This document shows, in pieces, positions 1 through 64,000 of a stretch of DNA of 64,000 bases (position 1 is its first letter; every line of letters starts with the position of its first letter). Position numbers and translations under genes: made by a program. The notes beneath the pieces are model-generated. The model was not told the origin of the DNA, made no database searches, and worked only from the letters and a program-made list of their open reading frames with translations. The DNA is from Suillus spraguei (Eukaryota > Basidiomycota > Agaricomycetes > Boletales > Suillaceae): positions 310,001-374,000 of the forward strand of contig JABCPU010000016.1 of NCBI GenBank assembly GCA_016800925.1, in the 5' to 3' direction.

Positions 1-225
1 ATCAGACGCTTTGATTGCTTTAATGCTGGCTGGCCTTTCCTTTCCTTCATTCTTTTGCTCCCCCAGGCACTTCAAATTAACAGTGTATCACTGAGATTCA
101 TGTCCTCCGTCCTTTTCAATTGAAGTCTCCTTGTATTCTAACATCCAGGATTATTACCCCTCAGGACAGACCCGCTGTATAATTTATACGCTGCCAGGGC
201 ACAGTAAGCCCTCACATTCTTTTAC

Positions 226-2577
226 ATGTCTTCCACTCGACATTGGTTTTCAAAACGTGTCACAACTCCTAAAACTCCCACTTTCAATGACTTGGACCGT
301 TCAGCATCAACTGAAAAACTCCCAATACATGTCGAAAGTTCAAAGCACTCCGATAACTTCAAATTCAGTTCTTTTGCGTCTGTCATGGGCAGAAAGTCCA
401 AAAAGTCGCGCCCGACTTTAGCTATTCCTGATCCTCCACTACCATCCCTCGTTTCTGCCCCTGCAGGCTATTCGAATCCTCGCCAGTACACTAATAGGCC
501 TCCCGCCAAATCAATTTCATCCACTCTCCGCTCCGGAGACGACTCTCTCGAACCTAGGACCCCTCCCGATGTCCAGACAGATCGTGTTTCATTCCCTCGC
601 TCGGTTTTGACACTGTCAGACCCTGATCCTTTCGCATCAGGCGGTATCTCTGTGCCCCGAAGCATCTTAGACCGGGGTAGAATATCCGCCTACTCCGGTA
701 CTTCAGCACATGATGTGTTTCCAAATAAAGACGAAGTCGATTTTTTGCAACATCCATCGCATCTCTCGATGTCCTCACAGTCTCACAGTGACGGTCACAA
801 TACGATATCATCACTGGAATCTATTGGGCCATTTTTATCTCCTATAGCGGACGGTCGGGGCACATCACCTAGGTAGGGACCTTTTGCTCTTGTAGAAAGA
901 AATTGTCGTCCTCAACTTATTTAGTAGAGAAACGTTCAAGAGATAATAGACGATCGAAAAATTCTAGAAAGTCCCGTGCATTGCAACTCTTTTGATAAAT
1001 CATCTAAACCTTCGCTGTCAAAGCATGGGTCTGCAATAACCTTGACTGATCAGAGTCGCAAAGGTCCCCCAGATTTGCCTGCTGTGACTGTACGATCCAC
1101 AATTTATCCGAGATGCTATACGGCGCCTAACCCGTTCCAGGGTGCACCGAGGACTGTGTCTCGAAAGAAGTCTACTCCTGCCTCTGCCGAAGTATATATT
1201 CGCTCTCGTACCCTCAGCCGCCAGCAATCCATATCTCGTCCTGCTCCAGCTTGTGAACTTCCTCCGCCTCCTATAATGTCACGTGTCATATCCGCTCCCG
1301 CGGATGACGGTCCCGAAAGTAAAATTCCGTTATCGGCGGATGGGAGTTCTTCCGGGATATTGTGCGCTTCAGCAACCTGGCGGATCCAAGACCTGGATGA
1401 AATTAATAATCAACGTTATCGACCATATAAAGAGACTAGCCTAGGCTTTGTTCGTGACCTCGAAACTCAGCGCCAACCGGTAAAGGAGTTAAGCCGCATT
1501 CATGTCGGGGACGCCACGGACTCGCCTCCACCACCATTATCTTTCCACCAGCTGAAGAAGTCTATGTCGCATTCAACCTTGCAAAAGGCTAAATCAGGCT
1601 CAAGCGGTACGCAAGAATTTTTTAAAGGAGACAAGGGCTTGAAGAAACATCACTCTTTTCATCGTTCACGCGTCCACACACTCCCTATACCAGCCCCCCC
1701 TTCCACACCACCCTCTCACGATCCTTTACCAACTGAAAGTAATATACCACCGCTCCCACGTCGTCACACTGTCGTGCGAAAACGTATTTTTTCGGGCTCT
1801 AGGAAATCGTCAACAGCAATAACAGATGAAGATTTACGCTCGGTATTCAGTCTTCCAACAGAAGCAGGACGCTCCCACTTAGTTTCACCCAGAACCGTTG
1901 TATCCTTACTCGACGAGCCTTCTTCAGAATCGCTTGCATTGGATATAGTGTACCCAGCTGCGGAGTTTACCCCGCAATATATCATGTCCCCCGCGGAAAT
2001 GTTGAAGATGGAGGCAATCGTGCAGGGTGAATTTGACGCCAAGTACGGAGAGGTCCTACGAAATCCCCAGCGTGCTACATTTGCATCGACGCCTATGTAT
2101 GGTGCCGTGTATAGGAAAGAAGGCCTGAAGACGACTCTGTCGTCTTTTCGGCCATCGGCCCCTATTCGCAGCGCATCAATTGCTTCCAAGGGACCCACGC
2201 CTAGATCATTTCCACGTCCCTCCACTGCACAAACACCTTTGTCGACGTCGACGTCCCAGTCATCATCCACAATAGTTAGTCTATCACCCCCACCACGTCC
2301 ACGAGCTCGTCCACATACCGCCGACAGGATGTACCATGAAGACTTATTTAACAGGCGGTCAAGCAGTGTCCCATTCATCCCTCTATCGCCGCCGCCGCGC
2401 CAAAAGTGTTCAATTGCAATTCGAACACCATCTGCTGTATGCGACACGGCGGTACCCCGGCGATCCGTAATTAGGAAGCCCTCCTTCCTGGAGATTGCAG
2501 ATGACACCAGTTGCTGTGAGGGTAGCTTCCTGGATTTTGACAGTGGCAAAGAGTCTTTTGATTTCTTCGACCGATGA
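226..2577 (+). CDS. Ser/Pro-rich protein of unknown function
   Basis: I do not recognise this gene. Two exons join into one reading frame if a 57-nt intron is removed at 873-929 (donor GTAGGG, acceptor TAGAG), giving roughly 760 residues. The protein is low in complexity, rich in Ser, Pro, Arg and Thr, with short proline runs (LPPPPIMS, SPPPRPRARP) and basic patches. It has no membrane helix and no catalytic motif that I can see. Such composition suggests a disordered scaffold or regulatory protein; that is inference. The chosen start is the ATG at 226, and an upstream exon cannot be excluded. It converges on SLA2 across a short gap. The non-pyrimidine base before the AG makes the exact acceptor uncertain. 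Confidence 0.55.
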
Positions 2578-2970
2578 AGAAGATGATGGAATTCTATCAT
2601 TTGATCCATCCTTTTTTCTGATAGACACGCTCTTTAAATCAATCAATTATTCAGTCCGTTATTCTTACGCTACCTAACTTACTGCTCAGACATTAATATA
2701 CTGACACCTTCAACGCATTGTCTTAGTAGTTTAAGCCGTACTACATTTTTACTACTCCTTCGTCATCACTCCTTATACCGACGGTCTCTGTGCTACCGTC
2801 TTTGTTAGATACAGTTTTCCCTTTTGAGAGGGGAAAGTGCTAGACCAATGGCCTTTTGGAACGGAGTGCATTATGTGGTTGCATTTGGGTCGCGGATCCT
2901 CCTGGTAATTCCACAAGTAAGTCAATTAAAAGAATACTACCTAAGTCATACATCATATTCCAGTTATCCA
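2578..2970. other. Convergent intergenic spacer
   Basis: This A/T-rich spacer between the stop of the Ser/Pro-rich gene and the stop of SLA2 holds the two 3' ends. I see no gene or repeat in it. Confidence 0.5.
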
Positions 2971-5900
2971 TCAATCCGTTCCATCAGTGTGATAACCCGC
3001 ACGCCTCATCGCGCCCAAACGATGTCTTGCTGCACCAAGATCCTTCTCCAGCTTCAAAATCTCGACTTGCTGCTCCATCTCGCGTCTCTTGTACTCCAGT
3101 ACAGCCATGTTCTTGTAGTCCATATCCTCTTCAACTACCTGCTTCGCAGAGACTGCCTTCACTTGTCTGACAAGCGCTTTGCATGCTTCCGTCACCGCTT
3201 TTGCAGCAAGCTCGAGGCGCTCCTGAGTCTTAGACATCAAGTTGGCCTTGACACGGGAGGCTGCTACGAGTTGGGCGGTGGCTGCCGCCACCTCATTCGA
3301 TGCCACGATCAGCTGTTCAAGGGAATGTGTGCCCGATAGTACACCATCCGCGCTCTCTATAAGAAGGTTGGTAGCAAACGCCACAGCTTTAGCAGCTGAA
3401 ATAAGACCCTCCGTCCATCTGTTGTTCCGCTTGTAGAACTGCTGGACTGAGCTTGAACCCTTGCCTTGTGAAACGATTTCTTGCTGAGATTCTGTGGCGG
3501 CTTTGATGAGTCTTGCGATGGCACTTGTGATTGCCATGGCGGCGGACAGGATAGAATCATGGACCTGCAGATCAACAGCGCTGAACCGTGCGGAGTCGCG
3601 GGGACGAGACATGAGCTCCTGCAAACGCTGGGTAGCAGCTTCTATGGCTGCCGCAGCGCTCTGCATTTCGTGCTCGACAATATCACCGATGTCACCATTG
3701 GCCCGTGCCAAAGCACCACCCTTGGTACCTTTGGGTATGAGCGTGTCAACGACTTCTGAGAGACGAGTAAGAGCAGTTCGCGCTTCGCTGTTGTTGCGCA
3801 TCGAAACTTCCTTCCGCTGTGCGGGTTGCAGAAGATCGAGCTTGTAGGACTGCAGGTTCAAGAAGAAGCGCAGACCAACGTCACCAGCGCTCTTAGCTAC
3901 TGCGACGATCTTGTCCGAGGCATCATCGTCGTTAGCAAGTCGCGTGACACCTTTGCAGTTGATGAGAACATCCGACAGGACCTGCGCGAATTCATTGGCG
4001 CCCTTAATGACGTCAACGTAATCCCCTCCGACATCGCCACTGAGGTGGAGATTAAAGACCATCGCGAAATCAGTGGCGTTATTTATAGCCTTCTCGATCA
4101 TTGATAATGTGTACTCCGGCGTGGAATTGACATTGCCAGCCTGAGTTGGTGACTCGAGCTCGTAGATAGCGTCATCGACTTTCTGTACGCAGGCCTGTAG
4201 GATTGAATCTGCGACACGAGTGAGCATGTTACGAGGTACACGTAGCACTCGAATAGTACATACCGATGACCTGGTTGAGCTTCTTTCGGTTGTCAAGAAT
4301 AAGGGTGTCGATTTGGGCATTCGTTGCTTCTTCGCTGAGACCTTGGTTCTGCAAGAATACCATCACTGTCAGTAAATGGAATGGAGGGACGCAAACAGAC
4401 CTGCTGTGCTTCAGAAAGCGACTGGATGGTGTTATCCATACCCTCTTGAAGGATCAAGATTTCTTGATCCTTCTCATCTCTCAGACGCTCCATGTCACCA
4501 CTAGCATTGTTTAGTTTTACGAGTAGATCATCGATTTGCATTTGCTTGGACTACAACAAAAATATTAGAGAAATCGGAAAAGAAAAAGATGAGTGTAACA
4601 TACCCTTAATGAATCCTCGAGCTCTGTGAGCTGACGGTTATACTTGCCCAACACATTCGATACCTCGGAACTCTTGGAGCGTGTGGCATCCTCAGCGCGC
4701 TCGTTCGCGAAATTGATCTCGCGGCGCAGGCGGTCAATTTCGTCTTTGTGTGAGGATTTCTGGCGATCGATATCAAAGCGTGCCCGGTCGCGTTCACGAA
4801 TCATATCAGCCAGTTCTAGGTTTTTAGCCTTCAGGTCGCGTTCCATACGCTCCATGCGATCTACGGCCTCCTGCGCTGAATTAGCCTTGAGTTGCAGTTG
4901 CTTGAACTTCGCAAGCATGTCCAGGTGTTCAGTCCGTAACTGGCTGTAGAGTTTTGCCAGTGCTTCGTATTTGTTCCGCCAAAGGTTCACTTGGTCCTGG
5001 AGTTGGTTGATTAAACCGTCCTTCGATGCCATTTGTGCATGAATATTGGATGTTACTCCACCGAGCTCGCCCTCCAGCGCTTTGACCCGCTATCGAATTT
5101 ATGAGCACGTGAGACTTAAGTCATACGCATTACTTACTCGATCGTATTGTTCCAGAAGCAGCTGGTCGCGCTCGTACTGCCCCCTCATAGCCAGCAGCTC
5201 ACGCTCATAATCACTGACCTGCTGAGCAGCTTGGTTATTGTACTGCATCATCTGCTGCTGCATAAGCTGCTCCTGTGCAAGGCGCTCCCGCTCTGCCTGT
5301 TCTCGTTGCCGTTGTTCAAATTCACGCTGCTGTTGTGCCTCGAGGTCCAGCCTCTGACGTTCCTCGGCTTCACGTTGTGCGCGTAAAGCATTCTGCTGGT
5401 CTTCGTATTGTTTGAGCATACGTGCTTGCTCATTGACAACAGATGCGTCAGGTGCAGGTGAAGGTGCAGCAGGGGGAGGAGCTGGTGAAGCTACAGTAGT
5501 TTTGGGTCTCGCGGGGAGGTCAGGGGCACCTCCGGTATCTAACAGGTTCGGAGGTTCCTATCCGGGATATCAACGTGGGACATGACAGGAACCGTCATAG
5601 CATACCTGACCCAGTTTAGGAACGTTTATCAAGCCAGTCAGGTATTTGAGATTTGAACACTCGTAGTAGAATTTTCTTAAATTATAGTGTTGCGAGTTAA
5701 ACCGCTGGCGGAGAGGTTCCAGTGCGTCGTGGTCATTCGTTCCTGAGAAATTGGTGAGTTTCAACAAGACATAGCTGTGATGTCCTTACTTCGGTGCATG
5801 GCGCGAAGCATGCTTGTAATGAATCGATAAATACCCCAGCTTTCCTTGACCAGGGGCACTAGTGCAGAGATACGACATTCATTATTGGCAGAGTGCCTAA

Positions 5901-6753
5901 AGTGAGAAAACACCATCCGCTGGAACGATTCGATTTGGTCCTGAAGGCCCATGAGGTCTGAGATGGTTTCATAACTATTAAAGTCGTCGATATAAATCAG
6001 CATCTAGTGATGGGTAGATACTTACCCCTCATTGGGGTCATCGATGCCTTTCAACGAGATGTATTCCTCGTACTCAAACAACCCATTAAATTCTGGTCTC
6101 AGACGATGGAAACGCAATTTGGCTAGAATAAACTGGACGTAGGTTTTGATTAATGGTCCATAACCTAGGGACAGGGTCACATGACATGTGTGACTCGCAA
6201 ACAGAAGCCTTACCACGTTGACCTTCTGTGGCAACAGTCCTGGCGCAAGTCTCTAACCATCCCGCTTGGCCATGAGCCTCCTTTATTGTCTGAAGGTAGA
6301 CCAACAGTTAGGTGCTAGCAACCATCGGTGAGCAAGTCACACACCACAGGATGGCCTTCTTGCAACACTTTATGTACAGTAATGAGAGCCTTGAAAGTTT
6401 GGACTTCATCAGACAAGATAGGCTGCACCCGTAAACCGCTCCAGAAAGATATTGAACTATGATAATCCCAAGTGTAAACAATGCATTCTTTAGCGAGGTT
6501 AACGAGATTGCTGATTGAAAAGGTTGGACACGTACTTCGGACATGCTTCTGTTTAGGAGCAGACTCCTCTGGGCTTGTTGCTTTCTTGATATTGATCACG
6601 AGCTCGTTCTCCGCCTTGTCCTTGTCGACCGGCCTAGTGGGGTAGTGGACCTCGTCACCATCAATATCGAAGTTCGGACGTCGTCGGGTAGACCTGCATA
6701 ATCTGGGTTGTGAGTCATTCTCAAACCGTCTTTCGGTTGCGTTCAACGTACAT
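2971..6753 (-). CDS. SLA2: SLA2/HIP1R-type endocytic clathrin-actin adaptor
   Basis: This gene encodes the adaptor that links PIP2-rich endocytic sites and clathrin coats to the actin cytoskeleton. The N-terminus carries an ANTH domain (INIKKATS, then CIVYTWDYHSS, FKALITVHKVLQEGHPV and GWLETCARTV). A Pro/Ala segment follows, then a long Gln/Glu/Arg coiled coil encoded at about 4.4-5.45 kb. The C-terminus is the talin-like I/LWEQ (THATCH) actin-binding domain at about 2971-4215. About eleven short introns are present and the product is near 1070 residues, normal for the family. The start codon appears to be split: AT at 6753-6752, a 58-nt intron (donor GTACGT), then G at 6693, giving MSTRRRPNFD. 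It shares a 142-bp divergent promoter with SHY1. Confidence 0.93.
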
Positions 6754-6895
6754 GTATGCCCAATGCCAATAATTAGATTGAAGAGAAGGAACGAATGAAC
6801 TTGAGCGAGAGAAAGCCCCGCAGCCGTGTCAGTACCCGTGGGAATTAAAGCCTACTTACCAGTAGACCGTATTAACCTGGCTCTCTCACATAAAT
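6754..6895. promoter_or_regulatory. Divergent promoter SLA2/SHY1
   Basis: Only 142 bp separate the two start codons, so both promoters and 5' leaders must share this stretch. I see no strong TATA box. Confidence 0.5.
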
Positions 6896-7918
6896 ATGCT
6901 ACAGCGGTTAGCTGCATCGAAGTCAAGGTGGCGGGATACTATCATGAAAACGCGTAGATGGCTTCACAGCGGTGAGGACTCACAAGCAGCACAATCTTAT
7001 ACTGCACGCAAGAATTCTTGGTTCAGCCCGACAATCTTCGTGCTAGGATTTATCCCGGTTTTCACCTTCGCCTTGGGAACTTGGCAGATGCAACGTTTAC
7101 AATGGAAAGTGGCTTTGATAGATGAGCTTCAGGAGAAACTTCATCGAGAGCCGATCCTTCTTCCAAAGCGGGTAAAGTGCGTACATCACACATCATTACA
7201 GGGTCGAGGCTGAGTAGGTCACCGAGTAAGTCTCTCTGTCGTTCCAGAGTTCGTCTATCGTCGGGTGTTACTCCGTGGTAGATGGGATCATAAACACTCC
7301 ATGCTCCTAGGTCCTCGCGTCCTGGAGGGCTCGCATGGTCATCATGTTGTCACACCGTTGATCAGGTCTGATGGAACAACCGTCCTCGTTGATCGCGGTT
7401 TCGTTGCAAAAGAATTCGCCGATGCCAATACCTTCGAACGAGAGGAAGCAGGCGAGGTTGAAATTTTGGGGATGTTAAGAGCATCTCATACCCGAAACAG
7501 TTTCACCCCGGACAACAAACCAGCCGAAGGCACCTGGTACTGGGCTGACGTTGATGCTATGGCAGACTACGCTGGTGGCGAAGCAGAACATGTACAGCCA
7601 GTATTCGTAGAACAGATTTATGGTGCGCACCCTAGTGTCCACTTTGTGCCGACTATCAATATTAGTTTTCAGATGGCTCCTCTCAGGACGCCGCATTGCG
7701 TCTGAGTAAGGGTATACCACTTGGACGCGCAGCTTCTGTTGACGTTCGTAATGCTCACCTTTCATACGTTATCACATGGTTAGCATCAGTTCGAAACTGT
7801 TATTGGCATACTGATGAATCATGACAGGTTCTCCCTCTCTGCCTTCACTACAGCTATGTTGGCGCGACTTGTATTGAAGCGAAGAGCTCAAAATCACCCC
7901 CGCCCACTACCAAGGTGA
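6896..7918 (+). CDS. SHY1: SURF1/SHY1 cytochrome c oxidase assembly factor
   Basis: SURF1 proteins sit in the mitochondrial inner membrane and help assemble cytochrome c oxidase, around heme insertion into Cox1. The first exon has an Arg/Ser-rich presequence and then the first membrane helix with the family motif (FALGTWQMQRLQWK). The middle holds FVYRRV, HSMLLGPR and VLVDRGFV. The last exons give SYVITW followed by a second hydrophobic helix. Introns lie at about 7170-7248, 7623-7672 (50 nt) and 7779-7827 (49 nt). The first junction is ambiguous because the best donor needs a CAGAG acceptor to hold frame. Size is about 280 residues, normal for the family. Confidence 0.9.
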
Positions 7919-8336
7919 CGAAACATTGTACATACGGACACTGCAGGTGGCTCTTGCAGGCTATAATCTACCGTTTTCTCGCCATTTCTGTCCACTAGTG
8001 ACTCATCATATCTCGTACAGTGTGAGATGATCAAAACAGAGCTGCTTATTATGCATTAAAGTAAACACTGTTGAAACGACGATGGATGCCCACTGTGGAT
8101 ACTAGTACTGGCCACTGCGAGTACCTCAGAAGTGCGCTGCAGGTCTGTCAATTCCATGCTATTGTGTTGCTATTGCTTGTGTTTTCACTGGTGGATTGCT
8201 ACTGTTCAGAGTTGTGGATGGATGCCACTCGCGTGTGTTGCACTCCTATTTAACTTCCCTTCCTCTGTAATCCACTTTTCTCATCTCACACCCGCCAAGT
8301 CATCATCCCCAACCGTCTCTCAACTTTCTATTTCCT
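7919..8336. other. Intergenic region
   Basis: No gene is supported here. The last 90 bases before the next start are pyrimidine-rich, with an A/T element (CTATTTAACT) near 8248, as expected for a fungal promoter and leader. Confidence 0.4.
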
Positions 8337-9808
8337 ATGACCGCCCCGATGTCTTTCAACACTGTTGCTCTGTATGGCTGCCCTCAGGTTGTCCCTTCCC
8401 CATGCCAGACTCGCCACGAGCCACTTCCCCCGCGCCGGCCGCGAGCTTCTTCGATGACACAGGACGCAAACACTCGACGGCATCGTAGTGCGCAGCGAAT
8501 ACTAGGCTTGCACCCAACAGACAACTTCCAACCACATATTCTCAGCCAAGAGTACTCATCCATGTGGGATGATGTCGAGGTTCAGAATGATCGGGCTATG
8601 GCAGCCAGAGAACAAGGTATGTCAACTTTTTTTATTTACTTGTAATGTCTTGGCCTAATCTCATGGCGGGATTCAGGGTTGGCGTGTCGGCTGCGAGTCG
8701 AGCGTTCCCCCGATTATGAGCAACACATTCGTGAGAATAAGAAGCACAAATGCGTCTCTTTCGACATTGAGCGAGGGAGTCGTGCATCTATTGACAGAAA
8801 GCGTGCACGGCATGAACCTGTCGATCGCAAACGAGGGGGTCGTGTGTCTCTTGACCGACCGCAAGAACACCCTGCATTTATTGATTACGAACGAGAGCGC
8901 CGTGCATTTGTTGGCCACGAGGACACCGTGTCGACCGCGAGCAACAGCGTCGTGAATCTGTTGATCGCGAACGAGAACGTGGTGTTTCTATCGACCGGAG
9001 ACACGATCGTGATCGCGACATGTCAATTGGACGACATGGCCAGTATGAATATGTTTCTAGGATGTTTCCTAGGCCAACAGTTTGTGCTGCGTCCTTCGAG
9101 CCTCCTGCCACAGGTTCTGAATCCCGTCCTCGCAAATCTGAATCTGTGATGGTTCCCCGTCCACCAGTGTCCGCTGTCTCCTTCAAGCCTCCTACTACAG
9201 GTCCCCAATCCCGTCATCGCAAATTTGATTCTGAATCTGTGGCGTTTTCCCGTTCACCAGTTTGTGCCGTCTCCTTAAAGCCTCCTACCACGAGTCCCCA
9301 ATCTCGTCATCGCAATTCTGATGCTGATTCTGTGACGTTTCCCCGTCCACCGGTCTGCGCTGTGTCCTTCAAGCCTCCTACTACAGGTCCCCAATCTTGT
9401 CATTTTCGTTCATCTTCGTTCGACTACGCGACTGGTTACGATTACTCTGGTGAACGCCAACATCACGTATATGTTTTGTCTCCAAGTGGTGCGTTTCATA
9501 CCTTGGTCCATGGATTTTTCTAACTCTGTCACGTGTAACATGTAGCTCCAGCTCCACAGATGCATGTGCCTCCACGACGACGTGATCGCACTGCCTCGGT
9601 GGAGGCGGTTCGTCGCCTTCCTTTCCTCAGCCCCAAGGTCCCTCCGTTTGAAAAATCCAAGCCCTCGGGGCTAACCCGCTTCAATCCTTCAACAGGCTGC
9701 GCTCGGCGACAATATCTGCTTCGCAGAAGATCCGCGGCAAAACTGCTGGCAGAGCATGATCTTGTTTCTGTGTCCCACATCCCTTTATTTATTAATTTAG
9801 ACTCATAG
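8337..9808 (+). CDS. Orphan Arg/Asp-rich repeat protein, frame broken once
   Basis: I do not recognise this gene. Three exons are visible: 8337-8614, about 8677-9492, and about 9545-9808. Both introns have good donors (GTATGT, GTGCGT) and phase-matched acceptors. The central exon first encodes a degenerate Arg/Asp/Glu repeat of roughly 14 residues (RASIDRKRARHEPVDRKR), then about 3.5 tandem copies of a 31-residue unit around AVSFKPPTTGPQSRHR. The repeat continues from frame 3 into frame 2 between about 8905 and 8945. This implies one missing base, or two extra, inside the exon. The tail is basic (YLLRRRSAAKLL). No membrane or catalytic motif is seen. The frame break may be a sequencing error or a true lesion. 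Confidence 0.5.
9083..9424 (+). repeat. 93-bp coding tandem repeat, about 3.5 copies
   Basis: Units begin at 9083 (87 bp), 9170 (93 bp), 9263 (93 bp) and 9356 (partial). Each encodes a variant of CAVSFKPPTTGPQSRHR followed by an acidic/Ser stretch and PRPPV. The copies are similar but not identical. Confidence 0.85.
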
Positions 9809-10056
9809 ACTTGCCTTTTCACATGATACAACCATGAATTTACATAGGACATGGACATAACCTAGATATCTTAGCTAGAGTGCTGTGCACATAGGTACCG
9901 CTTTTGACTCCTGACCTCATTGTAATCACACGGAAATGTCTTGGCACGTATATATCCCTTATTTCCATACAAAGCAAATATTCGTCCTGATGGCACACAA
10001 CCGCTTTTGTCCTTCAATCCTTTCGTAGTCGTTGCACTTAGCTTGGTTCTCCGCAA

Positions 10057-13000
10057 GTGAATGGCAGAACCAGGCCCAGGCCAGGCCCTGCTCCGTCGAC
10101 AAGCTTTAGTCAAACAACAACTCCTAAGCACGACACTTCACCCCTTCCTCGCCTCCGCTTTCCAGACCAGTTCCTTGCCGCATCACCTCATGGAGAGTCG
10201 TCACGTTCATCCATAGGCTCCCCTGGTCCTCATATCTCACCAATGAAAGACTCGAAAGACCTGGGCGACGGAAATAGTCGTCTTCTTTCCAAGGACGTCA
10301 CTCTTGGAATCTTCCCTGAGATCTCTCCTTCGAAGAGATTTTCATCTCGCAGCGTTGAGTTACGGCGTAGGTCTAAGAGAATGAATCAGAGCAAAGGCTT
10401 GTCTGCTCTTAAGGACCCTTTTGTCGCTGAGTTCGAACCCTCAGCTTTCTCGGACGAATATGACTTGTGTGAGTCCCATGTTTCTACTTATATCTTAACA
10501 TTGACGGCCCACATTCATAACTTAGCTCATGAGGGCAAGTGTAATGATTGTTAGCTATGCGACTACTCATGGACGTATTCATCTAGACCCAAAGATCCTC
10601 CAAGATGTTCAGCGAGCCCTAGAACTACAATCTCGAAGGCGAGACCGCAAGTCATTCACCCCATCGCGGCAGCCAACTGTTATAGAAGGTCAAACCCTTA
10701 CTGAGCTGAGGCAGGATACATCTTTCCAACAGCCTCCTCCAACTTCTCTGCCGATTTTCACTCGTCCTTCACATCCTCCTTTGGACATTGACTTCAGCCC
10801 GTCTGTCCAGGCAGTTCCCCTTCACCCTGTCCCTCTTTCGTCGAATGCTGGTGCTACTTTAGATTGGACCGGGTCCCAGTCTGAAGAAGAAAAACTTGAA
10901 AAACGTTGGACGCTGGGAAAACGTAAAGGCAAAGACAGAGCCTCGTTTTCAAACAAAGCCGTATTGGAAAGGCAAGACACTCTTTTTGCGGGTGAGCTTG
11001 GAGACGGGTTGCTACATAATCACATGTTTATCTTGCTGCCCAGATAGGATTTCTAGGATCAGATCGAAAGCGAAACAGCCCACACTCCGCAAGGCGGCTA
11101 TTGTTAGCGACCAATTAGGACGGAGGTATAACCTTGTGAATAGTTCCATTTGAAGGAGGACCCCATCAACCTTGCGAAAGCCGCACGGTGGTACGCTGAT
11201 TCTGATCCGGGCACACAAGCCTGGTTAGATAGCGCCGAGCCACTTACTTGGCTCAAACACCTATTAGATAAAAATGGCGGTAAACGATCAAAATGGCATT
11301 TGTCAGCTTTGATCATAGAAGAATATGCTAAATCCAATAGGATGGACTCTAGTTTACCTATCATTCGCGACGATTGTACCTCTGCTCGGGGGGAATCACT
11401 GCCTTCGGATGCATCACCAATCCTTCCGTCATATCCCTTTCATCCGATCAGATCCTCCCCTTCGCTACATCATTCTTTCGGAGATTCACTCAGAAGAATA
11501 CGCTCTGCAAATGACCAAATTTCATTCGAGCCCAGAATCGACTCTGCGCGCAACTCGATATACGGCGATTACAAGAGGACCCCGGCTGATGAAAAGAGTC
11601 GAGGATTGCGTCATGTCATCCCGGCTCTCGTTGATGCCCGTAGTATCGCATCTACAACATCTCCTTACCGTCGCCAGAGCTCTCCAGGCGGACTTTCACC
11701 AGCTAGCAGTCGGCACCTTCCATTTGCTCAACAGATGCAGCGCCGGCAGGTGGAGAGTGATGAAGGATCTTCCTCTATCATCTACTCACAGTCAGAGGAC
11801 TACAGTGGGTCGTTTGCTGGCGTTGCTGGTCATCGTTGCAAGAGGCGCGATCGGAGGCAGCCTCATGCGCCTTCATCATATTTATCATCACCTCGTGAAT
11901 CGGGAACAGAGATCGATGGTCCCAGCCAGACGTTATATGTACACGAGGCGGCTTCTGCACCTATGGAGAATCTGTTGCACTCTGAACCGGCTTCAGAACG
12001 TGGGATTGAACTGCCTCCTGAATCTCAAGTTTCCGCCACCCCATCGCAAGCAATTACACGTCAAAGACTAATCCACCGGATGTCTCTTCCTATCCCTGAC
12101 GTACGACCGGAACGAAAGCAGCGCGAAGAAGCCGAGGAGGAAGAATTAGAGCATGAATATGAGAAGAAGTTGCAGTAAGTGTTTCTTTCCCTTTGAAGAC
12201 GTCTATAGCTTAAAAGGCCGACAGGATTTTAGATGAAGTTAAGGTGCAGAACCACCGGGTACGCCAGAAATTACAAAAGATTGCTGCAGAGGTCCGGGAA
12301 TACGACGCCCTACAAGTAAGGATGGCCAACACGTATGGTATTCCGCACCGAGGCCTGCCTGTAGAGCTTCTGGAAGCTTTTAACCAGGATCCTTCATCGG
12401 TTACTGGCGGGACCCGGGAACGGAAAGGGTGGAGGGCTGTCGAAGACGTACACACTCGCATTCTTCGGCAACAACAACTTTTCAGGATGTATCTTTCTGT
12501 TACCGAGAAAGATGTGGTGCCAGATAGCTTGCTCGATGAGCCCATATCGTCGCTTATGGATACGCTGGGTAAACTGGGTCATAAGAGGGAGGCTCTGGTG
12601 CACAAGCAGTTAGAAGTGGCTAGTTCTCTGGCGAAAGTCAAGAGTTTGCACACTCAAGTCAAGAACGAGTATAACACTGCTCTCTCGTGCACTTCAGTTG
12701 CTTACCCAGAGGTATAGTCACATTGTCTATTCTTTTGTCATACAGGTTATTGACCATTTTTCAGCTCTCTCAAATTATTGCACTGGAGGAAAGCTACAAG
12801 GATCAATACCACCATATTTGGGAGTTCGGAATGGACGCTTTGACTTTTATCCTCGACAGCGTTGCGCCGGTTTGGAGAAATTATGGGAGAACCATCGGCG
12901 AAGATATCACCGATTTCCTCATTATACCCTGGTATCGGAACGAGTTCACGGGAGAGCCAAAGCGCTACGATATCTTGTCGTTTCCTCGCCGTTCCATTCG

Positions 13001-13259
13001 TCATTGGTTCGCACTCTTCTTCCTCTTTTTATGCACATTGGCCATCACCTATCTACAAACGCGCGCAGCCATTTTTTGTACATTCATGTACAGGCAACCT
13101 TGGATCGACAATTCAGGTTTTCGATGGTTGATTATGCCATGCATATGGATTGCATTTCTTATTCATTGGTCTGCTGTTCTCTTTGAGGTTGGGATCATTA
13201 TTCTGGAGCTTAGAGTCGTTGCTTGGTGGTTGGGTTGGTCAGTGGGCATCCTCACCTGA
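10057..13259 (+). CDS. Coiled-coil protein with C-terminal membrane helices, unknown function
   Basis: I do not recognise a named family. The N-terminal half is Ser/Pro/Arg-rich and probably disordered. It contains one folded-looking block (AARWYADSDPGTQAWLDSAE, then WHLSALIIEEYAKS) at about 11160-11340. A Glu/Arg coiled coil follows (EEAEEEELEHEYEKKLQ, VQNHRVRQKLQKIAAEVREY) up to about 12700. The last exon ends in hydrophobic helices at about 13010-13085 and 13110-13255, with almost no tail after them. Introns fall near 10470-10555, 10990-11050, 11125-11157, 12177-12228 and 12714-12765. The first in-frame codon shown is GTG, so the true start lies upstream or in a small first exon. The layout resembles a tail-anchored nuclear-envelope or ER tether, which is inference only. 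Confidence 0.6.
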
Positions 13260-13376
13260 GCCCTTATTGCGCCTATCATTTATCTGGGATCTTGAACTCT
13301 AGTCATTTGCATCACTGTAATCGCATATCACACAAGCACATATTTGATGTACACATAATTATTTTGCTAATGATAT

Positions 13377-15312
13377 TTAGGTCGGCTTAGCATCGGGTGT
13401 CGATACATTACTTGTCTGCTCTGTTACTGTGACTTTAGGATACGGAACAAATACCGCATGGGTCTTTGAAACAGTACTGGACTGATATCGGGCATCTGGA
13501 GTGTGCGAGGTGCTGCCTTGCCTGGAGTGTTGTGCGGAGGATTGATAGCAGTACCGGCTACTGCCTACTTGCGGTATATCGTCGATAGCGCAGCCGGCTT
13601 CAACACACGGTCGACAATATCCTAAGTGGTGTGATCGATATCAGGGCAATCCCAAGGCAAGTATATAAAAACCTACTTCCGCCCATGATTAGAGGGACAT
13701 CTGTTTGTCCGCACGCAAAGCAAGCTATCTTAGGCAACGAAGGCATGGCTTTCGGTTGTGTTTGGCGCCTTTTCTTTGTAGGAGGTGGGGCTGGCTCTCC
13801 GCTCTGTTTCACAGGGCCTACGTCTTGAGGCGGAAGCTGAGACTGGGACTGGGGTTGAGACTGGGGTTGAGACTGAGGTTGTGACTGAGACTGAGGTTGA
13901 GGTTGAGGCTGGGCGTGGGCCTGAGGGGGTTTACGAGGTGCCGGCTTGCGTTTTGGTTTATTGCTACTCTCTGCGGCTGACCTGAGGAGTTTCGTGGAGA
14001 ATGTAGGAACTGCAGCCTGTGGACCGTTAGAATCAAATAAGGTTTGTATAATTGTAGCGCACTAACATTTTGAATTTGGGCTAGTAGAGAACCCTCTGCT
14101 ATTCTATGGGCCAAGTAAACTCGTCGAAGTGTATTCTTGGTAAAACATATATAAAAAGGATTCTACTTCACGAGGACTTCATGCTCACAGTGGATTCGAG
14201 AATCTTGCGATTTTCTTCTAACTTGTCTTCAGAGCCGATCCAGCGTAATATCGAATCCCACACGGGAGCACTTGCCCCAGTGAAAATAAATGTGACCACT
14301 TCTTGGGGTTCTGGTGTCTTCGACCGAACGTGTCCATCGAGTTGAGACTCCAAAACTACTTTAGTTCGTTGTTCAAACGGAACACACGTAGACAGGGTTA
14401 TTTTTCCATATGATCCCATTGAGCCTGGTACTGGGGTGAAATTCCCTACAGCAGGACCACGAGGGAAAATCCAACGGTCCGTAGGACACTCACGGAATTC
14501 GATTACGATATCAAAATCCTTGGTTTGATACACCGGCTGAATAGGTAACGCTGCACCATTTGCCACAACTGTTGCCGTGTTCTGCGCCTGTGCAGACTGC
14601 ATTGAAGAAGCATCCAAATTCACCCCGGATGAAGATGCAAGTTGCTGTATCGTTACGCCAAGAGTTTTGAGTTGGTCCATGGATGCGTTTCCTGAGGCAG
14701 CCAGTTGCAATAAGTTGGCCAATGTCGGATTGGAGAGAGCTGCTGCGTTCACTTGATTGATAAGTGTCGGTGGGATACTTGGAGAGTTTGGTAATGACGA
14801 AAGAAGGGGAGTAGTGGACGATCCTTGTGGCGCAGAGATAGGACCAGCTGTGGCACCTGGTTGCTGCGTATAGGTAGGTCCAGATGATGTGTGCACAAGT
14901 ATTGGATGATAGTGTACTTCAAACATGGTCGTTTCTGTGAATATGTGTGGACCAATCTCCAAAGTGCACCTGCCACGATTATATATTGTATGTGGTGGAG
15001 GAATAGCATCAGCGGGCTTCCCTCCCCTTGAGCGACTGGAAAACTTTGGAAATGTTGAGCGCAGCCATCTTTCCCTTGCTATAGATAGTAGTCAATAATC
15101 TTCTGTGGGTCGAACATAAATGTTATCATACATTGCTTGAGGGACTGTAGGATGACGAAACTGTGAGGATATTAGAAAATGATACACAAGAGGACAGAGA
15201 AAAGTGACCTGTCTGCTGCGCTTTTGATTTTTGAGGGATCTTGGTCGGTGTTTTTTATCTCCCAGTCAGGCTCCTGAGCTACGGGCAAATGTATGTTTTG
15301 GCTGCGATTCAT
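13377..15312 (-). CDS. SWC3: SWC3-like subunit of the SWR1 chromatin remodeller
   Basis: SWR1 exchanges H2A for H2A.Z; Swc3 is one of its accessory subunits. The N-terminal pattern fits my recollection of Swc3: VILQSLKQSRERWLRSTF, then an IPPPH segment, RGRCTLEIGPHIF and FEVHYHP. A second block (FDIVIEFRECPTDRWIFPRG) follows a Gln/Ala linker. The C-terminus holds a Pro/Gln repeat, a basic stretch (PPPTKKRRQTQPK) and a four-cysteine knuckle (CFACGQ, then GGRYCRPC). Start chosen: ATG at 15312-15310 (MNRSQNIHLP). Six short introns restore one frame, including one of 53 nt near 15080-15135. Stop TAA is at 13379-13377. The family call rests on motif memory, so an unrelated chromatin protein remains possible. 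Confidence 0.62.
13835..13920. repeat. GA(C/G)-rich minisatellite inside the SWC3-like gene
   Basis: Imperfect 6-12 bp units (GAGACTGGGGTT, GAGGTTGAG) encode the alternating Gln/Pro/Ser run on the minus strand. This kind of tract is prone to length change. Confidence 0.7.
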
Positions 15313-15421
15313 GAGGCGTTATTTGCGTATGTTTGGCAAAACCTTCTGGATCAAACTTGACATGCTTGACACCTTTCCTCAATTGATAGCATCTAATATT
15401 ATTATAGGCATTTTGATATTT
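15313..15421. promoter_or_regulatory. Divergent promoter SWC3-like/BDP1
   Basis: The two chosen starts are only 109 bp apart on opposite strands, so this stretch must serve both genes. Confidence 0.45.
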
Positions 15422-16986
15422 ATGAGTACACGAGTTCGTAAGTACTTTCTTAATACTCATAGGAAAGCTCATTGCGTTCTTTTATAATAGAAAAAGGAAG
15501 TACGGTATTTAGACCGGTCGCCAAAGCGCGACCTCGCGCCACAGAGGCCAACGCACCGAAACAACTGGCCTCAATCCCTGAAGCCCGTCCTCCAATTCCA
15601 CCTTCGTCTCAACAACATGCTCCAACTGCTCCATCTGTGACACCCCTTCCTCCCCCCGTTGCATCTTCTTCTATGCCGCCGCCGATCGTTGTTCCCGTTA
15701 GATTCCCTATTGCCGCTGTGCATGCTCCTCAGAGACCTGCGATGCCTATAAGCACTCCAATACCTCTTCCTACTACTCGAGATCATCAGATACAGGTTTC
15801 TCAGCCTCCGCAGGCACTCCCTGTCATTCAAGAACATCCTGCTTCAGCTATTCCCCCTTCCTCGGCACCGGATTCAGAAGCATCCAGCTCCCGAAAACGT
15901 AGGTCTCAATCTCGCGCGTCTTCTGAAGGTCCAAAGAAATCTCGCAAAACCCGTGCTCCTTCTTTACCCTACGATGCCAGTGCAGATCCTGGAGAAGATC
16001 TAGATCCGACTGCCGTAACTATGGCTACATTATGTGAAGATACTGGATGGGGTCGTGTCAGTAGTAAAGCAGCTCAAATTGTCGATAACCACTTGGCCTG
16101 GAAAAAAACCAATCGGGAAAAGAGAGCGCGAATGAGAGTTTCTATGGAGGCAAGAAAATATGGTCGAAATGAAGATGATGCTGCACAACCCGGCCATAGC
16201 AGCTCTACGCCTGATCAAAGCACCGTCACAGATGAGATTGCAATATCTGCAGCACCCAGTTCTGTGCCTATGAACGATGGTCAGCATGCGGTCGGAGATA
16301 CGAGTGGTAGCGGATTTGACTATTCGCAAGACGTCGCTACCAGTCGATATAACGTGCAAATACGTATCGGGCCCAATGGGGAAACCATTATCGACGAAGA
16401 GTCCCTATTTGTTGATAGGAATGTTGGAGATGAGACTGCAGACTACACTCATGTCGAGGAGTCGGATGTATCCAAATTTGTGAATTCTGGGACGTATGGG
16501 AGGCGTTTCCGAGGTTCTCGCTGGAGTGCTGAAGAGACGGAGTTGTTCTACGACGTAAGTAATAAGGTAAATTCACAGAATATTTTGCTTATATGTACCT
16601 GCAGGCGCTATCGCAATTTGGCGAGAACTACGAATTAATATCTTATGTATTACCCGGTCGTGACCGCAAGTCATGCAAGAACAAGTTCAAAGCGGAGGAT
16701 AAGAAGAACTCGGCAAGAATAAATTATTGTTTGAATAACCGTCAGCCATATGGTAAGTCCCTCACTGACCCATTACTTAGGAAATGACCTTACGTCATGG
16801 CCAGATATGCAAACTTTGTCGCGAATGACGGGAAAGGACTTTAGTGGCCCAACTCCAGAGATTCGACCGCCGCCTGTGCTTACACTAGCTGAGCCTGAGG
16901 GGAACGAAGAAGCAATCTCGAAGAAGACTCCCGCTCTGGAAGATGACGGGGAGGAGGTTCTTGGTGATATATCCAGTTACTTATAA
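15422..16986 (+). CDS. BDP1: TFIIIB subunit B'' (BDP1)
   Basis: BDP1 joins TBP and BRF1 to form TFIIIB, which recruits RNA polymerase III to tRNA and 5S genes. The N-terminus is MSTRV joined across a 53-nt intron (15438-15490) to QKGSTVFRPVAKARPR. A Pro-rich region follows, then a basic segment (SSRKRRSQSRASS). The hallmark SANT/Myb domain is at about 16500-16740: WSAEETELFYDALSQFGENY, then GRDRKSCKNKFKAEDKKN. Right after it comes the conserved DMQTLSRMTGKDFSGP. Introns are 16555-16604 (50 nt) and 16753-16804 (52 nt). The product is about 469 residues. A Pol III-transcribed tRNA gene lies 0.8 kb downstream, which is probably coincidence. Confidence 0.93.
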
Positions 16987-17762
16987 TAAACTGATAATTT
17001 GGCTTGCGTGGTCTAAGTCACCTAGGACCGCTGGTGTCCACCGGCGATGCTCATACAAGCAATACGAGACTTAATTAAGCAGTACAAGAGTTAAACTTTC
17101 AATGAACCTGAGGCCATCGGCTCGGCGGGTTCAACATCAGGGGCTCTCTCGTCTTCACCTGCGTGACCATCATTTCTACAGATGATCCAAGAGCCTTCTG
17201 TCGTGGATTAATGCTCTCTCGTTTTAGAAGGACTAGCCTATTTAATACTGCATACTTGGGGGAGTTGCGCTGCCATATTTTTCTTGCATATAACGAAATT
17301 TTACGCTGTGCATCGGTGAGTGACCTCTTTTTATCAACCCACATACTAATCTACAACATTAGGACTTGCCGAACGGTTCGGTGCCACGACAATCAAAACT
17401 CTATGGAGCTGCAATATACCCTTGAACTTGGTGCCCAAGGATTGGTGCAGGTTCATTCATTAATGTTTCCATAGCGGAGTGCTTGTGTATACTGAGAGAG
17501 AAGGCAAACGGGTGGGTTTCCTTCATGCTCAATGTGACGAAAAGGCCTAGCGTCCCATCTGGCTCCCGTCATAAAACTAGCCTTCAGTAGATGCTGACTT
17601 GGTTCGAAAGCGCTCATAAGATGCTTGTGTGCATATGCTTTTGAGTTAGTCAGTTCGTAACGTGGTCAAGCTAGCACAATCACCACAGCAGGGATTGCGC
17701 TCACAGTTGTTACTAAAAGTTCTTCATAACTTTTGTTATTCAATAAACGACTTTGATCACAA
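16987..17762. other. Intergenic region with a possible small minus-strand gene
   Basis: This stretch runs from the BDP1 stop to the tRNA. Its middle (17099-17470) may hold a small antisense gene, listed separately. The remaining 290 bp up to the tRNA show nothing I can name. Confidence 0.4.
17099..17470 (-). CDS. Possible small basic protein, unknown
   Basis: An open frame on the minus strand encodes a short Lys/Arg-rich protein (ISLYARKIWQRNSPKYAVL, then LKRESINPRQKALGSSVEM). A plausible upstream exon begins at the ATG near 17457 (MNLHQSLGTKFKGILQLHR). The join needs a weak donor (GTCCTA). I cannot assign a family. It could be a chance open frame. Confidence 0.3.
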
Positions 17763-17835
17763 GCCGGGATAGCTCAGCTGGGAGAGCAACAGACTGAAGT
17801 TCTGGAGGTCCCGTGTTCAATCCACGGTCCTGGCA
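17763..17835 (+). tRNA. tRNA-Phe (GAA), intronless
   Basis: The cloverleaf folds completely. The acceptor stem GCCGGGA pairs with TCCTGGC with one G-T pair. The D arm is GCTC/GAGC, the anticodon loop is CTGAAGT (anticodon GAA), and the T arm is CCGTG/CACGG around TTCAATC. The anticodon stem has one A-G mismatch at its outer pair. The discriminator base is A at 17835. A run of six T at about 17839 is the Pol III terminator. No intron is present in the anticodon loop. Confidence 0.95.
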
Positions 17836-18064
17836 TAATTTTTTGTGTGAGTTACAATCCAGTATTTGTAAACAACACCAGTCAACAAAGCTTGTTAACG
17901 CGTCTTGGCCACCGACGTCGACGTCTAATTGATCTTTTTTCGTTATCTTGGCTTTGTAATCTTAAAACCCGCACAAAAAATCGATTCAGCATTGGCTAGA
18001 ATCACTAGGACTCGTTTCCTAAGTCCCACAGCTCTCATTGCATCACCGTTTCTCTGCCGGAATC

Positions 18065-21000
18065 ATGAGCCAAGGTAATCTTCACTTTCCCTTCGCATCC
18101 CTGTCCTGACTGATGTACGCTCTCCAGAAATTGAGCCCTCGCAGCCGTCGATTAATTATGACGACCCAAGCTATGGCATGGAAGAAGATGAGGAGGAGTT
18201 TGAAGAGATAACGCAGGAAGATTGCTGGACCGTCATTTCCAGCTTTTTCGAGCAAAAAGGTCTCGTTAGGCAGCAGTTGGACTCTTTTGATGAGTTTGTA
18301 CAAAACACCATGCAAGAGCTCGTGGATGAGAATGCGGACCTTATCCTCGACCAGGCCGATCAACACACTGGGCATGACACAGATATGACGCGACGCTACG
18401 AGATCAAATTTGGCCAGATTTACCTTTCGCGACCGACTGTCACAGAAGCGGATGGATCTGTGGTTCCAGTGTTTCCTCAGGAGGCCCGTTTGCGGAACTT
18501 GACATATTCAGCCCCATTGTATATTGAGATGAAGAAGAGAGTGCTTCTTGGACGTGAAGATCCTGATGGGGCACCTGGAGAGATTTTGTGGGAGGCAGAG
18601 CGACATGAAGCACCTGAGGATACCACGAAGGTCTGGATTGGCAAGGTGGGTGTGTCATATGGCAATGAAGAGTGTATTCTTAACCTAGCCTGATGTACAG
18701 GTCCCTATCATGCTTCGCTCGACATTCTGTATACTTCGAGACTTGCAAGATCAGGACTTGTACGACTTGAATGAGTGTCCGTATGATTCAGGAGGTTACT
18801 TCATTATCAACGGCTCAGAGAAGGTGCTCATCGCCCAGGAGCGTATGGCAACCAACCACGTCTATGTGTTCGCCAAGGCACAGCCATCACCGATAAATTT
18901 CTTGGCTGAGATTCGGAGTGCTGTAGAGAAAGGTGGAAAGACTATCAGTCAATTTCAGGTCAAAATGTTCCACAGAAATCAGGAGCGATCAGTAAGCACA
19001 GCTCAATGCTATCCGGGGTTTCTTATTCATTTCATCTTCACAGCTGGGTAATGTCATGAAAGCAACCATCCCTTATATTCGTGTCGACATTCCCATTTGG
19101 GTTGTTTTCCGTGCTCTCGGCGTCATCTCTGACCGAGACATACTAGAGCACATATGCTATGACATGCAGGATGCCCAGATGCTTGAAATGCTCAAGCCAT
19201 GTATCGATGATGGTTTCGTCATTCAAGACCGCGAGGTTGCTCTAGATTTCATCGGAAACCGTGGAACTACTACTGGTTTGTCACGAGAACGGCGTATTCG
19301 CTATGCTCAGGAGATCTTGCAGAAGGAGATGCTTCCTCACGTCTCCATGTCAGAGGGCTCAGAGTCAAAGAAGGCCTACTTCTTCGGATACATGATCCAC
19401 AGACTACTCCTCGCCGCCCTTGAACGGAGAGAACTGGATGACCGTGATCATTTTGGGAAGAAACGTCTTGATTTGGCTGGTCCTCTACTTGCTGGTCTAT
19501 TCCGTATGCTGTTCAAGAAATTGACAAGGGATGTCTACCGCTATCTCCAGAAGGTACGTTACCCCGTCGAGTTGTGCGTTTCCCTGTGCTCATCATTCTA
19601 TAGTGTGTGGAAACGCACAAGGAATTCAATCTCTCGCTAGCCGTTAAGCATCAGACAATTACCAATGGTCTCAAATATTCACTCGCTACCGGCAATTGGG
19701 GTGACCAAAAGAAGGCCATGTCTTCGAAGGCCGGTGTGTCTCAGGTGTTGAACAGGTACACTTACGCATCTACCCTCTCCCACTTGCGTCGGACCAACAC
19801 TCCTCTTGGTCGCGAGGGCAAGATTGCTAAACCTCGTCAATTACACAACACGCACTGGGGTATGGTTTGTCCTGCCGAAACGCCAGAAGGGCAGGCCTGT
19901 GGTCTCGTCAAGAATCTCGCCCTGATGGCATGTATCTCCGTCGGTTCTTATTCCGCACCCGTCATCGAGTTCTTGGAAGAGTGGGGTCTCGAATCACTGG
20001 AGGAGAATGCGCACTCGTCGACCCCTTGCACGAAGGTCTTCGTCAATGGTGTTTGGATGGGTGTGCATCGTGATCCCGCGAATCTCGTGAAGACGATTAA
20101 GAAGCTTCGTAGGAAGGATGATATCAGTCCTGAAGTCTCTGTTGTTCGCGACATCCGTGAGCGGGAACTGCGATTATACACAGACGCTGGTCGTGTTTGC
20201 CGACCGTTATTCATCGTTGAGAACCAGCAGCTCGCCCTTCAAAAGAAGCATATCAAATGGTTGAACCAAGGTTACCGCGAAGATGACGGAGAGGAATTTA
20301 AGTGGGAACAGCTAGTAAAGAATGGAATCATTGAGTTGTTGGATGCGGAGGAAGAAGAGACTGTCATGATCTGTATGACTCCGGAGGACCTCGAGAACTC
20401 CAGATTACAGTCAGCAGGTATCGATCCTCACCAGAATGACGGCGATTATGACCCGGCTGCACGGTTGAAGGCAGGGATCAACTCCCATACCTGGACTCAC
20501 TGTGAGATTCACCCAAGCATGATTTTGGGTGTTTGCGCGAGTATCATTCCTTTCCCTGACCACAACCAGGTGAGTAGTATACTTTTTCCTTGTATGAGAG
20601 TTGACCGTTTGTAGTCTCCTCGTAACACCTATCAATCCGCCATGGGTAAACAAGCTATGGGCATCTACCTCACAAATTTCTTGGTTCGTATGGACACCAT
20701 GGCCAACATCTTGTATTACCCGCAGAAGCCTCTTGCTACCACGCGCTCCATGGAGTACCTGAAATTCAGAGAGCTTCCTGCTGGACAAAATGCCATCGTA
20801 GCCATTCTCTGCTATAGTGGCTACAACCAAGAAGATTCTGTCATCATGAATCAGAGTTCGATAGACCGAGGTCTCTTCCGAAGTATATACTACCGCAGTT
20901 ACATGGACCTGGAGAAGAAGAGCGGTGTGCAGCAGCTAGAGGAGTTCGAGAAACCTACCCGTGATACTACGCTGCGGATGAAGCACGGCACGTACGACAA

Positions 21001-22169
21001 AATTGAGGACGATGGCCTGATTGCTCCCGGTACCGGTGTCTCTGGGGAAGACATCATCATTGGGAAAACTGCACCCATTCCCCCTGACAGCGAGGAACTC
21101 GGACAACGTACTCGGACGCACACGAGAAGAGATGTCTCAACTCCATTGAAGAGCACAGAAAATGGTATTGTTGATCAAGTCTTGATCACGACTAATTCAG
21201 AGGGCCAGAAGTTCGTCAAAGTTCGCGTTCGGTCGACGCGTATTCCCCAGATTGGCGACAAGTTTGCGTCTCGTCACGGTCAGAAGGGAACTATTGGTAT
21301 CACTTACCGACAGGAAGACATGCCCTTCACTGCCGAGGGGATTGTTCCCGATATTGTTATCAATCCTCATGCCATCCCCTCGCGTATGACCATCGGTCAC
21401 TTGGTTGAGTGTCTACTCTCCAAGGTGGCAACGTTGATCGGCAATGAGGGTGACGCAACTCCCTTCACCGATCTCACGGTCGAGTCCGTATCGACCTTCT
21501 TGCGTCAGAAGGGCTACCAGTCTCGAGGTCTTGAGGTCATGTACCATGGCCACACAGGCAAGAAGCTCCAAGCACAGGTTTATCTCGGCCCCACGTACTA
21601 CCAGCGTCTCAAACACATGGTGGATGACAAGATCCATTCGCGCGCACGAGGTCCCGTACAGATCTTGACGCGCCAGCCTGTCGAGGGTCGTAGTCGTGAT
21701 GGTGGTCTCCGTTTCGGAGAGATGGAACGTGATTGTATGATCTCACATGGTGTCGCTGGTTTCTTGAAGGAACGTCTGTTTGAGGCTAGTGATGCTTACC
21801 GTTTGCATGTTTGCGATATGTAAGTCTTCCGATTCGTTCGATCTTACTTCGTGGACTCACTTTGAATCTCAGCTGCGGTCTCACTGCAATCGCCAACCTC
21901 GTGAGTATGTTCTATGTCGTGACTCACCACCTACTCATGTCCCCGAAATAGAAAAAGCAAAGTTTCGAGTGTCGTGCATGCAAAAACAAGACAGCGTGTT
22001 CGCAGTTGTATATTCCTTATGCTGCGAAACTGCTATTCCAGGTTCGCATTTACCCTTGATTGATGGTAGAGTTTTACTCATTTTATACGCTTGCCAGGAA
22101 TTACAAAGCATGAACATCGCAGCTCGTCTGTATACTGTCTCCACTGGTCGTGTCAGGGATGGAACGTAA
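18065..22169 (+). CDS. RPB2: RNA polymerase II second-largest subunit
   Basis: RPB2 forms one jaw and much of the active site of RNA polymerase II. The first exon has only ten coding bases (MSQ plus one), spliced to [17 protein letters not shown]. The conserved blocks appear in order. They include the fork and external regions ([20 protein letters not shown]), [24 protein letters not shown] sequence at about 19850, the nucleotide-site motif [20 protein letters not shown] at about 20815, and [15 protein letters not shown] at about 21255. The C-terminal clamp has a zinc site (CDICGL, then FECRACKNK). Eight short introns are visible and the product is about 1230 residues, normal for the family. 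All frames join cleanly, which shows good sequence quality here. Confidence 0.98.
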
Positions 22170-22625
22170 TTAATTGTCGATTCCCATATCACGAGAGGCC
22201 TTGTTGTAATCTTTATATTAATTGTTGTTGGACAATAGATGCAGTCATTTCATGAGTTGCCATCTAATAGGTACGTGAAGTTGTTGGATCTGAAGATCTG
22301 ATAGGTTAAACATAAGTATATGTCCTTTCCGTTTCTCTGCTGGTGATCTGTCTGCCAAAAAAAGGTGGAATGTCGACCCTTGCAAAACTTTGCCGAACCG
22401 CAAGCTCAGCGGACACCCTTGCCAATGTTTTTAGTAATTGAAGGTGAACGCGTCAACCGGATCATGTGACCGTCATACGCGAATTCAACCACGTGATTAA
22501 TAGAAACTCAGGCTGGCTGCCAACCCCTGTACAGACGAATCAAATTTTCATTCTAAAAGAAACATTAAACTAAGATATCCTTCGGACTCCGATACGCATC
22601 ACCAAAATTTGGCCTCGAATATATC
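22170..22625. other. Intergenic region RPB2-REV7
   Basis: No gene is seen. A CACGTG E-box palindrome sits at about 22491, roughly 135 bp before the REV7 start. The rest is plain A/T-rich spacer. Confidence 0.4.
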
Positions 22626-23718
22626 ATGTCCATGTCGGAGATACCTCTCACCTGGAATCGTGAGTGATACCCTCCGCGTTCGTCAGAAATCTCTGAAAAG
22701 AGAGAGGGGGTAGAAGCGGTGAAGGGGATAACTGAATTCAGTGAGTTGGTCCAAAACGACTTCCATTACCGCAACCTCATTAAATATTCAGTCGAAGTCG
22801 CCATCCATACTATCCTCTACGTCAGACAAATATACCCAGCAGATTTATTTGTGCGACGGAAGAAGTACGACACGCCCGTCTTCCAGTCTCGCCATCCTGC
22901 ATTGAATGAATATATTTCTGGCACTGTCAAGGCTGTTTCTGATGAACTTGTACTCGTGAGCTCTTAGCATCAGCCTCACATTCCCCCTGCATTGAAGTTT
23001 TCGATAAAAACAGGGTAATGTCGATAAGGTGGTAGTCGTTATCAAGGACAGGAACCAAGTCGCTCTCGAACGCTTCATCTTTTCGGTCCAAAACATGATT
23101 GAAGTCGAGTCCTATAACAAAGATACGAGGTGCGTTGCATCCTTCACTTGCGTAGGCAAGCAATAACGTCTACCTAGCGTGCAGGATGCGATGTCCTCCG
23201 CGCAACTTGCACAGTATTTTCGCTCTTTTCTGATCAAACTGAACATGATCGAATCCCAACTTGGGGTTCTCGAACTTCCCACTGGTGGTAAGCTTATCTC
23301 TTCATCTCCCACAGTAGATTTCTTACCCGAGCTGAGGTAGATGAAGCTTCATTTGCAATAGTCCTCGAACTCAAGGAAAATACGATACCTTCCGCTTCGA
23401 AGGACAATGTAAGGATCCCAATTGGATGTTTATAACAGACAGTTTAGCTTTCGAAAGGAACCTCCACCATGGGTACCCGCAGATCGTCAGCACACAACCT
23501 CTGGGGTATCTGAAAAAGCGCAGTTGCACCTCCTTCGGGCAGTGGACACAGGTATCATCAATGTATGCAGGCTATGTCGATGAAATTCGGATTTGTCATT
23601 CACGGTACCACAGATCTCTCTTGCAGTTCAAGAATCTGAACAAAAGCTCCAACCTACCGAAGACCCAAATGATTTCGCGCACGATATTGAAGGACAAGAA
23701 AACGCCGAAGCTAGCTGA
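22626..23718 (+). CDS. REV7: REV7/MAD2B-like HORMA protein
   Basis: Rev7 is the HORMA-domain accessory subunit of translesion polymerase zeta. In animals it is also part of shieldin and a spindle regulator. The HORMA core is clear: VEVAIHTILYVRQIYPADLF, then RHPALNEYISGTVKAV and DKVVVVIKDRNQVALERFIF with FSVQNMIEVE. The C-terminal safety-belt part contains EPPPWVPAD, reached through an intron at about 23408-23456. The last intron (donor GTATGC near 23563) leads to ISLAVQESEQKL and the stop at 23716-23718. The N-terminal exon (MSMSEIPLTWN) and its 43-47 nt intron are less certain. Length is about 250 residues, a little longer than the animal protein. Confidence 0.85.
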
Positions 23719-23836
23719 CATCCTTGATCATAACTTAATTTAAACTACTAGTAATACATCGTGAACGAAGTCCTTGCATAATGTAGGAGATAACAGGAAA
23801 ACAGGATATGAAAATATTAGATCAGATTAGTGAACG

Positions 23837-25640
23837 CTAAACGTCAACCCGTATACGTTGGATGATAGGTATAATCCGCTCCCACTCTTCCATTGCCTGG
23901 ACCAAATTATGAAACTCGAGGACTAGGCTGATTGAAAGAACAACATACCGACTGATAAAATTCAATTTCACCATCTGCAAGGTTCCCTAGCATTTCTTTC
24001 ATCTCTGCTTCCTTCGTATATTGGAATATAGTTTGCTCTCGCAGAGTCTCATCACTGAACGCATCTGATGTCTCGTGTGCCGTTGTCACAGCATCTTGCA
24101 GCTGACCCCGAGGTTGGAAAAAAATAGACAGGTAAATATCACAGTAAATGCACGCACCTCTTTAATCTTAATATCCAACTTTCTCATCTTCTCGACTCGG
24201 CTCCGATCATCATCAGCGCCCCTGAGAGAGTCCACTTTGTCCTTTAGGTATGCACTCAGCCCCAGACCGGTACTTCCTGCATGTCCTGAAATAACGGCAG
24301 ACAGCCGATCACGTTCTTGTGTTACTCCAGAGAGATAATCCGATAATTCCTCAAAATCAAGTTGCTTCTGGTCACGGAGTTTCAAGACTGCGCGGTTTGC
24401 ATGGGAGTATGTTAGCAGTGAATGAAGATGGACGAGGAAAGGGTCAGTGGTAGTTTGAGTCTGGAAGAAGGGGTGAGTATGTAACTCGAATACTATCAAG
24501 ATATCTTACCTTATGTCTGAGCAATGCAGAAAATTCGAGAAGGGTATTTGAAAAGTGGCTCAGTGGATCTGTAATCCCCGACTCCAGAAAACCAAGCCCC
24601 TGTACGGCAACGGCTAGATCGTGATAATCCGCTGTCAGATCTTCACCAGGAGCGAGACCGCCACCTCGTTCAGCCTCAGATACTCCCTCACACTATTATA
24701 AGGTAGGCTCACCATTTGTGCGACCACGGACGCGGTTCCATAAGCGCTCGCAGGTGACAAGCCCATCCTCAAATTTATCGACAGATTCGCGCATATCGAG
24801 AAAGCGTTCATCGGGCTTCCGTACGCGTGCAAACGCGTTGAGGAGGGTGTCTGAGATGTTATCGATGAGTCCTGGTGTGGGTTCTGGCCCTGGAGGGTGT
24901 GCGAGATGTTGATGCATATGAACGTGCTGGAAGATGTTAGGGGTGTTTGGACGGCGTTAAATCGACGTACCCATTCTGTCGACTCGAGGAACGCACGGAC
25001 GAGAGTGCTACGTTGTAGGGTGGGGTGTCGGGATATCCGTTCGAGGAAACGGTGCAAGCTGTCAAAGATGAGATGCTGAACAAGTGCGCACGCCACACAT
25101 ACGTACTCTAATCTGCGTCGCTCCATAAACTCTGGACTAAAGCGATCGCCCGTCAAATACTCTATGTGTGGTTAGACAATATTGAGATTACGAGGGTAAC
25201 ATATACCTAACCGGTGCTTGTCGGGAAGAGCAGGTACTACGCATGCCGGGAAATCCTTCACAAGATGGTCTCGCAGAAATACGAAGTCCTGGAATCGTCG
25301 ACGAGAGGAAGGAGTGGGAGTGGAGAATATTGGAAGATTGGTCTGAAGACATTTCAAAATTAAGCACAAAAGCTTGAGTTTTATTACGACACACCTTTGC
25401 CGAGACTAGGTAGGAGACGTATGCGTCTTTAGTTTCTGCAAGCTCCTTCACGGGATCTTTGACAGTAACAATGAGATATCCCTCCCACTTTGGATCGTGT
25501 GGACCCCGTTCATCCTCTGTCCCTGCCGTGCTCTGCTTGAAACCTGGGCCAGACGGTTGGACAGTGTGATCGGCGTCATAGGGTGCCGAAGGGGACTCCC
25601 AAGTAACGCTGTCAAAAACGTCCTCTTCGTCACCGAGCAT
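23837..25640 (-). CDS. SNX4: Sorting nexin SNX4/ATG24 (PX-BAR)
   Basis: SNX4 binds PI3P on endosomes and drives recycling to the Golgi and selective autophagy. After an acidic N-terminus comes the PX domain: KWEGYLIVTVKDPVKEL, then SSRRRFQDFVFLRDHL with the PI3P-binding Arg, FPACVVPALPDKHRL and FMERRRL. The C-terminal BAR-type helical region follows (SVDKFEDGLVTCERLW, then LLRHKTQT, KLRDQKQLDFEELSDYLSG and MRKLDIKIKELQ). The last exon ends EEWERIIPIIQRIRVDV with TAG at 23839-23837. The start is the ATG at 25640. About seven short introns are present. It is divergent from the PTM1 gene across roughly 180 bp. Confidence 0.92.
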
Positions 25641-25819
25641 GTTGGGAGCAGTGGTGAACAGCTATTAATTTTCGGGTTCGCTGCTAGTGATGTAGACCGG
25701 TGCTCTCCGGTTATTTACTTGAAGCTGAGCGCAGTAATTGGCGTGAACAAAGTCGATTACTTAGGCTCATCTAAGACGAGAGGCCTTTGGGAAACAAACC
25801 ACAACAAAACGCTTTCTGG

Positions 25820-28136
25820 ATGCACCGAAATTCGAAGCTGCAGGCGATCGCGCTCGGAGTTCTGTCTGCTTGCTCATTTGCAGCTGGATATGAGGTTGAG
25901 TTCTCAGACGCGGACTATTCTCGCCAAGTATGTTCGGGAATGTGGGCAAGCCAGTCCACTTTCATCAACGGTGCGTAGCACGTGCACTACATACGTTCGC
26001 CAGACGCTTACACGACGTGTCATAGTCACATTTGATGAAAGTTCTTCTCAAGGACAGGTAGCAATGGTAATATATGAATGGAAGGATGTCAAATATCTTG
26101 GTGTCGATACCTCCAAGACAGACGACTCCCTACCCGTGAGTTACCCCTTACAACGTGGTTGCCAGGTGACCGAACTCAGAAATTGTACGCCAGCAGAAGA
26201 CCTACGTATGCACAACAGACGCAGTCAGAGTCGGCCTCTGTGCATATGATAATGTCGGAAAATTCATATTCTCGTCTGATGACGGGACCACCGCAAACCA
26301 AACTACTTTCTGGACTGCCAGTGTTGCCCTTAACCAGACCAGTGGCACATCCTCAGAAAGCTTAGAGAATAACTCTGCTACGCCTGCTGATAATCACACT
26401 TTGCCATTGAGATCCCGAGAGTTTTACCACATTCTTCAACAATCGAGTGACCCGAGCCCATCCGGGATCGTTACATATACACAACCTATACAGTACCAAG
26501 TCCGCAAGAAAGGATATTACTGCGTAGGCAAGTTCAAATTATATTGTCTTATCTCTCCTGGCTTATTTCTATTTCAGCTATCCTGCCTGTCACAGTATTG
26601 AATCCCACTACCCGTCAGGTACCTACAGATGTCCCATATCATCCCACATACAGCGGTGTCATCCTTTTCCGCAATACTTTTGATGGACAGCTTCCTGCCA
26701 CCGACTATCCCAAAGTTAACGTGAGCCAAAAACGTAGTCCGCTGTCATCTCTTTAATCACAAGACTTAGTTTTACCTCGCCATGTTCTTTGTATATGTCA
26801 TTGCGGGCTCTGTGTGGGCGTGGCTCTGCTACAAACATGTTACGGAACTATTACCCATTCAGGTTTGTCATGTCCTATACACCTTGGGCGATCTAATATT
26901 CATCTTAGTACTATCTCTCGAGCTTGGTTGCGTTTCTTGTCATCGAAATGGTCGCAAACTGGGGTAGGACATTTTTTTATGACCTCACCTCAGTGCTGAC
27001 TATGTCTAGTATACTACCGATACCTTAATGCACATGGGAAGACCGCGGCGTCCGTTGTCTTCCTTTTTGTTGGTACGGACAATCAATGGAATAGTCATTC
27101 AGTCGCTCAACTTGTACAGTTGCCATTCTGGATGCGGGGCGCAATGCCCTTTCCTTCTTTATGCTCCTCGTTGTATCCCTCGGGCTCAGCGTTGTTTGCG
27201 AATCTCTCGGGCGCACGATGCTCAAGTGTCAGATCCTTGCGGGACTGCACTTTGTTTTCGGAGGTAAACTCCATTCTTCATCATATTTCAATATAGGTGT
27301 AATCATTATTGTCATCAGTACTGTATGCTGTGGGCATAGTTGAACTGGAACTCGAGTCGACATCAGCGTTGATACTGTTGATGTTCGTTATACCACTGGC
27401 ATTCACGCTGAGTGGGTTCATGATGTGGATCCTCTACTCGTTGAATGGTATATTCAATTCATTTTCTTTCATTTTGCGTGCTTTCTCATGTATCTGTTAT
27501 AGGTACAATGAGGCAGCTCAGTGTGCGGAAGCAAAAATACAAACTCAGGATGTTTAAACACCTGTATTATATCCTCCTTGGCACGGTGGTTATCATCGCC
27601 GTATTTTTCGTTATCTCTTCGGTGTCGTTCTCTGATAGGCTAGCGGAAGGTGTGTCGTTATCCGTGAACCAAGTTTTAATCCATCTCAATATATGTGATT
27701 TGTAGATTACGCAGCAAAATCATGGCAGATCCGTTGGTGGCTCCTGGACGGTTACCTCGCCCTCCTCTACTTCTTTACCTTCTGGAGCATTGCGTACCTC
27801 TGGCGACCATCAGAAAATAACCGCCGCCTCGCCATGTCCGATGAAATCGCACAAGAAGACGAAGATGCTGAGGATTATGACCTCGATACACTTCAACAAC
27901 GTACGGTTGCGCGAGAGGACGACGAGATCACACTTGTCAACTCACGGCGAGAACCTGAAGCGCTTGCGGAGGATCACGTTGTTTTTGAAATTGGCGATGA
28001 AGATATAGGAAGCGACGATGAAGGTGAGGCGGCTATAAAGAAGCGGCGTGGCGGGGAGCGTAGATCATCCGGTGATAAACAGGACGGTGCAGATGAGGAG
28101 CGCCAGGGTCTTATACACAAGGACCGAGACGAATAA
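25820..28136 (+). CDS. PTM1: PTM1/TMEM87-type GOLD-seven-helix (GOST) Golgi protein
   Basis: Members of the lung-seven-transmembrane (GOST) family sit in the Golgi and have a lumenal GOLD-like domain followed by seven helices. The start (MHRNSKLQAIALGVLSACSF) is a signal peptide; the upstream in-frame TTG was not used. The lumenal part has several Asn-glycosylation sequons (NQT, NNS, NHT). The helices begin at LAMFFVYVIAGSVWAWLCY and run through ALILLMFVIPLAFTLSGFMM to WWLLDGYLALLYFFTFWSIA, with YLWRPSENNRRLAMSDE right after the last helix, a typical family ending. The cytosolic tail is acidic. About ten introns of 48-76 nt are needed. All exons join in frame. Confidence 0.9.
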
Positions 28137-28469
28137 ACTCTCACGCAACTTATTTTTGTCACTGTTCAGTGTGCCCCAAGTACTTTCGTTTTAGAATCTT
28201 CATTTCTTGATTTTGTAAATCAGCAAAAGGGATTGGGCTAGAACTCGGTCAAGTGACGACGAAGCTTGCTGGATGGAGAGAGTGAGGAGATGACGTCCGT
28301 TATTTATTTTTATAAATAATTTACCTTCTATGTGAACTTTGTCGACATGTTTGGAGCAACTGTCACTCCTACCAGCGAGACAGGTATCTTTATTTCTTTC
28401 ACCTCATTCTTCTAAGTTATACGTCTAACGCGTCCTTGCGGCCATTACGACGCGTTTAAGGCACTTGCC
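28137..28469. other. Intergenic region PTM1-glycogenin
   Basis: No gene is supported. An ATG at 28346 opens a frame of only about 18 codons and could belong to the glycogenin leader as a small upstream ORF. Confidence 0.4.
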
Positions 28470-31400
28470 ATGTCCATTCATTTTGCTTTTGTTACTCTCG
28501 TAACTTCAGATTCCTATCTCCCAGGTGCACTCGCCATTTCGGGTGCTTTGAAGGATGTGCACCAAACTGAACCTCATGAAGTCGAGTACGACACAGTGTG
28601 CATAGTCACACCAGAAACCCTCGATATCACTACCATCAAGCTGCTCAGAAAGACATACGATATTGTTATTGGCGTTGAGGTCATAGGCCAATCAGATCCT
28701 GCTGGACTAAATCTACTGGGTGAGTCGTTGCTCCGTTGACTGGGTTGCGCTGAATGGTATCAGCCGAGGGCACAAAAAACTTTTCTGTTGGAATATCTGT
28801 AACGGTTCCCAGGCCAGTTTCTGTATCGTGCACTTTGTGCCCCAGATGTGGGGTATGAATGCATCGTGTCCAAGCTTCTCCATCAGTCACCCAGCTTTTC
28901 CGCACATAGTGGGAATAACCAGGCTGATATCATGCTCATTTAATTGCAGGACGCCCTGACCTTGATACGGTCTTGACCAAACTACACGTATTCCGCCTCA
29001 CGCAGTACTCTAAAGTAATATTCCTTGATGCGGATGTTCTCCCATTGCGCCCCCTGTCCCACCTATTCCATCTTGATCACGAGTTCTCTGCGGTACCTGA
29101 CGTAGGATGGCCCGATATATTCAACTCGGGTGTGATGGTACTCTCTCCTAGTGAAAATAAGTTCACGGAGCTTCAAGAGCTCCTGAAAACAAATGGAAGT
29201 TGGGATGGTGGCGATCAAGGTATTTTGAATGAGTGGAGGGGAGGCAACTGGAATAGGCTTAGCTTCACGTACAACACGACTCCTACTGCCGCTTATACGT
29301 CAGTAATATCACATCTTCTTTCGCCCGCATGGTTAATGACATACTTATTACGAATCAGGTATGCCCCTGCGTATGAGCGGTTCGGTTCCCAGATATCAGT
29401 GGTGCATTTCATCGGACCTAATAAACCCTGGCACTCCATTCCTTATCGCGCCCCAGGATCCTCCACCCAAGTACCATCATCTCAGATGGAACAGCAGTCC
29501 ACGGTGTCAGAGCCAACAAAGCAACCTCAAGCCTACGACTATGGTTCGCTCGTCGATCGGTGGTACCGTGTCTATGACAAGCACTATCGATCACAACCTA
29601 TCTCATCAGGTCTCGGGATTCCTATCAGCAAATATGGTTCTGCATGGGAAGATGAGGAGAATTCACGGACGGTGGTAGAGTCTGCGGGAGCACCAAGTGG
29701 GAGTCCACTTGGTCTCGATGTCTTACGCCGTTTGGCCCTTCAAGGCATGAGCGTAATGGGCTTCCGGTCTGGTGATCGATTGAAAGGAGAGGGCGAGTAC
29801 AAGAGCATGCCCCTTGACGGGCGTTTCGATCTTATGAGACCACGCCCCGCAAAGCAGATGAAACCTGAGGATCATGATCTTCACCAGACTGCCCCTGAGC
29901 CTCAATCAAATTTCAGCGAGGCAGTCGCTGAACCCACAACACCTGTTCGACAGATAGGCTCACTATCATCGGGTTCACCTGTAAGATGGACTACGTTACC
30001 AACTCCGAATGTCGATGAGGTGCCTCCTGCGCCACAATCGCGCCTATTATCTCTCCCTCCAACACCTCTTCACTTTCCTTCCTTGCCCTCCAAGCCAGTC
30101 GTGCGCTTAAATCAACCAAAGTCGCCCCTTTCGTTGCAAGAACGAAGAATCGAGCGATTGCACCCTTCTTCTCCACCCCTTCTCTCGTGGAATGCTGCAA
30201 TTGAAGCACCACCAACAACCATATCTACTCCCTCCGCACTCCCAAGAGACACCTATTTCCCGAATGTCTGGGACGATTCTCCCTGTAAAAACAAAGATCC
30301 TGGATCATCATCAAGGTCGTCCTCGAGTATGTCGTCTGAGACAGATGCAACGAGTACGGAAGTGAGCCCGGCTCAGGGAGACCCAGCGCCCCAAACACTC
30401 TTCAGCCCACCACCTGTGCCTGATATTCCTCAGATGCTACTCCAGCTGGGGCACTACCGCAATGTCACTGGGCCTACCACTGAGGGTGGCGCTATGCCAC
30501 CCACCCCTGACCTTACCAAGGTCAAGCGTGTCTTCCCTTGGGAGGAGCGCCCTCGTGTTGCTCCTACACGTGTATTCCCGGACGGCGAGCCCCGCCCACA
30601 AGGATCGATGTTCTTTCAGTCCCCGCCTCGTTCCGCGTTCCCATCTACCCCTGAGCGCAAGTTGAGCAGGGAGTTTGGAGCGCACCAGCCAATGCCTTCG
30701 CCATTAACAGGTTTCCCGTCATTGACAGCTGGGAACATGTGGGATGCCGTTCCTGGCATTCAGAAGTTTGCTTCGAAGCTTGCACGTCCTCCAGGGCCCA
30801 CTCCCTTGACAACTTCATTCGAAAACCCGAAGAAACCCTGGGAGGATAAATCAGAAGCTAGCAGTCACGATGGTGATGTAGAGGATGAGATAGACACCGA
30901 TGGGGACGAGGGGAGGCGAACAGTGACAGAGGTACGATCTCGCAGTTCTAGCATCGCAACCGCAAGGAAGAAATACCAATCATTTGGAGTGCAGACGGAC
31001 GCGAAGGAAATGCGCGCTCAGAGTGTGCAGGTTTCTTCAGACGAGGATGTCGCTGTAAAGCGGCCGTTGAAAGCGCGCACGCATAGCGGATCTATGAGGA
31101 AGCATTGGCACCCTTCATCAAGTCTCAGGGCGTTGCCACCCGTGATGGATGTTGCTGCGGGAGCTGAACAAACTGGCTTGTTGTCCCCTAGTGTATCGGA
31201 AGTTTCAACGCCGCGACTTTCTGTTTCCTCAGTTTTGATGGGGGGTTCTCGTGAAACCCCTTTACCTCCGCAGACGCTGAGAGCAGAGATGAGTACGACC
31301 CCGAGTCCACTGCCATCGCCTTCTCCACTGCTTTCCAGCGAATCACCGACTTCGTCGTCTCCAGGTCCTGCATCACCAGCCGAAGGGCAGTCTCCTGTCA

Positions 31401-31528
31401 CCCCTTCTCGAACATCTCGTGTCTGGGATCCTGCTCGAGGAGTAGAACTCTTCAAACGTGGCTCTGAAGAGGTACTCGCTCGATTCCTGAAGATCAGCTC
31501 ACGAGAGGATCCCACCCGTCGGATTTAA
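28470..31528 (+). CDS. GLG: Glycogenin (GT8) with a long disordered tail
   Basis: Glycogenin self-glucosylates a tyrosine to prime glycogen synthesis from UDP-glucose. The GT8 domain has FAFVTLVTSDSYLPGALAI, then KVIFLDADVLPLRP with the Mn-binding DxD, DIFNSGVMVLSP, GGDQGILNEW and VVHFIGPNKPW. Intron 1 (28720-28949) is 230 nt, about four times the local norm. Intron 2 (29299-29358) is 60 nt and in frame if retained. The catalytic part covers about 310 residues. The remaining roughly 600 are Ser/Pro-rich and include VFPWEERP-RVAPTRVF. The protein closes with VWDPARGVELFKRGSEEV, a probable glycogen-synthase docking end. Glycogenin is a known neighbour of the HD mating locus in mushrooms. Confidence 0.93.
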
Positions 31529-32041
31529 CGAGTTCTAAGTATTACGTGTCCGTTACGAGCTTCTTTCCATTTCCTACATGTTATTGATTGCAGACAGATC
31601 TCTCTTTTCCGCTTTACTCTTGTACGATTAGGTCAAGTGCATCTGCATGTATATACCCCAACCATTCTTGCAACGAACTTGATTTTTCTTTCTTCATTAC
31701 GGTTATTTGTTGTATTTTCAGCACCTGTAATCGACAGACAGCATGACTGCTAATCATAAGCTGGAGATCTGCACAGTTTTCGTCGCAGTTAAGCTTCAAA
31801 AAAATGACAAGAACTCAAGTACTATTGTCTAGACAGAATTGGCTGTGAAATCTCGAGAATCACAGAAGCCAACGATTAGCGATAACCTTTGCGTGTAATT
31901 GGATGTTCTGTAACGCCCATCTCTAAACCCTGCGCCTCTAGCTTCCCGATAAGTCAAATGTCGAACAGGATTTCTGATAGAAGGGTGGGTGCATGTACTC
32001 ATCTATTCTCCATAGTGGCGCCCTGTGAAACATGCTGATGG

Positions 32042-32670
32042 GCTATAAGTATTGCGATACATTAAACACTTGCGCTCCGAAACGGGTTACAGAAATGCGC
32101 TTGCTGGAGACAGCAGCACCCCATAGCTGCGCCGCATACTGACCCCCGCGTGGCGAAGTTATAAACCTTCCAGGAAAGTGCACATTGATATTCCGAAGAA
32201 CAATGCATACTACATTCCAAATCCGAAGCCGGTTGGAGTGATGCATATAAATAACTTCCAAAGTCAACCTTGAACGGCGGTGTAATGGAACTTTGAGGAA
32301 GTGATCGAGAGTCACTCAGTGCTATGTCCAGTCAACGACGCAGACTCAAAAGGGCAAAAAATGTCGCTAATATAGAAGTGTGCCTATAAACGGGGTCGCC
32401 GCGGGGGTATTCCTGGAGCGAAAGATCGCCGCGAGTCCTGCAATGTTGTTTGTTATCGTGGGTGCGGGTAATGCGCCCTGCAAAGCATTATGCTATAAGT
32501 ATTCCGATTAGATTCATACGCTTGCTGGATCACAGCAACGCTTGCGCCGCATTGACCGGCCCGAGGTCATTCCGTGAAGAACAATGCAGGTGTCGGTTGG
32601 AGTAATCTTGACATCTAGTCATTCATATAAATAACTTCCAACGTTAAACGGTGAAATTTCGAAGAGTGAT
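32042..32670 (+). repeat. Diverged direct duplication
   Basis: Copy 1 (about 32042-32310) and copy 2 (about 32492-32670) share words in the same order: GCTATAAGTATT, CTTGCTGGA, GCGCCGCAT, GAAGAACAATGCA, GGTTGGAGT and CATATAAATAACTTCCAA (32244 and 32624). Copy 2 is about 70 bp shorter. Neither copy codes. Confidence 0.75.
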
Positions 32671-32815
32671 GGCGATCAGAATGCACCACCTTGAGTTATC
32701 TGTAGCACACATCCGCGACTCGTATACAACGCAGACCGAGTAAGCCTCAAAGGTACGAAAGCGAGTCCTGGCGTAAAATGTGTGAAGTTAATGGTTTGGA
32801 GTACAACCTGGAGTC

Positions 32816-32896
32816 GACGTCATCATAGTCTTACTTGACGCGTGACGTCGCCGCCGCCGCTCCTCTGATGACATCATGGGGCGCAGGTATAAAAGA
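32816..32896 (+). promoter_or_regulatory. CRE-like cluster and TATA box
   Basis: A canonical TATA box (TATAAAAG, about 32889-32896) lies roughly 35 bp before the ATG at 32931. Upstream are GACGTCA (32816-32822), TGACGTC (32843-32849) and the near-palindrome TGACATCA (32869-32876). These match the ATF/CREB-type bZIP site TGACGTCA in half or with one mismatch. Stress regulation is an inference. Confidence 0.6.
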
Positions 32897-32930
32897 CCAG
32901 ACTAATACCACTAAACAATCATGTCGAACA

Positions 32931-33830
32931 CAGTCAACAAAGTTTCCGTTTTTAATACCGAGGAGGCTCAGGGCACCGAGTGAGTGACCTTTCAGTCTAG
33001 AGTCCCTGTGACATTGACCTTTGGTTCCTAGGGGAGCTCGGCATCAGACGACAGCCGCTCACGCGCAGGCTGAAGCACCAAACGCCCGTGTTGCACATGA
33101 AGTTGAGGAGAATGCTGAGCACGTCCAACAAGCAGCAACCAAAGCAGCTCAGGCAGCCCAGGTGAGCTGCGTTCATTCATCCCGGCTAAACTTTACTTAC
33201 ACGTTACACATTGTAGGAAACAGGGCCTGAACTGACAGGAGAGAGAGACACTAGTACTGCCTTTGATGTCTTCAAACGCGAAGCAGCTCAGAAGATAAAC
33301 GCCGCAGCCGCCGAGGGGCAGAGGAATTTTCATACAACCCAGAATACCAGCGCAAGTTATTTAGACCAGGCAAAGACAATGGTGGACAGTTTTTCTGCTT
33401 CTGCTCAGGTGAGATAAGACTTTACATTACTCCTGCACCTGAACGCCTATGCGTATCGCAGGACTATCTTCACGGTAGCACAGACCCGAAAACCACTTCA
33501 AACAAGAAAGGAGGAGACGCCGTATCATCATCGCAGATGTCGTCTGCTGTTGAAACTGCCCAGCAGTACCTTGCATCCGCACAAGTCGCCGCTCAACCAC
33601 ACATCGACGTCGCACGAGCCACTTTGCAACCCCAGGTCGAGAAAGCACGGGAGACAGTGGAAAGTTACCTCGGAATGCACTCTGGTACTTCGCCTTCTGA
33701 TGCGGTTACTCCGCCATTGACTACGCACCCAACTACCGGCGCGCCCTCGAGTGGTCAAGATGTTACGAGCACGCCATACGCTGCTAGTGCAGATAATAGA
33801 AAGCTGGAGCCCGAGTCCAAAGTCGCGTAG
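32931..33830 (+). CDS. Ala/Gln/Glu-rich helical, LEA-like protein
   Basis: I do not recognise a named family. The protein is about 240 residues, rich in Ala, Gln, Glu, Lys and Thr. It has long amphipathic stretches (EENAEHVQQAATKAAQAAQ, then SSAVETAQQYLASAQVAAQ and RATLQPQVEKARETVESYL), the character of late-embryogenesis-abundant or lipid-surface stress proteins. It lacks a signal peptide and membrane helix. Exons are 32931-32979, 33032-33161, about 33217-33408 and about 33463-33830, with GTGAG donors. The promoter has a strong TATA box and CRE-like sites, unlike most genes here, consistent with inducible expression. The LEA label describes composition, not proven homology. Confidence 0.65.
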
Positions 33831-34294
33831 AATGTTATAATACCGAGGAATTGTGTAGCCATAGGTGCAATATCGTTTATCGTCCATAGTCTTGAAGACT
33901 TCCTCGAGTTCGCTCTTCGATTATCCAATTTGCGGTCAAGGCAAACACTTTGCGTGAAAAAGTGACAGCATCAGGTGGGTTGGGTTACTCGCATGATCTG
34001 GCGTCGCCGTAAGAAAGCCTAGAATCGAATCTAAGCGAGGCAGCTAACTTCTTTTACTGACACAGTGACAGGGAACGTTCCAATTGACTATCATGTCAAG
34101 ACTAGCACTGGTTTTCGAGTCCAATCAGATGAACGTTGAATGGAAGAAACCGAAATGGCTGAGATTAGATCAAAACCGGCTAACTGCGTTAGCAGTCAAA
34201 GCCGGGGTGATAACGATGCTGCGGCAGTGCCTCTTGGAGTCTCAGATAATAGGTCCCAGTATCTGGATCCACCTACATTCAAACTCCCATCATC
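33831..34294. other. Intergenic region before the beta-flanking gene
   Basis: No independent gene is supported. An open frame crosses 34084-34569 but it is an overlap of the beta-flanking gene in the wrong frame. The 5' leader and promoter of that gene lie here. Confidence 0.45.
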
Positions 34295-35172
34295 ATGGTA
34301 GGTTGCTTTGCGCGGCACAACCTGCCTTCCGGAGTCGCAAATTGATTAGATTTGCACATAGGATACTTTCATCAGTCTCGCAAAGCAAGGTTACGAGTCA
34401 TACTCCGAGTCTCAGAACCAGTGTAAGCACCCATCCACCATCCATATCACAGGAATATTCAAACGCAGTGACAGCCCACGTACACAAGACCGGAGGCCAA
34501 GAGTTCAACTCTCCCGACAACCGACCCCCTCAATCTCACAGACCCTCATGTACGTCGTTTGCCCGGTGATCACTCCCATCGCGCTCACAAGCAGACAGAT
34601 AACCAGGATGAAGTAAGCCAGCACGTCGACTCTTCAAACCACCAGTTCTTGAACCAGGCGCTGTCTCATGCGCACAAGGTTTGTCGTTCCCGTTGAACGC
34701 CTCGAGACTTTTTCTCATTACTGCAAATCAGACTGTCCAGCACCAAAGTGACATCGATGAGGATGGCGTCCAGAACCTCAAAGATGCTCACGAACAGGCA
34801 TTCAGCTCTGGGGGCCCACAAGGCATGGCACCCGATGCATTGGGTGGAGCTGCGGCCTTCAAAGTAAGCCGCCTCGCGTACGATCAAGTTCAAACTCACA
34901 ATTCTGCAGGTGTTCACAGACATGATGAGCGGTGGCGGCGGCGGAAGCAGTGGTGGAGGTAATGGTATGCAGAGCAAGCTTATTGGCATGGCCATGCAAC
35001 ATGCCTCCTCGCTCTTTGACCAGTCTGGTGGCGGATCTCAAGAGGCTAAACAAAGCACCATGAACAGCGCTGCTACTTATGTCACGCAGCTTTTGATGAA
35101 GAAGGAGATGAGCAGCTTCATCGGTGGCGGCAACAGTGGAGGCTTGAGCGGGATCATGGGCATGGTGCATTA
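34295..35172 (+). CDS. bfg: Beta-flanking gene (DUF7721-type) of the HD mating locus
   Basis: The beta-flanking protein is a small conserved fungal protein of unknown function that borders the HD mating locus in many mushrooms. The first coding exon appears to be the ATG alone (34295-34297), followed by a 64-nt intron (GTAGGT to CATAG, 34298-34361) and then DTFISLAKQGYESYSESQ, the expected N-terminus. Later exons give FLNQALSHAHK, DIDEDGVQNLKDAHEQAF, ALGGAAAFKVFTDMM and a Gly/Ser-rich end with LIGMAMQHASSLFD and GGLSGIMGM. Introns at about 34679-34731 and 34865-34909 are clear. The join near 34420-34480 is not resolved. It is transcribed toward HD2. Confidence 0.82.
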
Positions 35173-36008
35173 ATTCCTGGTTTTATCTTTCATGACATCT
35201 GATCCCGTCCTCTAGGCAAGCAAGTTCTTGTAAATGCGTCAAAGGGAAAGAAGACTTTGAGAAGTTTTGTATCTTAGGTGTGGTGCCCGCCTACGTTGTA
35301 GACTTGCTTTTGTGAAATCTATTGTGTCGTGCCTTGCAAATCTGTGCATTCATTTCTACCCGTTCTCCGTCCAAGAATGTGTCAGGGACGACATCTGGGG
35401 TTCTTGTTTGAATGAATCATATTCACTGTGGTTTGCGTGTTCTTATTCTGTACAGTTGTGCTTCACAGTACTCCCTTGTGCATAAGTGGTGATTTGTGTA
35501 CGAATTATTTTGTTTCTTCATTGGGTGGAATTGGGTCAGAAATGGAGTCGGGGATTTGGTGCGTGAGCACCGTTACCGATAAACTAATACCGAATTTCAA
35601 AGAATAATGGGCTTGTGGTCTTGCTGAAATTTGAAAGCTGCGGTCCATTTTGTCCCGCTTAGTGGCAGCGATACATCTCGTATTCTGTTACAGACAGCTT
35701 ACAGACAGCAAGTACAGATTAATATAACAATGACTAGATAACATCGACGAGCAAAAGCAAGGATATCGCGCCTAAAAAAGGGCAGCAACTAGACAGCGAT
35801 AGCAGGATACCTTGTCAGAGACATAGGATCTTCGGTGCATAGGGACCGCTTCAGGGTATTAGATGAAGGGATGCAATGGGGCGCGCCGTAACCCGTCGTC
35901 ACCACTGGATGTTCCGCAGCAGCGAGGCCTGGCGTTACCAAAGGTAGAAATAAAGCTCTATCTAGAGCATGCTCAAACGGAGTCCGTAGACTCCCACCGC
36001 AGAGCAGC
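35173..36008. other. Intergenic region between beta-flanking gene and HD2
   Basis: This 836-bp spacer separates convergent 3' ends. I looked for further homeodomain fragments (a WFxNxR motif) on both strands and found none, so no second HD pair is hidden here. No repeat is obvious. Confidence 0.6.
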
Positions 36009-37869
36009 TCATGACGGCGCGCGAACAGGATTTGCCGCTGGGGTCGCACCGAAGGAGAAGTCGAATGTCGGTAACTTCGGGGTATGCTCATTCCTGAATA
36101 TGCTTGAATTAAAGTAGAGCTGAAGTCCCTCCGCCGGTGAGGGAACGCTTTCCAAAGCATCGCCGAATAAATTAGTCATATTTGAAGAGAAATTGTATAA
36201 TGACACTGGAGGAGACGCAAGCTGTGAGGAGAATGAAGGGGGCGTCGTGACGCCAGAGGAACTGCCGGATGTAGAGCTCGCGCTTGAGAATAGGCGGCTC
36301 TGCGAGGAACTCTCAGACCCAAGTGAAGACGAACGCGGGGGGGATGATGGCGAAGGTGAGGCGACAGACGCCTCGGAAACAGCTGGCGTGACACCCCTGT
36401 GAGAAATTGGGTTTCCATGAGGGATGCGTTTTGGTAATGGTGCCATTTTCCGGCGACGAGCTTTTTGCCCTATTGGGGTCTCGGAGGCTGGCATTAATGT
36501 GATAGGTCTTGATTGAGGACTGGGAGTATCGAAGACATGACGACGAGATGCGGTTGCAGGAACAGAAAGTAGGGGAACACGGACGGGTGCAATACGCGTA
36601 GCTGTCCCCCGAATGAGGGCAGGCAGAGGTGCAGGGAGGGGTATAACCGTAATAGCAGCCACAGCCGCAAATGAATCGACACTGCCACGTGAACGCAAAC
36701 CAGGATCGTCCAGAATGTTCATCCTCGAGAAGTGCTCTATAAGTCCATCAATGTCCAATGCATGACGTCGAACAGCTATGGTCGCCGGGCGCCGGAGCCA
36801 TTTTGGCGCACCGAAATTCGTCATACCATTCTTCGATGGGAAAGGATCATACGGGCATGAGGGGGGATACGACGATGGAAATGCATGCAAAGGTGCCAGA
36901 GGTTCGAGTGGGTTGCACCATTTGTCTGCGATAGACATCTATATAAGACTATGAATAAAACGAAGATGAAGGATATATCACATTTACCATCTCGTCTCCC
37001 TGCTTGATAGGAGAATGCAGAGAACTGGGAGGCGATACGGGCGCCTTCTTTTCTTCCGGTATAATAAACTTCTCCATACGCTGATACAGATTATCCAAGG
37101 GAAGAGTGGCACCTTCGGTCACTGCTTTCTTTCTTAAGATTTGACCTTCTTTCTTCATTCTGTTGCGCCTGTTTTGAAACTTAGGGATTATCAACATCAA
37201 GAGCTACTGTATGCCGATAAATATGTATACCCAAACATGAATTTGACGATATGTCATTGCGGATTTCTTTGCAAGGAAAGCTTTATCTGCCTGAGTTGGA
37301 AACGGGTTCTCTGCGAAGAAGTATTCGAGCAATGGGACATATGCCTGTGACGAAATAAACAAAGGAAGGCTGGACAGGTGAAGGTAGGACATCGGACGTA
37401 CGTGATTAAACCTTGAGGCACCACTCGAAGTTTGTGTATCGTGACGAGTTGCAGAATGTTTAAGATAGAAGTCGACACACTCCTGTCTCCAAGCAACAAG
37501 TTCCCTGAGATATGACTCGGTGAATGAGGACAAAATTTTTTGTTCTGGGACATAGCGAAGCTTGGACGGGTATTGGGCCTGATTTGAACACACAAGAGTT
37601 AAAGTCGAATGATAGAAAGCTCGTAAATCAACGGCCCGCTTCTGGTATGCTTGGTCCATCGCCAGTGAAATGTCGAGACAGGCACCAGCAGCCAAGAGAG
37701 CGGGTTGCATCGAGGGTGGGTCAGGAAGGCAGATATTAGCGATGGGTTGTTGTGGAGAACATGATTGAGGTGCGTATAAGTGTGATGACGAAACAGAGGA
37801 ATGAGTAACGAAATCTTGAGAACGTTGTATGATTCGCTTTAGGATCTCTGAAGTCGTTCCGGCCGTCAT
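36009..37869 (-). CDS. HD2: HD2 homeodomain mating-type transcription factor
   Basis: HD2 proteins pair with HD1 from a different mating-type allele to form the active regulator of clamp-cell and dikaryon development. The four exons fit exactly: 37869-37402, 37344-37231, 37179-36988 and 36938-36009, all phase 0, giving 567 residues. The homeodomain spans residues of about 160-215: YVPLLEYFFAENPFPTQADK, KSAMTYRQIHVW, and after a 51-nt intron FQNRRNRMKKEG, so the canonical W48-F49-N51-R53 are intact. The N-terminal ~155 residues are the specificity and dimerisation region. The C-terminal half is Ser/Pro-rich with a basic patch (KARRRKMAPLPKR). The start is MTAGTTSEIL; the longer open frame begins only with TTG. 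It is divergent from HD1. Confidence 0.93.
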
Positions 37870-38088
37870 CGAAAAAGTTGTATGCGAGCGGTATAATGGC
37901 AACCAGGTTGAAGTACTGAGTAGACAATGAAAATGATGTGTTTATTGATATTTTATCAATTGACATCAAATTAAAGTTCTGTATTGTTTGCCAAACAAAC
38001 ATACACACGTCTCGCGGCATTTGGCACTTCCTGCTCATTCCTGTCCACAATCTCATCTTGAGCCTCTCATCAATTTCAAACTCTCCAG
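37870..38088. promoter_or_regulatory. Divergent HD2/HD1 promoter
   Basis: The 219 bp between the start codons must carry both promoters. It is A/T-rich with several TATA-like stretches (for example TTTATTGATATTTTATC near 37941). Such divergent promoters are typical of HD pairs and are the expected site of feedback by the HD1-HD2 dimer. Confidence 0.6.
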
Positions 38089-40175
38089 ATGGACAAAGAC
38101 ATACGCCAGCGCCTCCTACAAGCAGAGGACACTCTACTTGACTCAGTTTCTCGCGATGACAATTTCGAGTCTTTGATGTCATTCAAATCATCTTGGAATT
38201 CATTCTATGCAGATTTTTCACGCTGTATATCCTCAGGAGAACTATCCGACGACACTATATCGCTTGCGCACTCGGTGGCTTCGAGAATTGGTCTTATCAC
38301 GAACTGCTTCTCTGACTTTCACAAAACATGTGAAGAATCAACCAACCAATTTCTTGAGGGCGTGAATAGCATTCTGGATCGCTTCGGTCGTATCATTATT
38401 TCACCTCCAACAATAATCTCAGCACAAAATTTACAATCATCGGAATCTTCTTTAGCCTTGTTTATCGAACCGGCCTACAATTGGCTGCTTGCTAATATCC
38501 ACAACCCTTACCCGTCTTCTGATACAAAAGCCAACATTGCCAGCAGCTCTGGGTGTTCCATGAGCTCTGTTACTCTCTGGTTCATTAGCGTTCGTCGTCG
38601 CGTCGGCTGGACGGCGATTTGCCGCAAACATTTCAAAAACTGCCGAGCCGATACTGTTGATGCTGCTTATCGTGCCCTGGTCAAAGAAGACCCTGTTCGT
38701 GTTCTAGCACCCGCCATTTTTCATGACTTCCAGCAGATGAAGGCTACTACACGGGATCTGTATGCTTCTACATTCACCAAAAGCGCATTGGCGGGTGATC
38801 TTGACGCGGTGGTTAAGGATATGACGGAAGAGGACAGATTGCGATTGGAGCGGGAGAAGAAGGAGCGCGTACAAAAGGAAAAGAAACGACGCGAAGAAGA
38901 GAAGGAGATGCGGAGAATCCAGAGAGCCCTTGATAAACGGGCCCAGAAGATACACACAACTTTTGCTTCGTACCCATCTCCCAGTCGTTCTCGCACTCCG
39001 TCTCCCGTTCCCATTCTCGAGGAATCGTGGCCAGACGAGAGTGAAGATGAAGAAGTCGATTTCATTCCTTCCGTTCTTGCTGGTCGGAAGCGACGTGCCT
39101 CTATATCGTCTGAATCAGCTAATCCTAGACAATTTGGCTGTGCAGATCGCCCGATGAAACGCCTTCGGTAAGCCACCATCATGCATTGGGCTAGTTGCTA
39201 CTGATTGCCATTTGTCAGGTCTAGTGTGATGGTCCCGACTCCTCTTGCAAATACTTCCGCCTTGCCATCGCCCCCATCAAGTAGTAACGGATTGGATGGC
39301 AGCGATGAGGTCCAAATCATTGCGTTTCAATCATCTTCAGAGTCTTCGCGAAAACGAAGATTGTCAGACGCTGATGCTCACGCTGTGCCCAAACGTCCTC
39401 ATGGTCTCCATGTTGGACCCCGTGTTCATGCTGTATCTGATCCTCTCCCGAGAGCACCCGCTCTTCTTGACTCAAACATCGATGACTGGTTCCAGACGAA
39501 TTTCTTGGAGATCCCTGGTCCAGTTGAGAATGTTGGTTTCGATCAGTTTACTCCTCTTGACATTGAAGTCTTCAATGGATATATATTCCCTGACACACAT
39601 ATAAGTTCCATCGAACAACCTTTCCAAAAGAACTGCATCCCTCCCGCTCTGGTAGATGGCACGTCTGCACGATCATATCCTGCGATCTCCCACTAATTTT
39701 TTGCCCAACAGTGACATCGTTCGAGGCAAAATTGGCCAATTTGGAGGTTCCTTCACATGCTCCTCTTCCTGCACCTGGTCTAGGTGGTCTTGAAGATTTC
39801 AATTTCTTCAACACGATATCTACAATTGTTCCCAATTATTCTAACGAGGCAACCGGAGCTTCCACGGCGATTGACACCATCTTCCAGCCGCCAGTTGACC
39901 TCGTTCCTTCGAATTCTTTCAGTTGGACAGATCTTTTAAACCTTGAACAACTGTCCGACATTAATCAATTTCCACTGTCATCGTCTTGCGATGACTTGTC
40001 ACAGCTATTACCAGAGATTGATCTCTCTGTGCTCCAGCTTCCTCCATTGTTATACCCTCCGCAACCTCAACCTCCTTCGCCTGCTGATTGTGCTCGCTTG
40101 GCGAAGCTGGAACAACTTCAGCTCCTAAGAGAACAAACGCGACTACTGGAACAGGATCTAGCAGTATCTGTGTAG
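38089..40175 (+). CDS. HD1: HD1 homeodomain mating-type transcription factor
   Basis: HD1 is the partner of HD2 in the A mating-type system. Exon 1 is 38089-39167, followed by a 51-nt intron (39168-39218). A second intron lies near 39651-39725, with uncertain borders. The N-terminal ~125 residues are helical and variable, as expected for the specificity region. The atypical (TALE-like) homeodomain is at about residues 125-175: FIEPAYNWLLANIHNPYPSS, then SSVTLWFISVRRRVGW. Residue 167 is Ser (codon AGC, 38587-38589) where homeodomains carry invariant Asn51. A charged coiled coil follows (EREKKERVQKEKKRREEEKE), then nuclear-localisation-like runs (AGRKRRAS, SSRKRRLS, VPKRPHG). The Ser/Pro/Leu-rich tail may activate transcription. 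The product is about 655 residues. Confidence 0.93.
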
Positions 40176-40524
40176 GTATTTTTGTTTTTTCTTGGCTGCT
40201 TTATTTGCTGACTCTGGAGTTAGATGACCGTCGATTTGTCCTCTTCGTTCACGCTGTTCATATTCCCTACGCGGTCTATCAAGATATAAGCGATATATTA
40301 TTCATATCATATCATCGTGCGCATTGCACATTGCATACCCTACATCATGCATCATGTATGACATTCATCCCGCATTTACCTTGTTCACTTGTTACATTTT
40401 CCTTCGCTTCACAATTACTCTGTATGTACCGGAATCAATCAAAAGTGATCTGTGTCATAATGCAATAATTGTGCTCTAGTTTAAGAACAAATACCGCGGT
40501 GAATGGTTTCATGTAGCATAGATC
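40176..40524. other. Convergent spacer HD1-MIP
   Basis: The 349 bp between the HD1 and MIP stop codons is A/T-rich and holds only the two 3' ends. Confidence 0.5.
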
Positions 40525-42990
40525 CTAATGTCTTTCCGGAACGACTCCATCTTCCATCCTCCATCTACCAACTTCTCGCATTGCTTCTGCATCTCCGACC
40601 TCTAACTCAGGAGCATCAAGCAATGCACTGAGCATCAACCACGGATCCCTCCCACCACCGTACTTCAACACCTCCTGCTTGTATTTGTCTCCTAACTGGC
40701 GGTTGAGTGGGTCAGCAGAAAATATCTTCCGCCACACGTGTGATGCAATAGCGCGATCGAAGTGATAGGAATAGTATGTTGCACCATATCCAAAGAGGTG
40801 CCCGAACTGCGTTTGGAACGATGTCCCAGGTGCATGCGGGATCAGACCGCGAGTATTGTACAAGTTCGCGAGAGCGGTCGTCGAGTCGAAGCCCGGCTCG
40901 AGGACGGAGGGGGAATGATATACCTGGTCAAGCAGAGAAAGTAAGGTGTGATTATGGGTATCAATGTATCGGCACGGATCTTCATGGTGATTTCCGATTT
41001 GGTTGATGATAGAAGAGCCATCAGTGTCGAAGAGAGAGAGAACTTTTGAGGAGTTGAGGAAGTGCTCCATGAGGATGGAAGGTAATTCGACAAAGTCAGT
41101 CGCACAGCGCGTCCCTGCAACATTATGGTACTCTGTTCGACCAATCATGGCTGGTACCTTGTCAGTAGTCACGATCTCAGCGAGATCGAGGAATTCTCAC
41201 AATGCATGGCATGTCCCATTTCATGGAACAAGGTTTGAACTTCATACCATTCGAGAATGGTAGGGCCCCGGGCAATAGATGGTGGTACAAAATCGCAAAG
41301 CAGGACTACCAGTGGCAACTGGAACTCACCATGCTCGCCGCGTAATGTGTGCCGCTTAGTTGCTTCGAATTCGATAGAGGGACCAACGAATTCATCTGTT
41401 CCGGGTATTCGTAGATCGCCAGCTTCGTCGTCATCGTCCGTTCGTCTGGAGCACCTAACAGTGTAATGTGCCGCTCCGCGCGACTTCCCACTACGGGCGA
41501 AGAGATCAGCATATATCCAACCAACGACGCCTCTGTCTTCGTCAACCACTTCTAATTTATGTACGTCAGAGTGCCATACTTCGCTAGATGCAACATCAAC
41601 GGGTCGTAACGTTATTCCATAGAGGTGTTTAAATAGTCGCGAAAGGCCCATAAATACACGCCCGAGTGAAAGAGGAGGGAGAGGAACTGGTGGTGCTGGC
41701 AGTTCGGGTGGGCAATAATAATCTCTATCCCATGCCTGGATAATAGGAAGGTTCATCGATTTAAGATGCGCTTGCTTCCGCAGACGCAATGTATGCAATG
41801 CTTTGCGGGCAAGGGGCGTAGTCCGATCTAAGAAGGTGCCCAAAAAATGATTGACATTTTCTACGTAAATTGGATATCAGGACTGGCCGACGTACTACCA
41901 CACGTAACCGCTCACCCGGAGTTTTTGCCATCTTGTCGCTTAGTGTCATTCCGGCATAACTGTCCCAGCCTACTAGGCGGCTCAGCTGTGCACGCGCATT
42001 CAGCAACCGCTCAAGGCGGTCAATTTGCTCTGCACTGCTCATATGACCTGCCATGTACACCTTTCTTCGTGGTTCTTCGTCAGGCGCCGCACGCAAGATC
42101 ATATAGGCTTGGTGAGAGCCCGGATAGACCAGCAAGTCCTTTTGCGTAAAAAATGCTTGTCTTTGAAGGCGAGCGCCCATCCCTTGATCCTTCAAACCTT
42201 CGAGCTCGGAGGGCTTGATCTTCACCGGTGGTCGCGGGGCAGAAGCTTCCGTGACAAACTCGTGACCCACAGACAGAATCTCGGATGAAAGGGACACAAA
42301 TCTCTCCCTTTGGTCCGGCGGAAGTTTGATAGCAGACTTTTCGAAATCATGCCAGAATATCAACGCTGTTTGAAGTGCCTCCTGACTAAGGGACTTGACG
42401 ATTTCTGGGTCGTGTAGTACAGTGTGCAGCACCTGCCAAAGGAGGTGACATCTTGAGATATGGAAAATTGCATGACTCACTTCATATAACCCAACGTGAG
42501 TATTCAGTACATTCATGAACTCGCATAATTTCTCGTAGCTCTCCGTAGCGCAATCCACCCACTGAGTATCAGGATGTGCATTCCGCAACAGCTCTGCCAG
42601 ATCGATAACACCACACAAGAGATCACTGAGTCTGTCTAGATTCTTGATCACTTTGAAGAGCTCAGATCGAGATTCCCTAGCCCGCAATATTCGTTCTGTC
42701 AGGAGTTGCGCGCGTACGAGGGTCGAGTCAGTGAGCGCACTAAACGCAGCTGGCGTTGTCAGTTGAGGATGCTGAAAAATGCCTGCGACAAATAACGGTG
42801 AGGTTTTCTGCCCTGTCTGCGGTTGGTCGAAGAGAGAGACCAGTTCTGCATCGTCCGAGGATGGAGGTCTCACCAGAGTTGATGCTGTTCGACAGACCAG
42901 GCCAAGTTCGTGAGAACGAAAATTACCACGAAACTTTGGTACAGATCGTGATATCTTCTTGAAAGCATTCTCCGCGATACGTGCAATCAT
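40525..42990 (-). CDS. MIP: Mitochondrial intermediate peptidase (M3 family)
   Basis: MIP (yeast Oct1) removes an octapeptide from imported mitochondrial precursors. The N-terminus is basic ([19 protein letters not shown]), a matrix-targeting presequence. The zinc site is intact at about 41200-41225: [12 protein letters not shown], with the HExxH motif; the downstream part continues [12 protein letters not shown] and [20 protein letters not shown]. Introns include one in the presequence-proximal half at about 42430-42485, one at about 41866-41920 (phase restoring [10 protein letters not shown]) and one at about 41157-41205 just after HAMH. The product is about 760 residues. In Agaricomycetes MIP is the classic tightly linked neighbour of the HD genes, and its 3' end faces HD1 here. 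Confidence 0.96.
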
Positions 42991-43462
42991 TCACGGAGCT
43001 GGTCGTGATCTTGAAGTAAAAAAGTCCACTCAATGAGGTCTTTCACCGTGACCTTTCCGATAATTGCACCCGGATAATTATTACCTAAAAGCAGTCAACC
43101 AGCAACTTGAACCGTGCACGCTTCGGCCCCCTCGGAAAAAAGTATCAGTCGGAATGGTTGGTTACATTTGTAAAAACAACAGTATCATGATCGCTAATAA
43201 ATCGCACATGGGGGTACAAGATGAAGTGATAAGCTTGCCGCGTTTTTTTTTTTTGGAAAAGTGAATAGATGTACAAATATGGAGGATCAAAAGTTCACTG
43301 CTGTATCATCACTGCAAGACCTACATAGGTCAGAGGGAGTAATAAGATGAATGATTAGACTAGGCTGATCAATGGATGAGGCTTTGCTGGTATGTGGAAT
43401 ATTATGGAGTGCGAGTAAAATGGTGAAAAAGAATAAAATGCCATAAGCGCCGAGATAGAAAA
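42991..43462. other. Intergenic region MIP promoter / DDT gene 3' end
   Basis: No gene is seen. A run of eleven T sits at about 43244-43254. The MIP promoter lies within the first 200 bp. Confidence 0.45.
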
Positions 43463-45576
43463 TTATGCATACCCCCCCAGGGGAACTGGTGACAAGCTAA
43501 ACTTTCTCTGGCTGTCAGTGTCCATCGCATCTTCTTTGCCATGTGCCGGGAGCAAAGTGTTACTACTGGTACCGGAGCGGCCGGTATCTCCGTTGTATTC
43601 ATGACCGTTCACGGAGGTTGAACCACTGCCACCAGGTGGTAGGACGTCAGAAGGCGCAGAGATCGGTTCCACGGCATAGAACCAAAACTTGCTCTTCTTT
43701 TTCCCTCCAAGCTGTTCAACTGCAATCTCAGTTGGTTTGACAGCTGCTGCACCATTTGCTTTTGCCTTTGAGACGCCGTTTGAATTCTCGACTGGCAAGA
43801 CTGGAGGCCAACCTGCAGACGTAGAACTCATCGTGCTTTCTTCCGTTCGAGCACGTTTTGATGGACGCTCCACAGGTGTCTCTTCAGAAGGGCCGAGACG
43901 AGCCGACCTCCTTTCGCCTTTCCATTCAAAAGCAGACAAATCAGGGGAGGGTCGCTTGGTTTTTGTGGCGCGAGTGGATCTCCGCTGCGCAGTAGCCCCC
44001 GGCTGTCGACGGCCGTGTGATCGAGAGCTACCAAAGTTATCCTCCGCAAACGGCTCGTCGTCATAATCATTGTCTTCCTCAAATTGATATTCATCCGCAT
44101 CATCCTGATCACAAAAATAAGTTAGCAATCGAAATTAAACTTAATGCCGGCCGCTTGCCTCCCCACTCTCGGTGTCATGATACACGTAGTCGGGTCGACG
44201 AGTTTGTCGCCGCGTGCGAGTCTGTCGAATTTCGGCTTGCGCCATGAGTATCTGACGCTGCTCTATCTTCTTGCGGACCCTTTGTATGCGCTGAACAATT
44301 GGTGAGAAAACATTTTAAGTGGTGTTTCAAGTGAAAGTAAAATTTATCTATTATTTACTGCTGATCACGACAAACAAATACTCACCGCTAAGTCCGCGTC
44401 AACAATATCTATCCGGCTTTCGAGTGCCTTGACGAGTGCAGTATGGGCCTGTTCTAGTTTGTTTTTACGATCGCTTTGCGGGGAAGATGCTTTCAGCTTC
44501 TCAATCACAGCAAGGTACTCTTCACGCGTTGAAGAGACCGCCTGGAACGTCGCAGTGATTTTCCAGGGGTTAGTTGAAACGTATATCCGTGGGGAATCTA
44601 AGATAGATTAGAAACGGGAGTCAGCCGAAAATCCTTACGGACGGCTAACGCCGGATAACATGGGGGCCAAAAAAATGCGGCCTCGCACCAAATACACGCA
44701 AATAGGAAAGAGGGCGAGGAACTTGAAATGAAAGACACACGAACCATCTGCGACCCAATACCGCTTGCGTTGTGCATCCTGGCCTAATGGAACAAGTTGC
44801 AGATTCTGCTGGCTCTTGGAATCATTGGATTCAGGAGGGGCAGTTTCAGGGTCTTTCTTCTTGTGTTTATTCTGCATCACGCCCCACGCGCGATCAACAG
44901 TGCTTTTTATGTCAATGGAATGCGTGAGCTGTAATTCCACAAGCTGGCGAAGAACTTGGAGCTGTATGGAATGTAACGTGACGCGCGCTCAGGGGTAATT
45001 CGTACAGCATGGCAAGACAATGACAAACTTTGAGATCCCAATCGGCTGCGAAAAACCCGCCTTCTAAATCGGCAAAAGGGTTCACATTCGCCCTCAGTTC
45101 GTCGTCCCAGAAAACAGTTCGCTCCGATGCCTTGAATGCATCAACAAGGACAGCATTTAAAGTGGCAGAGATCTGATCAAGACTGACAAAAGCACACATG
45201 ACGGTCAAACATTCCCCATGTGTGAACGAGCTGTGGCAAACAGCGCTCACCTCAAATTACGCGTCTGCGGCCGCAGATTCAGTATAAATTGCTGTAAAAT
45301 CTTTTGAAGTATGGGATCTGGACCATGCGTTAAGAGGGCATTTTCAAAGCTGTCATCGGGGGAAATCGCGTGTTTAGTTGACGCAAGTGAGGTGCATGTA
45401 GTGCGGGTGTGTGCTCACTCCATCGGTGTTTCCAATCCCTCTACCTTCGACCTTAGATTCGTGAATTTGCATATGAAAGAGTACACAAATAGTGACTCCC
45501 ATCTATCGGAAGGGTGTTTAGCATTTGAAGGAGGGCAGATATGCCCTTTCTTTTCTGTCTGCGGTGCAGCAGACAT
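43463..45576 (-). CDS. DDT/WHIM-like chromatin-associated protein
   Basis: The N-terminal part reads like a DDT domain: WESLFVYSFICKFTNLRSK, then FENALLTHGPDPILQKILQQ. The next block resembles WHIM helices: LVELQLTHSIDIKSTVDRAW, then QDAQRKRYWVADDSPRIYVS. DDT-WHIM proteins bind ISWI-type remodellers or histones. The C-terminal half is highly charged and disordered, with Arg/Lys-rich and acidic stretches (RRQTRRPDYVYHD, EDNDYDDEPF) and KKKSKFWFYAVEPI near the end. Start chosen: ATG at 45576 (MSAAPQTEKKGHICPP). About six short introns. I cannot say which remodelling complex it belongs to; ITC1- or RSF1-like roles are guesses. Confidence 0.6.
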
Positions 45577-45852
45577 GATGCAGAGAATGAACGTGAAGGA
45601 AAGGGTCAAGAGTGGTCACGGATTTATGACCCGCATCATCCGTGGCTACTTATATCAAACCAACCTAACAAATATGTGGCAATAGTGGAACCCCAGGCAC
45701 TTCGCGTGTAAAATACATGAATTTCAAGCAGTCTACAAAGACATGATGATGGTATGAAGATAGTCGTCGCCACTGAAATTCTGCGTCGCAAACAAGCACA
45801 AAACCACAGTCTTTGAGTCGAACGCGGTGCTGAACGATATTTTTTGTAAATA

Positions 45853-46405
45853 TTATCCTGGACCAACCTAACGAATGCCGTGAGACTTCGCACGGACCGC
45901 CATGAAATTGTACATACCTTCGGAATGTCGTGGTGCTCACTGAGCGATTCAAGTTTAGCATTAAGCTCGTTGACGCGATCCTTGTGCGTCTTGCGAGCCA
46001 ATTGAGCTACTTTATGTTCGAGCTGGAATTTGGCATCAATATTTGAAGAGCCTCCGTCTCAACTGGAAAACTCACCCTACGCCTTTGCGCTTCCTCAAAA
46101 CGTCGTTCCGCGTCCGTTTTTCTGACATCACTCCCCTGTACAGCAGGAGAATTGCTCCCCGACGCTGAACCACTAACAAGTTCTGCCTCTTCTTTGAACA
46201 ATAATTCCTTCACTCGTTCACGCTCGCGGTCCCTCGTACTATCAGATTGCGAGTTTGGTTTGGGTTTAGATTTCTTCTTTCTATTCATCTGTCAGGTGCA
46301 CTGAATGGTAAGAACTGATGATACATACTTCTTCACGATACCTCCTTCAGCAACGCCGCCCTTGAACTTGAGTGAGCCTCCTGGGCGAAAATCGTAGTCC
46401 GCCAT
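45853..46405 (-). CDS. FAM32A: FAM32A-like (DUF1754) nuclear protein
   Basis: FAM32A is a small eukaryotic protein seen in late spliceosomes near the 5' exon. All family landmarks are present. The start MADYDFRPGGSLKFKGG is followed by KKKSKPKPN, then TDAERRFEEAQRRR, ARKTHKDRVNELNAKL and the C-terminal SLSEHHDIPKVGPG. Four exons: the first from 46405 with a GTATGT donor, the last reached by a 50-nt intron that splits DIPK from VGPG, with TAA at 45855-45853. The product is about 135 residues. It is divergent from the TMEM115 gene across 258 bp. Confidence 0.88.
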
Positions 46406-46663
46406 CGGGGGCTGCCTGAGCAGATGACGAAGTGAAGCAAAGAAGTCGGCTGACGTAATGGTATCACTGTGCTTTCAAACAACTGCAAACTCACAGTCAC
46501 TCCAGTGCAGTTTGCCCTTGCGACATTGGACTCATTCAGTGCAACAATTTCAAGGATTCCCTCGACGACGGCAACGTCTCCAGTACACTGTTGTGAGCTT
46601 TGGTTTTAACTGGGACTTCTATTAGCTGTAGCCGACGATACTCCCTGGTTTTGACGTGTCACA

Positions 46664-47986
46664 ATGGCTATCCTTTCGACACCGCTGCAATACATCAAAT
46701 CTGTACCACCAGTGACGCGTTTTTTTACTGCGGCCACCTTAGTCTCCTCCATATTGTACCTTTGGATAAGATGGACAACAGGCTCTACACCGGTTGCTTA
46801 CTTGACATTGGTACCTGGAACAAGCCTGTTCTTTCCTTGGACATTTGCAACCTCAGCCTTGGTCGAAATAAGCGTCATCGAGGTAATTATTGTTTCATCG
46901 AAGATTGAGCACGAAAAATATTGATACTGAACAATGCTTGAAAGCTCATCATCTCACTTCTTGTCATTCCCGCTTCGTTAGCTTATTTTGAGCGCCTGTG
47001 GGGCACTGTCGAAACTCTCAAGTTCATTATCGTATGCGTGACGGGACCGAATATCATCGGGTGTGCCTTCAACTGGATTGAATTCGCTGTGACGCGTAAT
47101 GCCGAGTTGTTTTTGTAAGTTTCTCACATATCTTGCGACGGCAACCCCTCACATCCCTGGACAATGCAGGTATGGCATGGAGTATCACGGCCAAATGGCA
47201 CTATTTATTAGCCTACTTGTTTCGTTTACTCAAGTGATCCCTGAGCATCAAGTTCAAATTTTGGGCTTTATCAAGGCCCGCGTCAAGGTAAAAAAAAATC
47301 GACCATCGCTTGTCAATCTGACTCCATCTGTAGAGGCTTCCTATGGCGTACTTGACTTTTTCGACCATTATGACATTACTTGGCTTCCAAAGCCCATATA
47401 TTCTCATTCAGTTTGGCTGGTTTGTGTCATGGATATACCTCCGCTTCTATAAGCGCAATGTTGGCGACTCCCTGGGAGGGGTAGTGTCGTACGGAGACCG
47501 GAGCGAAACATTTGCTTTGACAAGCTGGTTCCCACCATTCCTTCAGTGAGTATTTCATTTCATTTTTTCCCTGCAGATTCTAAATTTTCCCCAGTACACC
47601 ACTATCAATGTTAGGAAATACAGTATACAAACTTGCAACACGTTTCCACCTCCTTCCTACTTCTGTGCCTCATGACATTGAGTCTGGAGGGTATAGTCAG
47701 GTGCCAGGCGGAGCTCGTGCCGAAGCTGAAAGGCGACGGTTAGTAAATCGCTTCCGTCGTCCAATTGACCGTGTTAACTCTTATTTCCAGAGCGCTTGCA
47801 CTAAAGGCACTTGACCAGCGACTAGCCAACTCCTCCAGTGGTTCACCAACCCAGAGTGGAACATCTCAAGCTCAGTCTTCAAGACCCTCACCCGCCGCGC
47901 TCGCGTCGGCACCAAATGAAAGAAAATCTAGCCCTGTGGAGATGGACGTAGCGGACACGTCAGGCTCTGATGATGAGAGAAGATAG
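46664..47986 (+). CDS. TMEM115: TMEM115-like (DUF1751) Golgi membrane protein
   Basis: TMEM115 is a rhomboid-fold Golgi protein involved in retrograde transport and glycosylation. The N-terminus is MAILSTPLQYIKSVPPVTRF. Helices follow, including TRFFTAATLVSSILYLWIRW, YLTLVPGTSLFFPWTFATSA and ILIQFGWFVSWIYLRFY. The cytosolic tail contains the family's RRALALKALDQRLA motif, rebuilt across the last intron. Introns are short and near 46882-46944, 47115-47169, 47288-47334, 47547-47594 and 47737-47790. The tail ends in a Ser-rich acidic stretch. Family assignment is firm; cellular role is by homology. Confidence 0.85.
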
Positions 47987-48186
47987 TATAACCTAATGAT
48001 CATCTTCAGCAGATAATATCCATGGAGCAGATCTCACGTCTTCATTTCCATTTGTCGAACTACATAGCAGCCTCATAGTTACGTAATATACCAAATGTGT
48101 TGACCACGTCGGATTGTTTCTGAGTTCACCAGGCTAGTGAAACGTATCGTCGGACATAGAAACGGTCACTTAACGACCTCGTATGT

Positions 48187-51100
48187 ATGGCTCGGCGACC
48201 ATCTGCAGTATCAGTCGCATCGTTTGGTTTGCTCAATGGCCCTGCAGAATTATCCCATTTAACTTCAGCACCAACATTCGCGCCGTCTCCTTCAGCACCG
48301 AAGTTCCCTCGTTCAGTCCTATCCACTCATTCCTCGAGTGTGCAACCCACCAGGGTACAAGATGAGACCCCGGACATAGATCCAGATGAACTGTTCGCGA
48401 AATGTACTATTTCTGAGGTCAAGGCAAAACAAGTTCAGCTAAGGTTCGTCAAAATCTACCCGTGTCCATCGCCCTGGTTAAAACGAGATTTCAGATCGGA
48501 CGCTGAAGCCAAGCAGGAGGAGCTTCGTGTTATGGTCGGGTGCGTGCTCTTACCTGAATGCGCTTCGCGCCTTGACTGTACTTTGAAAGAGCAGAGAACG
48601 GTATCGTGATCTCCTACAAGCCTCGACGTCCATAATTTCCATGGCAAAGTCTGCAAGGCGTGTACAAGAGGCATTTCAAGAAACTAAAGATGCCATTGCG
48701 TCTCGGCGACAGCCATACAGGCAACATCCTACATCGACTGTAGGCAAGGAAGGTCCGTATCAGTTTATTCAATAACATTATATTACTTCATATTCATATT
48801 TCAGATTCGCATTTGCAAACATTACAAATGCTCTCTGCCCACATAAAGTTACTTCTTGATACCCCAGAATATTTATGGCGGCTTATTGAAAGAGAAAAGT
48901 ATTTCCATGCTACCTGGTTATTCATGCTGGCACGCGTCGTGCACCGGGCACTTTCTCGTGATGATGACCAAGATGAGGACAGTTGGTTAAACCAGAGCGT
49001 CAACGTCATGGTAAAATCTGTCCTAAATATCAAAATATCTTTCTTATTTTCTGACGTTTCGCGTTCAGGAGCAATTTCCACTCATCCAGCGACAGTGGGA
49101 GACTATATCTCATTTTCGCTCTCAGATTATCAACAAAGCCACATCATCTCTGAAGACACACGAAAAGTCATCTGAGGTCCGTTGTTTCATCTTGTGCGCG
49201 TTGTCTTCTCATGTTCTGAATTTAGGACACCTGCGCAACTATCCTAACTCTCCATATCCTGGACTCAAGACCTTTGACAGACGCTTTGACCATATATCTT
49301 TCCCAAAGAACGCGGACCATGCATACACTGGTTTCAAGAAGCTCAGTCATGATGACAACTGCAATCCTCAATGGCATTCCTACGGCACAGACGAACGGTC
49401 ATCATCTGGGGGCTTCCAAGCTGGCGCAATCTAAACGCATTCATTCCAATGACAGACTTCAAGAAGTGAAGTCGTCACTGCTAATTCTTGTCGAGGTAAT
49501 AGCAAGGACCGTAAATTGCGCTCGGAACGTATTCCAAAGTCAGAGACCCACGCAGCCAGCCCTGGCAATCCGCGTACTGGAACAAATGCATACTGAATCA
49601 CCCGCCGTATCTGACCCAGAGACTACACTTCCTTCTGAACTGGCTTTGAGTACCCAGACGATTCTTTCTGGACTTCCGTCATCATCATACTTCACCCTCC
49701 TTCCAGCTAGCATCAGATCATACAAACCTTATATTGAATTATCTTCCGCTTCGTCTTCTGTGCCAGGACACTTTCTGGAGGATAAACTACGAACTTGGTT
49801 TGACCAGTCATGTTCTATACTTCGGGATTCTTTGGACCGCTGGTTACTAGAATTGGACAACGTGAAGAGTGTTTGGAATATTAGGTCCTCCTTGCGAAAA
49901 TGGCTGCTCACATCGGAGTTGGTGAGAATGGAGCAGACGGCACTTGACACTTTATTCGAAGAAGCTGTCAGAAAACGAGTCACCGCTATATGGGCCAATA
50001 CCATTCACGGGTCGAAAGAATTGTTCTTGAAGGCGCTGTCTTCACTTACTTCAAGTAATGGAGTCGTTTTTGAAGGTATGTATCTTGGTGCTGTTTCTAA
50101 AATATTTGATTCAAAAGAACCCCAGATTTTTCTCCTCTAAACAGCATATATGTGCCCCAATCTGTCCCACCATCGCCTTTAACAGGAAGTGGACCTTCAG
50201 CGTACGAACTCCCGTATCAAATGTATAGAGCAGCTTTGCAATCACAACTTCGTGGTCGGACACCTCGCCTGCAGACTTTTTTAAATATTCTGGAGGAATC
50301 TGCAGCTTCACTGCAAAAAGACTACACCCGCATTAGTTTGGATCAGAGCAGCAAGTATGTTCAGATTTTTGTTTCATGTGACGAACTTTGATCAAGCTGT
50401 GTCATATAGGAAGTTGGTCGGCAATCTAGTTGAGGCATATCTCCCAGAGGCGAAGGCCTTTTGTTCTATGATCGCCGACGCTCTTGCTTCAGCTACAGAT
50501 GAGCTGATGAACCAGTCGGGTAAGACGAAACTACCCCCGAATACCCACACTCACCGCTTTAAAAGACACCGTTAGGGCGATGAGAAATATGGTCTTCCTT
50601 GGCCGAGTGGCGGTCGAACTATCTTTGACATCGCCTTTCCTCAATAATATAGGTTGTGATGAGAGTGCTGCGCTGCGTATGTTGATCATATCACCAAACA
50701 TACATACCTGGTTGTTAACAACCGAGTCGTGTCTAGAATTTCGAGACAAAACCGGTTTATTATTTGACCGAATCATCAACCGGTGGAAGGAGCACGCTGC
50801 TTCTTCTGCCATCTCAGTATATGACGACGCAAAATTTCATTTAATAATTTCTGGTCTGTTCTTTGTTTGCCTTGAAAGATATTTTTCTGACACCGCCCAA
50901 CAACCCTGTTACAGGGCCATCACCAGCCCTGATGGAAAGCTTGTGCGCTTTATCCACTTCCCTGCACAGCTTGGGCCTCGCGCACCATCCATCACAACTC
51001 ACCGACATAGCGTCATCACTCCTTAGCCTATTTATCGACAAATTCATTCGTGATATACCGAACGGCGACACAGGTCGGAATGTGCAGATATTATATGATG

Positions 51101-51498
51101 CAACCTTCCTGCAATGTCTTGCATCGGCCTGGCCTTCTCAGGCACTCGAGACATCTTCACTCGACAAACTGATCACCGCACTGCAGTCGGAAGTACGTAT
51201 CTGTCATCATTACGATGCAACATCATCTTAACAATGGAATTTATAAATTCAGTCTTCCGGGGGCCATCTACAACCTGATCCGGAACAAGCCAGCAAGGAA
51301 TACTTGATAAGGACTCAAATGTTACTTTCAGCACTTCTTCCGCCTTCCTCTTCCGTGCAATCTACAAAGGAAGGTGCAGATAAGATGAGTGCACTACTGA
51401 GCTACGGTGTGCCCGGAGTAGACACTACATTTTTGTCAGCTGTGGAGCTCGTCAAAGTTTCTACTCGGTTCCCGTTACTGCTGGTGGAGACTCGATAG
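48187..51498 (+). CDS. COG1: Conserved oligomeric Golgi complex subunit 1
   Basis: COG1 scaffolds the COG tethering complex for intra-Golgi retrograde vesicles. The diagnostic N-terminal block is spread over the first three exons: DPDELFAKCTISEVKAKQVQ, SDAEAKQEELRVMVG and ERYRDLLQASTSIISMAKSA. Helical tether repeats follow, with LDTPEYLWRLIEREKYFHAT and DSLDRWLLELDNVKSVWNIR. The end is FPLLLVETR at 51498. About nine introns. Most joins are clean. Between about 50815 and 50885 the frame changes from DDAKFHLIIS to DIFLTPPNNPVTGPSPA, and I find no normal-length intron that fits. A 25-nt GTCTGT-AAAG gap would, or a one-base error. Length is about 950 residues. Confidence 0.88.
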
Positions 51499-52087
51499 GG
51501 GCTCAGTGGACGTGTTCGCGACTATTTCTACAATATCAGGACCTGTTTCGATCCCTACATCGATTTCGTGTCAGGATATCATTCGACGATTGTTTGGATT
51601 TGATCATGTTTGGAACACCTGAATTTCTGTAGTCTGTGAATTTCTTCCGTCATGATTGTATCTCGAGCGACAGTGTCAGAGCGTGCGTAAATAACAAGGT
51701 TCGAACCGGGCAGATTGCTAGACTTATTTACGTGCACTGACTTGATCGAATTGCAAGTCCCAAACTATATCCGTGGATCGATCATTGGCGGAACCTCACT
51801 ATAGCCCGAAGTCCACTAGCTGGGCGCGCTGCACCATGATTGATCATATTTATATGCTTCTCGTAAGTGGTCAGTTTAGTGGTAAGTCTTCAGTTCTGAG
51901 TTCACCATCAAACCTAACTCCTCTTATCTGTCTACCCTTTCTTCTTGATAACTGAGGGACATCGTTGAGCTAGTGACTTAAAGGAATGCGTGGATGAAGG
52001 AAAGGAGATATGATACAGACTACTGTCCAACTAAGCCGGAGGTATACCACACACAAAAATGGGACGCATATTAACGAGATCAATAGG
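51499..52087. other. Convergent spacer COG1-SSS1
   Basis: The 589 bp between the COG1 stop and the SSS1 stop holds 3' untranslated sequence of both. I see no gene, tRNA or repeat. Confidence 0.5.
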
Positions 52088-52517
52088 TTATGCCCCTCCA
52101 CTGTCCAAGCATGAGCACAAGAGACTAATTTAAAAGACAGTAGCACGTACACAAGAATATTATTTCTAGAAAAACGATATCAGTTTGCGAAGTATGAGAG
52201 ACAACATGTAAGACGCACATTGGGATGTGGATGAGTTTTACGAAGTATCCAATGAAACCCATAACAGCAAAGCCAACGGCGACTGCCCTACAGATCTGAA
52301 TGAACTCTGTAATTGTACTTTCAGCACCATGTAGTATGTGTAGATGAAACTCAGAAGGCACCTTTTTGCGATGGTTTTGTGCAACGAGTAAGGAACTGGC
52401 AGACAGGACAAGTCAGCAAAATTCACACATAATTCAGGACTTGGAAATACTAACCTGGTTGCCGTCGCGAATGAACTGCTGAGGGATATCAATGAATTCC
52501 TGCAATTTTTCAGACAT
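52088..52517 (-). CDS. SSS1: SEC61 gamma subunit (Sss1)
   Basis: Sss1 is the small tail-anchored clamp subunit of the ER protein-conducting channel. The peptide is [21 protein letters not shown], then [43 protein letters not shown] and ILVGGA, about 70 residues, matching the family from start to stop. It is cut by four introns: after GNQ (donor GTTAGT), after SQK (GTGCCT), within IPI (GTGCGT), and within LV (GTACGT). The stop TAA is at 52090-52088. All phases fit. The single helix is [20 protein letters not shown]. The gene is a known member of the extended HD-locus neighbourhood and is divergent from the PPR gene. Confidence 0.93.
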
Positions 52518-52711
52518 GGTGGTTTGCAAGTGAGAAATGTGTTCAAGGTGCTTGACCACGTCTCCCTGGGCCAATATATTTCCCACGGCACTTTACCGCT
52601 TCATTTCTTTGCAACTAAGTTGGTATGGCTGGACTGGAATCAGACAATATTGACTGACCATATTTAATCTGACAGGTAAAATTACTGGCGCAGGTATCTG
52701 AGCGCGCATGA

Positions 52712-55035
52712 ATGTCCCTTTGCCGCTCTGTTGCCCGGTTAGAATACCCTGCAGGTTCTTTCATCCGTTCCGTCTCGAGGCCACCTCCTTTACATCGTGC
52801 AGCGCTCGTCTTTCGCGTCAAGAGAGACCAGAGACGATTCTTGACTGTCAAACACGACCCCTCCCTTTCCTATGTCCCAGACGTCGGTGTCATTGTTGAC
52901 AAAATCCGTCGGTATATCCCGACAGCAAATGTTGGTGCTCTACACCAGCAGTTTTATGGCCTATTTCGCGTGCTAGGCGAGGAGGGAAAGGATAAACCTA
53001 GGGATCCACCCTTGAAAGAAGAGGAGATCCATGACGCGCTATTAGTACTCGCTGTGTCGGGCAGGCACCATGATTTGGACATGGTAGTGAAAATCCTCGT
53101 CGACTTGCCCATGCTTTGCGGTGTCGAAGTAGGGGTGAAAGTGTATAATGTCATCCTCCGTGGCCTCATCACAAATGGAAACCCCCAGACTATTTTCAAC
53201 TGGCTTATGAACATGCCTCAAAAGCCGAACAATATGACGCCTACCCTTTTGCAGTGGCACATGTTCCTGGAGTGGTGTGCTGAATCTGGCCTGGTGGGAA
53301 TGCTTCATCAAAGCATCTCCAAGATGCATCGCTCCGGACGTCGTCCCACCATCAAAACATTTGAAATTCTATTCAACGCTCTCTTCGACACTGGTGCTCC
53401 AGTCAAGAAAATTTACGACGCTCTAGATATCATGGAAAATACCTCATTGACGTACGATGAGAACTTCGCGAAACTTCTCTATGGTGGTTTTGTCAAACTT
53501 GGTCTTGCGGATCGAGCTCAGGAGGTGAAGGACAATTATTGGAAACGTTTTAGCAAGAGGTCGAGGACGACAGATCCCAAAATGATCGAGTGGACGGAGA
53601 GCATAGAGAGAGAGGCTGAGAACAAGGGGATAGTTGCAGCCGTAAATTTATGCAAGTCACTGCAGAAAGATGGTTTCAAACTCGTTCCGCACACCCTCAC
53701 ACTTCTCATCCGGCGTACACACCGCCTTGACCACCTTCGATATGCGGAAGCCGAACTAGACATGAAGGCATCTATAATTCAGTGGGCCATCTTGATCAGT
53801 AATGCTGTGCGTATCGGCGACCTGACAAGTGCTCTGTCGATCTATGAGGAGTCCAAGTCTGCTGGGATCATTCCCGGTGCGCCCTTGGTACACCCACTAG
53901 TCAACGCCTCTGCACCACTTCAAGTACTCTTGATGATGCTGCGATTGATCGAGCATTAGAACTCTACAAGGACCTCGCTGAGGCTGCTCCCATCACCCAG
54001 TCAAAACAAGAACCCCAACCTCCAGGGCGGCATTCCTCGGGCCCAGATGCAAACCTTTATAACATCTTATTCCGCGCATTTGGCGCTTCCAAGAACGTCA
54101 AAAAGTATTTTCCTATTGCGTTTTCTCTCCTTGAAGATATGGAGGCCAGAAATATTGAACTCAACAGCCCGATGGCTGTTTCTTCCCTGGCTATTGTTGT
54201 CATGCGGTGTGCTTCCAGCTTCGATGACGCATTGAAAACCTATAAACAAATATGCAAACGTCCCAATGCGGCTCCCCTCGATGCCAAAGGCTACCAAGCA
54301 ATCCTTCATACCCTGACCCAGCTCTCGTTTGGAGAACACGAAACACTGCCGTCCGTGTGGCACTATTTCGAAGTAGTGAAGGACATGCAGAAGGCGGCGG
54401 TTGAGATCACAGCTCCCGTGTACACTATCCTTCTCCGGCATCTCGCGTTACTCTCGGCGGAACTGCCGCCCGAGGATCGTGACACCCTTGCAGCAGCTGT
54501 GCGAAGGGCACATGATCACCTGACGCTCGACCCTTCCTTCACGCCCGATACGGTACTTTGGAACCAGCTGATGGACAGCTATCAGCGCGTTGGCCTATTT
54601 GCGGAGGCATACCGCGTTTGGGAAACGCTCTTTATTACAGGGCGCTTCAATCAAGCGAGCGTTGCTATTATCATCGACGCATGTGGGTTTGCGAACGCCT
54701 GGCCCATGGCTGCACAGGTGTGCCTGAAGCTGACCAAGCTCGGGTTCAAGTTCAACTTGCGGACGTGGAATACGTGGATAGAGTGCATGTGCCGTGTTGG
54801 GAAGCTTGATGATGCGCTAAAGGTTGTGTGTTTGGAGATGGGCAAAGATCAGCCGAACATCGCGCCTGATGTTAATACGGTCAAGGTACTTCTTTCGTTC
54901 GCTGCACGGACAAACCAGCAAGATGAGGTGATGGACCGCATCAAACGGTATCTCCCTCAACTATGGCATACATTACCAACCGAACTCGATGGATATTTCA
55001 TCAAAGAGCGAGCGACAGTAGTAGACCCAAAATGA
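52712..55035 (+). CDS. Mitochondrial PPR protein, frame broken once
   Basis: The start (MSLCRSVARLEYPAGSF) is Arg/Ser-rich, a likely mitochondrial presequence. The body is a series of degenerate helical hairpins of the pentatricopeptide type (VKVYNVILRGLITNGNPQTI, IKTFEILFNALFDTGAPVKK, PDANLYNILFRAFGASKNV, DTVLWNQLMDSYQRVGLFAE). This is the architecture of organelle RNA-stability or translation factors. There are no introns. The open frame ends at 53959, while the PPR continues in another frame from about 53910 to 55035. Adding one C near 53907 (giving LVHPLVNALCTTSS) restores about 775 residues. No intron with correct phases explains it, so this is a one-base deletion, real or artefactual. 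Confidence 0.82.
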
Positions 55036-55199
55036 TCATCGTAAAACTGTTCGTGATAGTAAATACAATAATAATGGTATAAGTGTACAAAGCGTGTGGT
55101 TGAGCATTACGCGTGACAAGTGTGTGTGTTCTAGAGGAGTAGAAAAACAGTCAAGAGCAGGAAAAAGTCTAGAAATAGTCGTAATATGATAAGAGTAGC

Positions 55200-58100
55200 T
55201 TACGAGGACGCAAGTTCCTCGACTGTTGGGCAGTCACACTGAAAACAGGAATGGTAAGCTTGGAAGAGTAATGAGGTTATTCGCTTACAATAAGGTTAAG
55301 GTCACCGTAGGCTGGATGATGGAAATAAGCCAATGCCTTGGATACCGTTCGCGAAACAACTCACCATCGTCTATACGAGAAACAGTTGGCCAGAATTTCT
55401 TCTCACGGAGCCATGGCATGGGGTATGCAGCCTCTTCGCGCGTGTAAGGACTAGAAGGGGTGCGTCAGTCATATTATGAAACGCAAACTTGAGAAACCAC
55501 CGACCGATTCCATTCCTTGTCAGATGCGACCATGAGCGAAAGCGGATGCGGTGCGTTCTTGAGCAGGTTGTTATCCTTAGGTTGTTTGCCAGTGATGATA
55601 TCTTCCGCTTCTTTCCGGATTTGAATCATGGCATCGCAGAATCTATCGATCTCTTCCAGTGTTTCAGACTCGGTAGGTTCTATGAGCATGCAAGTGGAGA
55701 TAGGCCATGAGCACGTAGGAGGGTGGAAGCCGTAGTCCTAAATGTGCCAGTCAGTAACAGCAACATCCAATTCTAAGAACACACACCTGCACCCGTTTCG
55801 CGAAATCCGTCACCTTCAACCCTGCAGCCTTATCAAACTCAGCAAGGTCGATGAGCAACTCGTGAGCAACTCGACCGTTCTTATTCTTGAACCGAAGGCT
55901 ATAATGTCCTGCAAGTCGATCGCCATGTAGTTAGCATTGAGGAGCGCAGTGTTGGTGGACTCCGAAAGGCCGTTGCCGCCGAGCATCTTAATGTAAGCCC
56001 ATGAAATGAGGAGGATGGAGGCACTGCCGAAGGGAGCGGCTGAGACTGCATCGATGGCGGCATCACCGCCGGTCTTGACCAGGGGATGCGAAGGAAGGAA
56101 AGGTGCGAGGTGTTCGGCAACGCAGATGGCCCAACACCAGGTCCTCCACCTCCGTGAGGACTGCAAGGTACATGAGCATATATCAATGCAAGTCACCGTT
56201 TGCACTCACATCGCAAAGGTCTTGTGCAGGTTGAGATGGCAAACATCGCCTCCGCAGACCGCAGGGTTCGTCAGTCCAACCTGTGCGTTGAGATTTGCAC
56301 CGTCCAAGTAAACTTGTCCACCACAGTCATGAATGATTTTGCAAGCCTGTGACGTATAGTTGAGTACTTCAAATCACCATGGGACACAAGGATACATACA
56401 TCGGTAACACCATCTTCAAAGACGCCGAACGTCGAGGGGTACGTAATCTGCCCTGAAATGAATTACAATCCTATTTAATATGAAAAGAAACCTTACCATG
56501 AAGACCGCGAGGTTGTTTTTGTGTTTCTCGGCCTTTGCCTTCAAGTCCTCCAAGTCCAGGTTCCCATCTGCATGTGTCTTGACCGGGACAACTTTCAGGC
56601 CTGCCATTACAGCCGACTATCACTTCCATCAGGTTTATTACTGGATGGAGGACAATACGAAACCTACCGCAGGATTGGTGCCGTGCGCACTAAGGGGTAT
56701 CAAACACACGTCACGGTGTCCCTCCCCGCGGATTCCTGATATGCCCGGATGACAGTCAACCCAGCATATTCACCCGCAGCACCCGAGTTCGGTTGTACGG
56801 AGCAAGCATGGAAACCAGTAATCTTGCAAAGGTCGTCTTCCAGCTCCTATGAAAAATAATTAGCGTCTTTGTTCCACCACAGTCAACATCACAAACCTTG
56901 ATGATCTTTTTGTATCCTTCGACCTGCTCGTGTGGCGCAAACGGATGGATACCACCAAACTCGGGCCATGTGAGTGGAATCATACTGCTCGTGCTGTTAA
57001 GCTTCATCGTGCAGCTGCCAAGTGGGATCATTGCATGCACAAGACCGAGGTCCTTGCTCGCAAGGTGGAATATGTACCGGAGCATCTCAGTCTCGCTGTG
57101 GTGTTTGTTGAAAACGGGGTGCGAGAGGAACTCAGACTCGCGCGCAAGCTGATGAAAAATGCATGTTCCTTTGGAACGGGCAGGTCGGTGAGACTGGGCT
57201 CTGGTTGCGAGGCAGCGATGTGGAAGGCGCGTATAAGGGATAGGAGGTCCTCCTGGCCTACTGACTCATCGAGAGTGACACCAACGGTATTCTTGTCTAC
57301 TCTTCGGAGGTTAAGGCCCTGCAATGCAGCAGCGGCATGCATGACTTCAGCATTCGCGCAGTGCTTTGAGACATCAATGGTGAGTGTGTCGAAGTAGGAG
57401 GACGCGTTGATTACGCGGAATCCGATGCGCTCGACGGCGGACTTAAGGATCTGCGTGAGGAAGTGCACCTTCTTTGCGATGCGCTCGAGTCCTATGGGGC
57501 CATGGTATACTGCATACATAGCGGCCATGTTGGCGAGAAGGGCTTGCGAAGTACAAATGTTGCTAGTGGCCTTTTCACGGCGAATGTGTTGCTCTCGGGC
57601 TGCAAGTGATTGATGAGAACGTGAAACAGAGGACAGAAGGGGGACCTACTCTGCAATGCCAGCCTATATGCGGGGTTACCCATAGTATCTTTGCTTCGTC
57701 CAATCAAACGACCGGGCATTTTACGCTTAAGCTTCTCAGTGACGGCAAAGAAAGCACCATGAGGACCGCCATAGCCAGCAGGAACACCAAATCGCGCAGA
57801 GTTGCCAAAGACAATGTCAGCGCCCCATTCACCCGGAGGCTGAAGAAGTGTCAAAGCAAGAAGATCTGTCGCGACAATCACCAGTGCGCCTGCTTCATGC
57901 ACCTGCTTCGTGAAATCACTGTAGTCGGTGACGAGGCCATTCACGTCGGGTATTGGACGAGGAGCCAGCGAGATCAGCACGTAATGTGTCGTGTTTGAGT
58001 GCGTCAGCTACGTCACCGATGACAAGATTTATGCCAAAGCCTTTGGCACGTGTCTTGAGAACAGAGATGGTCTGGGGAAGGACTGCCTTGTCGACGAAGA

Positions 58101-58803
58101 ATGTCTTCTTCTTCTGGTTGGACTGCACGTATGCCATGACCATGGCTTCTGCGGCAGCGGTTGCTTCATCAAGGAGGGATGCGTTTGAGACGTGCATTGA
58201 TGTAAGGGACATGATCATCGTTTGGAAGTTCACCAATGATTCAAGACGACCTAGTGGCACCATTAGAAAGAAAAACTAGTGGAAAATCTGACAACAAACC
58301 CTGGGCGATCTCAGGCTGGTATGGAGTGTAAGGGGTATACCAAGCAGGGTTCTCGAATATCTATGGACACGATTAACACAATACTGGGTAGCTGAGAGTG
58401 TGACTTACGTTCCGCAAAATCACGGGGGGCACGACGGCATTGTGGTACCCCATGCCAATGAAGCTCTTGAACTGCTTATTGTTTCGACCTAGCCTTTTCG
58501 CGGTTGCATGGAGCTCTGTCTCGCTCAGTGCCGGGATGGACGCGTCGCTGACGGTGGAGCCGGCAATGCGAATGTTCTCCGGTACGGTCGCCGCTAGAAA
58601 AGACTCCATGGAGTCAAAGCCCAGCTTTGAGAGCATAAACTCGGTCTCATTGTCGTCTGGTCCAACATGCCTATCAGTAAAAGTGTCCAGTGACTGGAAG
58701 AGATTCGCTGGAGACTTTGCAGTCGCGAGCCTGCGAACTGAAAGGGACTGATAAATAGAACAAGCGCAGGCCTGAGACGAGTCGAGGCGATACGCAGGGC
58801 CAT
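55200..58803 (-). CDS. GCV2: Glycine decarboxylase P-protein, several frame breaks
   Basis: The P-protein is the PLP-dependent decarboxylase of the mitochondrial glycine cleavage system. Family blocks occur in order: [97 protein letters not shown], the PLP-lysine region [19 protein letters not shown], and [18 protein letters not shown]. The end is VEELASS. About ten introns join properly, giving about 1025 residues. Six single-base deletions interrupt the conserved frame at about 55921, 56128, 56721, 57145, 57949 and 57963. A probable seventh lies near 58745, where the start [12 protein letters not shown] must join [10 protein letters not shown]. The lesions look like homopolymer sequencing losses, but a decaying gene cannot be excluded from sequence alone. 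Confidence 0.9.
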
Positions 58804-59335
58804 GATAGGCCAGAAAATGACTGTATGAGAGGAAGAGTCGGGAGAGTACGGAAAAGAAGGGATGAGTGACACTGACTTTGTTCACCGAGCCAGATTTTCA
58901 TTCACCGAGTAGTATCATTACGCGTTTGAACTTTGCAGATAGGTCTGGGAAAACGCTGATAAGTGTCCGACTAAACGATAAGCTCACTATTTTCGTATGA
59001 GGCATCCCACCGATCCGCTACTAGACAAGCGTACATCGTGCTAGTAGACGCTAACAGCTTGAACAATCGTCAACATTAATCACTGCAATCCTTTCGAGAG
59101 ACTCGGGGCTCTGTCCCAAATATGGTTACTCTAAAAAACTTTTTAAACATTGCACGTGGTTATCTAGACGCTCGCACCAGTCACAACGGAATCCTCCGGC
59201 CCGCCAGAAATCTTCATAGAATATTTATTTCAAATTATTTGACATAAATTTTATTGCATTCATGTCATTAGTGCCAGGCCATCAGCGCATGCAATACGAA
59301 TGAAACTAACAACATCCTCCGCATGTTTCCTTTTA
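58804..59335. other. Intergenic region GCV2 promoter / ARMH3 3' end
   Basis: No gene is supported in these 532 bp. The side near 58810 is the GCV2 promoter; the side near 59230 is A/T-rich 3' sequence of the next gene. Confidence 0.45.
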
Positions 59336-61869
59336 TTAATTACTAGGGTCAGCATTTGCTGGGAAAGAATATGCAGGGTATACATACGGTGGGTCTGTAT
59401 CGTCCGCATCGTGCATACTTTGTAAGCCATTTTGCTCAATGTCTTTTGAGACAACCCGGAACGCGTCCTTGGCGCTGCGTGTATCAGCAGAAACGAGTTT
59501 CCCCTCATAGTAGGCAGCCATGGAAAGAACACGGGACAGGGCTTTGGACACGCTGTCAGAGCGCAGCAGGGCCCCACGGTTCACGGAGGTAGGTTGTCCT
59601 AACGATTGTAAAAGCAGCGTTTGTTTCCTAATCACCGCGGAGGAGCGGACAACTTCATACTGAAAGACTCCTGTGAATTTATAACGTTTAACGATTTTCA
59701 TCGACTTACGACAAACTCATGAACAGCGGTGGGTGTGGGCAAAAATAGGTCTGCTGTACGCAACGCAAGGTCAAGTAGCCGGATACTCTGTCAATTACAG
59801 TCAATTTCACTTCAAATGCGCGTTGAACATCTCATACCTCCTGGACCAGCTGCTCGATGCCTCCGGTGGTCACCAGACTGTCAAGCTTGCCGGAAAGAAA
59901 CCCAAGCAAGTTAACGATAGCCTTCCACAATTCAAGCCAGTCGTATTCTGAGGAAGAATACCGTGTCAGAAATTAAGAATCAGCAATTAGGTAAAATCAC
60001 CTCGCCTAATCGCATTCTTTCCTTCTGCAGATACCATATGACACGATGGCACGTCCAGATACACATACTATCTCACCATCAATAATCAGTCTTGGCGGCG
60101 GACAGGAAATAAACGAAACACACGTAAACGTGTGCACCTCGAGTCGCTTATGTAGATTATGGCGTAGCCACAACACACAACAATCCAGTAGTGCACAGAT
60201 TGGTGCACGCATAGGCGATGGCACCGGAAGGAGCGGAAGTCTCTGCATTCATCTGAGTATTAGTTGTGAAATTGGACGTGTACAAGCAATGACCTGCCGA
60301 CACAGCCTGATGCCTCCTTTGAGGAGGTAGGCTTACAAAAGGCCGACATTATATGCGTGTCTCGGACATCACAAGAAGTGTATTCAGTGTAAGGTTTGCA
60401 TAAGCCAACGTGCGGGGTGACGCCGAAGACGAGGCATGAGTCAACACATAGGATGACAATGAGAGGATGTTATGTGCTAGCGGGGGTACCAGTGTGCTCT
60501 GTTTGCTGTTGGATGACTTAGGTGTCATGTCTACTAGCACTTGCCCAAAAAGGGGGTTGAAGAAAAGGAACTCAAAGACGGGTAGAAGTGTAACAGTCGC
60601 CTCGATGGGTCTATTTGCTCGGTGAGAGGAATGCAATATGATGTTTGATAGTTTTACATACTGAGTCTTGAGGGACTCTCGAGGCAGGTCGAACGGCTGC
60701 ATTGCCAGCGAACGATCGGGTAAGAGTGAGGTGAACAGAGCTCCGACGCTCTTTGTGAACGTGGGGATCGAATCGTCCGAGATTTCTTGGTATGCCCTAC
60801 CACTAGTCAACTAAAAACCCTATGTGAATGTTCAGAAAGGCGCACTTCACAGCAGCATCCAGTGCGAACCCCGCTGCCCAGCAAATCTTGCGCATGAGTT
60901 CTGTGTCTTGCGTCTTGCGTATACGTTGGAGGTATGGATTAAGCTTTGCCGCATCAGATTTATGAAAATTCGCCAGAATAGAGAGGAGGAGTGATGCTTC
61001 AAAAGTAAAGCGTTGGGTATCTGGGGATGTGATGACCTGTCGCAAACAAGCATCATTGCTTAGGACCGATGACAAAACCGTGAAACAGTAATCTGCACCT
61101 TAGCGATGCAAGGGAAGAGGTCTCGGCGCAAGAAATATGCGCCGGGGCTCAACTGGCTGATACTACACGTGAAGAGAACAGCCAGTTGAAGAACCTGATG
61201 TCGAAGAGCCTCTAAATAACGTCAGTCAAACATGTCCACATCAATCGTTATCAAAGCGCACCAGGAGCATCACCATCATCAAGTACATCTGCAATCATCC
61301 CAACAAACTCCTACATGTGCTAGTGAGTTTATAGTGGAGATGAAGGTTTCACGTCGGCCGTACCATGAACACCCTGTCAGCCTCGTTCACTTTGTTAGCA
61401 AAGATTTCCATCACCTCCCAGCCTGCTAGGTTCTTGGCGAGCACAGTGCGCAACATGATAGAGAGCGTGTCGATAGCGTGGGCGCGGGTCTCTTTGCCCT
61501 TGCGGTCAGCCGCAAATACGATGCAGACAGTAAAGAGAGCATGGAGTACGAGCTACTGGCGGGGATTGGTCTGTCAGTACCTGGATGTTGGACAATGTGG
61601 ATAACAGACCTTGTGTGAACTGAGGCACTCGTCCTTAGGAAGTGTAGATAGAAGACGCGTTAGAAAGGCACGGTCAGGCTCCAGGGACAACAGCTCTTGC
61701 CAGAAGCGCTGTTCATCGTGTCCAGGAGAGATTTGTGCTGGACTGAGACCCTGTATGCCAAGTCAGGACTTTCAGGTCATAGTAGTCAGTGTTCGCTTGC
61801 CTGGAATAGTTTATTGATGACAGTCACATATCTCGAGTTCATGAGCCCAGAGCTTCGCGGTGTATTCAT
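59336..61869 (-). CDS. ARMH3: ARMH3/C10orf76-like armadillo protein (DUF1741)
   Basis: Members of this family act at the Golgi; the human protein binds PI4KB and GBF1. Characteristic pieces are GHDEQRFWQELLSLEPD, KNLAGWEVMEIFANKV, QLSPGAYFLRRDLFPCIAK, FTFEASLLLSILANFHKSDA, MRKICWAAGFALDAAVK, AYQEISDDSIPTFTKSVG, VLLPVF-like LLPVFEFLFFNPLFGQVL, and EYDWLELWKAIVNLLGFL. The stop TAA is at 59338-59336. Start chosen: ATG at 61869 (MNTPRSSGLM). The first intron (61751-61800, 50 nt) appears to be GC-AG, joining NKLFQ to GLSPAQISPG. About ten introns follow. I found no frameshift here, unlike the neighbouring GCV2. Confidence 0.82.
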
Positions 61870-62020
61870 GAATATTCGTACAATGACGAAAAGTCTGTGA
61901 CCTCTCGCGTCGATAATATACAGTGGTGGTCCTCTAGTGGGTGTCAGCGCCGGCGTGATGCGCAGCTAATTTGATGGACCCTCATATTTTTGCATTTCCT
62001 GGTCATACTAATTTTATGCG

Positions 62021-64000
62021 CTACGGCCTAAACAGCCCATCATACGCTGCATAAACCATTTCAACTATCCAACTCATCAACGTCTCATCTTTCATCCTGA
62101 CGTCTTCCATCATCCTCCTGACGCCCACAAACGCACGTCGGCCCCTCCGCTCGCCCTCCAGCTCGCCTCCAATGTCCTCCACCACATCGTCACCCTCGTC
62201 ATCTTCCACAACACCAGGAAACCCAAAGTGTTCGCCATCCACACGGGGAGCAGTTTCCGTAGTGGCAACAAATGACGAGCGGAAGAGGATACGGATGATG
62301 AGCAATGCAGTAAGTGCAGCCGAAGGAGGATCGGCGACGGGTCGGGTGTAGGATATGTTTGTTTGCCTTGGAGGAGGGGGTTGTCGCTTTGTGGGGTCTG
62401 TGAAGGGGTACGATTCTCCGTCGGTGGTAACGGTGATAGTATCATCTTGAGAAGGATGTTTTGCGGGCGGTTGGGAACTTGAGAGATGGGTGAGGAGGTG
62501 AGGTCGCAATCGTTGTTTAGATGTTGGTGGCAATGGACACGTGGCCCAGAGACATGGCGACTCGGGGTTCTGGGACGACTCCAAATGTTGAAGGAGGTGG
62601 TCGTACAACTCTCCGGGGGACTCAAATGGCGGGGCTGAACACTGGCAGCGCTCCCACAAGCACTTGAAACGAGGAGCAGCTTCCGTATTTTTACGCCTAT
62701 CCACTCCACGCACGACAAAGCGCTGTGGTGGCCCAGGAAGGACCATCGCCTGAGCCTGAGGAAAAACGACATTGACGTTTTTGATCACGTCTGATGCGAC
62801 CAGGACGGGATGGCGATCTGCAAAGGGCGTGAAAGCATCTTTGTAGAGAGTCCAGAAATCGACTTGAGTAAGCTCTCCGTCTGGTGCTGAAACAAACATG
62901 ATTTTCATCCTACAAATAATGACTTTATCATATCATAATACAGCATGTATCACATGTACTCACCACTCGTAACAACGCTGGGGTTCAGGCATAGGAACTA
63001 GGGTCTCGAGCTCCTCTTTGGTAAGGTCATGGACGGGGATCACGACCGTTGTTGCTGGAATGGTGCGAGTGACTGCACTAATATCCAGATTCACGGTCTC
63101 TTCCACCTGTTCAGATAGAAGAAAACTAACAAGCACACGAAGGGTGCTTGGCATGAGAGGATGGTGTAGAAAAGCCTTTACCATTGGCGGGTGTGAAAGA
63201 TGGGCATATAAGAAGTTCAACGAAGCATCTACCAATGCTCGATCGACAAATAAAGGCAAGTAACGTATGGAGGCAGCGAGCGCTGGCGAGTTTGAGTCCA
63301 GGCGACGTATGTTTTGTATGTTAGAAAAAAGTTGAGCCAAAAGGGTCAAAGCTGAGATGATAAGGGATCGATTTGACGAGTGACCTGCAATTTGCAGCAG
63401 AGTGGGGAGGGGGTCTTTCTTGTTCGATGCAGGATCTGGCAGGATAACGCCCAGGGAGATGGCCTGCAGAAGTTCTATTGCGTTGAGAACAAATTCAGCA
63501 TTCATATCCGTGTCTGGATCGAGGTTGGTGAGGGCGTTGAATAGTAGTGGGAGTGTTCGAGGATGATTAGCTAGCTCATATGCATTGGGTTCATTCGTGG
63601 CCGAATTGCGGAGGATAAATATGGATTCTAGGGCATGCCGTCGTTTTCTGTGTTCAGCATCAGGCATAGCAAATAGTCGATGTTGCTCTGCCACTAGGTA
63701 TCCTTCTGTCGCGTACCATTCCGGCCATTCGAACAGTGCGTCTGTTAGACCAGGAATAGTTTTCAAGATAAATTGATCATTTGCACATAATCGATACAGC
63801 CTATCCAGCGCCCATGCAATCTCCGAGTTTATGCCGGAGCGTATCGATAAGACCATACGATTGCTGGGTGTCGCCTCAGTATACCACCCTGAAGACACAT
63901 AAATCAGTGAAATTGACATGCAAACAGGTACCCACTTTCGTAATCATCTGTAACATTTGGTCCGACGCGTTGCGCTGGATGCTGCTGGCCATACTGCCTG
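62021..64000 (-). CDS. RSC9: RSC9/ARID2-like chromatin-remodelling subunit, 5' part outside window
   Basis: RSC9 is a subunit of the RSC (PBAF-type) SWI/SNF remodeller. The visible part is the C-terminal two-thirds. It has helical armadillo-like repeats (EIAWALDRLYRLCANDQFIL, NEPNAYELANHPRTLPLLFN), then an RFX-like winged-helix block (DFWTLYKDAFTPFADRHPVL, then ASDVIKNVNVVFPQAQAM). Cys/His spacing after it suggests zinc fingers (FKCLWERCQCSAPPF, then HLLQHLES; CLWATCPLP, then HLLTHL). Introns lie at about 62909-62962 and 63892-63928. The frame continues to the window edge on the minus strand. The stop TAG is at 62023-62021. Family assignment is by domain order; ARID at the N-terminus, if present, is outside the window. 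Confidence 0.78.

What the first reader, a model, noticed from the sequence alone, without database searches (positions are those of the whole stretch)
34295..42990. Complete HD (A) mating-type locus with a single divergent HD2-HD1 pair
The order beta-flanking gene (+), HD2 (-), HD1 (+), MIP (-) is the textbook Agaricomycete homeodomain mating locus. HD2 keeps the full WFQNRRNR recognition helix; HD1 has the atypical three-residue-longer homeodomain with a PYP loop. HD alleles are among the most variable genes known, so this allele is likely undescribed. Only one pair is present, which suggests either a simple A locus or loss of a second subcomplex.
Basis: partly seen in the sequence, partly recalled or inferred. 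Interest (0 to 1): 0.9.

Follow-up and report, generated by a model that had tools for sequence, protein, structure and literature searches.

The report
Bolete mating-type locus, lopsided homeodomain pair
This is an ordinary, complete mating-type locus of a Suillus bolete with one pair of mating genes; one of the two partner proteins lacks the amino acid that homeodomains normally use to read DNA, and so do the sampled relatives in its own group.

Summary
Window 34295-42990 holds beta-flanking gene (+), HD2 (-), HD1 (+), MIP (-). Spliced models equal deposited Suillus spraguei proteins (HD1 660 aa, HD2 567 aa), so the sequence is public. It is the single-pair A locus reported for Suillus and Rhizopogon (PMC5473757). 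I found no second mating HD pair in the assembly. Two pheromone-receptor regions look like two haplotypes, so the other A allele is probably unassembled. Four conspecific Suillus HD pairs are 74-82% identical, within the between-species range, as expected under balancing selection. Loss of a second pair is not supported.

So do all 39 readable suilloid HD1 rows (37 Ser, 2 Gly), while HD2 keeps Asn51 in 67 of 67 readable rows. The state changed at least 5 times in 39 chosen Boletales HD1 rows. W48, F49, R53-R55 are invariant in 29 named suilloid rows. I infer that HD1 dimerizes and clamps while HD2 reads bases. That HD1 recognition motifs are poorly conserved is already in print (PMC8305134).

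The parts
34295..35173 (+). beta-flanking gene (DUF7721 family), several short exons; boundary of the locus on the HD2 side
   Evidence: PF24845 at 28.2 bits (cut-off 27) on a crude splice; better spliced models, exact splicing not settled
36009..37869 (-). HD2 gene, 567 aa, introns 37401-37345, 37230-37180, 36987-36939; homeodomain with WFQNRRNR (Asn51 present, residue 197)
   Evidence: spliced translation identical to P0121 'homeodomain protein 2 [Suillus spraguei]'; Pfam Homeodomain
37870..38088 (.). 219-base divergent promoter region between the HD2 and HD1 start codons
   Evidence: a simple scan for a GATG(N)ACA-type site (motif recalled) found one match on the reverse strand only, not evidence of function
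38089..40175 (+). HD1 gene, 660 aa, introns 39168-39218 (GT-AG) and 39659-39711 (GC-AG)
   Evidence: spliced translation identical to P0001 'C-terminal domain of homeodomain 1-domain-containing protein [Suillus spraguei]'; Pfam Mating_N, Homeobox_KN, Mating_C
38587..38589 (+). AGC codon, Ser at homeodomain position 51 (residue 167) where homeodomains normally have Asn
   Evidence: aligned to Asn of PKNOX1 and Meis; family counts
40525..42990 (-). mitochondrial intermediate peptidase (MIP) gene; boundary on the HD1 side
   Evidence: Peptidase_M3; 94% identical to the MIP cluster represented by Suillus americanus; splicing assembled by hand

Best explanation
This is the HD (A) mating-type locus of Suillus spraguei, carrying one allele of one divergent HD2-HD1 gene pair. 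In a dikaryon, HD1 from one nucleus pairs with HD2 from the other through their variable N-terminal helical parts; partners from the same allele do not pair. The heterodimer enters the nucleus and switches on dikaryon genes. My added reading is that the two subunits divide the work. HD2 keeps a full base-reading homeodomain. HD1 keeps the TALE fold and its basic recognition-helix face but has lost Asn51, so it would hold DNA and supply dimerization, nuclear entry and activation, with little sequence reading of its own. Shown here: gene structure, family membership, pattern of divergence among Suillus rows, and the Asn51 pattern. Taken from the literature on other mushrooms: dimerization by the N-terminal parts, HD1's nuclear localization signal and activation domain. 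Inferred: reduced base reading by HD1.
Against: No binding, expression or mating data here. The other A allele of this isolate was not found in the assembly, so allelic divergence within S. spraguei is untested. The protein rows are representatives of 90% clusters, so near-identical conspecific alleles are hidden. In the HD2 tree the two rows of R. vinicolor, the two of R. salebrosus and two of three S. brevipes rows are sisters, so not every species keeps deeply split alleles in this sample. The S. americanus HD1 pair is more alike than all but 10 of 298 between-species pairs. Ser can still make hydrogen bonds, so S51 may alter rather than remove base reading. The HD1 rows were found with a Suillus query, so the raw share of non-Asn rows is inflated by Suillus sampling.
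Confidence: 0.86

Rival explanations
1. HD1 has not lost base reading; Ser51 gives it a changed DNA preference that the heterodimer still uses.
For: The rest of the recognition face (W48, F49, R53-R55) is invariant in 29 of 29 named suilloid HD1 rows, R55 being a base contact in homeodomains (PMC5240567, passage). The HD1 homeodomain is as conserved as that of HD2 (0.84 and 0.81).
Against: Gly replaces Ser in 2 of 39 readable suilloid rows, and Asp, Glu, Tyr, Lys, Arg or Gln stand there in other HD1 rows; such a range fits loss of a contact better than one new contact.
Confidence: 0.3
2. The isolate has only one A allele (homokaryon, or two nuclei sharing A), rather than a second allele that was not assembled.
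For: HD2, HD1 C-terminal and MIP searches find one copy each. DNA of the MIP 5' part and of 3 kb to its right finds only the window itself; DNA of 32500-44000 finds only three short matches elsewhere and 12501-32500 only short repeat-like ones.
Against: Two collinear but diverged receptor regions, C47 and C692, look like two B haplotypes, and C201 is a 99% copy of part of C334. Assemblies from dikaryotic Rhizopogon and Suillus tissue also showed no separate second HD allele (PMC5473757).
Confidence: 0.1
3. Another HD pair elsewhere in the genome controls mating and this pair is a remnant.
For: The assembly holds further homeodomain genes (10 matches), three of them on C325.
Against: Read, they look by eye like non-TALE homeodomains or, on C647, a non-mating TALE gene; I saw no divergent HD1-HD2 pair. 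Mating_C above its cut-off was found only here. Both genes here are intact.
Confidence: 0.03
4. HD1 is decaying and only HD2 matters.
For: Loss of Asn51 in HD1.
Against: The reading frame is intact, the C-terminal tail is conserved, the homeodomain is more conserved than the N-terminal part, and Ser or Gly stands in 29 of 29 named suilloid rows, including S. luteus and R. roseolus, cited as bipolar heterothallic in PMC5473757 (passage).
Confidence: 0.03

Closest known systems
A (HD) locus of Suillus luteus, S. brevipes and Rhizopogon species (Mujic et al. 2017, PMC5473757)
   Same: one divergent HD1-HD2 pair, MIP and beta-flanking gene beside it, no separate second HD allele assembled from dikaryotic tissue
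   Different: a different species and allele; nearest full-length deposited species 79% for HD1 and 78% for HD2
Coprinopsis cinerea A locus
   Same: HD1-HD2 heterodimer principle (passages)
   Different: several HD genes in two or three pairs there, one pair here
Yeast MATa1/MATalpha2 heterodimer
   Different: activator in mushrooms, repressor in yeast (recalled). A triple-alanine alpha2 mutant crystallised with a1 on DNA (1le8, title seen) would be an engineered analogue of a partner without Asn51; which residues are mutated is recalled, not looked up
Meis/PKNOX/PBX TALE homeodomains
   Same: fold and three-residue loop extension
   Different: PKNOX1 and Meis have Asn51; HD1 here has Ser

Membership tests
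Agaricomycete HD (A) mating-type locus | divergently transcribed HD1 and HD2 genes | tested here: met
   219 bases between start codons, opposite strands
Agaricomycete HD (A) mating-type locus | linkage to MIP and beta-flanking gene | tested here: met
   Pfam Peptidase_M3 and DUF7721 (the latter just above its cut-off); arrangement as in PMC5473757
Agaricomycete HD (A) mating-type locus | deep allelic divergence, greatest in N-terminal parts | tested here: inconclusive
   met for rows of other Suillus species; within S. spraguei only one allele is held
Agaricomycete HD (A) mating-type locus | segregates with A mating specificity | not testable with these tools
   needs crosses
HD1 mating protein | Mating_N, TALE homeodomain, Mating_C | tested here: met
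   all three above Pfam cut-offs
HD1 mating protein | WFxNxR motif (stated for HD1 and HD2 in PMC10739230) | tested here: not met
   WFISVR; but 76 of 118 readable HD1 rows lack Asn there, so the motif does not define HD1
HD2 mating protein | typical homeodomain with WFxNxR | tested here: met
   Pfam Homeodomain; WFQNRRNR
Multi-pair A locus (second subcomplex) | two or more HD pairs at the locus | tested here: not met
   one pair found in window and assembly

The most novel reading that the evidence does not exclude
In the Suillus-Rhizopogon lineage, and repeatedly elsewhere in mushroom fungi, the HD1 mating protein has become a homeodomain that no longer reads bases: its fold and basic DNA-facing residues are kept under constraint while Asn51 is gone, so the mating heterodimer reads DNA through HD2 alone. 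This would be a natural counterpart of a yeast a1/alpha2 dimer whose alpha2 lacks Asn51.
Probability: 0.5. Interest if true: 0.45.

Novelty: new member of a known kind. Interest (0 to 1): 0.3.

Why it matters
The locus itself is textbook. The useful part is the contrast between the two partners. The usual DNA-contact residue changed at least five times among 39 chosen Boletales HD1 rows, while every readable HD2 row in the sample keeps it (67 of 67). That makes an old idea, that the two subunits of the mushroom mating switch are not equal, testable with one residue change.

Tried and rejected
Second HD pair: PF05920, PF00046, PF12737 and HD2 protein searches of the assembly; the other homeodomain hits were read by eye and rejected as mating HDs. 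PF12737 gave one extra match below its cut-off (16.7 bits, C247), not followed.

Second copy of the region by DNA: the long queries did not list the window itself, and each left one candidate unscored, presumably the window; so I checked with shorter pieces, which list only the window.

Different histories of HD1 and HD2 in this allele: HD1 groups with S. subluteus (96/90), and the quick HD2 tree put it with S. fuscotomentosus (95). The careful test did not reject S. spraguei with S. subluteus for HD2 (p 0.155), while it rejected S. spraguei with S. fuscotomentosus for HD1 (p 0.008); I do not claim reshuffling between the two genes. In that test two HD2 rows (S. luteus, S. brevipes) were partial, and the pairing of S. 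americanus HD1 and HD2 rows was assumed.

Operator site in the 219-base promoter: one loose match only, not used.

Papers on Asn51 in mushroom HD1: the listings showed no paper that, by title and start of abstract, counts it; passages of PMC12193891, PMC8305134, PMC10739230 and PMC8686365 were looked at, and PMC8305134 calls the HD1 DNA-recognition motif typically poorly conserved. PMC4901127 gave nothing on Asn51. Papers on the yeast alpha2 triple mutant: searches listed none that I recognised.

Rows left out: one search listed 120 of 131 HD1 hits and scored only 7992 candidates; one search listed 69; one search listed 120 of 208 MIP hits. The 39 readable suilloid rows are P0001-P0038 and P0040, taken as suilloid by name or by high identity; a fortieth, P0039, has no residue at that column and was counted with the rest. 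The HD1 tree used 72 of 120 rows that I chose by name (unnamed environmental, Mycena, Heterobasidion and some other rows left out); the careful tree used 39 of those 72, with 9 of the 29 suilloid ones. The HD2 tree used 54 of 69. The Suillus table left out two partial HD2 rows and unnamed rows. Its HD2 homeodomain minimum (0.278) was kept although one row, possibly S. bovinus P0154 (no Pfam domain), may be mis-modelled.

Full report
What is there. The window is contig C325:310001-374000 of an 86.2 Mb, 1256-contig assembly. HD1 and HD2 match deposited Suillus spraguei proteins at 100%, and the contig length listed for them (406,994) equals that of C325. Spliced models give exactly the deposited 660-aa HD1 and 567-aa HD2. 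One HD1 intron uses a GC-AG boundary. MIP and the beta-flanking gene sit on the expected sides.

Single pair. Searching the assembly with the TALE family, the general homeodomain family, the HD1 C-terminal family and the HD2 protein finds one mating HD pair. The other homeodomain genes, including three hits on C325 itself, look by eye like non-mating types; those whose recognition helix could be read there keep Asn51 (WFQN, or WMIN on C647). Mujic et al. 2017 (PMC5473757; section 13, part 1 of section 14 and passages read) report a single divergent pair in every genome they examined except C. cinerea, and no separate second HD allele even from dikaryotic tissue. In my HD1 tree the suilloid rows form one clade (29 of 29 rows used, support 100), and the two HD1 groups of Boletaceae branch in another clade (support 93/97). 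So one pair is best read as the state of this lineage, not as loss of a second subcomplex; rooting on Serpula is an assumption.

Second nucleus. MIP protein, the MIP 5' DNA and 3 kb to the right of MIP give only the window. DNA of 32500-44000 and 12501-32500 gives only short matches elsewhere; these two long searches did not list the window itself and left one candidate each unscored. Pheromone receptors, however, occur in two collinear regions, C47 and C692: 8.4 kb at 94.9% identity, plus one receptor on each that is 42-58% identical in its aligned pieces. The assembly therefore probably mixes two haplotypes and lacks the second A allele; two receptor loci in one nucleus are not excluded.

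Divergence. In 25 named Suillus HD1 rows and 24 HD2 rows the N-terminal parts are the most variable (mean identity 0.64 each), the homeodomains the least (0.84 and 0.81), the C-terminal parts between (0.79 and 0.80). Conspecific pairs lie within the between-species range: S. occidentalis HD1 0.75 and HD2 0.74, less alike than 196 of 298 and 226 of 274 between-species pairs; S. brevipes HD2 0.77 (106 of 274 more alike); S. americanus HD1 0.82 (10 of 298 more alike). One S. occidentalis HD1 allele groups with S. hirtellus (98) apart from the other. Against this, both R. vinicolor HD2 rows, both R. salebrosus rows and two of three S. brevipes rows are sisters. Rows are 90% cluster representatives, so near-identical alleles are hidden. 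MIP is 0.88-0.91 between three Suillus clusters, and one 90% MIP cluster holds 38 member sequences. The pattern is the one expected of long-kept alleles in several, not all, sampled species.

Mechanism. From published work on other mushrooms (passages): N-terminal parts choose partners, HD1 brings nuclear localization signals and an activation domain, and HD2 is the stronger DNA binder. The Asn51 pattern fits and sharpens that picture: base reading would rest on HD2, with HD1 a partner that holds DNA through its arginines. The last step is inference. That the HD1 recognition motif is poorly conserved is stated in PMC8305134 (passage), so the direction is not new; fixation across the sampled suilloid rows and repeated replacement, against an unchanged HD2, is what I add. 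I saw no paper stating it in the listings (open-licence papers only).

Verdict. A textbook locus, already deposited, correctly spotted, with one overlooked feature of modest interest.

Noticed in passing
G000:C47:96000-108200 and G000:C692:2000-19400 (outside the window; L025-L028): Two collinear pheromone-receptor regions with three STE3 genes each; one receptor on each is 42-58% identical in its aligned pieces and sits at a different place relative to a CAAX-ending small ORF region. Deep receptor haplotypes in one isolate would be surprising if S. spraguei were bipolar like S. luteus and S. granulatus.
   Followed up: partly
window 39659-39711: HD1 intron 2 has a GC-AG boundary; the deposited protein needs it too.
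   Followed up: yes
G000:C201 and G000:C334 (L042, L043): C201 (13.5 kb) is a 99% copy of part of C334 over the 9 kb compared, another sign of leftover haplotype contigs.
   Followed up: no
   Followed up: partly
window about 17000-17850 (matches): Short stretches with many 72-98% matches across the genome, likely repeats left of the mating locus.
   Followed up: no
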